A DNA stretch of 64,000 nt from Norana najaformis (lineage: Eukaryota > Annelida > Clitellata > Crassiclitellata > Hormogastridae): the NCBI GenBank assembly GCA_964023275.1, contig OZ029921.1, positions 2,162,159-2,226,158 of the forward strand. Direction: 5' to 3'. The stretch's first letter is position 1; each line of letters opens with the position of its first letter. Of this stretch, positions 1-64,000 are shown piece by piece. Below the pieces are notes generated by a model. It was given only the letters and a program-made list of their open reading frames with translations. It made no database searches and had not been told where the DNA came from. The position numbers were made by a program, and so were the translations under genes.

Positions 1-404
1 AAATTTATTATAAATTATGTCTGGGACTAAGACGCCTATAATTAGGCCTACCGCGCAATTCAGTGCAGCTGGCATATCGAAAGCAGAGTTTGAGAACAAG
101 TTACACTAAACAAAATAAAAAGTAAAAAGTAAAAGTAGTGTCTGCTAGCAGAAGACACCCTGCTAGTGAAGTGAAGTGTAGCGTAGTGTAATACATAGGC
201 CTACTTATCAAACTGCTGTAATGCAGCGTGATGCGTAATGCATGGTAATGCGATGTAATGTAATATGATGCATAATTTATTTAGCGCCTCATTAAAGTAC
301 CTGCTCAGAAGCGCTCTCGGGTCAGTTAAACAGCAGTAAGTTTTCAGATAAGGTAAATTAAGATAAGGTAAATTAAGATAAGGTTAATTAAGATAAGGTA
401 AATT

Positions 405-640
405 AAGATAATCGTAATCGTAATCTCGAGATTTCTACAGTGCTCAACAAAAGCTAAGTCGCGGGAACAAGCTTATTCACAGGTGCTCAGTCAAAACAAA
501 ATCGATAGGCAAAAGGGTTCGGTTCCAGGTCAAGATCCAGGAGTCAGGCACTCAGACAGTCGGACGGCTAAGGTGGATGATGTTTGAAATTCAAGCGAGA
601 AGAGAGATAAGGGGAAGAGCAAGATAAGGTAAATTAAGAT
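405..640 (-). mobile_element. LINE 3'-end relic, (GATTAC)-tailed family A
   Basis: Read on the minus strand, this piece carries a short conserved 3'-UTR-like cassette that ends in tandem GATTAC units (about 405-422 here). The same cassette recurs at 8981-9110, 19143-19375, 36620-36830, 39860-40015 and 40497-40690. At 36.5 kb it directly follows a reverse-transcriptase C-terminal relic, which is why I call it a LINE 3' end. It lies downstream of the nuclear-receptor exons on the same strand, probably in an intron. Confidence 0.6.
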
Positions 641-855
641 AAGGTAAGGTGGTTAGGAATGAGATATTTTTTCAGCCAGATACCAGATAGTTAGGGGTAA
701 TTCTCCAAGCTACTTACTTCCATCCTTCAACGCGACTTGACAACAAACATTATCTAAATGTTATCTTATCCTCTACTGTTACATTCCTTCGACTTCGTTT
801 GGATTTGTAAAAAGGCGCTATAAAAATCCTCTGTCGTCGTTTACCAGCACCCTAC

Positions 856-2125
856 CTTCCTTGTTCATTCCGACTTGAAGGCATTTTCTTAGGCGACAGG
901 CTCTGCACTGATTGCGGTGAGTTTTGTCGACTGCGCATGCGCCGGATGCTGGACTTCGTGACTTGCAGTCGTAGGACCGCCCTCGCCGTATGGAACGCTG
1001 TCTCACCAAAAATCAAACTCATATCAGCATATTATACTTTCATCCTACATATGATTAAGTAACATGACGCGGATCCTAACATAACACAAGTTAACATGTC
1101 GTAACGTAACATAACATAAGGTAAGATATTATAAGATAACATAACATTTCAACATAACATAACATAAGATAGCATAGATTAACGTAAGGTAACACAAATA
1201 ACATATCATAGCGTAAGATAACATAGACATTAGATAACATCATAACATTAGATAACATCATAACATTAGATAACATCATAACATTAGATAACATCATAAC
1301 ATTAGATAACATCATAACATTAGATAACATATCATAACTTAACATAACTTAAGATGGCATATCACAAGTTATATCGAACCATAGTGGAACGTAGGGGAGA
1401 TGTTCATTTCCTTTTTCTTAGGCCCTTGAGCCGACAATGGACGAATCCCAATATCCTGGACACGGGCAAGTGCATCGCAAGACTTGTCGTTTACTTCCCA
1501 GCTTACCCTGATACCAAATGTTACTACTTGGTGACAGAGGTAGCAACGTAATCTACTGTTACATTAGCAAGCATGCTATAGGGGCCTATAACGTATTAAA
1601 TAGGCTTACCTTGAAAAAACCTGCACAACTGAAATATAAAAAAGAAGATATGACATTTAGGAAAATCTATTTTGCACACGAGCTAAATATATGAACTTCT
1701 GTTACAGCAAAACTTACCTTTTCATACTTTTGCTAATCGCGTTTTTGATCCCACAATAATTGTAATTAACTCCCGTCCCTCAGTTTTACGTGTAATTGCA
1801 TGAGATAAGAGACGAAAGAAAGAGATGGGGTTGAGACGCAGTGTGATTAGATTAGATTAGGTTGGACTGGATTAGATTGGACTGGACTGGACCGGACCGA
1901 CCCAGGCTAGACTAAACTAGACCATATGACTGACTGGACTGAACTAGACTAGAGTAGACTAGACTCGAAACGGTTAGGTAAGGTTAGATCAGAGTAGAGT
2001 AGAATTGATTATATTAGATAAGATTTAACTCAGACTGACTTACCCATCGCAGGCATATATTCCGTAGTGTTTGCCCGAGGAATGATCGGAACAGACTCTA
2101 CATGGAATATCTGGAAGAAGTCGGC
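856..2125 (-). CDS. NR2E-type nuclear receptor (tailless/dissatisfaction/PNR group), DNA-binding-domain exons, partial gene
   Basis: Three minus-strand exons, 2044-2125, 1610-1628 and 856-997, join in phase across GT-AG introns to give a complete nuclear-receptor DNA-binding domain. Exon 2044-2125 carries finger 1 (CRVC, then [12 protein letters not shown]). The 19-nt exon 1610-1628 supplies CAGFFK. Exon 856-997 starts RSIRR and carries finger 2 through [17 protein letters not shown] and VGMNKE. The CDGC-AGFFKRSIRR P-box region and the DIPC lead-in resemble NR2E1 (tailless/TLX) and Drosophila dissatisfaction; family members are DNA-binding transcription factors, often neural. Oddities are SD in place of the usual GD after CRVC, and nine residues between the first two cysteines of finger 2, against seven in tailless-type receptors. 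The ligand-binding domain lies beyond position 1. The N-terminal exon, which must end in phase 1, was not found. Confidence 0.9.
1226..1338. repeat. 18-bp tandem repeat (about 6 copies)
   Basis: The unit ACATTAGATAACATCATA repeats about six times inside a longer TAACAT-rich stretch (about 1078-1345). It lies in the intron between the finger 1/CAGFFK exons and the finger 2 exon of the nuclear receptor. A short reading frame through it is only the repeat. Confidence 0.85.
1838..2035. repeat. Degenerate TTAGA/GGACT pentamer-rich tract
   Basis: Imperfect repetition of GATTAGATTAG, GGACTGGACT and TAGACTAGACT fills the intron just downstream, in gene orientation, of the finger 1 exon. Similar pentamer tracts occur at about 5320-5355 and 16440-16590. 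Confidence 0.6.
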
Positions 2126-2370
2126 CTAAAAACAAGACAAATTGAGTCAGGTTAGCTGGTGTAAGCAGAGTGCCTTTGAGAGTCGCCTAAAAGACGCTAT
2201 ATAAATGTCAGGCAATTATATATCCAAGCAAGAGATTGACACTCAAGTGCAACAAGTCCTACTTTATCACCCCACATATAGCATAGCAGACAACACGACC
2301 TTACATCATATTGTACTGTTAACTGCTACTTCGAATACTGCTGCATAACTACCAGTACTTGTAAACTTTG

Positions 2371-2530
2371 TAACTGTAATTGTAATCACAGATTTATATA
2401 GCGCCTCTTCAAATGAGACTTGTCAGTGGTGCTATGGTCCTGACAACCCAACACCACGATCAGACAAAATAATCTTAACATTATCTTAATATAGTTATTA
2501 CTGCAACTACAAGCTTCCTACAGACCTGAT
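2371..2530. repeat. Dispersed repeat family B (TATATAGCGCC type)
   Basis: The block opens with TAATTG-like units followed by ATTTATATAGCGCCTC and a shared body (CTCATCAG/CTTGTCAG GGTGCT, then an ACCACGATCAGAC-like core). Copies recur at 25704-25870 and 32750-32850. The reverse complement ends in AATTAC units, as expected of a retroposon 3' tail. Confidence 0.6.
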
Positions 2531-2594
2531 ATACTGCTATCACTGATAGGCTGCACTGCTTACCATTCTGTTTACTGTGTTAACTATTAACACA

Positions 2595-2772
2595 TTGGCA
2601 TGGTAGCCAACTGGTAGAGCGTTCAGCTTGTAACGCGGAGAGTACGGGTTCGAGCCACCCCAGAGACGTTTAATGTGTTGGGATCTTGAGCAAGTCCTTC
2701 ACTCATAATTGCTCAGCGCCATCGATTGATGCTTAACCATTAGATAGTGGCGCTTCGTAAATACAGAAATAA
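2595..2772 (+). mobile_element. tRNA-Thr-derived SINE
   Basis: The head is tRNA-like: an A-box-like TAGCCAACTGG, an anticodon-loop-like CTTGTAA (TGT, threonine) and a B-box-like GGGTTCGAGCC. The tail contains GAGCAAGTCCTTCACTCA and a GCTCAGCGCCATCGATTGATGC core, ending near a GGCGCTTCGTAAATACAG segment. The same element lies reversed at 8548-8724, as a reversed tail at 12783-12905, and diverged at 24170-24345. It lacks a mature tRNA fold downstream and is not a tRNA gene. Confidence 0.75.
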
Positions 2773-2916
2773 TACTACTACCATCTACACTGTAGTTTTC
2801 CTCTGCTTACTATTTACACTGTATTTATACAACGGCGCTCTATAAATCGTCTTATTACTATTTTTAACCCGAAGTAGAACTGATCCCTCAGGAACTAAAA
2901 AATTAAGTAAGGAGTA

Positions 2917-2919
2917 AAA

Positions 2920-2957
<38 letters not shown>
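2917..2957. repeat. (ATT)n microsatellite
   Basis: About thirteen ATT units follow an A-rich leader (CCCTCAGGAACTAAAA) that resembles the leaders at about 42050 and 45300. A dispersed element with an ATT-expanded end is likely. Confidence 0.85.
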
Positions 2958-2959
<2 letters not shown>

Positions 2960-3039
2960 CGAGCGCCCCTGTTGAGTTTATTTTCTAAGAGGCGCTTTAT
3001 AAATCCTAAATTACAAATTACAATTACAATTATTGTTAT

Positions 3040-3690
3040 TATTATTACTATTATAATTCACTTTGTTTACGAATTGCATTGTCTTTTTACTCTGTTTAAG
3101 CCTTGGGCCTATACATTAAATGTTTACGTAAGCACTGCAGTAAAGAACTATGAAGCAGTAACTTAAATATAATAATTAAGTACAGTAGTTATACTGAACA
3201 GTATTTTAAGCAGTTTAGTGGTAACGCTGATGGAAAGAGGACAATATGAAAGAAGTTTTTACGTAACCATCGAACTCTGCGTTAATTTCGGTGACCAAAT
3301 CCGCGTAACAATAGCTGAACAGATTCCGCGAACATTACAGGAACTCGCATTTGGGGGTAGAATATATGTCTCGCGAAATTACCCCCTTGAGCAAGCCAAT
3401 CCCTGCGCTCGACTCTGACGCAACAACCCTCAAAGGGACCGGGGTTGTATTACGAAACGGTGCACGGGGTGTTTTTCAAATTTTGAAAGCCCGTCCAGAG
3501 CTCAGTACGGATCGTTGCAGCGAGAGATGGAGGTTGGGGAGCATGAGATTCGGGGTAACGTGACGACTGGGGTGAAGTTAGAGAGGATGAAGGGATCGAG
3601 GGGCCATGTCACGCCATAGGCAGACATAGCCCCCTCTTCCCCTATCAGTCGGTCATCAAAGACTCCGACGAAAGTCGCTCTCAAAGGGAT
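3040..3690. other. No gene recognised
   Basis: Short reading frames at 3218-3563 overlap in two frames, carry no recognisable motif and have no convincing splice signals. I see no supported gene or named repeat here. Confidence 0.5.
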
Positions 3691-3714
3691 TAATTATAGA
3701 GTGCATCAGGACGA

Positions 3715-3960
3715 AAGGAGCCAGAGACGGAGGCGAACGGACAGAAACACAGACATTCAGACATAAAAAGACAAACTGAGAGACAGACAGAGGGATACAG
3801 ACCAAGATATAAAGAGAAACAGACAGACTAAGACAAAAGAAGGGACACAAACAATTTAAGCATACGGACCAAGACACAGAGAGAGACACACAGATAGACT
3901 GAAGCAGACAGGCGAAGAAAGACAGTCTGAGAGAAAAAGACATATATGAATATATTAAAA
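3715..3960. repeat. Degenerate GACAGA-rich purine tract
   Basis: Imperfect (GACA)n/(GAGA)n, purine-rich on the plus strand. It gives false Ser/Leu/Cys/Val-rich reading frames on the minus strand. Confidence 0.75.
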
Positions 3961-4134
3961 TGAAACCGAAAACTGAACATGAACATCAATCTTAATATTC
4001 TTTCTTGCATTCATTCTCCTCTCACAGTAAAAAAATACTTAAAATCTCAGTCAATACATTACGTTACATATCTAGCGACCGTCCAAGAGATTCTTTGTAG
4101 CAAATTAAGTGTGGGGCATTAAAATTTCTTCACT

Positions 4135-4725
4135 GCGTCCTCTTGTCTTTGCATGTGTGTCTGCCTAGCTAGATCTCTCCGTCTGCCTGTCCCTAAGCGT
4201 CTGTGTGTCTGCCTAGTTAGATCTCTGTGTCTGCCTGTCCCTATGAGCCTGTGTGTGTGCCTAGCTGCATCTCTCCGTCTGTCTGTCCCTATGCGCCTGT
4301 GTGTCTGCCTATAGCTAGATCTCTCCATCTGCCTGTCTGTCTGTCCCTATGCGCCTGCCTATAGCTAGATCTCTCCATCTGCCTGTCCCTATGCCCCTGT
4401 GTGTGCCTAGCTACATCTCTCTCTCTGTCTGTCCCTATGCGTCTGTGTGTCCGCCTATAGCTAGATCTCTCCATCTGCCTGTCCCTATGCCCCTGTGTGT
4501 GTCTGCCTATCTACATCTCTCCGCCTGTCTGTCCCTATGCCCCTGTGTGTGTCTGCCTAGCTAGATCTCTCTATCTGCCTGTCCCTATGCCCCTGTGTGT
4601 GTCTGCCTAGCTACATCTCAGTCTGTCTGTCCCTATGCGCCTTTGTGAGTCTGCCTGTAGCTAGATCTCTCCGTATGCCTATGCGCCTGTTTGTGTCCGC
4701 CTAGCTAGTCTGTCTGCTTTTCTGC
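4135..4725. repeat. About 48-bp minisatellite (roughly twelve copies)
   Basis: The period-48 unit contains CTAGCTAGATCTCTCC, then GTCTGCCTGTCCCTATGC, then CCTGTGTGTCTGC. Units vary by single-base changes and small indels (for example TAGCTACATC and CTGTCTGTCTGTCC), and some are shortened. Open frames on both strands follow from the unit length and are not genes. Confidence 0.8.
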
Positions 4726-5094
4726 GTCCGTATGTGTCTCGCTTCGCTGTGTGAACGTTTAAAGTGCTTTTGTCGAAGTCGACGTAAACAACAAAACAAG
4801 ATTCAATAAATATCAAAGGGTCGTCGAGTCGCTAACATATGACTAGTTTTAGAAAAGCATCGGAACACATCGCTGGTATTACGTGTGTGTGTATATATAT
4901 ACACATACATATACATATTTATATACTAGAAATATTATACACCAGTCCAGACTCTGCATATAGATGATGCAAATAATATATGTATATTTTATACAAATGA
5001 ATAATATATTCTGTTATATTCTCATGAGTCTTATTGTGTTGAAAAGTTTGTCATGTGTTATTCGCATGATGACCCATGGCAGTTAACTGAATAC

Positions 5095-5235
5095 CCTCGC
5101 TCTCTTTCTCTCTCTGTCTCTCTGTTTATCTCTCTATCACTATCTGTATCTGTATCTCGCTGTGTGTGTGTGTGTGTCTCTCTCCACACATACACACGCG
5201 CGCACACACACAGACGCGCGCGCACAATTAATTAT
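5095..5235. repeat. Compound (CT)n-(TG)n-(CA)n microsatellite
   Basis: Runs of CTCT, TGTGTG, CACACA and CGCGCG follow one another directly. A second TG-rich tract lies at 5565-5630. Confidence 0.85.
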
Positions 5236-5839
5236 ATGTATGCTTGCGTGAATACATTCAGACATGTAGGCATACAGTAGGAGGTGTCTATTATGATATC
5301 AGCGATACAGAAGCCATTAGATTAGATTAAATGAGATTAGATTAGATTAGATTCGAAGAGACAAACAGGAACACATAGAAGGACAGAACAGAGACAGCTA
5401 GAAGAACATAGAGACAGAAAGAAGAAGAAACAGACAACACCTGACGAGGATCATTTATGTAGCGCTTGTACATAAACCAGTAAAGAGAAACAAACATTGT
5501 AAATACATACCACAGAATAGCAACTATGTATAATATATCAGTATATGAGATAAGTATGTGTATGTGCGCGTGTGCGCGTATGTATGTGCGTTTGTGTGTG
5601 CGTGTGCGTGTGGGTGTGTTTTTGTGGCGTATCACGAGATTCCTATTGTGCAGACGGTAGCGACGCAACGCAGTCGGGCGGTGGACGATCAATGGAGGTC
5701 GTGTTGTGAGTCTGTCTTCGGAACTTCTCATTAGCTCTTTTCCGTTGACGTCGCCGACAACTTTCTCACGTCAACCGACGAAACATGAAATCTGTTGAGG
5801 ACTCTGCAAACGGCGAGTCAGACCGAAGAACGGACGAAT

Positions 5840-6047
5840 AGAAGGACAGACAGACAGACAGACAGACAGATGGACTGATTGACAGACAGGCTGTCAGGCA
5901 GACGGACAGAGAAACGGACGGACGAATAGACGTACCGACAGACGTACGGACAAACAGGCAAACGGACATACATACATACAGACAGACGTGATTCGCGTGT
6001 GATCATGCGCATCCGTCTCTGTCTGTCTGCCTGCCTGCCTGCCTGCC

Positions 6048-6139
<92 letters not shown>

Positions 6140-6140
6140 C
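5840..6140. repeat. (GACA)n / (TGTC)n microsatellite pair
   Basis: A degenerate GACA tract (5840-5995) is followed, about 25 bp later, by a nearly pure TGTC tract (about 6018-6138). Because the second is the reverse complement of the first, the two could pair as a long imperfect hairpin. Frames through it are artefacts. Confidence 0.85.
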
Positions 6141-6839
6141 ACAATTCTGCATTACAACCTGTACCTCTCACGAAACATCATTGTCTGCGTTCCTTACAAA
6201 CCGCCCGTCCCTCGGAATAAAAATTGTCCCAGAGCACATATTGTCCTCCCTACTTGGCTGAAAGGGTGGCCGGCCCATACACCAACCAGTCGGCGATGAA
6301 ATTAATTGAGACATGAGGGTCGGGGACGCGAGCTTTTGGCTTTTTGATGTTGCGCCGATCGAAGGCTAAAACGTGACTTAAAGATGGAATCATTAGCAAC
6401 AGGCCAGTGACGTCCATATAAAGTATGAGGAGGGTAATTGTATAGAAACGCACTTAAGTATGCATCATGTGTACGATTGTGTATTGTATTGTGTATTGTA
6501 TTGTGTGCATATTGTATTGTGTATATGTAGTTTGTACAGTGGGAAAACCGGGGAGTTTGTAGCGGCAAAGTAGCTGCATGCAACGCAGTTATCTAGAATG
6601 ACTACAAATTTCGATTCGTTTTATATGGCGCAGCGTTGCTAGCTTCTCCTACTTGTGCCCCATGCTACATGCGAACTACTCACACAAATACATGTATGCA
6701 TATGTATGTATGTGTATTTGTAGCATGTTTCTGTTATCTGCTGATAGATGGAATGGATAGCTAGGTGTATAGCGCTTTCGCAAGTCACCAAAAAGGCGCT
6801 ATTTATATTTAATGTCTTCATATCTGTACATCGTATACA

Positions 6840-7010
6840 TACATACTTTCGAACATACACTCATACATATATACATACATAAATAAATACATGCATACAT
6901 ACATACAAATATACATAAAAACATACATATATGATGCATACATTTATGCATTCATACATACATACATACATACTTACATTCATACATACATACATACATA
7001 CTATTACAAC
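6840..7010. repeat. (ACAT)n microsatellite
   Basis: Imperfect ACAT/ATAC tetranucleotide array on the plus strand. No gene is supported. Confidence 0.85.
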
Positions 7011-7039
7011 TAATACTACTATTTCGGTTTCATCTTTTT

Positions 7040-7325
7040 CTTTTCCGTCTTCTTCACCAGCCTTCGTCGTTATAATCATCGTCATCATTGTCATTATCGT
7101 TGTAATCACAATCATCATCACATTTTCCTTCCTTGTCGTCAATTTGATCCCTTTCATCGTCACCATCACTATTATTTTTATTATCATCATCATCATCCTC
7201 ATCCTCATCCTCTACGTCTTGGTCATCGTCATCGTCGTCGTCGTTTTCGTCGTCTTCGTAACTGTCATCATGGTCATCATTTTCTTTTTCTTCATCATTA
7301 TCATCGTCGTCGCCTTCATCACCTG
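7040..7325. repeat. Degenerate (ATC/GTC/TTC)n trinucleotide tract
   Basis: A pyrimidine-rich trinucleotide array gives long Ile/Val/Phe frames on the plus strand. Composition is biased throughout, with no domain signal. Confidence 0.8.
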
Positions 7326-7404
7326 ATAGCTTCTGATAGAAATCGCATCGAATAGCGAGATCTGTTTACTTAGCAATTCTTTGTACCCTGGCTTTGTCGG
7401 TGGT

Positions 7405-7830
7405 GAGTCGGACCTCTCTCTGTCTGTCTCTGTATATCTCTCTGTCTCTGTCTCTATCTGTCTCTGTCTCTATCTGTCTCTGTCTTCGTCTCTGTCTTTG
7501 CGAAAGCCGGTCTGATGAAACGGAGCCACCCGTCCGAGAGCAGCAAAGACGGCGGCGTCTAGTTAAATTGGACAAATCGTTAATGGTCAGTGAACCGTGA
7601 CGAAGTCAAGAAGTTCCCACGGTAGGTGTCAAAAGGAACTAGGAGGAGTGCGTTTAGCATCAGACGGCTGTTAAAAGAGGGCGAGAGTGTAGAGTAAACC
7701 TCAATGATAGAAGGCGAGAGAAATGGATATAAGATGGTGAAAAGAGAGACAGACAGAGAGACATAGAGAGACAGAGACATAAAGAGACAGAGAGATATAG
7801 AGAAGCATAGAGAGAGATAGTGAGAGAGAG
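7405..7830. repeat. (TCTG)n and (GAGACA)n tracts
   Basis: A TCTGTCTC-rich tract (7405-7500) and an AGAGAGACA-rich tract (7735-7830) flank about 230 bp of ordinary sequence. They are near reverse complements of each other. Confidence 0.75.
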
Positions 7831-7934
7831 TAATCCCTATATCATCGTAGGTCTATAAACCATAAATTGTAATAGGCCTAATATCTCTATATTATAACAA
7901 AAGGCCTATCTTTGCTCTGCCAAGTGCTATAATT

Positions 7935-8135
7935 ATTGTTGTTGTTGTTATTAATATCTGTATAATTATATTTTATTATTCTTATTATTATTATTATTGC
8001 TATTATTATTATTATTATTATTATTGCTATTATTATTATTATTGCTATTATTGCTATTATTATTGGTATTGCTATTATTATTAATATTATTATTGTTGTT
8101 GTTGTTATTAACATCATTATCATCATCATCATCAT
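7935..8135. repeat. (ATT)n with TTG and CAT edges
   Basis: Long ATT array with interspersed GCT and GTT units, ending in CATCATCATC. Confidence 0.85.
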
Positions 8136-8426
8136 CGTTATTCTAATGCAGAAGCCCCCATGTTGAACGCTGCAGAGTAAAATCGTAGATGTATTAATTT
8201 TTGGAATTGCAATGAAGATCATGAAATGATTGGGTAACTGCACCTTTGGCAATGAGAGGTACAAATTTCTAGTTGTCTTACATTACATTATTTTGCACAG
8301 TTACACGTTAAGGTAACGGTGTAACGTAACTTTATTGTGCGCCTTCGTCAACAGTATTCCTCAGAGGTGTGGTCCCGGGTTGAGTGATATTTTGGTTCAA
8401 GCCCAAACGTAACAACAGCATAACAT

Positions 8427-8497
8427 ATTGTTGTTGTTGTTGTTGCTGTTGTTGTTGTTGCTGTTGTTGCTGTTGTTGTTGCTGTTGTTGTTGTTGC

Positions 8498-8530
<33 letters not shown>

Positions 8531-8546
8531 TGTTGCTGTTGTTATT
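8427..8546. repeat. (TTG/CTG)n microsatellite at a SINE end
   Basis: About 40 trinucleotide units, mostly TTG with interspersed CTG, abut the 3' tail of the reversed SINE at 8548-8724. Translation gives poly-Cys, poly-Leu or poly-Thr frames, which are artefacts. Confidence 0.9.
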
Positions 8547-8547
8547 A

Positions 8548-8724
8548 TTTTTTTTTGTATCTGCATTTATTAAGCGCTATCATCTACTGACTAAGCATCA
8601 ATCGATGGCGCTGAGCAACTGTGATTGAAGGACTTGCTCGCAAAGGTCCATACAGGGAGAAGGCTCGAACCCGTACTCTTCGCGTTACAAGCCGAGCACC
8701 CTATCCAATCGGCTACCATGCCCC
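8548..8724 (-). mobile_element. tRNA-Thr-derived SINE, reversed copy
   Basis: Minus strand: GGCATGGTAGCC head, CTTGTAA anticodon-like loop and GGGTTCGAGCC B box, then the GAGCAAGTCCTTCAATCA and GCTCAGCGCCATCGATTG tail. This is the closest match to the copy at 2595-2772. Confidence 0.75.
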
Positions 8725-8737
8725 AAACTAAATGACA

Positions 8738-8905
8738 GCCCACTGCATCTCGACTCTGGAACGATCTCCCTCCTGAACTTCGCATATTCTCTGTTCCTCT
8801 ACCCCTTCTGCCGTTCACCCACCATCATCTGTCTCAACTCCCCCTCTATCTATTACTCCTCAGGCATTCCACTCAAACTGAGTTCGCACCTTTTCGATAG
8901 GTCTT
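8738..8905 (+). mobile_element. LINE reverse-transcriptase C-terminal relic
   Basis: One plus-strand frame reads TASRLWNDLPPELR and runs to a stop at 8899-8901. This WN-LP motif is typical of the extreme C-terminus of Jockey/CR1-type LINE ORF2 proteins. Only the last fragment remains, with stops upstream. It sits between a reversed SINE and a reversed family A 3' end, so three separate insertions are stacked. Confidence 0.65.
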
Positions 8906-8980
8906 TCCCTAATCCATCCAATCCACCGCCTTCTCATTTCTCTTAACCTATAGACACAATCCACCGTAACAGCTCCTCTG

Positions 8981-9110
8981 TAATCGTAATCGTAAACTCG
9001 AGATTTCTACAGCGCCCAACGAAAGCTAAGTCACGGGAACCAGCTTATTCACAGGCGCTCAGTCAAAACAAAATCGCTAGGCAAAAGGGTTCGGTTACTT
9101 TATACCCTTC
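8981..9110 (-). mobile_element. LINE 3'-end relic, family A
   Basis: A close copy of the cassette at 405-640, with GATTAC tail units at 8981-8995 in minus-strand orientation. Confidence 0.6.
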
Positions 9111-9208
9111 TCCCTCTGATCTTCTGCCAACTGGGTTTGTTCTTCGCAAGGTACTTTTATCCTTGGGCAGCCCCTCTTACTTAACGCAGTAGTAGTAGTA
9201 GTTCCTCA

Positions 9209-9292
9209 GTTTAACGACATCTTATGGCATCAAAGGCCGTTGACGTCGCCCTCCTCCTTTATCCAGGCTTGGGACTGGCACTACAGCGCTCG
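9209..9292. repeat. Dispersed repeat family D, copy 1
   Basis: GTTTAACGACATCTTATGGC, then CATCAAAGGCCGT and a TTTATCCAGGCTTG core, is repeated almost exactly at 22477-22563 inside the UBE2J1 gene. Confidence 0.7.
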
Positions 9293-9731
9293 TGAATGAG
9301 CTAGTACCCTGCGCTCAGCTTTCAACTAGCGCTATAAAAATTTTCGATATTACGATTACGAAAGGCCTACTCATTAGGTCAGCGTTTAACCAAACTGAAC
9401 TGTATATCGCTGGTTTGAGAAACTTGGCTGCTTGCATCTGTTCAATATCGTCGCAACTTTTTCCGTTGGTTTATCAACCATACCCTGCATATCTGTTTCG
9501 GGGGCTGACTTTCTCAATACTTCCTCAATGCGCCTTGATTTTGGTGCGCCATTGGTTGATACCTTGTGTATTATACATCGGCGCCGTAGACGTTGCCAAT
9601 GACAATTACACTGTAAAGATATAGGTTTCGATTGAGATAAGGTCAGAATATGAGATTCTAAGGAAATGTAGTTTATATAAGTTAAGACAAGTTACTATAG
9701 ATGTGTCGTGAATTATACAGATGTTGAACTG

Positions 9732-9734
<3 letters not shown>

Positions 9735-9783
<49 letters not shown>

Positions 9784-9785
9784 GT

Positions 9786-9840
<55 letters not shown>

Positions 9841-9842
9841 GT

Positions 9843-9876
<34 letters not shown>

Positions 9877-9947
9877 GTAATCATCATAATTATCACCACC
9901 ACCACAACCACCAGTATTATTATTATTATTACTGTTATTATTATTAT
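9735..9947. repeat. (CAT)n microsatellite
   Basis: Long near-perfect CAT array with regular GTAATCAT interruptions. It yields poly-His and poly-Ile frames on the plus strand and poly-Met on the minus strand; none is a gene. Confidence 0.92.
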
Positions 9948-10010
9948 TTATTAAATACTTCTAGAGCGCCGATATCTAATGCACAAGTCATCAACCGATG
10001 GCACACCTGT

Positions 10011-10026
10011 AATCACCACCACCACC

Positions 10027-10060
<34 letters not shown>

Positions 10061-10175
10061 TCATCATCACTATCACCATCATAATCATCATCATCACCAC
10101 CATCATTATCGTCAGCACCACCATCATCATCGTCATCATCATCACCACCACCATTATCATCATAATCATCATCAG
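10011..10175. repeat. (CAC/CAT)n microsatellite
   Basis: CAC units give way to CAT units. It follows a short segment (9960-10010) that reads as the reverse complement of the element end at about 10385-10430. Confidence 0.9.
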
Positions 10176-10439
10176 CAGCAGTTACAGACATCAGCCGTTT
10201 GGCGGCGATGGGTAGCAGTGAATGAATGATCTCCATTCTTTTTTCTGTCACTTATCAAGTGCAGTTGTGTTTAGTCGAAATCTTTTTATGTCTTCGTCTA
10301 TAATTTTATATATCAACCACAGTCTCCCTTTACTTCCCTTTACTTCATCTTCTGAATATCGACCTCAGTACGACTCAGTTTTCATGCGCCATCGGTTTAT
10401 GCCTTGTGCATTAGATATCAGCGCTATGAAAGTTACTAA

Positions 10440-11285
10440 TTAATTGATCGATTGATCGATCGATTAATTAATAATAAATATTATAATGGGCGAGGCCTAA
10501 TTTTCGAGAGATCGACTTTCCATATACTCCTAACCTAAGTTTTCATTTCTGGGGAATATTCTTACCCCTATAAACAATATAGTAATAATTTTTTGTTCCT
10601 CTGCTAATTTAAAACAATAATAACAATAACTCCATTCGAATCTTCCGCTGCGTGCAAGACTTCACTGTTTTCCTTGCAAATCCCTCATTTATTTTCACAA
10701 ACGTATATATAACGACTAAATATTCATAATTTCTCAAGCCTAAATACTATATGATGTAACCTTTTCTAATTTTATTACTCGCTGTTGATTAATTATTAAC
10801 AAATATAGTGTTTAATAATTAACAATAAAAATATATAATTTATTAATTACTAAACAGTAATGAACATTAATTACTGAGGATTAATTAATCAACAGTATTT
10901 TTGGATATCGCACGATGTATTTTGTCATGTAAAAAGCATCGTAACTAGCAAACTACTGGGTGCTCTATTATTGTAAAATTTCAGTAATACAAGGATTTCA
11001 TGTTAATAAATTATAATGATTTCTATTCATTTTATTTAGTAGCTGTAAACTGAGTCGTATGAGATGCGGATCCCGAATGAATCGTTGTAAAAATAATTCG
11101 TTGCAAATTCTTGTGAATTTAATTAATTAGATTTCTTGTCAAATAATTAACATCGCTAACGCACTTTCCGAATTTCTGATGTTCACGCTCTGATGTTCTT
11201 AATTATTCCACATCGATTCCGAACCGAACTTATAACTTAGGAAATAGATGATAGTGGAATAAAAATCAGAGCCGAATATAACAGA
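10440..11285. promoter_or_regulatory. AT-rich, TAAT-dense unique block (candidate regulatory DNA)
   Basis: No long frame and no simple repeat, but many ATTAAT and TTAATTA cores, densest at 10785-10905 and 11118-11150. These are homeodomain-type core sites. The block lies upstream of the nuclear-receptor exons on that gene's strand, so an enhancer or first-intron role is conceivable. High AT content alone would also produce such cores, so confidence is low. Confidence 0.2.
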
Positions 11286-11384
11286 ATAAAACGGACTTAG
11301 AAGAATAGCTACATATCATATATTCAACAGGTGACAATAGGTCAGAAAATAATAAATATTTTTGTAGAATATAATAGAACAGAA

Positions 11385-11770
11385 TAAAATAAAATAAAAT
11401 GAAATTGAGTGGAGTGGGTTATAGTAGAGAAGAGAAGAAGAAGTTATGATACAGTATAGTAGAGTACAATGCAGTTGGGTAGAGTGGAGTGCAGTGGAGC
11501 GGAGCTGAGTGGAGTGGAGCGGAGTGGAGCGAAGTGGAGTAGAGTCGTCAACCACTTAACACGGCAGCATGCACCATTCTATGTATAGAGTAGAGTGGAG
11601 TAGAGTCCTGTAGAGTAGAGTGGAGAGGAGTGGAGTAGAGTAGAGTAGAGTAGAGTCCTGTAAAGTCCTGTAAAATAGAGTGGAGTGGAATGGAGTGGAG
11701 TAGAGTCCTGTAGAGTCCTGTAGAGTAGAATAGAGAAAAGTAGAATAGAGTGCAGTAGATTAAAATTGAA
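11385..11770. repeat. GAGTG/GAGTA pentamer satellite
   Basis: Imperfect 5-bp repeat (GTGGA, GTAGA) with repeated AGTCCTGTAG blocks at about 11604, 11654, 11705 and 11715. Two minus-strand frames through it are Ser/Leu/Tyr artefacts. Confidence 0.8.
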
Positions 11771-11774
11771 CAGA

Positions 11775-12780
11775 ACAGAATAGGAGAGATTGGAGTCAAA
11801 GCTGCAATAATCAAGTCGTTAAGGTAGGGCCAACTAAGCTGTAATGAGCACACTCACAACACACTGTAGTTGGAAAGATCAGGTGGCGAGGGAGAGTACA
11901 GACCATCTGCCCTCAAATGCCAAGGCTAAGAAATATGAAGTCGCTAACACTTCATGCCCATGGCTGTACCTCGAGGCTAGCTTAAGGAATTGCTCTTCCA
12001 CGTGTCTTCTGTGATAGAGTCAAAGAATTACACACTTCAAAGTGATTAAGCTAATCGACTGAAAGCTTGGCAAGATTAAATTTTAAAAATCATAAATCAG
12101 CCGAGAAAAGTGACTACTTTCTCAGAACTACATTGATGTGCATACATACTTGAAGTCGGAACTGATTCGGATTTGTCCATTCCTCTGACTTCCATTCACG
12201 TTTTAAACTTCGATATCTTTCTCTTTCGTTCTAGATCGTCCTACTAAATACCGAGGTGTTGAGATTTTTGTGGGGGGTATATCGTCATCGGCTGATATCT
12301 CAGATTAAGCTGTCGTTTAGGTTGTCATCGACGACCTAATGAAGTCGGCCCGTACGGTTGTCCCCCAAGGCATTCGCTCCGTTAACCTCGGACTCTGTCA
12401 AGTCATTTAAAGTCAGTCGCGATTTCTAGTGGTTCTTTGGCCGAGGTTTGACTTTGTTGACAAGAGCTTCACGTGTCTTTGACGTCTGCCAGCGACCAAT
12501 GGGGAAGAGGGTGGGATGGGGTCTGGTCACGCTTCGCTGGCGTCAGGTGCTGTGGTGTTCTGTGGTTGAATGGTGATTGAAGCACGGCCCACCTGGACAC
12601 GCGTCGCGGAAGGTATGCTCGTCCGGGGCGTACACCTGATTCCATGGAACTCTGCTAACTTTCTGTGGTTCAGCGGTCTTTCCTTTTGATGTGTTGGTGA
12701 AATTGTCGCTGGTTAAATCGGTAGGCAGGGCAAGGCCGTTTATAAATGGGAGTTCTTTGAGTAAAGTTTGGTTAAGCTAT
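11775..12780. other. No gene recognised
   Basis: Mixed-composition sequence without long frames, convincing exons or named repeats. Confidence 0.5.
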
Positions 12781-12782
12781 TG

Positions 12783-12905
12783 TTATTTCTTCATTTATTA
12801 AGCGCCATTAGAAAAAAAGAGTGAGCATCAATCAATGGCGCTGAGCAGCTGTAGGTGAAAGACTTGCTCAGGGTCACTACACGGTACACGCAAGATATGG
12901 TATGA
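12783..12905 (-). mobile_element. SINE tail fragment
   Basis: On the minus strand it matches the tail of the tRNA-Thr SINE (GAGCAAGTCTTTCACCTA, GCTCAGCGCCATTGATTG, GGCGCTTAATAAATG). The tRNA-like head is missing. Confidence 0.6.
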
Positions 12906-13172
12906 CAACATACTATAAGGCATAGTAGCAAATGATACGGGAATGTTCATAAAGGTGAATCCTCTATAAGAATTCACTTACCTTGCTTTACCTTACCTCA
13001 CTATAAACTACATTGCATTATCTTTCCATACATTACCTCATATTTCAACTTTCCCTACCGTATACCTTAACTTTCTATATCTTTTCTTACTACACCACGT
13101 ACTTCACCTGGTATTCTCACTCTCAACCACACAGTACATAATACCAGTCTGAATAAGCTACAGTTTGATTGA

Positions 13173-13195
13173 ATATATATATATATATATATATA
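13173..13195. repeat. (TA)n microsatellite
   Basis: Short TA run. A family B-like TTTATATAGCGCTCC segment follows at about 13226. Confidence 0.85.
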
Positions 13196-13377
13196 ATATG
13201 CAATTATTTAATTCGTTCAGAGCATTTATATAGCGCTCCTTTAGTTGTATACCCAGAGGTGCTTAAGGTGATTTAGGCTATAAATAAGCACAAAATCCAA
13301 TTTGGACAAACTTTGTTCTTTGTCGATTTATAGCATCATATACTGTACATATAATACATATAAAAAATAAACAAATA

Positions 13378-13690
13378 TCATCATCATTATCATTATCATC
13401 ATCATTATCATCATCGTCATCATCATCATCGTCATCAGTTCCTGACACCAGCCATTTGGAGGAGATGGATACGAATAAATTACCTTTATTTTTCGGTCAT
13501 TTGTTAAGTCCACTGCTTCCTGGTTATATAGTCCAAGTCTCGTTGTGTCTTTGTTTTTGCTGTCTACTCAGCGCAGTTTTAGTCTTCCTTTGTTTCTTTA
13601 TCCTTCGAATTTTGCATGTAGTGCATTGGGCGATATTCGATCAACTAGGATTCTTGACACACGGCAATCGGAGTCTTTGTTGAACGACTT
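13378..13690. repeat. (ATC)n followed by a segment related to 10180-10440
   Basis: The ATC array (13378-13436) is followed by a segment with CACCAGCCATTTGGAGGAGA, resembling ATCAGCCGTTTGGCGGCGA just after the CAT array at 10.18 kb. A shared dispersed element with an unstable trinucleotide end is the likely explanation; the alignment is approximate. Confidence 0.4.
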
Positions 13691-13694
13691 TGTC

Positions 13695-15635
13695 CAGCTG
13701 AGTTGTTTGGATATCTATTATACCAATTATTTATAGTCTTGAAATTATATAATATGTGTTGAATACATACATTAAAATATATTATTAATTATATTACATG
13801 TAACATATATTTTATGAATATATATATATATCATAGGGCCTATATGTATACATCTATATGCAAACTTCCGATACATCGGATTGATCACACACTTGCAGTC
13901 TTTGGAAACCCTACTTCCGAAAGCAGTAAGTCTCCGCTGCTTTTCCCTTTGACTTCTGTATTTGCCTGCAATTCTTTGCATCAGGCCACGATCGGCGCTA
14001 TATGAATGTTCCGCTACAACTATATATATTTGTCGTTTGGTTCAGAAATATTTGCCGAAGCGTTTGAGCACACAAGGCTTTGTGGGCGCCGGGTGATTTG
14101 TTCGGGTTTTTGAATTTAGAGTTGAATAGCCACCACGTGGGCGGTACCCAGCCGAGAAATAGTCCGCCTTATTTACAGGGCATCCATGTGTCAGCGACAA
14201 TGGAAAAATTTGCGCACAAGGAAGACTTCTACGCCTATACATAGATCAGTGGAGCCCAGGTGGCCGTTTTAATATGCATGTGTGCAACGATATTATTAGA
14301 GTATTCACAGACGTGATTCTAATGATCATACGATGATCAAAATGAACATTTTGAAGGCTTCAATTTTGAGATTTTGTACAAAAGGAAGATAGACCCAAAG
14401 ATACCGCCATATTAGATATAGTTCTAATGATTTTAATACCTCTTACTGTGCGCCCTGGGTGCTATAGGTTACGAATTATGACAACGAGGACTTAACCAAC
14501 GAATAAGAACTTACAAAAGACTCAAATCTAATTAACTAATCGATAACTAATTAGATTATGTGTACACAGGGATCGCAGCAGCGCGATCTATGCATGAAGA
14601 ACTTTGTAAAGGTGGGCTTTTGTCTGTGCTTAGTACTGTACCGACTCAAATCAAACAATTTAAACTCTGCAGCCGGAACATTCCGTTTTGGACGCTGACG
14701 CTTCAACGTGGCCTCGTCTTTCTTCTTTCGATCCCAATCAACCAACTTACCGAGAGGTCGGAAGGTCTCCGCATCTATGACTAATTTCGAAGACTTTAAT
14801 TACGACCGTCCTCGATGAATCGGCGAGTGCGTTTCATGCCTGAATAACACGCTGACCGTTGAAGAGACACCGCGTGACACTTCATTTGTCCGGACGCATC
14901 TCAAATCTTGCCCAAACCGTATCATTACCCAACGACCGGTCACTTTCGGGTGTCATACGGTCTTAGTTGCGACCATATTTCACTGGCTCGTTATGTCAAA
15001 CCTGCTATTTGAAGCGGCCCGGTCATGAACCTGAATTAGTTGCAATCATCGACCCGCTGCCAGCTCGTCCTCCCCTATCTCCCTGTGTGTCCGTTTTGCT
15101 ACTGTCATCATCTTTGACCATCTTTCGCCGGAAAATGGTTTTGCGCAGGTGTTGGACGACTCGTTTCAGCGCCGCCATATTGGCACGAACGGTAATTACG
15201 AAAGCCAGGCGTTGCTAACGTCAGCTTTTTTATAGCGCTATACGTTCTGTTATTGAGCAGGCAATAAATTTCTGTGGCCCTCCCACGCCCCGGATATCAC
15301 GACCCTGGCGTCGGAAAAGGAAACTCACACCGATGGTTTCGTTTAGCCCGGTGGTCACCAGTAACAACTTGACATCGTGTGTGGTAATTTGTCTCTTCCT
15401 GTATTAATGGTGTTATCAAACTTAGGCCTATCATGTATAGGCCTAATTTCAGGAACATAGGCCTTCTGTGGCCATGGATATAAAAATAAGTCTGCCAGAT
15501 ATAATATCCTATCTTAACCTATCCGTCTTACATGTCTTCTCCTATCGTGTCATATCCTATCCTGCTTAGCTATACTGGTTAAACGTACATCAAGACATCT
15601 CTGAGGCTTAAGATGCCGGTTCTTTACTTTTTCAG
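13695..15635. other. No gene recognised
   Basis: Reading frames here are short, overlap on both strands and show no family motif. A strong GTAAGT-like donor on the minus strand at about 14750 follows a short ATG-led frame. Its phase (0) does not match the phase-1 junction required upstream of the receptor's finger 1 exon, so I did not use it. Confidence 0.45.
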
Positions 15636-17310
15636 AGATTTGAATCTCGGGCTAACACGGTCCGTACGTGGGACTTTACAAGGCGTGGCGCCCATTCAAA
15701 CTGGAGCGACGGTGAAGGACCTCACCCGATCAATTCATTGCAAAAAGTGCAGGGTCAAGGCCATACGGTCGCTTTAGAAAACCGGATACATTTCCATTTA
15801 GGCCTACATTTACTTTTAAGACTGTAATGTCTCCAGTTTGAAGACACTGCAGATCTTCGAAGGGTGCGTCACTGCGTTTTCTTAACTGGAGAGGCAGCAA
15901 AAAATTGGTAGTCTGGGCCAATTATCACGGTCGACGGGTGTTGGGATATTCCGGGCGGCTGGTGGGGTATTATTACGGTCAACACGCCCAGTTCGCTGCC
16001 CACCCGGTCTGCCCATGTAGGGTGTCGGGTTGGTGGTTTTCGTCGCAATCGCGTGGATAAGACGGTCGAAGCGGTGATTTAGAAAGCAGATGCTGGGTTA
16101 CAACGAGCGATTTGAATCCGTCGGTCTGTGGGACGGTTGCGCGGCCCGCCACGCATGACTGGTCGGTCGTGCATGACAGATTCCGTCGGATAACCTCTCA
16201 TTTCTCTGGAATGCCGTTGCGGATTTTGGTGGATAGGGTTTTACGACAGAGAGCCAGAGGTTTGATGCCTGGTGAGTCGTGTCCAGCAGAACAGTTTGGG
16301 TGGTCGTGGGGGATATGGGGTTGGGACAGTTAGGAATAGCAGCTTAATATATAGGGAAATGTAAAGTAATGGGGTAACTGAACCAATGAGGGAAAAGTTA
16401 CCATTTCCTGTAAAAGTGACACACATTGAATTAGAAGAATAGGATTGGATCGATAAGATTAGATTGGACTGGACTAGAATCTACTGGAATGAATTAGAAT
16501 GGAATGTATTATGGACTAGAATAGATTAGAATGCAATAGGACAGGTTAGAATAGAACAGAAGGGACTAGAATAGATTTGATTAGATTAATTTCGTACAAC
16601 GTAACCGCCCTTCAAACTTTTTTTTACCCAAAACCACACCAGACGATAGACATACAGACAGACAGACAGAAGAGCAAAGGAAAACGGGAAAGGGAAAAAC
16701 AACTTGTGTTCTGATTCACCGGTCGTTGTTCCATTATTTGTAGATTTAATTTAAGGCATTCATCGTACAGTTCAGTGCTGGGCTTAAAGTAAGTCAATTC
16801 TCCAGCGTCCACCCATCTCATGCAAGCTGAACGGCCCCCGATTCAAACGTTACACCCAATATGGGTCGAACGGTGAACCAGGCCCAAACGCTGTTCGATT
16901 TATCGTACGGCTGTTTGAGCAAGACGGTCCAAGTCTTTTGACGCCGCCCCTGCGTCTTCGGCGTTAAACATGGTCCCCTCTACGCCTGTATAGACCCCGC
17001 ATCGGCTGCGACCATTAGCCGCGTTGACACACACGCTCCGACCGCGGCCCTGAAGTGCCATTGACACCCCAAGGTCTTTCGCGGTGGGCAGGCCGCGGGC
17101 GAGCCGCTCAGGGCCCTTTTGTCCGAATGGGTACGCTTCTACAAAGGCCGGACTGCCGTGTCTTCCCAAACGTATTGTTGGCCACCGTCAAAGAGATTAT
17201 CCGCTCGTCAAGTTGGGCTGCCGTCCTGCGTGACAACAACCGGGATACCGGTCGGGTGGGTGTGTTCGGACCCATGCGGTTCCTGACAGCGCTGGGCAGA
17301 GTCTATTGAC
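14810..17310. promoter_or_regulatory. CpG-richer block, possible promoter-associated region
   Basis: By eye, GC and CpG are clearly higher than in the rest of the first 20 kb, especially at 16.85-17.30 kb, without long simple repeats. Such blocks often mark promoters or hidden first exons. The unassigned N-terminal exon and promoter of the minus-strand nuclear receptor could lie here, but no exon was identified. Confidence 0.2.
15640..15780 (-). repeat. Dispersed repeat family C
   Basis: The reverse complement matches the element at 26993-27130, 32578-32712 and 33757-33892: a GGTGAGGTCCTTCACC hairpin-like core followed by a GGGCGCCACGCC-like segment. Another reversed copy lies at 38620-38750. 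Confidence 0.6.
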
Positions 17311-18305
17311 CGACGATTGGCGATCGGTGTTCCCCGTGTCAACACAAGAGCGATTCGAGTCAACAGTATGAAATCAGAAATCAACAAAGTGGCAAAATAT
17401 GGCAGCGTCTCTTGTTCCGTTCTTTCGCGCGAAAACTCTGCCGATACAGTTGGTCTCTTGGTGGGACCTGTTGACCCGTTCTTCGACCAGAACCTATCAA
17501 TTTATTCTTTGTGAAGAACCGGTGGTTACACGCAGTTTTTGGGAGATCTGATCGACATTTTCTTTTTGACAAAAAGCCATCTTGTCTTGATTTGTTTATC
17601 TTGTCTTAGATTGGCTTATCTAAGATTGGTTTGTCCTGTATTGGCTTAACTTGGCTTATCCGGTTTTGTCTAGGGTGTGCTTTGTGAGGGAAGAGGGAAA
17701 CTTTCCACGCGCTGGTACAGAACATCTTTCTTTGAAGATGTGTTTCCATTTACGTTTCACTCCCACCGGCGTAAATCTTTCTCTTCACTGCTTCCAACAA
17801 AAGATCATATGTTGGTCTTGGAATATCGTTTCTTATACTTTATTATCTTTATTTCTTATCTTTAGTTAATTAATTAATTTATTTATTTATTTACTACTCA
17901 AAGTTAGTATAGTGAATCTGAGGCGCGAGGCAAATATGCACAAACAGTTGTCAAGGATGTTACACGGAGTCCGCTAAGTAGCTTCCAACCGGCGATCGTT
18001 GGATTACAAAACTGATCGCTGTTCCGCACTTAACTTTCTTCATCTAATATCGACTTAGCTTAGGTTTATCTTATCAGCAGAAGTCAAACTACGGTTGGTA
18101 AGCAAGTTGAAACAGTGCATACCAGGACCGCTGCTTCTAGCGACATCTAGCGCTATAATGTTTGTTATTAGTGACGTATAACTTGGCTTTCAACTGTGCA
18201 GATGGAAAAGACTTCAAACGTGCTGACATCTGCCACAATTAGCATATCACGCACGATGAATTATTAAGCCCCTGTCCCTGGAATTAAAATACCAAAACGG
18301 TAGGT
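15785..18305. other. No gene recognised
   Basis: Apart from pentamer-rich sequence at 16440-16590 and a (CAGA)n run near 16650, this is unique-looking sequence with short overlapping frames only. Confidence 0.45.
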
Positions 18306-18308
18306 AAA

Positions 18309-18333
18309 CCCCAGAAGAGACATTCTTCTGGGG
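18309..18333. repeat. Perfect 10-bp stem-loop
   Basis: CCCCAGAAGA at 18309-18318 pairs perfectly with TCTTCTGGGG at 18324-18333 across a 5-nt loop. No T-run or gene end is adjacent, so no terminator or histone-type role is inferred. Confidence 0.7.
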
Positions 18334-18339
18334 GATGCT

Positions 18340-19140
18340 TCACGGTTGAAACGGCGGCAAACGGTAACATTAAAGACTTGGGACGAACAACCCGCTACGC
18401 AGGAACAATAGGGGTCTTAAAGCGAAGTTATCAGTATCTACTGAAGACACGGCTAAGTATCTGTTAGCCTGTGTGTCTCGTTGGCTTATAGACTGATGTT
18501 TAACGTACATGTAGCTACACGTGAGGGGCCTATATGTATACCTTACAAATTACTGTATCACTTTGTATTATACAGTAGATAGCGTGAATGCACGACTCCA
18601 TATTCATATATGCATATATAGTTCGTATAATATAGCGTGTAAACGCAACAACTTAAAGATGCTAATTTGCGAACAAACGCTGCGTGGCCATATGAGCTCA
18701 CCGACAATTAGCCGTCATGTGTGCATATACGAGAACAACATTCATTGAGCTTGGGATTCGTAAGTGTGTGCGATTCATATACGGTTAGGCTTCCAACGGG
18801 CATCGGTGTTTGTGGAAGGGCTAATCTCCGACTCCAGCTTTCAGAGACCTGCGTACGAGATTAGGCCTACGCATGCAAATGTACACAGGCCTATAGGCCT
18901 ATGTAGGCTTGCTTGTTGCCTGCTAAGAGCGTACATTAGAATGGCTTGAACATTTTCGTCTGTCAATTTTGTCTAGTTACGTCAAAAGGACACAGTAATG
19001 TCTAGCTATAGGCCACATGACTGCTTTATTACTAGACATGTAGACGTTATTAGGCACATAGTAATGTCTATAAGCGTCTAGGCTACGTTAAAGTCTGCTA
19101 CTTATAAGCGTTACCTTCAAGAGTGGCACAGCAAGCTTAA
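18340..19140. other. No gene recognised
   Basis: Unique-looking sequence with several TAGGCCTA-type palindromes (18860-18905) and a repeated CATGTAGACGTTA/AATGTCTATAAG theme near 18990-19080. Confidence 0.45.
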
Positions 19141-19142
19141 CT

Positions 19143-19375
19143 GATCGTAATCATAATCGTAAAATCGAGATTTCTATAGCGCCCAAAGAAACCTGAGTCG
19201 CAGGAATCAAATGATTCACAGGCGCTCAGTCAAAATAAAATCGATGGGCTGTTAAGGTCAGATTCAGTTCTAGGTGAAGATCCAAGAGTCAGACGGCTAC
19301 AGTAGATGGTGTTTGGAATTGGAGCGGCAAGATAGATAGAGGAAGAGGATAAATCAGTTTGAATTATCTTCATCT
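19143..19375 (-). mobile_element. LINE 3'-end relic, family A
   Basis: Another copy of the GATTAC-tailed cassette, reversed. It lies directly downstream of the reverse-transcriptase relic at 19390-19570 on the same strand, so the two may be one old insertion. Confidence 0.55.
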
Positions 19376-19389
19376 TGGATTAATAATCG

Positions 19390-19570
19390 GAAAAAGGTTG
19401 TCCTACCTCCTCCTCGAGCCGAAAATTTTGTGCCATCTGCTTCTGTTCCTTGTCTCCAGTAGTAACTGACTGAAGAATAATTCAGTCCACAATTCGATGT
19501 TATCGATCCATGTCATCTTGGGTCTTCCCCGAGCTCGGGATCCAGGGATTGGATGATCTCCTTGGATGAT
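19390..19570 (-). mobile_element. LINE ORF2 C-terminal relic
   Basis: A minus-strand frame reads RARGRPKMTWIDNIELWTEL, then TRNRSRWHKIFGSRR. This GRP-x-W-x-D and RW pattern is typical of LINE ORF2 C-termini. The match to the plus-strand relic at 45859-46061 shows they are one family. More decayed coding sequence probably extends to about 19720. Confidence 0.65.
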
Positions 19571-19724
19571 CTCCAAAGGTTAGTCCTGCTCATTTGAAAG
19601 ACGTCACGGCTTGTTTGTCCATAACCTAGGGCATAATTTATTCGATAGGCTTCGTAGATCATCGTTTATTCGCTGGGCGTCGCGGGTGTAAATCTCTTCG
19701 CAAAAAGTCAAATAATGTCGATCT

Positions 19725-20650
19725 TGTCTAATAACTCATCGCACAGAATTTCACATGGCACACCCGGATACTAATCCCGGATACACTTCTGCTTAGTCCA
19801 CCACGAACCATTTGCAGTATGCACCCGACAGGAAGCGGATGAATTTGGGGCGTCTATAAAGACGTCAGCAAGTAATGACCTGCTTTGGAGCTCTCCCACC
19901 CCTTGTTTGCATTTGACATTACCCTTCCCGCTCCCTTTTTCCGACGCCCGCATTCCAGCGGAGTGCTAAGGCATAGATCTTGCAGAGCTAACTGTACAGC
20001 GGGATAGGGTATTTTGATACTGCTGCGCCCAGCAAAAGGGACTCCAATTAGATCCAACGCAGTAGAGGATGTCTGATTGAAATTGGTTTCCGCAAATGGG
20101 TGACCTCTCCCTCCCCTATTGGCGGACGTCCTCACTCAATGATTCCCTCTCAAAATGCATGCACTGGCTTGGTTTCATATATTGGAATTCGATATACGCT
20201 GTATCAGCGAAGAGAAAGCCATGGACATAGAACATCAGCAATTCCCCATTCTTTGACTTGTCATACTGTAATGTATTCGTCAATTTAGGCCTTCAAAGCG
20301 CCTCTTAGGAAACAAAGTGTTCGGGGCATTCTTAACTACGATCATTTTCCCTCGCCAGATCAATATTTCTGTGTCTGCGTGCCTGTCTGTCAATAGTTGT
20401 CTCAGTTTCTCACTTATGGTAAAGTTCGTTATAAGCTGCTTGTAAAACTAAAATTCTGCTACTGTAGATCTTTCCAAGGTACAATACAATTTAACACAAC
20501 TCTCACCTCAAACCCACGCCTATGATTCCTTGCTCAGTCGATGGACATGTGGCGTGTTAACAAATGTATTACTTACTTACTCACTTACAAACCTAAAGTT
20601 ACAAAATAAAAATGCATGAACACAAGAGTGTTCAATGTACATTGGATGCA
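19725..20650. other. No gene recognised
   Basis: Short overlapping frames only. This region would be downstream of the UBE2J1 gene on the minus strand. Confidence 0.45.
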
Positions 20651-20654
20651 AAAA

Positions 20655-20660
20655 TTTATT
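20655..20660 (-). terminator. Candidate poly(A) signal for UBE2J1
   Basis: AATAAA on the minus strand, about 470 nt past the UBE2J1 stop codon. It is plausible by position, but other A-rich hexamers are nearby. Confidence 0.45.
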
Positions 20661-21126
20661 ACAGATAAATATCAAACATGCAATATGATAACACTCATAA
20701 GATTATAATGATAATATTTTATCATGTGAAACCTGTAATTACTTGCGAATAAATGACGGCTATCATTAGTCCGATACAAGATGATAGGTATCCTTATGAA
20801 CCACGTCACCACAGGCAGGAAAAATTAAGACTAAAAGTTACAGTCCCAAACCTGGCAACTGAAAAGAGAAACTGAAAAAGTTAAAATGCAAACTGAGACA
20901 GCACTGAAACAAGAGCTTAAAAATTCAACGGGACTGAAATTTCGAGGTGTTGACATAGTGCTTAAATTTCGCTGTATCACTACTACCGCTTCAAGTTTAG
21001 CAACGAGAAAGTTTCAGTCCTACGCATTCTATGTTCATCGCACAAACTCTTTGTTGACTGGGGCGTCAATTCTTGGGCATGAAGTCCTTGAAATCAGACG
21101 TGCTCGCGCTCTTTACCGAGAACCGT

Positions 21127-24100
21127 CTATCCGAGAAGATAGACTCGGCGAGATAGCAGAGCGACGATGCACAGGATGAGAACAGCGACAAGAAAGTTGA
21201 GCAACAAGCGACCGATGTTGGATGACAGCGACCTCTGGTGCTGTGAAATTTCTGCAGGTTGGTTCGTCCGCCGAACGACAGGAGCCTCTCGCTGCTCGCG
21301 GGCCACGCCGCGCTGACGCAGCTCGCTCGCCGAAGGGACCGGGTCGTCCGGAACGGCGGGGGGTTGCTGGGCGTTCAAATCGCGGACTTCAGCAGTGCTT
21401 GGTGAAGACTGGGGAGTGGCACCGGTTGATGTCGCGGTGATATTGCTTTCCGAGGTGCTTGGCTGCAAAGCTGGAGAGCTCTGGGCTACAGATGGGACGC
21501 TGGGTGATGTCGACTGGTCAGATGTTGGCTGCTGGGAAGGACCTGGTGGACTGACTGTGTTTGGCACTGTGCTTGGCTTGGCAGAGGAGTCAGGAGCTGC
21601 ACTCGCGGCACCAGGCATTGTGCCCGAAATCCCAGGCATTGTGCCCAAAGTGCCAGGCATTGTGCCCGAAACGCTAGGCATTGGGCCCAAAGCGCCAGGC
21701 ATTGTGCCCGAAGCGCCAGGCATTGTGCCCGAAGCGCCAGGCATTGTGCCCGAAGCGCCAGGCATTGTGCCTGAAGAGCCAGGCATTGTGCCTGAAGTGC
21801 TGGGCACTGCACCAGGTTGACCCATCGAGGAACTAGGGAAAGGACTTGAACCTAGTGGATTTACCACTCCCGTTGCTGTCGTTGCACCCGACTGTGGGAA
21901 CTGACCTGGACCCATCCACCATCCTGGCATTGGAAAACCCGGTGGAAATCCCGGAAGTGGAGCAGAGGGATATGGTCCCATAGGCCGGGGCTGCATCATC
22001 AGTGGATTGTACATCATGTTTGGGAAGAAAAATGGAGGCATACCCATTGGCATCATGGGGTTGAAAGGGTTCACACCCATTGGGTTGGGGTTCATGGCAG
22101 TTGGGTAACGAGCAGCACCTCCAAACATCATCTGTGGGTTCATGAGGTACGGAAACCCTGGTAACGAGGGAAGTGTCTCGGAGGACGAAAATGAGACTGG
22201 GCCGGCGGCACCAGATGCCTGCTCTCCAGTAGCAGCCGAAGCACCAGTGGAACCAGCATCGGGCTCAGATGAAGCAGCAACCGGAGACTTCTCTTTCTCA
22301 CCCTGCAAAACAGAAGCACCAAAGATTATGGTTAACCACAGTGGGTTATGGTTCAGAGTTAAGGCAAAAGTTTAATCTAATCTAATCCTGTCTAATCTGT
22401 TCTGACTGACAGACTTATGTAGCACCGTAGACAAAATGGACAATGTACTAATCACTGTTCACTTAGTAGCTCCAGTGTTTAACGACATCTTATGGCATCA
22501 AAGGCCGTCGACGCCGCCCTCCCCCTTTATCCAGGCTTGAGGCGGGCAGTACCAGACAGAAGGTAGTGGCGGAGTTATTGTTCACTAAAAGTGAAACTGT
22601 AGTAAAAGTACGTAATCCACCGTAGAAGTCAAATTGAAATCAGGTCATAAAAACAGAAATCAGGCTACAGAAGGTAGAAACAGATATGTCCAAAATTTAA
22701 GGTATATAGTTAAAATTTAAAGTTTATAAATTAAATACACATAAGTGAATATAAAATAAAGCAGCCTTCACTAAAATGTCGGAACAGTCGGAATTTCGCT
22801 ACCCCATGCAACATTCATAATTTCCTGTAGCAAGGCAGATATGGTAAGGGTATCACACTTCATTGCAAGTCTTCAGAGATACTTCTAGGAAGCGTGGTCC
22901 CCGAGTTCAAGGATTGTCCAGGTAATGTGAAATGCAAAGACAACAATATCACCATAGGCTATGGTTTTTAGCTTCCCAGCTTAAACTGACCTTTCAAGCA
23001 TGGCAGCCTTAGTTGGACCGGATAACCTCGTATTCCATGGATGGTTACCTATCCAAGCACTAAATGCACTGCTACCTGTAGTACGGAATCACTAGACAAA
23101 TGAACTGATCATTAACTGGAGATTCACTTGCACACCCGGAGATTGATTGACATACCTGGACACTTAATCAAGCACCTAGCGATTATTTGCCTACCTGGTG
23201 ATTGAGTGACATACCTGAAGATTAATCTGTGATCCCAGTTCCTTTGCCTCCTTGTTCAGAGCTTTACTCGCTTCGGTCACAGGCAAAACCAGCTTTTGGA
23301 CAGAACCGCAGTGAGGACACTTCCAGTCCAGCGACCTAAAAGGCAAATGGTATCCTAAAATATTCATGGTAAGGCAATCATATCCCAAAATATTCATGGT
23401 AAGGCAATCATATCCCAAAATATTCATGGTAAGGCAATCATATCCCAAAATATTCATGGTAAGACAATCATATCCCAAAATATTCATGGTAAGGCAATCA
23501 TATCCCAAAATATTCATGGTAAGGCAATCATATCCCAAAATATTCATGGTAAGGCAATCATATCCCAAAATATTCATGGTAAGGCAATCATATCCCAAAA
23601 TATTCATGGTAAGGCAATCATATCCCAAAATATTCATGGTGAGGCAATCATATCCCAAAATATTCATGGTGAGGCAATCATATCCCAAAATATTTATGGT
23701 AAGGCATTCATATCCCAAAATATTCATGGTAAGGCAATCATATCCCAAAATATTCATGGTGAGGCAATCATATCCCAAAATATTTATGGTAAGGCATTCA
23801 TATCCCAAAATATTCATGGTAAGGCAATCATATCCCAAAATATTCATGGCAAGGCAATCATATCCCAAAATATTCATGGTAAGGCAATCATATCCCAAAA
23901 TATTCATGGTAAGGCAATCATATCCCAAAATATTCATGGTAAGGCAATCATATCCCAAAATATTCATGGTAAGGCAATCATATCCCAAAATATTCATGGT
24001 AAGGCAATCATATCCCAAAATATTCATGGTAAGGCAATCATATCCCAAAATATTCATGGTAAGGCAATCATTCCTCTCCTACATGCTTCTTCCAACAAAT

Positions 24101-26721
24101 TTATTCACGATCAACAGGACAGATCGAAGGATTGAAGCTTGAAAACACCTGCCGGTGCTAGGGGGGAGCGCTTACGAGACGCTCTTGATGATTTGAGTTA
24201 CAAATTATAACATGAAGACAACAGGTTCGAGTCTTCCTTAGACAGTTACCGTGTAGGGACCTTGAGCAAGTCCTTCACCCACAATTGCTTCACACCTCAA
24301 ATTCAGATTTACTGACCTTGCACGCGTAATAAATGCAAAATAATAATAAAATATTAAAAATGCTCTGCATGAATGAAAAATGCACTGAATTAGGTTCAGT
24401 ATTTAGGTTAAATCATCCATAATTAAGATGCCTCTAATACAGAGGAGGAAAGAATAGTACTTTTTGGCAAAAGCCTTTCTCTCGTCTGCCGTGTAGTCAA
24501 GTGATCCAATTGCTCCGTTACCATGAGTGGGCATGAAACCGATGATAGCAAGAAGTGCAGTTCGTACTAAAAATCAAAACCAACAGAGATATTTTACACT
24601 AGGGCACGTATTTTCACAAGTAACAAATAAAAAAAACACAAATAAACCAGTTTTATTTACAAATACACCATATTCTGCCATGAAGTAGTGCTACATAAAT
24701 GCCTGACTGCATTACAGACCATGAAATAAACACAGGCATTGCAGTGTCAAACTCACGTGACCAAGATGGCTGCCAGGACTCCGGATGGTGGCCCGAGATG
24801 CTCAGACATATCTTCTTGTTTGTCTCGAATCTGCCATTTGGCTGTCAAAAGAAACATAATGGATTCCCCAAGTTGCTAATTACTAATGACTAATGCTCAT
24901 TAAGCATATGTAAAGTGCAAATTACATGCAATTTTTTCTCATGTTTATGCAGCACCTTTGAATAATGTCAAGCCATCAACCTATGGTATGAATCAAGCAT
25001 GTGTGCATTTGAGAGGTTCCACTGGTGCTATATAAATGGCTAGATAAAGAAGTAACTATCTGAGGACTTATCAATGTATCTTCATTCTAAACATCTCAAC
25101 AGGGTTCAAAAGTTCATATGATATTTCGCAAGGTAAGCACTTAGAGTCGTAGACTATAAATAACAATGTCATTCCATGTACAGTTATGATAAGTAACTTT
25201 ACCACTGAAAAGTATGGCTGGCTATGTATACCAAGTACTTGAAAGGTACTGATGGGTAACTGCATTAAGCACTTCAAAAGTACGGTTGGCTAGCTATTCT
25301 AACTCAATCATGTACATAAAAAGTACTTATGACTAACTCTACCAAGTACATGAAGAGTACTGATGGCTAACAGTATCAAGTATACATAAAGTATTTATGG
25401 CTAACCGTCAGCAGGATGATGCTTGGTGGTTTCATTGGATACTCAGGAGGTAGAATGATACGACCGTGGTAGATACCGTCTTCAAACTCTGAGTCAGCAG
25501 GGCCACGAATCGTAAAATGCCATTCAAACAAGTTGTCCTGGAGAAATCAAAAGCATACCATAATTATATGTCCAGATGTTAGTACACACGAAATTCTTTA
25601 CGATACTTACTTTCTATCGGTGAATTAATTTTTGGATCCATGGTTTAACCACGTTATACCAGAATTTGTGTATAATGAAGAATGCTGTAATGAGTTTCCT
25701 GTGTAATCGTAAGTGCTTATTTATATAGCGCCTCTACAAGAAAACTCCTCAGCGGTGCTCCTGACCTGACAAAACCAGACCATGATCAAACAGAGTGGTC
25801 TTCACAACCACTGGCGAAATTGACGCAGAAACAAGACAAGAAGCTCCCTATCCACTACTTCTTGGCATGAAAAATACTCAACAAAACAATTACTGAAATA
25901 ACTACTACTAAAATTATTTACCAATACCAACATAATTAATAGGGATTAATAACATTTACATTCTATTCCTTTCGTAAGACATGACTGAATCCTAGACTTA
26001 CATCCAGCGGCTGAGCATAGAACTGTTCTGTCGGTTCTCTGAGTTCTTGTGCTTCTTTCATCAGTCGTTTTACCGCTACAGAACATATAAGGCAAGATTC
26101 CAGAATGGACCAGCAATAAAACGATTAAAAACCAACTCGTACAGGTTTGGGGAAAAATACATGTACACACATGTATGTATGTATATGTATGTGTGCGTAT
26201 GTATGTATGTATGCTTGCATGCATAAATCTATCAACGTAGGCTACTATCCTTTTGGGGCCGGCAGTTGAGGACCAATGCAAAAAGGGAGGTTAAAATGGT
26301 ATCATGTTGTTGGGTTGCTCTGGTTGTCTAGAAATGACAATCTATTATTCTGAGCATCTGTTGATCACAAACAAACCAGACACTTTCAGCTGACTCGTGT
26401 AAGTATGCACAGATTATCGGGTCATTTATGCAGCGCCTATCACAAGCCTTGCAAAAGTGTGATGTGTCACGGAGAACGTGGGAAGAGTTCAATCTCAGGT
26501 CACACGACGCTTCTAACCGGCAGATTATATCGAAACCGTGGTGACTTAACTTTACCCACAACACGCGTTTCGCACGACTTATTTATTCGAAGGCAATAAT
26601 CAACTGATAAACCTGCGCTACAGAAGTCCCGGTATTAAAAAGCCGATCAAGTTCGAATTTCTTTAATCGAATAACATAAGCACAGCAAACCTGGACTGCG
26701 GAGATTGTAGCTGCTTTCCAT
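21127..26721 (-). CDS. UBE2J1: UBE2J1-like ER tail-anchored ubiquitin-conjugating enzyme E2, complete
   Basis: Seven minus-strand exons: 26691-26721, 26002-26075, 25406-25537, 24757-24841, 24461-24566, 23215-23335 and 21127-22302. All have GT-AG borders and closed phase, giving 574 aa. Family members (yeast Ubc6 group) receive ubiquitin from E1 at the ER membrane and serve ER-associated degradation. The start MESSYNLRSPAVKRLMKEA, the TPNGRF segment that replaces the usual HPN motif in this family, the catalytic Cys91 in KKICLSIS, and SGHHPESWQPSWS identify it. The last ~20-22 hydrophobic residues before RRVYLLG form a C-terminal membrane anchor. Human UBE2J1 is about 318 aa. The excess is in the last exon, which encodes a Met/Pro/Phe/Gly-rich stretch (about residues 235-320), nine GTMPG heptads (354-416) and a Ser/Pro-rich linker. 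Confidence 0.95.
21606..21795 (-). repeat. Coding 21-bp repeat (GTMPGxS heptads) in UBE2J1
   Basis: Nine 7-residue units starting at residues 354, 361, and so on to 410 (GTMPGAS, GTMPGAL, GPMPSVS, GTMPGIS and others). Central units are nearly identical in DNA, suggesting recent tandem duplication in frame. The opposite strand is also open through this region but has no family signal. Confidence 0.9.
22477..22563. repeat. Dispersed repeat family D, copy 2
   Basis: A near-identical match to 9209-9292, located in the intron between UBE2J1 exons 6 and 7. Confidence 0.7.
23351..24070. repeat. 30-bp minisatellite, 24 perfect-length units, in a UBE2J1 intron
   Basis: Exactly 720 bp, with 24 units of 30 bp and only scattered single-base variants (GAGGC, AAGAC, TATTTATGG, GGCATTCA, GGCAAGG). 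A two-variant combination (TATTTATGG with GGCATTCA) occurs twice, so a multi-unit block was copied. Because 30 is divisible by 3 and the unit lacks stops in one frame on each strand, long frames run both ways (23191-24057 minus, 23366-24142 plus). Neither has a gene signal beyond the array, except that the minus frame reads into UBE2J1 exon 6. The array ends 15 nt before the exon 6 acceptor. Confidence 0.97.
24170..24345 (+). mobile_element. Diverged tRNA-derived SINE
   Basis: Contains a B-box-like AGGTTCGAGTC and the family tail GAGCAAGTCCTTCACCCA with CAATTGCTTCA, ending in AATAAATGC. It is in the UBE2J1 intron between exons 5 and 6. Confidence 0.55.
25704..25870. repeat. Dispersed repeat family B
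   Basis: TTTATATAGCGCCTC, then CTCAGCGGTGCTCCTGAC and an ACCATGATCAAACAGA core. It matches 2371-2530 and lies in UBE2J1 intron 2. Confidence 0.6.
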
Positions 26722-26992
26722 TTTGCAAAAGATGACACGACGCAACAAATAAAACTCATGTACAGTACTGAAAATAGGACATTTTTATTATCTTGCCATT
26801 TTGTAAATCCCCTTCTCAAGTCTACCCACGTCTGTTCCGTTAGTGGTAAATACTTGATTTTATTAGAAACATCTGGAGAAAGGCTCCGCCCTCGCTATGG
26901 GCAGCTGAACGTCGAACAGATCTCGGATTGGTGCCTTCACCTTTTTCCAGAGTTCAATTTATTCCAGTGAGATAAATGTAAAATGTAAATGT

Positions 26993-27130
26993 TTTTTTTC
27001 TATAGTGAGCATATGGCTTTGACCCTGATCATTTTAAATGAATTTATTGGGTGAGATCCTTCACCACTGTTGCCAGTTTCAATAGGTGCCACGCCATTTA
27101 AGGTCCCCGTGTACAGACTATGCTAGCCCC
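26993..27130 (+). repeat. Dispersed repeat family C
   Basis: Element with a CATATGGC head, a GGTGAGATCCTTCACCAC core and GTGCCACGCCATTTAAG, ending near GACTATGCTAGCC. Copies also occur at 32578-32712 and 33757-33892, with reversed copies at 15640-15780 and 38620-38750. Confidence 0.7.
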
Positions 27131-28004
27131 AGAATATAGGCCTACATGAATGGTTGTCAAGCCATGTGTCCCGCAGAAAATGATCATATGCTACTTGTTC
27201 ATAAAATTAACTTTATCAAAACCTATTTTAGGAACAGAAAACTCTGTCTGTTGTGTATCGAAAATGGCGCTCCATTGGAGATGACGAAGACGTAAGTGCC
27301 CTTCGAGGCGGGCCAATACACAGATCTCTAAATATATGTCCATACGTGGGCACACGTCGAAGTTGCACGTATATAGACTTTGTACCGAAGCTAATTTCCA
27401 AGGTATAGAAACAAGTGTTTTCCTCAAGTCTGCGAGCGCCAACTGCACTGACCTCTATTATTTGTTGCCAACAATAGATATCACTAGCTAAAGGAAGTTG
27501 TAAATTTGTATAGCGCCGTTTAGAGACAAATTAATCAGAGTGAGCTGCACATAACGCCTAAAAGTTCTAGTAATAGTACCAGTAAGTCTGCAAATGCAAG
27601 AGCGAAATTGGATGACGGTCAGTCTCAATGGAAGAATTTTCAGAAGCATGATTTTAGATTAAGGTTTCTGATTTTAAGTTACTGTAGAGGGCAAAGTAAC
27701 AGTGTGTTCACAGGCGCATTGAGAAAAGCTACTGCAAAGTTAGTCCGCCAAGTCTGGGGTGCGTACGTGTGGGGAATTTTTTTCCAAAGCGCGTCTAGAT
27801 TCAAACAACCTAATCCATAACCGTTAGCTTCTGAAGTCATTGTGCACTGCTATGTTTCTCGTATTTTGTCTTGCTTAAATATTATGCCGATTGTATTTAA
27901 CTTTTTAATATTATTGCAAAATGCTACACTGTATATTATTGTAAAAATTGTATGATTTACGTTAAGGTTGTGCTTGTGTCCATCGGTTGTTTCAGCACCA
28001 GTAA

Positions 28005-28059
<55 letters not shown>

Positions 28060-28775
28060 AATGTGGTCTCCTCACACACTTCAGAAGTGCAGACCTATGT
28101 TCAAGAGCAAATCCAGGAGTCATGCATCCCATGGCTTCATACAATTAGTAATGCAATTTCAAAGGTCAGGCCTCTGGCGTTACATAAATGGGTCCTATTT
28201 GCACTTTTATCATGCTCTTAGTGGGTTATTTTCTTTCAGATTCGTGCCTGGCATTAGTTACACTGGTCCATGCGATTCAGCGCAATTTACATCCTGTTAA
28301 CCAAATGTTGCACTTGTTTTGGTCACCGTAGAAATCTTGAGATTATGATTAGATCAGTCAGCCAGCCAGCTTTATAATGCTGACAAGTGACGGCACCTAA
28401 CGTCAGTTTTGCAAATGCACACCAACTCTCCCATAACCACCTCCCTCAGGAGCAGAAACAAACACCAACACCTTTTGCCACGAGCAAATACTGCAGTCAC
28501 CTAAGCTATAGAATCATCACTTTTTGCTTCCACCAAGTCTCCTGTTGTCCACTTTTGTGGATACATGTCCACAACGAAACCAGCAGAATGTCTTTCATTG
28601 CAATGACCATGTTTAACAATTCCCCAAGTTCTTTGCAATTCCACCTAGAGTCAAAATGCAGGGATTTGCTACTGCACATTTGAATAAAACCCAGCAAAAG
28701 CCTCATCATTCAGCAAAATGCAATTGCAACAATGAACATCTCAAAAAAGGATAAAACACTTGTTATGCAAATTCG
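27131..28775. other. Spacer between UBE2J1 and RPS21
   Basis: Between the UBE2J1 start and the RPS21 3' end I found no exon. A (TA)n run lies at 28008-28057 and a small family A fragment (GTAGAAATCTTGAGATTATG) near 28328. Frames at 27952-28300 overlap the TA run and are artefacts. Confidence 0.55.
28008..28057. repeat. (TA)n microsatellite
   Basis: About 25 pure TA units. Confidence 0.95.
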
Positions 28776-28781
28776 TTTATT
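28776..28781 (-). terminator. Poly(A) signal for RPS21
   Basis: AATAAA on the minus strand, about 110 nt past the RPS21 stop codon. This spacing is typical of a short ribosomal-protein 3' UTR. Confidence 0.7.
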
Positions 28782-28889
28782 AAAGACGATTTTGCAGTTC
28801 AAACGCTAATTAATTAACTAACAGCGCGTTTAAAACTTGTACAGTTCTGGTACACCACACATGAAGATGACCTCTTGAGCACACAGCAT

Positions 28890-31011
28890 CTAGAAGTTTC
28901 TGAAACATAACAAATACAACACAGTTAATAATCAGCAACTTCTGTCTAACGCACTAGGCATCAAAAGAAGGTGCACCAAAACCATGATGTACTCAGGTAA
29001 AAACCCAGAAAGTCAGTGTACTGCGACCGAGAGGCAGCCTATCGTTGACAAGTCAGTTAATTAAACTTGCTAACAATTAAACATACTAAAACATGATATT
29101 AAACTAGAATTATCACACAGCAACATACGTTTCACATTCGGTCTTTCTTAGAGGCTAATAAAGTCTGACATGAACACTTGATACACTAACTCTTTCAATT
29201 ATCTGTTCTCTGCTTGTTTAACGCAAGCTTTTGGAATAGATATAAATAAGCCTGTCAAAAGGAGTTCAAGTTAGAACTTAAACAGCTCTGGGAAAGACAT
29301 TTCAATTAGACTGCATTTGTAGCTCAACAATTCAGAAGGGCAACTAAGAGATACTACAAAAGTACTACAGGCAACCTATTTCATCATACTTACTAAACAG
29401 CCTGCATGCTTATCGAAAAAATATAAAAGATTATTTACTGTGGAATCATGCTGTCTTTTTTGGCCAAATGAATGATGCAATCATCTGATTCACCCTAAAA
29501 ACAAAAACATTTATATGCCAATATTTTTAGCAAAGCAGAAACTTAGAAAAATAATACATCTTCAGAAACTAATACTCTGTATCTTCCATGATGCTCAAAT
29601 TCCACACACCATTCATTGTAGGCTTCTGCCTGTCAACCTGTTTGATGTCTGGATCTTGACCTGAAACTGAACCTGCCTCAGCAAATTTCATTTGCCTCAG
29701 TGCCTACAAATAAGCTTGATAAACTGGGTGCTGAAGAAATCCAGAGATTACGATTACTTGAATCAAATTTTAGTTGTACTGTAACACAATTCTGGAGAAA
29801 TTACAGACGAAATTACAACAGCTTACCATTCGGCGAATGTCTCCACAGATGGCATATGTCCTGTTCTGACCAGTCATGCGACCAGTGGAGGTATCAACCT
29901 GTTACAATAGAAGACAATGCCAACAACAGTTTAAGACAATGACAACATCTTAAGACAATGCCTACAGCTTAAGACAATGCCAACAGCTTTTTTCATGTCT
30001 TTTAATGCAAACTTACAAGATGCTAGATAAGTCTCGAAGTGCCTCTAGCATGATTCTTTAGAAAGTGCTACAAGCACTCAAACCAGTCAGCTAAAGCGTC
30101 AAATAAGTGCCTCATAAGTAACAAAATGTGACTACGCACCTTCTACAGGCAAAGCAATATCTGCAGTTTCTCTCATCAGCGAAAATTATTTTTTTCATGT
30201 CTTTTAAAAGCATCCCTTTATAAATGCAGGGCTAGTGAAGGCATAAATCAACTGCCAATTCATGAATACCAACTTCAGTCAGATGGCAAACAGTTACATG
30301 CCTTAGTACATTGAGTGTGGGTTCACAATGGGAAAGGGTATGCCAAATACAGAAAAGGGTTGGGAGGGGTCCAACTTTTTTTGGATGTCTTTTACAGAAG
30401 ATCCCTTATGTTAACTATGTTGAAGCAAACCTCAGCAAGGTTGATCTGGATGGACGCATGATCTTTGGCCGAAATGATGCGGTTGCTTGCAGAGCTAAAA
30501 CATTCGAAAAGTTAAACCATTTAAAAGTGTAAGGTAAAATCATTCACATCACCCTTATTATTTTTCCTTACAACTTTTAAAATATATTCTGTTTAATGGG
30601 AAGTTAAATGGAAAATGGATGATTCAAGTTAAACAAACTGCATCCACCATGTTTCCAGGAAATAAACAAAAAATTAAAATGTAAATTTTTACTTTGGTAA
30701 TGCCCTGAGCCGATTTTTTTGGATGGGTAGGCAGCCGTTTTAATTAAGATCTAAGCAAATCCGTTCATCGCCACTGTGTAAGTTTAATCATATTCGCAGC
30801 CTTTACATTAACGTCTAATCTTTTGCCATAGATGACCTCTGATATGGAAAAATAAAATTTTATTGCGGAGCTTATTAGACTTAACCAACATGGTGGGTGA
30901 GCGAATGAGCACATGGCCACCTATATACCACACAAATCACATTTTAAAAATAGATGCCTACCATTTACGGGGGATGTACATGTCAACGTATTCTCCTGCG
31001 TCGTTCTGCAT
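28890..31011 (-). CDS. RPS21: Small ribosomal subunit protein eS21 (RPS21), complete
   Basis: Five minus-strand coding exons: 30962-31011, 30431-30494, 29827-29898, 29439-29494 and 28890-28899. All borders are GT-AG and phase is closed, giving 83 aa, the length of human RPS21. It is a 40S subunit component needed for late small-subunit maturation. Conserved blocks are [45 protein letters not shown] and the C-terminal NF. The last exon holds only 10 coding nucleotides: the donor GTAAAT overlaps an in-frame TAA, so missing that splice would yield a protein ending two residues earlier. The 103 nt upstream of the ATG contain no other ATG and start at a possible 5' TOP tract. The gene is divergent from pyruvate kinase. 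Confidence 0.96.
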
Positions 31012-31104
31012 TTTCTTTTTGGATGATAATTAAGAGACTTCGACCAAAAATGGAATCGAATCGAGCTCGTTTTTCAACACTACACCACAATCCAACACAG
31101 CGGA

Positions 31105-31114
31105 TACGGAAAAG
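31105..31114 (-). promoter_or_regulatory. Possible 5' TOP tract / transcription start of RPS21
   Basis: CTTTTCC on the minus strand, 103 nt upstream of the RPS21 ATG. Vertebrate and many invertebrate ribosomal-protein mRNAs start with C followed by pyrimidines, which places them under TOR-linked translational control. Assigned by position and sequence only. Confidence 0.35.
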
Positions 31115-32430
31115 AACACATTGATGGCCGTCTAAGAACACGAACCGAGAATTCGCAAGGTATGGGTCGCATAAACGTAGCATGCAAGTAAGCTTGTAAC
31201 GTATCTAGAGGCCTGACGCACACGAGAAAAGTTACCGAGCCAAGTTACACTAACCAGGTTATTTGGTTAGTTTCAATGCAAGGCCAGAATCCTGAGGTCA
31301 AATCAAGGGAAACAGTGTGCTGCTAAGGTGGATATTTATTGTAACAGCAACGGTGGTCATATGATGATACAAAAGGGGATGCAGAATAGGCTAGTTTGAA
31401 AAGTTTGGTTTTCAGTCTCAAGGAAACATTTAGAAAGAGATGGCAAGTGGAGGAGAGCTCATAGTGACAGATGAAAATGGGGGATGAGCGAATTGGCCGA
31501 AATCTTTCAAGTGTTCGTTCCGATGAGATGATGCTGTATGAACTAAAATAGCGGTTGCAGAATTTCAGAGTGGGAGAGACTGGAGGTATGAGGATGAGCG
31601 AGCAACGTCGATCACATCGGCCAAAGTCAATCATTGGGATCGTAAAGCGAGAAACATAGCACCAGATCACGAATATTTAGCAAACTTCTAGCAAAACTGA
31701 CCGCGAAATGTTCAGATATACGCAGAAACAAAAGATGTTAAATTTCTGATATAGTTTCTAATATATCATTCACTCAAGCAAGGAACCAGCGTTGCTACAG
31801 CAGAGACAATACAACCGAAGACCTCGCAGCGCAATGGATGGAAGACGCTTCTGATTGCTGATGTTTACTTTGTGAAAAAGCATTTATAGGAAAATAAAGG
31901 TTATTTTCAAGCAGAAATTTCATCCATCAAAAACTGTAACTATACGTTATTTGAGTTCCCTTCAGAGTTGGACAGTTGTTTTAAATGAAGAAATTAATTT
32001 ATACCTACGAACTTTCAAAAGCGACGGCGCTCATCGTAGACCAGAAAATTTTAGTTTAACCATATTGTTTATTGTAGTTTTCCTCTCTGTAGATTGATTC
32101 TACAGTGTATCTGATTGCTTAAAGCCTTTGGGAAGGTGTATTAAATTGCTGTCAATAATCAGGAATTAAACGCCGTTGGAACAAAGTAAATCCGTCGGAA
32201 ATTAGCCTACCTAACAATGTACGCAGAACCGTCTCGGAAGATATGCCTTTCCAGTATAGGCCTTCGGATTCTAGATTCAAGAACTTCATTATTTTTTATT
32301 AAAAAAAACTGTTTAAATGCAAATCAACAGTTCTAAAAGCTGGAATGCATAATGCATTAAAATGTCAATATATGCAAACATATGTATACATGTATATATG
32401 TAACATGTATCCAATACATATATTTTTTAG
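31115..32430. other. Intergenic region between divergent RPS21 and pyruvate kinase
   Basis: Presumably contains both promoters and a 5' UTR exon of pyruvate kinase, since that gene's ATG follows directly on a splice acceptor. The minus-strand frame at 31323-31670 has no recognisable motif and I do not call it. No repeat family was recognised. Confidence 0.5.
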
Positions 32431-35400
32431 ATGACGACTAAATTATCTGGGGTAAGCCAGTACATTCTTATCTTTTGCAAGCTAATCAAAACTTGTATCA
32501 CACTACTCTAAGAATGAACAATCAATTAATGTTATGCCATTACAATCTCTTTCAGAGTTTCAGTTAGGATAGGACTATTCTTTTTCTATAACGACCATAT
32601 GGCCTCAACCCTGCTCGTTTTGCATTGAATTTTTTAAGGTGAGATCATTCACGACCACTGCCTGTTTGAATGGGTGCCACACCATTTAAAGTGCCCGTGT
32701 AGGCTACCCATCGTTATAGTATTCAACAGACGATGGTCACCCATCCAAGCAATTTGTAATTGTAATTGTAACTGCAAATTTATATAACACCATTTAAGAG
32801 AAACTCATCAGAGACATTGCTGCAAACAAGTACTAACCATGTTTGATTTGCTTAAATTCACTGAGACTGTGAGCATCGTATTGACAAAACCAAGCCACTA
32901 TCCTTGGCCTCTAGGTTGCATGTACGCTGCCTTTTCTCCTGCTTTTCAATGTGCTGCTTGTTCATCATCTTCATTTTGAAAATTGTAGATTGAGAAAATA
33001 TATCCACAGCAGATTCCTGCTGCATTTGCACGAACGCGACTGGAATCGATCTGCGCTTTAGACATAGATTCCAATCCATTGCCTCGTCGATTGACTGGCA
33101 TCGTCTGTACAATAGGTACGTGTTTATTTACAAGTAACCAAAGCCACCATCAAATTTCTTGACATTTGCTTCATACAGTAAGTTCTTTGATGCTAGGTCC
33201 AAAATGTTTTTAAAAATAATTTTGTGAATCGATGTATCTTTAGTAAATAAGTTGTACGCACCTGTCTATTATATTTCCTTGTGTTATTAATTTTAAATTT
33301 TATGTAATTGTTCTGTAGAATTTGATGCATGCATGCATTTAAGATGCAAATAAAGGCTAAATTTTCTTACTTTATTTCCTTACTGGGTGATGGATATAAA
33401 ACTGTGAGATTTGCTCGTGTCATTAATTTTAAATTTTTTTAATCATTCTGTACAATGTGATGCATGCATGCGTGTAAGATGCAAATAAGGGCTACTTACA
33501 TACTTTTATTTCCTTACTTATAAAACTGAGATATGTGCATAATTTGCGTTCTTTATGGATCATGTTTTTGCGTGTGTTTCAAGGGCCAGCTTCTCAGTCT
33601 ATCGATGTTCTTGAAAAGCTGATCGCTGCTGGAACATGTGTCGCTAGGATGAACTTTTCTCATGGCAGCTATGAAGTTAGTGATCCTTCCAGTGCAGCAG
33701 CTAATATTTAGGCCTACATAAACATCTACATATTTATGTAAATGTTTATGTACACATTTTTTCTGTAGCGACTGCATGGCCGACCTTGCTTATTATTCAA
33801 TGAATTAATCGGGTGAGATCCTTCACCACCTCTGCCCATTTGAATGGGCACAACACCATTTAAGATTCCCGTATACGGACTGTGCTAGCCAGAGATTAAA
33901 ATCTTTTAAATAAGCCAACATCCTCATGCTGGGAGACACCCTAACTAGTGTAGCTAACCAGGTCATAAATTTTAGCTTGATTAAAGATAAATCTAGGCAC
34001 AAAAATCAACTAATTAGATGCCAAGAATTAAAACAGCTAATATTCATTTTCCAAGTATGTAAGACTAAAACTACCATTGTTCATTTGGTTGAAACTACAA
34101 CAGTTAAAACTTCATATTCAAAACCATTCGAGTAGGACATCGAAATGATCCCTCTGAGGCTTCACTTGTTTAAGGTTTAAAAAACAAGTTTAAACAAGTT
34201 CTGAGTATTTAAATAAACAAGTAAGTATAAATAAGTTTAAGTATAACTGATAGGGACATCTTATTAAGGCTCAAATAATAAACTTGTGCTTAGTTTGTTG
34301 ATGTTGTAGATACATTTGCATATAAGTACCCAGATACTGTTTCTTGTTCCAGTATCACAAACAGACGCTGGATAATGTTCGAGCTGCAGCTGCAAAACAA
34401 TCAGTTCCCCTTGCGATCGCTCTTGACACCAAGGGACCGGAGATCAGGACGGGCGTCATGAAAGCAGTATGTTTGTCATTTGTTGTAACTGTAAAATTTA
34501 TGATTTATGTGGGGGATCCTAAGTAGTGGAACTGTGATATAATCGGTAGCACCCTTGGTCTGGAATTGAACCAAAGATGAATGAAAGCCTGCTGTACAAG
34601 TTGTTCAGAGAGAGACAGACAGACAGACAGACAGGCAGGCAGAAATAGGAGGAAGAGAGTGCAAGAGGGAGGGTGAGGGAGATAGATAGATAGATAGATA
34701 GATAGACAGATAGATAGATAGATAGATAGATAGTAGAGACAGACATACAGACAGACAGACAGAAAGAGACAGATAGAGAGACAGATGGAGACAGACAGAG
34801 AAAGAGACAGACATAACTATTTAGAACCGGTAGATACTGATGTTGCAGCACCTTTGTGAGGTTCTTAAAATGCACTGTATAAATACTTCCACGCATACAT
34901 ACATACACTACATTACATAATTATGTTACGTTACGTTGCTCTGATTTCAGGGCGTAAACACAGAAGTGGAGCTGGTGCGAGGTCGGCCATTAACCGTGAC
35001 GACAGACGAAAAGTACAAAGAAGCCTGTGACGAAAGTACCATCTGGATCGACTACAAGAACATTGCGAACGTGATGGTTCCTGGCAAGAAAATCCTCATC
35101 GAAGATGGCAATATATCATTGATTGTTAAGGAAAAAGGTTTACTGTCTAATTTTCGCACTGTCTTGATGTCATCTCAGTTGTTTGGCTGTTATTGACTGT
35201 AATCTAATCTAATCTAATCTATCAACATATCCAACATTGTTATCACAGCACATAAGGTTTTTATCGATGGTCACACATAATGGAAAATCGATTTTCCTAA
35301 GACTTGCCTGTTTCCACTGTGTTTTTTGTAAGGGGTAGACGCGTCGATCCTTAACTTCTGTGTAGCTTTGTCTGATTTCTTTATCCATCATCCAGTCCAT

Positions 35401-38400
35401 CAGCTTAGGTCTTGGTCTTCCTTTCCTTCAGTTCTACTTCCACGACTCCTAACAATAGTAATAGTAGTAATAATAATAAAAATAATATTAGTAATAATAA
35501 GATTATTGATTGAGTGCCATAGTACAGTCTAAGCTGAAAAATGGCTCTGTAGTTACTTTCTGACTGCAGCCAGTTTTGGTATATACATGGATGATGCAAG
35601 TATGTCTGTATATGCATATGTGTGTATAAATGTATACGGAGTGAATTTCGATGCAGTATGTGGCCTGATGAATACCTTAAAAACACAACTGCACCGTATA
35701 TCCTGGGATGAGTTGCTTTATTTTGGTTTTGTGTTGTTGTTCTGCACAGGTCCAGGTTTTTTAAAATGTGAGGTGGAATTTGGTGGACCACTGGGCAGTA
35801 AAAAGGGATGCAATCTACCTGGAACTGCTGTTGACCTGCCGGCTGTCTCAGACAAAGACAACGATGACCTCTTGTTCGGAGTTGAAAACGGAGTAATGCT
35901 CTGTTCTGTCGTGCTTTGTATTTGTTGTCTCAGTATTTTTGGCTGGGCTAATTAAAAATGCTTATGCTAATTGAATATGTACTAATGTACTAATTAAATA
36001 TTCATGTGCTAATTAAATATGCATATACTAATTAAATATGTGTATGCTGATTGTTTATGCATGTGCTAATTGATTATGCATGTACTAATTAAATATGCAT
36101 GTACTAATTAAATATGTGTATGCTAATTGATTATGCATGTGCTAATTAAATATTCATGTGCTAATTAAATATGCAGTTGGAAGATCAGGCAGTGAAGGAA
36201 AGGCTGGCCACCTGCCTTCATAAGCCAAGGCTAAGAAAAGTAAATTCACTAGCACTTTATATCCTTGACTGCCTTGTAGGATTAGCTTAACGGACTCCTT
36301 TTCTCATATGGAGTTCTGAGTTTGCATAGAATGACATTGTTCTGGTGGATTTCAGATTGATCTGATTTTTGCATCGTTTATTCGGAGCGCGGATGGCGTT
36401 CGATCCATTCGAAGCATCTTGGGAGACAAGGGAAAACACATCAAGATCATCTCAAAAATAGAAACGCATGATGGATGCCGAAAGTAAAACTCCACAAGCA
36501 ACTTTTAATCTATTCTCATCTGGAAGCTCACAAACACACTTCGCCTCTTGCAATTTCTCTACAGGTCTTTCACTCAAAACTGAAAACATTCCTCTTCCAC
36601 AAATCCTATCCTGATTCTTCCTTTTACTCTTTTCTCACTTTCCGGTTCAATTCCAAACACCATCCACCACGTAGTAATCTGACTGTGGATCTTGACCTGG
36701 AAACGAACCCTTTCTGCCTGTCGATTTTGTTTTGACTGAGCACTTGTGAATAATTTGGTTCCCGTGACTTAGCTTTCATTGGGCACTGTAGAAGTTTCAA
36801 GCTTATGATTACGATTACAATAACGCCTATATTGTAATGTACAAGGAGGTTTCAGTCAATGGTCGCTTTTAAGCAAAATGACATTCTATAGTAACAATTC
36901 TTTGGACAGAATATGATGAGATTCAAGAGTAGAGTAATAACAAATATTATGTAGTATAATTAATTGTAATATAATGAAAGTAGATTAGCTAGTTTTTTGC
37001 CATATTTGCAGAACCTTTTTGAAACCTCATGGCTCTCTGGTTGGAAAATGTGCATAAATTTTGGGTGCATTTTCTTTGCAACTTCTGCTCGAGCTCTTCT
37101 GACCCTTCCTTGGCACGAACTCTTCTAAATTCAGAAGTCATCGCTTCCAGAATTTATCTGCTTTTACGTGGTGCTCAATTTTCGAGGTTTAACGAAATCT
37201 TGGATGCATCGGATGGTATCATGATTGCGCGTGGAGACCTCGGCACGGAAATTCCAACAGAGAAAGTCTTCCTCGCACAGAAGATGATGACCGGAAAATG
37301 TCTTCGAGTGGGAAAACCCGTCATCTGTGCCACTCAGGTAAATGACTGGAAATTTTTGTGTTCACGAATCATTTTATTTTAAGACAATTTTGTAATGCTG
37401 TCCTTTCTTGCAGGCCTGCTGAAGCATTGGATAAGTCAGCTAGTCTGGAAGACATATGCTCTAAGATTGGTAGATATCCACATACCAGTGCTTCTGAGAG
37501 ATGCCTAAAAGGTGCTATATAAATGTTCAGATACATACACTGCAGATTTGTTATAAAACACTTTGCTGTGACATAAATTCTGGCATAACTTGGTCACGGA
37601 GATGGAATCCAGCAGTAATTCACCTGTAGACAATAAACTTGTCTTAATATGACTACATTATAAGGCAATTCTAGCTGTGGCTCCCAAAGAAAGCGTTAAC
37701 AAATACGTATATACATGTACATATATACATAAATACGTGTACTTATATACATAAATACATGTACATACATACATATTTTCAGGTACATATGTGCATATAT
37801 ACATGTACATATATACATATTTTCAGGTACATATGTGCACATATATACATGTACATATATTATAACTATATATGCATACATGTATGCTTACATGTATGCA
37901 TTTATATATTTACAGGTACATATATACATAAATACATGTACATACATGTACTTACGCAGCACGGTGGTCTGTTGGTAACGCGTGTGGTCAGTGATCACAC
38001 GCCGTACACTGTCAGGACATTGGGACTTGCCCACCGTGGGCTCAAGGGCCTAAGAAAAAGAAATATGAACCTCCCCTACGTGTCACTTGTGGGATATGGG
38101 ATACTTTACGTTTTACTTACTTATATACATAAATACATGTACATAATTTTATTTACATAAATACACTTATATACATAAATACATGTACATAATTATATTT
38201 ACATAAATACACATATATACATAAATACATGTACATAATTATATTTACATAAATACACATATATACATAAATACATGTACATAATTATATTTACATAAAT
38301 ACACGTATATACATAAATACATGTAGATATATACAAGTACATATAACTGAGCTCCTTACAACATGCTTCATTATGGTACAAACGTCGTGTTCAGATGCTG

Positions 38401-41400
38401 GAGAGCATGATTAAGAAGTCGCGACCAACTCGTGCAGAGGCATCTGACGTGGCAAACGCAGTTCTCGACGGAGTCGACTGCGTGATGTTGTCTGGAGAAA
38501 GTGCCAAGGGTCTGTTTCCGGTCGTCTGTGTTGAAGTCATGAGTCGGGTAACTAACACCTTCGATCATTCATTCCTGTTCCGTTAGAACATCAACCGCAA
38601 TAGTGGTTGTTAAGGTCTAACCATTGCAAATAGTTTGCGAGCGGAATGAGCGCTACGCCATTCAAAGTCCCTGTGTATGGACCGTGCTAGCCAGAAATTT
38701 AAAAATTCATTGAAAAATGAGCAGGTCGAGGGCATATGGTTGCTGTTTAAATCCATGTACAATAACGTTTACAATCAGCACTTTTCTTTGCTTTCTGCTG
38801 TTTATTATCATTTCTCGTGGTTCAGTTTTTCCACGACTTAAGCATACCTATATCAAAGTCTGCCAATGTATTTGTACCGGTAACTAAGACTAGAATGGGT
38901 GATTGGGCCTTTCACGTGGCTGGTCCACATGCCTGGAATAGCCTTCTAGCATCCATTCAGGAGTCCAAAAGAGTCAACCTCTTTAAAAAACAGTTGAAAT
39001 TCTATTTACTTCATAACTCTTAGTTCTTGGGCTGACTTTTGACTTTGTAAAGCACCGTAGAAGTAGCCTGGTACTTACGATGCTATATAAATTGTTGTCA
39101 TTACATTACATTACATACATATAAATACCCAGAAACTTATGTGCTTACATATTTACATAGGCGTATATACCTGAAATTTTATGCTTTTGGGTCAGAAGTG
39201 GGGCCAAAAGCACCTCTGCCCTCTGATCTGTTAACACCCTTCCTTGATTACTGGTGTTTGTTGTAAGAAGGCTTCAGTATAGTTGTGATGCTATAAGCTG
39301 CTTTGCTTTCTAGATTTGCAAAGAAGCAGAAAGTGCTATTTACCACCGTCAGCTGTTTGAAGAACTGCGTCAACTGTCTGCTAAGCCAGCCGACACGTGT
39401 AAGACGACTGCCATAGGCGGTGTGGAGGCATCGATTGAGACAATGGCCGCTGCCATTGTGACGCTGACTGTCACGGGCCGGTCAGAATCGTATTTTATTT
39501 ATTTAGTTTTTTGGTTTTGCTCAAGGTAGTTTTGATTTGTTCAAAAAACATCAAGAGATTAGGAAATTTTCAGTTCTTGTCAAGATCTGGCAGGACAGAT
39601 GTGTTGCAGAATGCAAGAGCATTGGATTGCAATTGTGAGGTGTTGGAAAAGGTAACTTGTCTCTTTCAACTCTCCAGAAATTTGCGTTAGAGAATGCCCC
39701 AGTTCTGTAAGGAACTGGTGCTTTTTTATTTATTTATTTATACTACTTATTAGGCAATTCAATTAGTCAGAATCTTAGGTGCTAGGAAAGATGTGCATTA
39801 AAAGCTTGTCCAGGTTTGTTGACTCATTGCACAGACCTGCTCAGCACACGCAAACCCTGCAAACCTCGCCTGGCTGACCCTTGGATCTTCACCTGGAACT
39901 GAACCCTTCCTGCCCATCGATTTTGTTTTGACTGAGCACCTGTCAGTAAGCTGATTCCCATGACATGGCTTTCGTTTAGTGCTGTAGAAATCTTGAGTTT
40001 ACAATTACAATTACGAAACCCAGTCATAGATTAATTATAGACCCAGGATGCTACAGAAAAGACCATTATAACAGACCATGTTGCTGCATCTGGCTCTGAG
40101 AAGGTCTTATAAAAGATGTTCATTTGTAAGCATGATTACTGATTTTGAGCATTTTCTTCAGTCTCCGCGGTCAGCAAATAAATGTAAGTTTTCTGTTTTC
40201 AGGACCGCACAGCATCTGTCGAGTTTTCGTCCACGCTGTCCAATTATTGCGGTCTCGAGGAACGAACAAGTGGTTCGCCAGCTTTGTCTTTATAGGGGAG
40301 TCATACCCATCTATTACTCAAGTGGTAGGTTCTTCTGCACAACCGTTTTAAGGACTTGAGTAGAACACCAAGTCTTGAAATGCTGCTTTCAACACAGCGT
40401 CTGTTTGCGTCACCCTCACTGGTGACAAACGCAGCTGAGCATAGCTTTGGCAACAATGTTATGCCTGGCTGTTCTGACCTGGGCTTACTTCCATGCTTGT
40501 AATCGTAATTGTAAACTGGAATTTCTAAAGTGCACTTAAAAGCTAAGTGCAAGGCACCAGGTTGTTCATAAGCGCTGCGTCAAGTCAGTGGGGTTGTCCA
40601 AAGATGCCATGTCAAGAACCAAGTCCGGTTGCCAGAAGACCAGAGAGAGGAAGGGGAGAGGAACTATTAAGGTGGGTTGTGTTTAAGCTGAGAGAATTGA
40701 GAAGGCAGGCATGCTATATGAAGGTCGATATTCAAGGATGTCGGATCTTTCTTGACGAATCTATTCCATGTTGTCCAAGGTTGAATCTCTAGTCCTTTAG
40801 GACCATCAGAGTCCACAAGGCTGTCCAGTGGTCCTCATCTTCGGCAGTGCACACCCATCACTATGCAAGTAACATCAGTCACAGGGTTACTGTGGTCGTG
40901 TTTGCACATCTGCTGAATGACCTTCTGATCTCTGGACCATGTTTCTAAAGAGTTTCTGTAGGGGCGTGAAGTGTGTTACCTTCATAAGGTACCCGCAGTT
41001 GGCATGAACTTGACTTTTTCACTAGGGACCCAGTTAAGGTGCAGTTTGTAGGTGGGACGGGCCCAGACCGTCTCCAGTGGGATGCAACTTTCTCAGTCAA
41101 CAGCCTCCAGCCTTGAGGTCCTTCCCCACTGCTTTCCACCAAAAATTGTACCCTAAGCCCAATTAGATTTACTGCTTCCTCTGGTGCATTGCCTACCTTT
41201 AGGACTTGAGTTTAGCTGTGAATCCTGGTCTCAGAGAGATTTTCTTTCTTGTTTCTAACTGTCTCGAATTATTAATAGCCAAGGTTTTGTATGATATGCC
41301 TTTTAGTTTAACTTAAAACTGTTAAATTTATTGAACTTAGTGCTTTTGAGTCTTGTCTTCAACTGTTCTGGAGCCAAGGATTGACCTTTGAGTACTCTAC

Positions 41401-41814
41401 TTAAATGGTGCCATATAAATGCCATTTTACACTTCATTACTGAAGCTTGTAATTCATTTGATACCGTAACGCTTGAGTCAACACAGATCAAAACTGTTGT
41501 CAGAGAGTTTGTTTATTTTAGTGTATGGCTGAGCAGAGTGGAAACTGTGGCTTGTACAGGGTCCGGACTGGCTCTTGATGTTTCAACCAAGTTGGAACTG
41601 ATGAAATTCTTGCAGGCTGTGTTTTTGGCTGGTGACAGATTCCAAGGCTAGTCCCTGGGAAAAGGATGTTGAAAACCGGTTGCAGTTTGGCATAAAGTTT
41701 GGGGAGCAGCAGGACATCATAAGGCCAGGAAGCACAGTGGTTCTCATTCATGGGAGCAAAGCGGGCTCTGGAAATACCGACACGCTTCGACTCATACAGA
41801 CCCCGAAGAAGTAA
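32431..41814 (+). CDS. PKM: Pyruvate kinase, complete
   Basis: Twelve plus-strand exons: 32431-32451, 32989-33115, 33584-33675, 34353-34466, 34951-35137, 35750-35892, 36356-36483, 37187-37337, 38395-38547, 39314-39480, 40203-40324 and 41639-41814, phase closed, 526 aa (human PKM 531). It makes pyruvate and ATP from phosphoenolpyruvate and ADP in the cytosol. Visible motifs are [18 protein letters not shown] (72-78), [11 protein letters not shown], catalytic Lys262 in IISKIE with metal ligands Glu264 and Asp288 (IMIARGDLG), PTRAE and MLSGES, where human has Thr in place of Ser. In the fructose-bisphosphate loop the PKM2 Lys433 position is Val425 (TVTGRT). The first exon (MTTKLSG) is the least certain part: it is 21 nt and starts right at an acceptor. 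Poly(A) candidates lie at 42301 and about 42739. Confidence 0.95.
32578..32712 (+). repeat. Dispersed repeat family C
   Basis: Pyruvate kinase intron 1. GGTGAGATCATTCACGACCA core and GTGCCACACCATTTAAAG. Confidence 0.65.
32750..32850. repeat. Dispersed repeat family B
   Basis: (TAATTG)n, then AACTGCAAATTTATATAACACC. Directly follows the family C copy, so the insertions are nested or tandem. Confidence 0.55.
33280..33520. repeat. Direct duplication of about 125 bp
   Basis: ATTAATTTTAAATTTT, TGATGCATGCATGC and AAGATGCAAATAA occur in the same order at about 33287-33375 and 33421-33510, in the intron before the GPASQ exon. Confidence 0.7.
33757..33892 (+). repeat. Dispersed repeat family C
   Basis: GGTGAGATCCTTCACCAC core and ending GACTGTGCTAGCC. 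Third plus-strand copy of the family within 7 kb. Confidence 0.7.
34608..34815. repeat. (GACA)n / (GATA)n microsatellite
   Basis: GACA units flank a pure GATA run (about 34680-34733) in the intron between the TGVMKA and GVNTEVE exons of pyruvate kinase. Confidence 0.9.
35975..36175. repeat. About 18-bp CTAATTAAATATGCATGTA-type repeats
   Basis: Ten or so imperfect units alternating CTAATTAAATATGCATG and CTAATTGATTATGCATG in a pyruvate kinase intron. Confidence 0.8.
36500..36830 (+). mobile_element. LINE C-terminal relic plus family A 3' UTR
   Basis: A plus-strand frame reads [20 protein letters not shown], the conserved extreme end of a LINE ORF2. It runs into the family A cassette and a GATTAC tail at about 36806-36820. 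This copy links the orphan family A cassettes to a LINE and fixes their orientation. Confidence 0.65.
37695..37945. repeat. ACATATATAC/ACATGTACAT-rich tract
   Basis: Degenerate tetranucleotide-derived array in a pyruvate kinase intron; its Tyr/Met/Ile frames are artefacts. Confidence 0.8.
38105..38340. repeat. 46-bp minisatellite (4-5 copies)
   Basis: Each unit joins TATATACATAAATACATG, TACATAATTATATTTACA and TAAATACAC, with single-base changes. It ends about 55 nt before the MLESMIKK exon of pyruvate kinase. Confidence 0.85.
38620..38750 (-). repeat. Dispersed repeat family C, reversed copy
   Basis: The reverse complement carries the CATATGCCCTCGACC head and ends in GGCTAGCACGGTCCATACA, but the central GGTGAGATCC core is degraded. 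The order of parts is altered relative to other copies. Confidence 0.45.
38817..39120 (+). mobile_element. LINE ORF2 C-terminal relic with (ATTAC)n tail
   Basis: One frame reads [16 protein letters not shown], then [14 protein letters not shown] and a stop (39021-39023). This AxxAWNSLP-type ending is typical of Jockey/CR1-like LINEs. It is followed by a short 3' UTR with GCTATATAAATTGTTGTC and a CATTACATTACATTACATA tail. Inserted in the pyruvate kinase intron between the MLESMI and ICKEAES exons, same strand. Confidence 0.75.
39860..40015 (+). mobile_element. LINE 3'-end relic, family A
   Basis: Plus-oriented cassette (GGATCTTCACCTGGAACTGA, then GATTTTGTTTTGACTGAGCA) ending in AATTACAATTACG. 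Confidence 0.6.
40497..40690 (-). mobile_element. LINE 3'-end relic, family A
   Basis: Reversed diverged copy starting at TAATCGTAATTGTAAA, in the last pyruvate kinase intron. The remaining intron (40.7-41.6 kb) shows nothing recognisable. Confidence 0.5.
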
Positions 41815-43825
41815 AGAAACGTAGTAAGATCAGGTTAAACATAAATTATTTAGTTATTTGAAAATTAATGAGATTTTTATTACCTTTAACTTCATTATCA
41901 GAAGAACATCAGTACTGACAGAATCGCTTGACGCTTGGCTCTCTATTTTGTTCGATCATAAATTTCTGTGCAGGTGTAACAGTCTTCTTTGGCCTCAGTC
42001 GTAAATGAGGCATATTATTATTATTTATTTTTTTGCCCGAGGTAAGTGTAATCCATCAGGAACAAAAATTACTCTAGGAGCTGTTGAAGACTGTCTCGGA
42101 AATCAGGCCTCGTTCTCAGCAGTCTTATTATTATTACTATTATTGTTGTTGTTTTTGTTCAAGGCAAGTGTAATCCTTCGGAAAAAACGCGCTAGGAGCT
42201 GTTAAAGGGTATCTGGAAAATCAGGCCTTGTCCTCATATCGGAAAACGTGCCTCAAAAAGCAATGACATTATTATTTTATTAGTAGTACTACCATTGTAC
42301 AATAAAGAGTCAATAATTTCTGTTTAGCTCTGAAAGTTTATATAACTTTTACTTAGTGCTTTTTACGAACTTCTCAATGTTTTTAACACTTTGTATATAT
42401 TTTGAAATCTTTGCAGATCAAAAACAGTGCTTCTGTTGAAACACTGCTTGACAGAACCAAGTCACTTTCATAGTTTTTTGACAATTTTAACGAGCCTGTT
42501 TTATGCAACTGTGATCATCATTTGAAAAACACTTTAATCTTTGCGCAGAGTGTTGTTAATGGCGTAATATTTATTACTAATCACTATTTATTGTTAATTA
42601 ATTATTAACTATTTATTGTTTTTGGTGTAACAATTCTAATTTACTTTTTCGACACTGATTTGGCTGTAATCTGGTTTTATTAGCTGAATTAGTTATTTTT
42701 ACAATTCAGCCATTAATAAATTAAACATTTTAAAGAATAAAGGAATGAACATTTAACATTTTATTTCTTTGCTTTACACAAATTTCTTAAAGTTTGCTAG
42801 CAAAGACATGGTCGTTGCTGTCCTTCTCTTTTAGCCTAAGGGACTTGAGGTTCGCCTAAGAGAGTTTAGCTTAAGGTTCGTCTTCACTGCTGCGTTTTGT
42901 CGTCGATTTTCCTTGTAGCCGGGGACGTTGCACACATCTTTCACCAACGCCTGAAAAATGTTCGTCTTCGCCTCTCTCTTTTGAATGGGTGCTACATAAA
43001 ACCTATAAATGAATGAACGTGTGCACGAACGAACGAATGAATGGATGGAGTATTTGCTCGTGTTGTGTTCTGTTTTAATTACGCATCTCGTAATATTCTA
43101 TTCCAAGCCTGTTAAAATGCAGGTATAGGTTATTTCCTCCCTTCAGACAATTACACATGTCATCATAACATGACATGGTCAGTGCTTGACACTTTCAACA
43201 TACACCCTCATCAAAACAGGTTGCTTCGAGCATGACTCAATTGTGGACTGGAACATCAGCGAGTAGGGCAAGCAGTTCCTACCGGATGGTTGCTCTGTCA
43301 TCGCTGGAACTGGGAACCTCTTTATCAACCATTGGCACTTATTAATATTATTTCTGTTATCTAATAACTGAGCAACATCTGTGGTGTGCCTTACTAAACG
43401 GTGAAAGGTCAATGCTCTTGCGTTGCACATCCTTGGAAACATATAAGAACGACCACTTCAGAAATCGGTATAAACGTAGGCCTACATGGTTTTAGACCGT
43501 TTTCTATCGAGAAAAGTTGAAACTTCAAAATTCATATAAAATTCCTGCATCGTTTCCGGAAGACTGGAAGAAGCTCTTGCGGTCAAGCTTGATGTAGCGC
43601 TTTGTTTAAGCTAGTATATCTGATGAGAGGTTTTGTGGCGCCAAGATATTTCGAAGATTTACATTACGTTCGAGCCGCATCGCTATAACTTGCCACCGAC
43701 ATCAGCAGCAGAGCACCAGCGTCCTGCTGAACGAAGACCTGCGCGTTATAACTTCCGTTGTATAGAGATGCAATTTTACAAACAAAAATGGAGGATTTTG
43801 ATAAATAATACAGAAATCGCATAAA
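41815..43825. other. Spacer between pyruvate kinase and the AKAP9-like gene
   Basis: Holds the pyruvate kinase 3' UTR, with AATAAA at 42301 as a candidate end. AT-rich sequence follows, and then the AKAP9-like promoter. No other gene was recognised. Confidence 0.5.
42030..42245. repeat. Two tandem copies of a dispersed element with an (ATT)n spacer
   Basis: AAGTGTAATCC, then AGGAGCTGTT and GGAAATCAGGCCTCGT, is repeated in the same order at 42032-42118 and 42160-42236, separated by an ATT-rich run. Related leaders flank ATT arrays at about 2885 and 45300. Confidence 0.65.
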
Positions 43826-46800
43826 ATGGAGGACGACAGACGTCAAAAAGTAGAGTCTGCCAAGCAAACGGTCATTAGAAATAATTAATTGTTAAGACAT
43901 TTATGTAGATAAGCGATAACTGCGTTAATTTATTTGGTAACTTTCGTCGCTAATGGATTGGTCTAGTCTTACGTTTACGTGTCACTGCGTGTATTTTATG
44001 TATTAAATTTTGCGATCGGAGCGTCATTCTTCTATTTTCTTTCGTTCAATTTATGATGCGCCACAATAAGTTTCGCAACTGAAACAAATTTGATACTGTT
44101 CAATCGATCGACTGATCGATCAGTCCATACCAAAATCATACTGAATGAATTGGTCAATTACCAATCGATAAATAAATCGATCATTCAATCAGTTTGATGG
44201 TTCAATAAACCGATCGATTTGTGCAGGTACTTGTCAGCAGCTTAGATAGCCAGTTTGGTAGGAGATCAGATTTCTTGGTGGGTGTTGTAGCGGCTGAGTA
44301 GTTTTCAATTAAGCGTAGGCGTTTTGGTCTCGTCTTCTATCACAAGGACCCTTCTGCGTTAAGAAGAGTTTTCTGACCATTTAGTGGACTATTCTTCTTC
44401 CTGAAGAGAATGAGGTCTCTTCTGTCCAAACGGAAGACAGTGGCTTATATTTTGTATAATTTTCTATGAACATTTAAAGCAGTCAGAAATTCTGATTAAT
44501 ATGTAGATATCAGTGGCAGTTTTATACAGCAATTGTTGCCATTAATGATGATAACTGATGATAGAAGTGATTGTTTCATGCCAGATTAAGTTTGAGCTGA
44601 CACATAATGGTAAAGTAGGAAGACAGATAAAGTAGGGCATTGCTAAGTAAGGTATTCAACTGCAGCACAGCTCACTGACAACAGACTTTAGAAGAACAGG
44701 CTGAAGCACAAACATGACAACAGCAATCGGACAGTATTACTTTATGGGTTATGTTGCTGAACAACAAATTGTCAATTCGCATCACATATAAGTTGAGGTT
44801 CTAATCCCAGAGGCAGTGGTGGAAGGCGAGCATGTTTGCCTTCAGCATCACTGCATTATGTGAGTCTTGCTGTTTTTATTCCAGCTGGCAAAATACAGAA
44901 AGAAAAAGACCAGACAGACGAAGATATCTCAAACAAATGACACAACAAGTGAAATTTCTGTTACCGAAACGTTGTCATCCGTTATCGATCCAGATGATGA
45001 AAAAGTTTGTCTGCCTTGCTGATGTTAAATATGATAAATTTTCCTCATATTCTGTATTGACTCTATTTAGCATAGATATTCAAACTGCCTAATGAATGCT
45101 CAAGTAATAATAATAATAATAATAATGCTACTATCCAGCGACAAAAGAGAAACATGCCACCTTTTCCAGCACCTGTCAGTTGTCATCCAACACTTTAATG
45201 CTGTTGCCTTTCACAGCATTTTCTATCTGCCAAAACTTGATGAGATTTAGCCAGGCCAGAGATTTTATTTCTCCGTAGCCTTTTTTTATAAGTCCCAAAG
45301 GATCATAGGTACCTCAGGCAACAAAAATAATAATAATAGTAATAATATTAATAAATACATACATACATGATTGCATACATCCATACCAGTACACACATAC
45401 ATATGCATTGATTCGTATATTTATTCACACAAGTAAGTAAGTTAGTGTGTTTGTTTTGTGGAAGCAGGAATTGAGGGTCAGTCCACTCCAAGGACAGGCC
45501 ACTTCTGAGGAGATGGACCGGGTTTCCGGAGTCTACCACTTAGACGAATCACTTAACGACAGACGCTCACTTCTTGGTAATCTCGTCGAAGAAAATGAAC
45601 GCCTAAGAGCGCAGGTCTCGCAGCTGGTATGCACAGTTTCTTACTGTATCATGTTAGATTAGAATTGGTTTGTCAGGTTTATTGGAATTTTTTTAGAAGG
45701 CTAATTTCAGAGACATATCAAGTCCTATATTGTAATGAGGGTTTGCTATAATGCTGTATTAAATTTGAAAGGCCATTTTTCAAGCTTCGGGCATGTTCTA
45801 TGAAAGGGCGGAGATTGCTTAGAGAAAGAGGTCACACAAAGCACAATTCCTGTATCTTGAGCTCGGAGAAGACCCAAGATGACATGTATCGATAGCATCA
45901 AAGCATGGACTGAATTATCGCTTGACCAGTTATTTATTACAGGTGACAAGGGACGGAAGCTGGTGGAACAAAATTGCCTGTGGTGCAGCCACTCCTTGGC
46001 TCGAGGACGGTTGAGGACAAGACAAGACAATTGTATTGTGCCAGAATCTGCGTTCTTTTGAAGCAGATTTCAAGGTGGGTCCACTGATGAATGTGGAACA
46101 TTTAAGAAATTCATTTAACAAATTCTTCTTTTTAAGTTTATTAATGAAAATTGGTTTAAATTAATGTAGGAATCTGCCGGATCAGATATCATTCGAGATT
46201 TGCCTGTTCCTGAAAAAGAGGTCCTTGACTCTTTGGATGATTACAGCAACAAGGTTGGTTTTGACGTTTCATGGCACATACAGACATTTTAAATGCATTA
46301 TTTGAAATGTCTTGATATCTATCTACATAATACATGTATGGAAAGTACATTCTGAGTCTAGTCCAAGTGGCATAAATACACTTGCCAGTCGGTGAGTCCA
46401 GTCAGTGTATGCTGCAACATTGGTTTCGTGAATCTACTCCAATGGCTGATAAAAGTTGCTCTTTAAGAGCACTTTACTCATGGGACAGTTGGAGTTTGCA
46501 TTTCTTTCAGCTGGGTTCATTAAGATGCACAAATGGAGCCAAAGTTTCCAAATATTCATTAATATTTGATTTAATAAAGTAGACAAATTACTTTATTAAA
46601 TCAAATATTACTGAATAACGTGGATTGTGGAATTAACGAGCTATTGCGATACCTTGCAATTTCCACTAGATGTCGCATACCGGCTTAAGTCAGGCATGGA
46701 TTTGAACCCATGACCTTCTGATTAACAGTCTAGCATGCTAACCACTAGGCTATTGCACACCCCAAGGTAAGGTAATGTCGAAGTAATGATGCTTGTGCTG

Positions 46801-49800
46801 CTGGTGTCTGAGATCTTTTGACTTAAGCACAGGTGTTTAGACGCCACATGGAATTGTCTTCGATGGCTGTTCTGAAATGATTCTTTTTGTCCTCAGCTGA
46901 AGGAATTTGAAGAAGCGTTGGCTCGCAGGGATGAAGTCATTGGTAGCTTGTCGTCAAATTTGCGGACGATGACGGAAAATCGTGACACGCTGCAGGTGGA
47001 ATATACAGCACAGGCCAATCAACTGATGCAACAGGTGCACCTTCTGCAGCAGCAGCTGAAACAGGTCTGCATGATGCATCTCAAAGTTCATATCTGGCTT
47101 CATATTCACCCATGGCACTCATTCAGTCGAAAGCTGAAGGAATTTAATGAGTGAATTAAGTGAGGGGGCAAGTCAGTCAGTCAAAAGTCAACCAGTCAGT
47201 AAGTAAGTAAGTAAGTACCGGCCAGAGACTTGATTATCGATTAAGCATGAAACTGGAGAGCTCGTTTCGTCTTACAGCATCCGGTCCTTTGCTGCCTTAC
47301 ATCAGCCTAAGCATGCCATACTTTCTCATTTGTCTATCTGGCGCTGTGTCTACTGCATTTCCATGTAGGTGTTTCCTTGCAGTGTGGCCCTTGATATAAT
47401 CTGAGCTTCATCAGCATCTACTCTATCATTGATCTTAAGTGCAACATATCACGTGTACAAATAGTTATATCTGCCCACCAAGGTTATATATCAAGAAAAT
47501 GATTAGTCTTATTCAGTTTTCTGTTCATATTACTTAATTCATGATAGGCTGAGACTGAGGCAGATGGAGACAAGAGGCCTTGGTGGTGGTAAGTCAAGTC
47601 CAGGCAGCCTACATCCTTCAATGAACTTGCAATAAGGGTAGATACCTGGAAAGGACACTGTTCAGATCCTGGTACATTTCATTACCTTACACTGTATGTT
47701 TTGTATGTATTGTATGCATTGTATTGTATTTATCTAAGCTGAGCTAATGGCTTGCGTAGTGCTGTTATCGTAACGCGCACTTTGAGTGAATCTGTGATAC
47801 AAAAAATTTTATTGTATGATACAGGCCGGCAACTGGCTACATCTGCAAGACCACAGTTCATCTGCACAGGCCCTTCTTGAGGCCAAGAACGAACTACTGG
47901 CATTGCACGAGAACTGTCGTCAGAAGGAGAACCAACTCATCATCTTGCAGAACCTCGTCCACGAACGAGACACCACGCTGCAGCAGATCATCGTTCGATT
48001 CAACGAAACGACCCGCGACTTTGCCCAGATCCACGAGGAGAACCGCAGCCTCAAGGAACGCCTTGAAACGACTGAGGCTGAAGTCGCCCTGCTCCGTACC
48101 GAGCGGAACGCACTGAAGGCCGAAAAGGACGAGTACAACAGCATGCTGCACGAACTGCGCGCTGATTCGGGATCGGTCGAGAAAGAGAGCGCTAAGCTGT
48201 TGTTGCGACTGCAGCAGGAGAACGAGGTCCTTAGGCGGAAGGATCAGGAGAATGCCGAAGTCGTACGACAGCTCATGGCGGACGTTGAGAGTCAGCACAA
48301 GGGCCGGGATACAGATCAGTCGAAAATGCAGGGTTCGATTCCGTCGGAGACGTCCTTTACGAAGGAGGATCTTGAAGCTGAAGTCGAGAGACAGCTGAGC
48401 AAACTCCGGGCAGAGCTGGACGAAATCTACGGCACGGAAATCGGGCGGATGAAAGAGCACCTCCAGGACAAACATCGTGGCGAACTGGACAGGTTGAATG
48501 CAGAACTGAAACGTACTGCAGAGGAGAAAAATCGTTTTTCTGGCCAGGTGGAGCTCTGGCAGCAGCAGTATGTCCGCCTCAGTCAACAAAACGTGTCGAG
48601 TACTGATCTGGTAGAACAGCTGAGCGCAGTTGTTTCTGAGAATATCCAGCAGAAGCACCTGATCGAGGAGCTGAGAACACAACTGAAAGTGCTTACAGAT
48701 GAGCAGACAATTATTAAGACGAAGCTGGATGAACGAAACCACACGAGTGATGTCACCGCTGCTGGAAAACCTGGCCAGGCGGAACTCCTGGGGTTAGAGA
48801 ATAAGATTCAGGCCATGACAGAACATATCAGAACTCTCCAGGGGGAGCTGAGCTCCATGCTAGAGGAACGTGAGAAGCAGCAAGCGAAAATTGTAAATCT
48901 AGAGAGCGAATTGGAATCTAGTCGTAAGGTGGCAAGTGAGGCAGCGGAGAGATATGCAAGCGAGATAGAGGCGCTCCGAAAGGAGGCTGCCGTCGACATC
49001 CAAGAACTTGGCTTACAGTTGTCCGAATCTCAGAATCGCTTGAAGCTGTTGGAATCACAGAACGCTGGCCATCAGACGACTTCAGCCGAGTTAGGCCGCA
49101 TTAGAGAGCAGCTCGGACAGACTCAGCTGGACCACAGTGAACAGCTGGCCACTTTAAAGATTGAGTATGAGAAGTATGTGCTCGAGTTGAAGTCCTACCA
49201 TCAGGCAGAGCTCGAGACACTGAGCCAACAGAATACCTGGAAGATTAATGAGCTTCAGTCTGTTGTTAAGACGCAACAGGAAGAACAGATGGTTCTCGCA
49301 CGTCGACAGCTTGACGAGGCTGAGAAGATGTACCGGTCCCAGGTGGAGAATTTTCAGATGGAAAAGGAGGAGGCTTTGAAGCAAGAGGCTGAGCATTTCA
49401 AAGCGCAGATGGAAGAAATGAGGGAAAGCCTCGTGCGTGAACATTCCAGAGAGATTCTCGAGAGAATCGAAGAGGTGAAGTTGCGCTATGAACAGACGAT
49501 TTCAACTCTGCGTCAGGAATACGAAATGACGGTTGCTCAGCTGAACGATCAGCTAAGTGTGACTAAATCTGAACGGGAAATCCTCGCCCATTCTGCACAG
49601 GCTCCGGACCGGTCATCGGATGCAGTCGGAAGTCTCCAACTGACCATCAATGATCTGACCACCAAGCTGAAGAAAGTGACCAAGGAGAGGGACTCTGCCA
49701 TGCAGTCGCTGCAGACGGTTTACAGCGATCGCATCGAAATGAAACAGACCCTTGACCAGATGAACTCCGAGAAGGAGCACCTGCTTGCCAAGATGGAACG

Positions 49801-52800
49801 CATCACTGAAGAGCGACAGCTTGCCGAGACACACCTGAACGCCGTGTGCTCAGAGCGTGATGGTCTGAGGCACCTGCTTGACAAGCGGGAATCCAGTCAG
49901 GCAGCAACTGCTGGTAAACCGTCTCCAGATGTTCCGATGGTTGAGGTGGAACCTGGAACGAGGAAACGTACAGCAAGAGAGCAGATCGAAGCTATTGTCA
50001 GAGAGAGGAAAGCCTTGCAGGGTCTGATACTTTCAAATCCCGAAGAACGCGCTGCGGCCCAAATGCCTTCTGCCACAAGTGAGTTGTCCGACCCGTCGCA
50101 GTACTCCCTTGTTGACCAGCTGCGTTTTCAGTTTGAGGATCTGAAGCTGCGATACTCGCACGAGCTCCATGAATCGAAGGAATATCAAGTGGTGCTCTTG
50201 GAGAGGCTTGAAAATCTGCTGCAAGAAAACGAAATACTTAGGACAAGGAACTTGACAGAATCTCGCACTGAAAATAGAGAACAGGAAGTTAATGCACTGT
50301 CGCTGCAGTTGGCTGAACTTACTAAACGTTGCAGTGTTCTGAGTTCAGAACTCGAAGATCGAAACCAGCTTGTTGTAAAACTCCAGTTTTCACAGGGGGT
50401 TGCAGATGGAGAACATCATTTACAGTTGGACGCACTATTAAAAGAGAATGAAACATTGAAGCAGGAAGTTACACAAAGTCAGCAGAAGCTGCAAGATTTT
50501 GGAACATCCTACGAAGAAGCTGAAAAGGAAAGATCCGAAAAACTGACAGAAGAATGTTTGGTACTCAAACGGGAACTAGATACAATGTTAACGCAGAATG
50601 AAACTTTGAAACAGGAGCTAACAGAAAGACAACATCGGATGGAAGATCTAAAAACATCTTACGAAGCAGACAGAGCTGAAAGCTCTAAAAACGTTCAAGA
50701 ATTGTCACAAGAACTTTCGATGCTCAGGTTGCAGCTGACTGAAAGTCAAAAACAACTGGATGAAAGTAGAAGAGAAGTGGACAGTATGAATTCAGATGCC
50801 CAGCCTATGAGCCAAGTGGAAAAGACTCCTGGAAAGTTGAGCATCGATGTTACACACACTGAAAGCCGAGCAGTAGAGATGGATCCAGCAGAATTTCTGA
50901 CCCTGAAGCAGGAATATGCCTTGGTCTGTTCTGAGCTCCTTCGTCTGCGAGAGATGCTTTCCAGTTTACAGAATGTGAACAAAGAAAGAGAGGACGTGCG
51001 GGTGGAATTCGAACGACAGATTGCTCTGCTTCGCGAAGAGCTGTTACGTCAGACTTATGAACCCTCGCCAGATGCCGACAGAAGTCTTGAGGATGAGCTG
51101 AAACAGAAAGAGGCTGAGGTACAGGACTTAAAAAATCAGCTTTCTAAGGCACTCGCAAAAATGAACGAACTGCTCATCGAAAGGGATTCGCAGCGATCAG
51201 ATTATGAAGACGAACTGGAACAGATACGCCGAGAACATGCTGATGCGTTGCACCGTATAGATGCACTTGTCCAGGAGCATAACATCATGTTCCAGGGATT
51301 CGGCAGCAGTTCATTCGGTCCAGTTGCCATAGAGATGCCGCAGTTGACAGACCAGAACATCGAAGAGGAACCTAGCCCAAGAAAAGTGGTTTATGAAACG
51401 CAGAGCCTAGAGATCACGCGTCTGAGGAACGAGCTGCTGGAGGCACTTGGCCAGAATGAGTCTCTCTCCACTGAAAACAGTAACCTGCAGACGAAACTGG
51501 AGGCAGCATCCCTCGATTTTCTCAAAAACATCGATGAGGCTAACATGGAGAGCAAGAGAGCGAAAGAGACACTGGAGAAACAGATAGCGAGCATCAAAAC
51601 CGAACTGGTCCAGTCAAACTACAAACTCGATTGTGCATCCTTGGAAAATGAACAGTTGGTTGCTTCTCACCGAAAGGAACTGGATCGAGTGGCAGACGAG
51701 TATGACTGTCAGATCAAAGCGCTTACAAGTCGGATCGAAGAGGCCAAAGCGGATAGCGAGCTCGAGGTGACTTCGATCAAGAAGCGTCTTGCTGAGCTGC
51801 AGGATGAAGTTGAACAGCTGCAGTCTGAGAAGGTGAACCTCGAACAGGAATTCATTTCCGAGATGCAGAAAACATACAAGGAACACGAGGTTCGAGTCAA
51901 AAATGTTCGGGAGAGCTACGAACAAGATATAGAGTCGTTGCAGATGGAACTCACAAAACGGGACGAAGACATGACGACTCGCTTGGAAGAGCTGGATGGC
52001 ACACGACAGCAGAACACCTCGCTGTTGAATCAGCTCGATCAATTACTGCAGGAGAGAGACTGGACAAAGACTCGACAGTCACAGGAGGTACCTTCCGAGA
52101 TGACGCAGTCGGAAAAGGAAGCGGCGCTTCTTATCCGCCTTGACGTTCTTGACAGAGAAAAGGCAACCCTGATGAAGCAACTCGATCTAATGAAAGAGGA
52201 ATATTCCAGCAACTATGATGAGCTGGAGAGGGCCCGAGCTGCAAACGAAACTTTAAGAAGGGACCTGAATCTGCTGAATGCGACAAAAGGTGATTGGAAA
52301 TCGGACATGGGTGCAAAGCAAAGCATTCTGAGTAACGAATCTGTGGTGACCGACGCAAGTCACGATGATGGAGTGATTAAAGAAATTGATAACTCTGCAT
52401 TTGGTGAACCTCACATTAAAGCCTTGAGCAAGAAAGTCCGATCGCTGCACATGGAAAAAGAGCTCCTTGCTAGCATGGTGGAAAGATTGAACCGAGAAAA
52501 GGAACAGCTCTTATCCTACCTGGTGACAAAGTCACAGTTGGACCAAGTTTATGAAATTGACATGTCACACTTGGACCTTCAGCCGGGACAGAGTGCAAAC
52601 GTAACTGGTGCCGGCTTCGATTCCAGGGATCAGAGACTACGGTCGCTAGAGACAGAGAAGGAGCTGCTTGTGGGAATGCTCGAGAAGCTTAGCCAAGAAA
52701 ATGAACGACTGGTAGCTCATTTCAGTGCTTTGGATACATCAGAAAGCGACCATGACAGTGTCGAGGCTGGTGGTGTGAGTATCGGTGGTGATTTGAGCCT

Positions 52801-55800
52801 CTATCCTGAAGGCGACATCTTGGGAGTTGTTACTAGGGAAGGAAAACCAGGAGCCGAAAGTCACATTGTTGTGCTTCAGGAGGAATTAGCATCTCTAAAA
52901 GAAGAAAACGAGAGACTGAAAGAAAAGATCAGCGATTACGAGCGGAGCGTAGAGTCGTTGAATGTGGCACTGCAGGAGAAAGACCAGATGCTGTCGGAGG
53001 CATCCAGGAAATTGGAGGAGCTGAGCAAACAGCAAAGACAAGAAGATGGGCGCCCGGTGGAAGAGGTATTGATTATTGATAAGGAGATTTCAAAAGAGGT
53101 TCCAACTGGTGGTAAGGACCTCATGGAAGATATTCTATATGATGACAAACAGCTTGACAGAGAATCTGCTGCTACTTCTGATACAGATGTGGTAGATGCA
53201 AACAGCTCAAAGGAACAGCTTTTCGCAGAGATTGAGAGATTGCGTTCAATGGTAACGAATGCTGAGTACAAAAAAGAAGAGGTTTCGCTGGTCAGCATGG
53301 AGGTCATTGAACCTGAAAGTTTACAGTCAAACTTGGATGATATTCGGCGAAAAGTTGAAGCAGAAAAATCTGAAGAGATTGAATGCCTTAAAAACGAACA
53401 CCAGCTTGTTGTTACAAATCTGTCTAGTCAGATTTGTCAGCTGAATTCTGAGCAGGACGCAGTTTCCTCTGAGATCAAATCACACTTGCGGGAACTTCTG
53501 ACATGTGTAGATTTGTCTGCAATTCCAGAAGAGCTAAGCTCACAAGTCACAGAGTTGCTGGAAGGTAGAGGTGAGAATATAAGCCTCCTGAATTTAATCC
53601 AGCTATTAAAACATGGAAAATCTGTCGTAGATAGCAACACGAGAAGTGTGAGCGATACACAGGATGAGGATTTGCAGGAAAGAAAGAACCTGATTGATTC
53701 TCTGATGGAGGAGAAAGGAAAGTTGGAAAAGGAACTGGCCAACATGAAAATCCAGCTGCTGGAAGTTTTGCCATTCAAGGAAGTGGTTTCGGTCGATTCT
53801 GAGTTGACCATCAGTGTATTGATTGACCAGGTGAAGCAGATTGTTGCAGAAAGGAATGAACTGGAGGAAGCAAGATCCTCTTTAGAAAAAGAAAAACAAG
53901 AAGGAGCAGCCACAGTTGGCCTTCTTCAGATAGAGCTGGATAAAGTCCGATGCCTTTATGCGGAAGCAGAGGAGAAACTCTCTGTGATGCAGAAAACTGT
54001 GGATACAACTATCAGCTTGAATGCCAAACAATCTGTGACCAGTGACAAACTGCCAGCTCAAGAAAATAAACATCTTTCTCTTTCAGAAGACTCTAGGGTA
54101 GCGTTTGAAGAACAGACTGTGGAAGAAACTGCAACAGAGACGTTGGGCAAGGAGGTACAAAAGGTAGCAAGGTTTGATGATGTGTCAAGCGTAGGAGAAA
54201 TTCAACAGGGTGAAGAATCAGTTGGAATGGAAGAAAAGAGAGAATTGGAAGAAGTGAGGAAATTAATGGCTGATATGAGGACAGAGAAGACCGCCTTAGA
54301 GTCGGAAATGAGAAATGTTAGTGAGCAGGTCAATGAACTGTCTTCCAGACTAAGTCAGTTTGTAATGACGTGCACAGGTGGCCAAGAAACAGAAAGGAAA
54401 GAAATAACTACTGATCTGACACAAACTGAGGAGGCCTCACCAACATTTGAAACAACACTCCTGAAAGAAGAAATTGACATTGCATCTAACGTTTGGGGCA
54501 AGATTGATTTAGGTTCTGATATCAAAGTGTTGCTTTCCAATGTTGACCAGGTTTTGAATAGATTGTCTGAAAGTGAATCTGCTAATCAGGAATTAACGGC
54601 CAAGTTGCAAGATGCCGAAATCCGCTGTGATGGTTCGAATTCTCGAGTGACCGAGTTTGAATTGCTAGTGACGTCAATTAAGAGAGAAAGTGACACACTG
54701 ATTTGTGGCTTAGAAACACGCGTGGTTGAGTTGGAAGCAGAGAAAGATGCGCTGTATTCTGTAACAACTGAGCAGAATTCGTTAGTCTTAACAGGGCAAG
54801 ACGAGTTAAAACAGCTGCGTGAAGTGGATCGTGAAAAGACTGATGTTGTGAATGGGCTGAAGATGCAGGTGGAAGCCCTGATGCAAGAGAAACAACAGCT
54901 AGTCATGGAACTTGATGTGATTCGGAGCGAAATGGAAAGATGTAGGAATAACCTAAGTGCCGACAAGAAAAGTGATAGATTGGGTGGAGAACTGGCTGAA
55001 GAAAGGACCATGTCAAGACCGGAGTTGATGGTGGAAGAGGTGAATGCCAAGGATTTAACTTGTGAAGCTGGGTTTAAAACCATGACAGAACAGGAGTTGA
55101 AGGTGGAAGATTTGGATACCCAGGATTTAACTTCTGAAGTTGCATTGGAAACCATGACAGGAAAGGAGTGGGAATTGGAAGAGATTGTTGTCAAGGATTT
55201 AACTTCTGATGCTGGATCAAAATCCGATGTTGACAAGCAAAGATGTGTTGAGCTGAAGGATTCATTTTGCCAGACAGAGGACGTGGAAGTTCTGGAAAAG
55301 ATTGATGGTTTATTGAAGCACAAGCATGAGCTTGAACAAAATGCACCCCCTACGAACATTCCAACGTTTGGCTTTCTACCACAAGACATTCCAGATGTGT
55401 CAGAGTCCGTCGGAAAACTTGAATCTGCAGTTGACAGTGCAACAGAAGTTGAGATTTCTTCAGAGTTTGGCAAATCTCAGAAGATGCTTTCTGCTGAAGA
55501 TGAAAGTGGAAAGGTAGTTCCTGTCAGAATGGTGGAGAGAGGTTTGGTTGTCTTAGCCGACACTGGGAACGTGCAAGTTGTTAACGAGATTGCTCAATCC
55601 GAAAATACTGGAATGGCTTTGGAATATCAAGATGTTGAGCAGTCAGAAGTTTCAAATTTGGTTTCTACCACATTGTTTGGTATTGAAGAAGTTTCTCCTA
55701 AGACAGCAGAGACAAAACTCAATTTGGGTGCTCAAGAGCAAGGAGTGAAACAAACTGTCAATGTTTCTCTTGTAGATTTGCAAAACCAACAGATGACTCT

Positions 55801-58800
55801 GCAGGAGTTGACAGCAATTCAGGAACTCATAGTTTTACTAAACCAGCGGATTGAGATGCAAGATAAAGCCCTCAAGGAACTTGCAGAATTGGGCAACAGA
55901 TCTCAGCGGGAGAACACAGAGAAGACTATTTTAGTGGACCAGCTCAGAACAGACAATCTAAAGCTAATTGATGAACTCTGCATTGTTCAGGAAGAACTTA
56001 CTAACGTTCAGAACAGCCTTGAGCATGTAACTGAAGAGTGGAGACTCGTCGATGATCAGCTTTTGGTTCAGAAGTGCAAATTTGATGAAGCAATTGAAGA
56101 AAGTGTGAAAACAGTGGACATACTGAGAAAGGAGCTAGAGGATGGTCATGAACAAATTGCTGAGGTGCAAAGTATTAAACAGCAGCATGTGGAAAGTTTA
56201 GCAACGATTGCTGAGCTGAGGAAACAGCTTGAGGAAGTGCAGAAGCCTAAATCAGAGGAAGTGTTGCATCTTGATGTGACAGATGTGGAAAGTCGAGCTA
56301 CTAGTATCTTGCCAGAACAACTTGAGGAGGAGCATCTGAGGCGTAAAGCTGAAATAGTGACACTTGTTGATGACTACCAGAGGAGTCTGGAAACTATACG
56401 GGAGTTGCAGCAACAGCTTGAAGATGAAAAAAATATGAAGATCAATCCTGAAAGCCAGACTACTCTCAGAGACCAGATTGTAAGGGAAAGCCAGCTGACA
56501 GCTGTGCTTCAGACTACAAGTGAAAGCCAGACTGTAGCTGTAGACCATGTGACAGTTGAAAGCCAGACTAGCATGGATGAGAGTGTAAGTGAAGAGCAGC
56601 TTACAACTGTACCTCAGACGACCAGCGAAAGTCAGACTACAGTTGTGGACTATGTATCAGGGGAAAGCCAGACTGTAGCTGTAGACCATGTTACTGTTGA
56701 AAGCCAGACCAGCATGGATGAGAGTGTAAGTGAAGATCAGCTTACAACTGTACATCAGACGACCAGCGAAAGCCAGACAATGGTTGTAGACTTTGCATCA
56801 GGGGAAAGCCAGACTGTTGCTGTAGACCATATTACTGTTGAAAGCCAGACCAGCATGGATGAGAGTGTAAGTGAAGATCAGCTTACAACTGTACATCAGA
56901 CGACCAGCGAAAGCCAGACAATGGTTGTAGACTTTGCATCAGGGGAAAGCCAGACTGTAGCTGTAGACCATATTACTGTTGAAAGCCAGACCAGCATGGA
57001 TGAGAGTGTAAGTGAAGATCAGCTTACAACTGTACATCAGACGACCAGCGAAAGCCAGACAATGGTTGTAGACTTTGCATCAGGGGAAAGCCAGACTGTA
57101 GCTGTAGACCATGTTACTGTTGAAAGCCAGACCAGCATGGATGAGAGTGTAAGTGAAGATCAGCTTACAACTGTACATCAGACGACCAGCGAAAGCCAGA
57201 CAATGGTTGTAGACTTTGCATCAGGGGAAAGCCAGGCTATAGCTGTAAACCATGTTACTGTTGAAAGCCAGACAAGCATTGATGAGAGTGTAAGTGAAGA
57301 GCAGCTGTCAACTGTACTTTGTACTACAAGTGCTAGCCAGACTGTGGTAGTAGACCATGCGACAAATGAAAGTCAGACTACAGCATTAGACTGTGCTTCA
57401 AGCGAAAGCCAAACTACAAGCGCAGACCATGTTACAATTGAAATCCAAACAGCAAGCATGGTCCATGTGACAAGTGAATGCCAGACTATCAGCATAGATC
57501 TGGCTACAAGTGAAAGCCAGACAAGCACAGATGAAACTGTAAGCGAAAATCAGCTTACAAGTTTACCTCAGGCAAGTGAAAGCCAGACTACAGCCGTAGA
57601 CTACGCTTCAAGTGAATGCCAGACAACCAGCATAGACCTTGCTGCAGTTGAAAGCCAATCTAGAGTTGTATTACAGACTACAAAGGAAAGTCAAACTACA
57701 GACGAAGTTCAAGCTCTGAATAAGAACCAGACTCCAACTGTAGCCCAAACTACAAATGAAAGTCAGACTACAACTGTAGACTTTGCTACAACTGAGAGTC
57801 AGACTACAGTTGAAAGCACAACTTTGAGTGAAGGACAAGGCGAAGAGTCAGTGCTGCTGGAAACTATTTATCAGCTGAAGGTCGAGAATGAACAGCTGAG
57901 GGCAGCAATAAAGCTACAACTCCATGTAGCTACAGTTACAACTCAGACTACATACGAACCTCAGACTACAAACGTAGACCATTTCACGGCTGAAAGCCAG
58001 ACTACATGCATAAAGCAGACTGCAATGGAAGCCCAAACAAGTGTAGACCAGACTACAAGTAAAAGCCAGACTACACTTGAAGACCATGGTACAGTTGAGA
58101 GCCATACAAGCACAGACCAGACTACAAGTGAAAGTCAACTTACAACTATATCTCAGACTACAGGCGAAAGCCTGACTACAAGCATAGATCATGTTACTAG
58201 TCCGAACCAGACTACAGTTATAGACCATACTACAGCTGAAAGCCAGACGAGCATTGATGAGACTGTAAAGGAAGATCAGCTTTCAACTGCATCTCAAACT
58301 ACAAGCGAAAGCCAGACTGCTAGCATAGACCATGCTACAGTTCAAAGCCAGACAAGCATAGACGAGACTGTAAATGAAGATCATCTTACAACTGTACATC
58401 TTACTACAAGTGAAAGCCAGACTACAATTGTAGACTATGCTTCAGGGGAAAGCCAGACTGCTACTCTAGACCATGCTACAAGTGAAAGCCAGACTACAAT
58501 TGTAGACTATGCTTCAGGGGAAAGCCAGACTGCAATTGTAGACTATGCTTCAGAGGAAAGCCAAACTACAAGCAAAGACCATGTTACAATTGAAATCCAG
58601 ACTACCAGCACAGAACAAGTGACAAGTGAATCCCAGACAGTCAGCATAGATCTGGCTACTGCTGAAATCCAAATGAGCATTGACCAGACTGTAAGTGAAC
58701 ATCAGCTTACAACTGTACCTCAAACTACAAGTGAAAGCCAGACTATGGTTTTAGACCATGCTACAGTTGAAAGCCAGACTACAGTTGTAGACCAAACCAC

Positions 58801-61800
58801 AACTGAAAGCCAAACTATGAGCATAGACCAAACTACGAGTGAAAGCCAGACTACAAGAATGGACCAAATTCCTGCTCACAGCCACACTACAAGTGTACTT
58901 CCAGATCTTTTTGAAATTCAGACAAATGTTGAGAACAGTATAACTGAAGAACAGGAGTTGCAGCTCGAAGATCTGCATAAGTTGAAAGCTGAAATAGCAA
59001 AATTGACGGAACAGTATCAGGAAAGTCAGAAAACTATTTGTCAGCTGAGGGAACAACTTGCAAGCGAGACGCTATCAGTTGCTAAAGATATCCCCTACAC
59101 TGGAAGCCAAATAACATCTTCTAGCCAAACTACAGGTGGAGATCCAGCTTTGAGTGAGAGCCATACTGTGTTTGAGGTCCATGCTGGCACTGTCACTGAG
59201 ACTGCAAGTGAAAGTCAGACTGCAGCTGTTAATCAGTCTATGGTTGAAAGTCCGGCTATAAGCATTGACCAGGCTACATGTGAAAGTCAGACTATAATCA
59301 TAGACCAGACTAGAGCTGAAAGCCAAAGCACAGTTGTAGAGCAGGTTTCAGCTGAAAGCCAAAGTACAGCTGTAGAGCAGGCTACAGTTGAAAGCCAAAG
59401 TACAGCTGTCGACCAGGCTAGATCTGAAATCCAAAGTACAACTGTAGAACAGGCTACAGCTGAAAGCCAAAGTACAACTGTAGAGCAGGCTACAGCTGAA
59501 AGCCAAAGTACAACTGTAGAACAGGCTACAGCTGAAAGACAAAGTACAACTGTAGAGCAGGCTACAGTTGAAAGCCAAAGTACAGCTGTCGACCAGGCTA
59601 GATCTGAAATCCAAAGTACAACTGTAGAACAGGCTACAGCTGAAAGCCAAAGTACAACTGTAGAGCAGGCTACAGCTGAAAGCCAAAGTACAGCTGTGGA
59701 GCAGGCTATAGCTGAAATCCAAAGTACAACTGTAGAACAGGCTACAGCTGAAAGCCAAAGTACAACTGTAGAACAGGCTACAGCTGAAAGCCAAAGTACA
59801 GCTGTGGAGCAGGCTACAGCTGAAAGCCAAAGTACAGCTGTGGAGCAGGCTACAGCTGAAAGACAAAGTACAACTGTACACGATGCTACAGTTGAAAGCC
59901 AGGCTAATGTTGAGATTCAGACTATGGATAAAGATGAAAGAGTTGATGACAAGTCAGATTTGCATTCTGAGTATGAGGAGTTAAAACTGGAATTGATTAA
60001 ACTAACTGAGCAGAATTACCAAAATCAGGAGACTATTTATCAGCTGACATTTGAAAATGAAACACTAAAATCTGCAATAAGTCTACATCTTCATGAGACT
60101 ACAGTTGAAAGCCAGACTACAACTGATAGGCAGACTAAAAATGTAGACCAGTCCACAGCTGAAAGCCAGACTACAGTCATAAAGCAGGCTGCAGTGGAAA
60201 CCCAAACAAATGTAGATCAGACTGCAAACGAAAGCCAGACTACAAATGAAGATCTGACTACAGTTGTAAGCCAGACTTCAATTTCATCCCAGAATACAGT
60301 TGAATGCCAGACTATGGATGAAGGCCAATTCACAGCTAAAAGTCAGATGAGAGCTACACACCAGACTGCGGTTGAAAGTCAAACAGCTGAAGAGGGCCAG
60401 AGTACTAGTGAAAGCCTGACTTCAGTTGAAAGCCAAATTAGTGGCAATGACCTGACTGGTGAGAGCAAAGCTTCTTTTGATAGCCAGACTGAAGCAACCA
60501 GCCACGCTACAGATGAATGTCAAACTACATATACAGCTCAAGCTACGGTTGAAAGTCAGACTGCTGGAATAGCCAAAATTACAGTTGAAAGTCAAACTAC
60601 CTGTGAAGGGCTGGCTGCGGCTGAAGGTCAGACTGCTGGAATAAACCAGACTACAGTTGAATGTCAAACTACAGATGAAGGTCAGACTACAAACGAAAGC
60701 CAGTGTACAGTTGTAGATCAAACTGAAAGTGAAAGCTTGACGGTGAGTCAGACTACAGTTTGTAGTCAAACTACAAATGTTGGCCAAACTAGTGGCGAAA
60801 GTCAGACTACAGCTGTAACTCAGAATACGTGTGAAAGCCAGACTACCTGTATTGACCTAGCAACAGTTGAAACTCAGACTGAAACCGAAAGCTATTATAC
60901 GGTTAAAACCGAGACTACAGGAGCCAGCCATGCCGCTAATGTAGTCTGGTTAGAAAATGCTGAGCCTCTGTTGCAGGTAACAGGAGCTGGTTCACTGCTG
61001 CAGCTGGGTGGGAGTGCAGGTGAAGAGCAGTTAATGCTGACCAGCAGGACAGAACATGCAGTCGTTAGTGCCAGTCGCACGGAGCAGGATCTGCAGAGTA
61101 GGATCAAGTTCTTGGAGGAAGCTCTAGCCAGACAGAAGCATGAATTTGACGAGAGTCTGTTTGAGATGAGCAACAAGCTTGCCTTGGTGACTTCACAGAA
61201 GCAAGAAGGAGATGCTGGCTTGACAGAGGTTGAGGCAAGATTTGTCGAGCAGGTGAAACGGCTCGGGAATGAATTGGCAAAATCTGAGGAAGATAAAATG
61301 AAAATCGAAGAACTAGCGCAGCAGAGAGGTGAGGAACTGGCCCAAGTGGCTGATCTTGAGCTGAAACTGACAACAAAAGTTCAGGAACTAGAAGAACACC
61401 TGAGGAGCAGAATGAGCACAGTGAAAGAGCTGGAACAAGCTGTGCTAGAGCTGAAGAAGGAAAAGGAAGAACAGACTGTCAGGTTCACAAATGTTGAAGC
61501 AGAATTGACACAGAAAACAAGAGGGCTTGAAGATGTCATATCTCAATTGGAAGCCGATTACAAAACTTTGGAGGAAACATCTAAATCAAAGGAGGAACTT
61601 TTAGGGAAGTTGGTTGAAGTTGAGCAGCAGCTAAAAAATAAGAATGCTGAGATGGAGTTGGAACTGGTTGAGAAAAGCAGTAAGCTGGATGAATCAGAGA
61701 ATGCTTTGGGAGGATTGAACGAGAAGCTTGCTTCCTTAACTGCTGAGAAAGCTGAGCAGATTAAAGAAATGCAGGAAGAAAACATTATACTTGAAAAGAA

Positions 61801-64000
61801 GCTCACAGACTTGCAGGAAATGGTCCAGCATCTTGAATTGAATGTGAAGGATTTGGAAGAATCGGCACGAAATACGCAAGAAGCCTTGCTTATGAAGGAT
61901 ACGGAGTTGACAAGCAAGCTGGTGGAGGTAGAAGAATGCCGCAAGAAGATTCAGTCTCTTGAAGACACAGTTGCCAAGTTGCATGATGATATCAGAATTC
62001 ATGAGGAAACTGTTGCAGAGAAGGAGAAGTTCTTCAGAGTCGAAGTTGAGGAAAAACAGAAGATCATCAATGAGAACGAGAGTAAGACTGATGTAATTGA
62101 GCAAAGCAAAGAAGAAATGGCAGCAAAGCATTGCGAGTTAGAAGAAAATTTGAACAAGAAGATTTCAAACCTTCTGGAGGAACGTGAATCACTGTTGATT
62201 GAGAAAGCAAAACAAGAGAGTCTCATTTCGGAAATATCTGTGAAGTTGTTGGCTGCAAACGACGAAAGAGATAAGGCAATTCTGTCCCATAATCAGGTTG
62301 AAGAAAGCTGGAAGTTGGAGATTGAAGAGCTACAGCAGAAACAAGAGTCTTTTGAAAACAAGGTGCAGTCTATGACGGAGGAGCTAATGGGTTCAAAGGA
62401 AGAACTCATTGCATCACAGAAGAATCTCACATCAGCTGAGGAAACTCTAGCAACCAAAGTGAATGAACTGCAGAGCGCCGAGTCCACAATGGCAAAAGAA
62501 AAAGAGAGCTTCGATAGTGAACGTCAGTCGCTGAATGCACAAATCAAACAGCTGGAGGATGTGGTTAGGGAAAAGACGGAGAGTGTGGTAGAGCTGGAGG
62601 ATGCTGTTGAAACGCTGAAACAAGATCTCGTGACGTCGCAGGAAGACTTGCAGAATCTCCTCAAGAGCCTGGAGGACAACCAGAAGGAACGACGATCCAT
62701 GGTGGAGGAGCACGAAAAGGCGCTGGTAGAGCTGAGCAGTAAAGCAGCCGCTGCGGAGATTGACAAAGATGAAGCCGTTCGACGGTGTGAGCAGCTGGAG
62801 TTGGAGGTGCTGGCAAGAGCGGAAGAACTGGAAAAGTTTAGAGAACTGCATTCACAACAGCTGGCAGCTACAAAACAGGATTACATTGCAATCATCGCCG
62901 AGTTGAAGGATAGTCTGGATAGAGCTGAACAAGAGAAAACAAAGATCTTGAGTCTTCAGGGTGAGGGTAAAACAACAGTGGTAGTTGGAGAAAGCATGGT
63001 CCTTGAGAAGGGAATTCAGACTGTTGACCAGAGCAAAGGTAGCACTGAGAAACTTGAAGGTGGATTGCAGGTGAGCACAGGTAGTGCATCGTTTGGTGTT
63101 GATGAGGCTGATGATGGCAGCCAAAAGAAGAGTAAGGTGGAGTCAAATCTTGCTGGAAGGGCCTCGGAGTCAGGTCTTGATGGAACGGAGAGTGAGATCC
63201 TGATGAAAGACTTGAGTGCCGAACTGCTTCTGACGGAAGTGACGGATGTGGTCATTACGAAGGAAGTAAAAAGTCTTGAGGAAAATCTCACAGAGATGAA
63301 ACTACGATATTCAGAGCTGGAAAAGCAGCTGACAACAGTCCGAGAGGAGCTGAAGGCATTGAAAGAGGACAATCTTCAGCTGGAAAAGTACATCGAAAGG
63401 CTCAGTTCGGGTAAGTTGGAAGCGGAACAACATAGCTGTGCTCTTTTGGAAGATAACGAACAGCTTTCTTTGCAAGTGGATCATCTGTTAAAGGAAAGAG
63501 AGATGTTGGAAACGAAGGTGTCTGAGCTTCTTTTGACGTGCAAATATGTGGAGGAAGCTGCTGACGATGACGCAGAAAAGAAAGAGCCAGGCGATCGGAG
63601 CACATTAATGGAGAACATCAGGCATTTGGAGCATCAGATTGAAGAACTTTCGCAGGCCAACGATATTCTGATAACGGAGAACGAGTTCATAAGCGACAGC
63701 ATGGACCATGCCGAGGGGTGCCTCAAATCCGCCGGGTTTGACCAGGAGAAGAAGGAGTTTGATTACAGGAAGCAGATCACAGAGTTGGAAAGTCAGCTGC
63801 TGATGGCGAGTGAGGAATCAGAGAAGATGCAACGAATGTACGAGGAACAGATTGCTAACCTTAAGATGAAGTTAGGCTTTGAAACGCAGAAACTGGTCCA
63901 TTCACCAACCAGTTCGAATCATTCTTCGGACGTGACTGCGATGGAACTCCAGACTGCAAAACTTCAGCAGGAAAACTTGGTACTGAGTGAGAACCTGAAG
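43826..64000 (+). CDS. AKAP9: AKAP9/pericentrin-like giant coiled-coil scaffold, 3' end beyond the window
   Basis: Plus-strand exons 43826-43870, 44885-45004, 45468-45626, 46170-46253, 46897-47064, then 47825 to the edge. All junctions are phase 0 and give 5,584 codons without a stop. The N-terminus (MEDDRRQKVESAKQT, LAKYRKKK) and the blocks LKEFEEALARRDEVIGSL (from residue 137) and LRAELDEIYG (about 386) match vertebrate AKAP9. That protein scaffolds PKA and gamma-tubulin complexes at the centrosome and cis-Golgi. The rest is heptad-rich coiled coil with Leu, Glu, Gln and Lys, interrupted at about residues 3,085-4,550 by Ser/Thr/Gln/Glu-rich ESQT repeats that have no counterpart I know of in vertebrate AKAP9. 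Coiled coil resumes to the edge. A PACT domain, expected at the C-terminus, would be off-window. The donor after exon 1 (GTCATT) is weak. Pericentrin is the alternative name, as many invertebrates have one member. Confidence 0.85.
45859..46061 (+). mobile_element. LINE ORF2 C-terminal relic
   Basis: A plus-strand frame reads ARRRPKMTCIDSIKAWTELS, matching the minus-strand relic at 19390-19570. It lies in the AKAP9-like intron between the exons ending 45626 and starting 46170. Confidence 0.65.
46553..46617. repeat. Long inverted repeat (hairpin)
   Basis: Arms 46560-46581 and 46589-46610 are perfect 22-bp reverse complements around a 7-nt AT-rich loop. After one mismatch, pairing continues six more bases on each side (46553 to 46617). 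It lies in an AKAP9-like intron. Confidence 0.9.
46691..46763 (-). pseudogene. tRNA-Asn-like pseudogene or SINE head
   Basis: Minus strand: A box TAGCCTAGTGG, anticodon-loop-like CTGTTAA (GTT, asparagine) and B box GGTTCAAATCC, with a 5-bp T stem (CATGG/CCATG). The acceptor stem does not pair (GGGGTGT against GCCTGAC) and the anticodon stem is poor, so it is unlikely to be a working tRNA. A tRNA-derived retroposon head is the main alternative. Confidence 0.55.
55022..55237 (+). repeat. Coding 72-bp triplicate in the AKAP9-like exon
   Basis: Three 24-residue units start at 55022, 55094 and 55166. Each shows L/W-x-VE/LE, KDLT or QDLT, and ETMT-like positions. Divergence is moderate, so the event is older than the ESQT expansions. 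Confidence 0.8.
56522..57367 (+). repeat. Coding 141-bp tandem array (47 aa, six units) in the AKAP9-like exon
   Basis: Units begin at 56522, 56663, 56804, 56945, 57086 and 57227. Each consists of ESQTVAVDHVTV, then ESQTSMDESVSEDQ with LTTVHQTTS, then ESQTMVVDFASG. The three central units are nearly identical at DNA level; the first and last are diverged. This fits recent unequal exchange inside an open frame. Confidence 0.95.
57368..59317 (+). repeat. Degenerate ESQT 12-residue array in the AKAP9-like exon
   Basis: Dozens of 11-12-residue units follow the pattern ESQTTxVDxATx, with ECQT, EIQT, KSQT and ESHT variants. Two short coiled-coil modules (about 57835-57920 and 58940-59075) interrupt the array. 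The composition is Ser, Thr, Gln, Asp and Glu with very few basic or aromatic residues, so disorder is expected. Confidence 0.9.
59318..59893 (+). repeat. Coding 36-bp tandem array (12 aa, sixteen units) in the AKAP9-like exon
   Basis: Sixteen units of ESQSTTVEQATA type at exact 36-bp spacing. A five-unit (180-bp) higher-order copy is visible: the order ATV, DQARS, EIQ, ESQ at 59354-59497 recurs at 59534-59677. Unlike the flanking arrays, the core is SQS rather than SQT. Confidence 0.96.
60095..60890 (+). repeat. Degenerate ESQT array, second block
   Basis: Follows the fourth coiled-coil module (59950-60090). Units vary more in length and sequence (VETQTNVDQ, ECQTTDEGQ, ESQTAGIAK). The array ends at VETQTETES, after which coiled-coil sequence resumes at about 60990. 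Confidence 0.85.

Follow-up and report, generated by a model that had tools for sequence, protein, structure and literature searches.

A tandem-expanded ESQT motif array, apparently under selection, in a probable AKAP9/pericentrin-family scaffold of Norana najaformis

The window (the whole stretch of DNA analysed, 64,000 nucleotides) contains a giant open frame of 5,401 stop-free codons, which continues on the genome contig to a whole length of 5,533 amino acids. A PACT domain (PF10495; E 5.1e-17, 71 bits against a cut-off of 25) lies on the same strand 92 kb downstream of the window (C9:2318247-2318477), and coil-like + strand frames lie between the two. From these intervening frames we infer that the giant frame and the PACT domain form one gene. 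Because of the domain, its strand and the coil-like frames before it, the gene probably encodes an AKAP9/pericentrin-family scaffold, in keeping with the AKAP9-like scaffold proposed in the earlier note. An upstream frame may hold its N-terminal coil exon; it weakly resembles a presumed stretch of human AKAP9 (E 0.09, nominal 10-million-letter database), which is a lead only. A second presumed human AKAP9 fragment, the LRAELDEIYG stretch, gave E 2e-4 (same nominal database). A Pfam scan of the giant frame gave no match and an NCBIfam scan gave weak generic coil matches and nothing else. Sequence searches of the PDB gave no match at E 0.001 for the N-terminal part of the frame, and only E 0.6 and above for the upstream exon plus the start of the frame. 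The best PDB match of the array described below (molecule OR464, E 7e-4) was taken as compositional. The gene is like AKAP9/pericentrin in encoding a long coiled-coil protein with a probable C-terminal PACT domain, but differs in that the locus holds two open frames of >5,300 codons each. The vertebrate proteins are not known to carry an ESQT array. The next giant frame carries tandem coil repeats (126 bp × 10.2 and 84 bp × 7.8), and 43-aa repeats were seen by eye in a third frame of the locus. The features within the window are as follows.

46876..47151, + strand: upstream frame with weak AKAP9 resemblance, possibly the N-terminal coil exon
47798..64000, + strand: giant stop-free frame, probably one exon, running past the window end
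56300..56449, + strand: coil segment 0, immediately preceding the array (compared by blastp)
56450..57829, + strand: sub-array A, with a 141-bp (47-aa) repeat × 5.6 at 56522-57317
57830..57934, + strand: coil segment 1 (blastp)
57935..58924, + strand: sub-array B
58925..59095, + strand: coil segment 2 (blastp)
59096..59917, + strand: sub-array C, mostly a 36-bp ESQS/VEQA repeat
59918..60094, + strand: coil segment 3 (blastp)
60095..60907, + strand: sub-array D

The dense QT array reported earlier is borne out by counting. The 1,486 stop-free codons of 56450-60907 encode 97 QT dipeptides, against 34.6 ± 5.0 in 2,000 composition shuffles; 57 are SQT (4.8 ± 2.1 in the shuffles), five CQT, four IQT and three TQT, and 28 have another residue before Q. 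ESQT itself occurs 47 times (0.5 ± 0.7 expected). The canonical TQT forms on which the earlier note drew, VETQTN and VETQTE, are present, but TQT as a class is not enriched (6.6 ± 2.4 expected). The repeat unit is 12 residues long (ESQTxxVDxATx), is built of two hexapeptides and is present in about 100 copies. The spacings named earlier need revision: a step of 12 residues is indeed dominant between successive QTs (40/96), but 6 is frequent (29/96), and a step of 11 was seen once among the 69 [STICV]QT cores, where 35 of 68 steps were 12. The excess of QT in one half of the unit over the other is 29, compared with a maximum of 27 in 5,000 random re-phasings. Repetition occurs at three scales (18, 36 and 141 bp), and the block with SQS cores described previously is confirmed: at 59301-59901 a 36-bp unit recurs 16.7 times; SQS occurs 12 times in the region as a whole.

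What had been described as a single array is in fact four sub-arrays set apart by three short coiled-coil-like segments, with a further coil in front. In a four-sequence blastp database, coil 0 matched coil 2 (49% over 37 aa, E 7e-9) and matched neither coil 1 nor coil 3 significantly; coil 1 matched coil 3 (64% over 25 aa, E 3e-9) and coil 2 matched coil 3 (E 3e-7). A query spanning coil 1 and the start of sub-array B (57800-58200) had at least 15 matches in its own genome, all of those listed lying inside the array. Searches of viral contigs confirmed no relative of sub-array A or of the downstream coil, and a search of prokaryote genomes confirmed none for the 36-bp block; such collections are unlikely to hold animal orthologues. 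The array is acidic and, judged from its composition, probably disordered; on a charge-hydropathy measure the flanking coils give values like those of the array.

Selection was assessed codon by codon across 97 aligned units, 83 of them distinct, treating the copies as paralogues inside one genome; seven ESQTs in eleven-residue gaps were left out. For the pooled ESQT columns the normalised N/S is 0.39 (p 1.9e-6), whereas columns 5-12, pooled, are neutral (1.10). Individually, Q is the most constrained (0.14, p 1e-4), followed by S (0.40, p 0.0024), E (0.41, p 0.045) and T (0.50, p 0.085). Thus the QT positions, whose free drift in close relatives the earlier note had set against its own proposal, do not drift freely between units. 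The ESQT value is 0.32 in runs of at least four contiguous units, 0.39 without the 36-bp block and 0.40 without both young blocks; 20 neutral simulations gave 0.97 ± 0.16 (minimum 0.73), and a minimum of 0.38 for Q alone. Outside ESQT, Q9 (0.56, p 0.04) and T11 (0.66, p 0.085) are mildly low. When each column is set, un-normalised, against its counterpart in the other unit half, p is 0.0045 for Q, 0.12 for T, 0.09 for S and 1.0 for E, so that only Q differs when the columns are taken singly. S is replaced in 30 of the 97 units, and a block of roughly 16 units with an SQS core was recently amplified, a spread that is odd if T matters. Trees of the units are weak because each unit is only 36 bp. 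Early counts that had T at +1 drifting (pairwise pN/pS 1.57) and S drifting (raw parsimony, 22 nonsynonymous events) ignored codon degeneracy or copy number and were replaced by the normalised test, which was checked by simulation. An apparent excess of I/C at −1 (6.6/11.6 events versus 2.5/10.2 in control columns) was dropped, the events being too few.

ESQT therefore appears to be under purifying selection while the other eight positions, pooled, drift, which argues for a selected multivalent platform of short motifs and not a passive spacer. The explanation we favour, with about even confidence, is a tandem-expanded, acidic, probably disordered array of short linear motifs within a giant AKAP9/pericentrin-family scaffold. 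The dimerised coiled-coil scaffold would display dozens of weak, equivalent ESQT sites, which would act by avidity. The codon-level comparison between copies, with ESQT constrained and the remainder neutral, is what is new here. With some hundred copies of a single short motif in it, the gene is a natural experiment in which selection can be measured between copies within a single genome. As four residues appear to be kept amid drifting surroundings, what reads ESQT becomes a directly testable question. A reader other than an S/T-Q kinase or LC8 is a serious candidate, somewhat short of an even chance.

Among named mechanisms multisite S/T-Q phosphorylation fits best, though we regard it as tentative. 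The ESQ units would be acceptors for an ATM/ATR-type kinase, and their phosphorylation would make the array a charge switch or a phospho-docking platform. S and Q pooled are constrained (N/S 0.32, p 7.6e-6), [ST]Q occurs 83 times against 59.1 ± 5.7 in shuffles, and basic residues are scarce (22 K + R in the 1,328 aa of the sub-arrays). An S/T-Q cluster domain (SCD) is defined by at least three [ST]Q within 50 residues (PMC3564818). This density is found over 94% of the array, although composition alone yields 63% coverage (60 shuffles). Vertebrate PCNT is counted among conserved-SCD proteins in PMC4705472. The dense S-Q dipeptides in an acidic segment are SCD-like, but known SCDs are variably spaced, whereas the putative acceptors here stand in a tandem repeat of about 100 units. 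Also against phosphorylation, S is less strictly kept than Q, its substitutes including I, C, D, N and R, and a constrained T at +2 is not expected. If the reader is a kinase, the array would be an S/T-Q cluster of unusual regularity within a scaffold of the centrosome/Golgi type.

It is unlikely that neutral expansion of a slippage-prone giant exon, of the sort that other parts of the gene may have undergone, simply produced a long flexible linker: the neutrality of columns 5-12 when pooled, the young homogeneous blocks and the repeats of the next and third frames suit such a history, but the ESQT N/S lies below the simulated values and, since the matching unit half is much less constrained, the constraint does not reflect general composition.

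The earlier note had suggested an extreme LC8 (DYNLL) platform. In the form considered here, weak [S/I/C/T]QT sites, dozens of them at 12-residue intervals, would be bound by avidity between coiled-coil dimers, giving a long beads-on-a-string duplex. Weak docking of this kind ranks after phosphorylation, and we consider it doubtful. The many QT cores and their spacing are compatible with it, and so is the pattern of constraint. It matches the LC8 footprint in being strongest at Q, next strongest at −1 and +1, mild at −4 (N/S 0.66) and absent at −5, −3 and +2. E at −2 is constrained about as much as S, though LC8 is tolerant at this position. Most units do not look like LC8 sites. They were scored, as had been proposed, on a small matrix of our own (leave-one-out AUC 0.87) built from 27 octamers of binders (all but one of the 19 strong-binder rows of Jespersen's Tables 1-2, hence 18, and nine from Erdos Table 1, with one octamer included twice and one 32.7 μM binder) and 27 non-binders (27 of 43 non-binder rows, those with a usable anchor; four weak binders were omitted). 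The median score of SQT units is 6.8, below published non-binders (8.6) and binders (15.0). Thirteen array sites lie above the 10th percentile of binders, compared with 3.4 ± 1.8 in shuffles, but 11 of the 27 non-binders pass the same threshold. In total matrix score the array cores (median 6.6) do not fall behind the isolated QT sites in the gene's frames, of which there are seven (6.5). Their flanks are poorer: an acidic residue stands at −4 in 0/69 array cores against 4/7 isolated sites, and at +2 in 2/69 against 5/7. P, D or E occupies +2 in 2/69 cores and a hydrophobic residue or Ala in 24/69; −3 is small in 32/69. Overall the array thus does not show the flanks that favour LC8 (polar or acidic −4, large −3, P/D/E +2); 79 of 102 units do carry a polar T or S at −4, a partial match at that position.

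The comparison with known LC8 partners draws on published work (PMC6607443, PMC12057147, PMC10046861, PMC9481538, PMC3078936, PMC5746249, PMC5963919). One of the five SQT peptides of Jespersen's Table 1 bound weakly and four did not bind, while a WWC1 SQT peptide can bind at 0.45 μM. The CQS site of LCA5 (lebercilin) works within the coiled-coil protein and not as a peptide; our matrix gives it −3.6, so a low score is compatible with context-dependent binding. ASCIZ lost binding only once three SQT/VQT motifs were mutated besides its TQTs. Because weak sites work in LCA5 and ASCIZ, LC8 recruitment by avidity keeps some standing. ASCIZ/ATMIN (11 human sites) and Nup159 (five sites) are likewise disordered, with many closely spaced QT-anchored sites, but ASCIZ uses mainly TQT, whereas the array is SQT-dominated (TQT 3/97); relative to both, its candidate sites have unfavourable flanks and several times the copy number. 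LCA5 also has a weak Q-anchored site near a coiled coil in a centrosomal protein, but it has two sites, one of canonical-type VQT, against dozens of near-identical weak units here. Titles and abstract openings of open-access literature on AKAP9 with LC8/DYNLL1, and on LC8 with SQT or tandem repeats, described no such array. If LC8 is the reader, no other LC8 array that we know of would come near this one in size.

The favoured motif array can be extended to a more speculative form, which we think improbable: one chain with 60 to 100 selected low-affinity ESQT sites between coiled coils would be a concentration-sensing polymer, recruiting LC8 or another reader only by avidity. Its site number would be far beyond the eleven of ASCIZ. 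It would possibly be phospho-gated, as a phosphorylated S of ESQ would block an LC8-type pocket.

Better LC8-like sites are few, and most of them lie outside the repeats. The most relevant octamers are:

60860..60883, + strand: ATVETQTE, the top LC8-like octamer of the array, score 14.2 (binder median 15.0)
60188..60211, + strand: AAVETQTN, putative TQT-type site whose score, 8.5, is near the median of non-binders
57929..57952, + strand: ATVTTQTT, putative TQT-type site whose score, 8.4, is near the median of non-binders
63002..63025, + strand: LEKGIQTV, LC8-like site standing apart from the array, scores only 6.5
55256..55279, + strand: KDSFCQTE, QT site standing apart from the array, scores 5.6
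54407..54430, + strand: TTDLTQTE, QT site standing apart from the array, scores 6.4

The better sites in other parts of the gene's frames may bind LC8 independently of the array, and LEKGIQTV resembles the published KGVQT sites of LCA5 and ZFPM1.

The plus-strand frame that opens at 47798 stays free of stops to the end of the window and in the genome comprises 5,533 aa, ending at C9:2226554 (C9 being the contig that carries the window, at positions 2162159-2226158). Within it, the array (56450-60907; the earlier-noted interval extended to 60907; 1,486 codons) contains 97 QT motifs, including 57 SQT, 5 CQT, 4 IQT and 3 TQT. ESQT occurs 47 times compared with a mean of 0.5 in 2,000 composition shuffles, which bears out the QT-core repeat array described in the earlier note. 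The canonical TQT forms singled out there are rare, 3 of the 97 QT, and fewer than the shuffles yield (mean 6.6). Profile segmentation gave 102 twelve-residue units with the consensus E-S-Q-T-T-x-V-D-[Q/H]-A-T-x, i.e. two related hexapeptides, ESQTTx and VDQATx. Of the proposed 11-12-residue spacing, 12 stands and 11 does not, the true periods being 12 and 6. Tandem repeat scales include 18, 36 and 141 bp. Short coiled-coil-like segments separate four sub-arrays, A to D. In four-sequence comparisons uncorrected for composition, segment pairs 0-2, 1-3 and 2-3 match (E 3e-7 to 3e-9), and for pairs 0-1, 0-3 and 1-2 E is 0.008 or higher, at best a weak similarity; coil and array may together form one repeated module. 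S, T and Q make up 46-50% of sub-array residues, K and R are scarce (22/1,328) and net charge is -0.13 to -0.16 per residue. This composition suggests a disordered array, with a charge-hydropathy value no sharper than that of the flanking coils. A 72-bp coding repeat (2.9 copies, 55007-55217) lies upstream in the same frame.

With about a hundred copies available from a single genome, the units can be compared with one another to gauge constraint. We used 97 units (83 distinct DNA sequences), having dropped five in coil segments; seven ESQTs inside eleven-residue stretches left as gaps by the segmentation were left out. For each codon column, parsimony changes on a tree of the other eleven columns were normalised for codon degeneracy. 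N/S was 0.41 for E, 0.40 for S, 0.14 for Q and 0.50 for T, and 0.56 to 1.90 in the remaining columns (pooled 1.10). The T at +1 (counted from the core Q) was not significant singly (p 0.085). Outside ESQT, values were mildly low for the other half's Q in column 9 (N/S 0.56, p 0.04) and for the -4 T in column 11 (N/S 0.66, p 0.085). Pooled, ESQT gave 0.39 (63 nonsynonymous and 47 synonymous changes, p 1.9e-6; Fisher p 4e-4 against the other columns), and held at 0.32 to 0.40 with long contiguous runs only (65 units), without the 36-bp SQS-type block, or without both young blocks. In twenty neutral simulations on the same tree, ESQT came out at 0.97 +/- 0.16 and the Q column never fell below 0.38; divergence in one simulated set was a little above that of the data (mean pairwise difference 0.51 vs 0.42). 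As a control for an alignment that picks the better half, we randomly swapped halves within long runs and each time chose the best phase anew. None of the 5,000 trials gave a QT excess as large as the observed 29 (maximum 27), and two reached the observed Q excess of 24. An un-normalised bootstrap against matching columns of the other half separated Q (p 0.0045) and Q+T (p 4e-4), with no single-column difference for T (0.12), S (0.09) or E (1.0). The pattern suggests that ESQT is a short linear motif that is being kept on a scaffold that otherwise drifts.

The array had been proposed as a multivalent platform for LC8 (DYNLL, dynein light chain). Our LC8 matrix, built from 27 published binder octamers and checked against 27 published non-binders (leave-one-out AUC 0.87), put the median score at 15.0 in binders and 8.6 in non-binders; the array's SQT units had a median of 6.8, below that of non-binders, and its SQS units one of 1.9. 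At the 10th percentile of binders (9.2), a threshold that 11/27 non-binders also pass, 13 array sites scored higher, compared with 3.4 +/- 1.8 in shuffles (maximum 11). No array site reached the binder median, the top LC8-like site being:

60860-60883, plus strand, ATVETQTE (matrix score 14.2)

Published SQT data cut both ways. One SQT peptide binds weakly and four do not bind (Jespersen 2019, Table 1), three others, each carrying D at -4, bind at 0.45, 5.3 and 32.7 uM (Erdos 2017), the LCA5 CQS site binds in protein context only, and ASCIZ binding persists until three SQT/VQT sites are also mutated. Seven [STIVC]QT sites were found outside the array in the frames read. An acid stands at +2 in 5/7 of these vs 2/69 array cores (Fisher p 2.3e-5) and at -4 in 4/7 vs 0/69. 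Median total scores are near-equal (6.5 vs 6.6), but top scores differ: 3/7 outside sites (LETQTE, SSSQTE and DVGIQTG, all in a second giant open frame, C9:2228114-2244214) score 12.4-13.6 and 5/69 array cores score at least 12.3. Because flanking acids and top scores differ, the typical repeat unit is built differently from the few ordinary LC8-like candidate sites in the gene's frames.

We ranked four readings of ESQT by judgement rather than calculation. An as yet unnamed reader is our tentative first choice. S/T-Q phosphorylation of ESQ is a doubtful second. S-Q density falls within a published cluster-domain definition (PMC3564818) along 94% of the array, although 63% would be covered through composition alone, and the constraint resembles that of a kinase site except that T is kept and S is replaceable. 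That the array is a passive spacer is improbable. Weak LC8 docking through avidity would be about as unlikely. The constraint resembles an LC8 footprint (Q strongest, then E/S/T, with a hint at -4) but the E at -2 does not fit.

In the genome (608 Mb, 17 contigs), the strand of the giant frame also carries a PACT domain (PF10495), at C9:2318247-2318477 (E 5.1e-17). Between the two, a filter for coil-like composition retains 43 frames on the plus strand, the one examined; a few of them are chance passes, due to out-of-frame reading or simple repeats, and a single one is listed in C9:2244215-2269957. We infer that giant frame and PACT domain form one gene of the AKAP9/pericentrin family. The earlier proposal is supported in part: an AKAP9-like scaffold is retained as probable, and LC8 docking by most units is not supported. 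An ESQT array apparently under selection within a probable giant of this family is the stronger finding. The genome holds four PACT-domain loci, on C9, on contig C11 and two similar ones ∼ 49 kb apart on contig C5. One array query gave at least 15 matches in the genome, and all 15 of those listed fall inside this array.

The second giant frame (5,367 aa) probably belongs to the same gene and carries coil repeats of 126 bp x 10.2 and 84 bp x 7.8, i.e. 42-residue and 28-residue units. A third frame (C9:2272600-2276715, 1,372 aa) shows, by eye, tandem 43-residue coil repeats (REEANTWKVQAEQME). Because coil repeats also occur in these two frames, tandem expansion seems to be a habit of the scaffold gene. 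Upstream of it sits a predicted pyruvate kinase gene, since four plus-strand frames at 33478-38583 match the barrel domain (PF00224). A 414-residue minus-strand frame at 21130-22371, P/G/M-rich in the portion seen and unmatched in Pfam, encloses a 21-bp repeat (8.9 copies, 21611-21797). A 30-bp minisatellite at 23351-24071 has 24 copies (97% match) with frames open on both strands.
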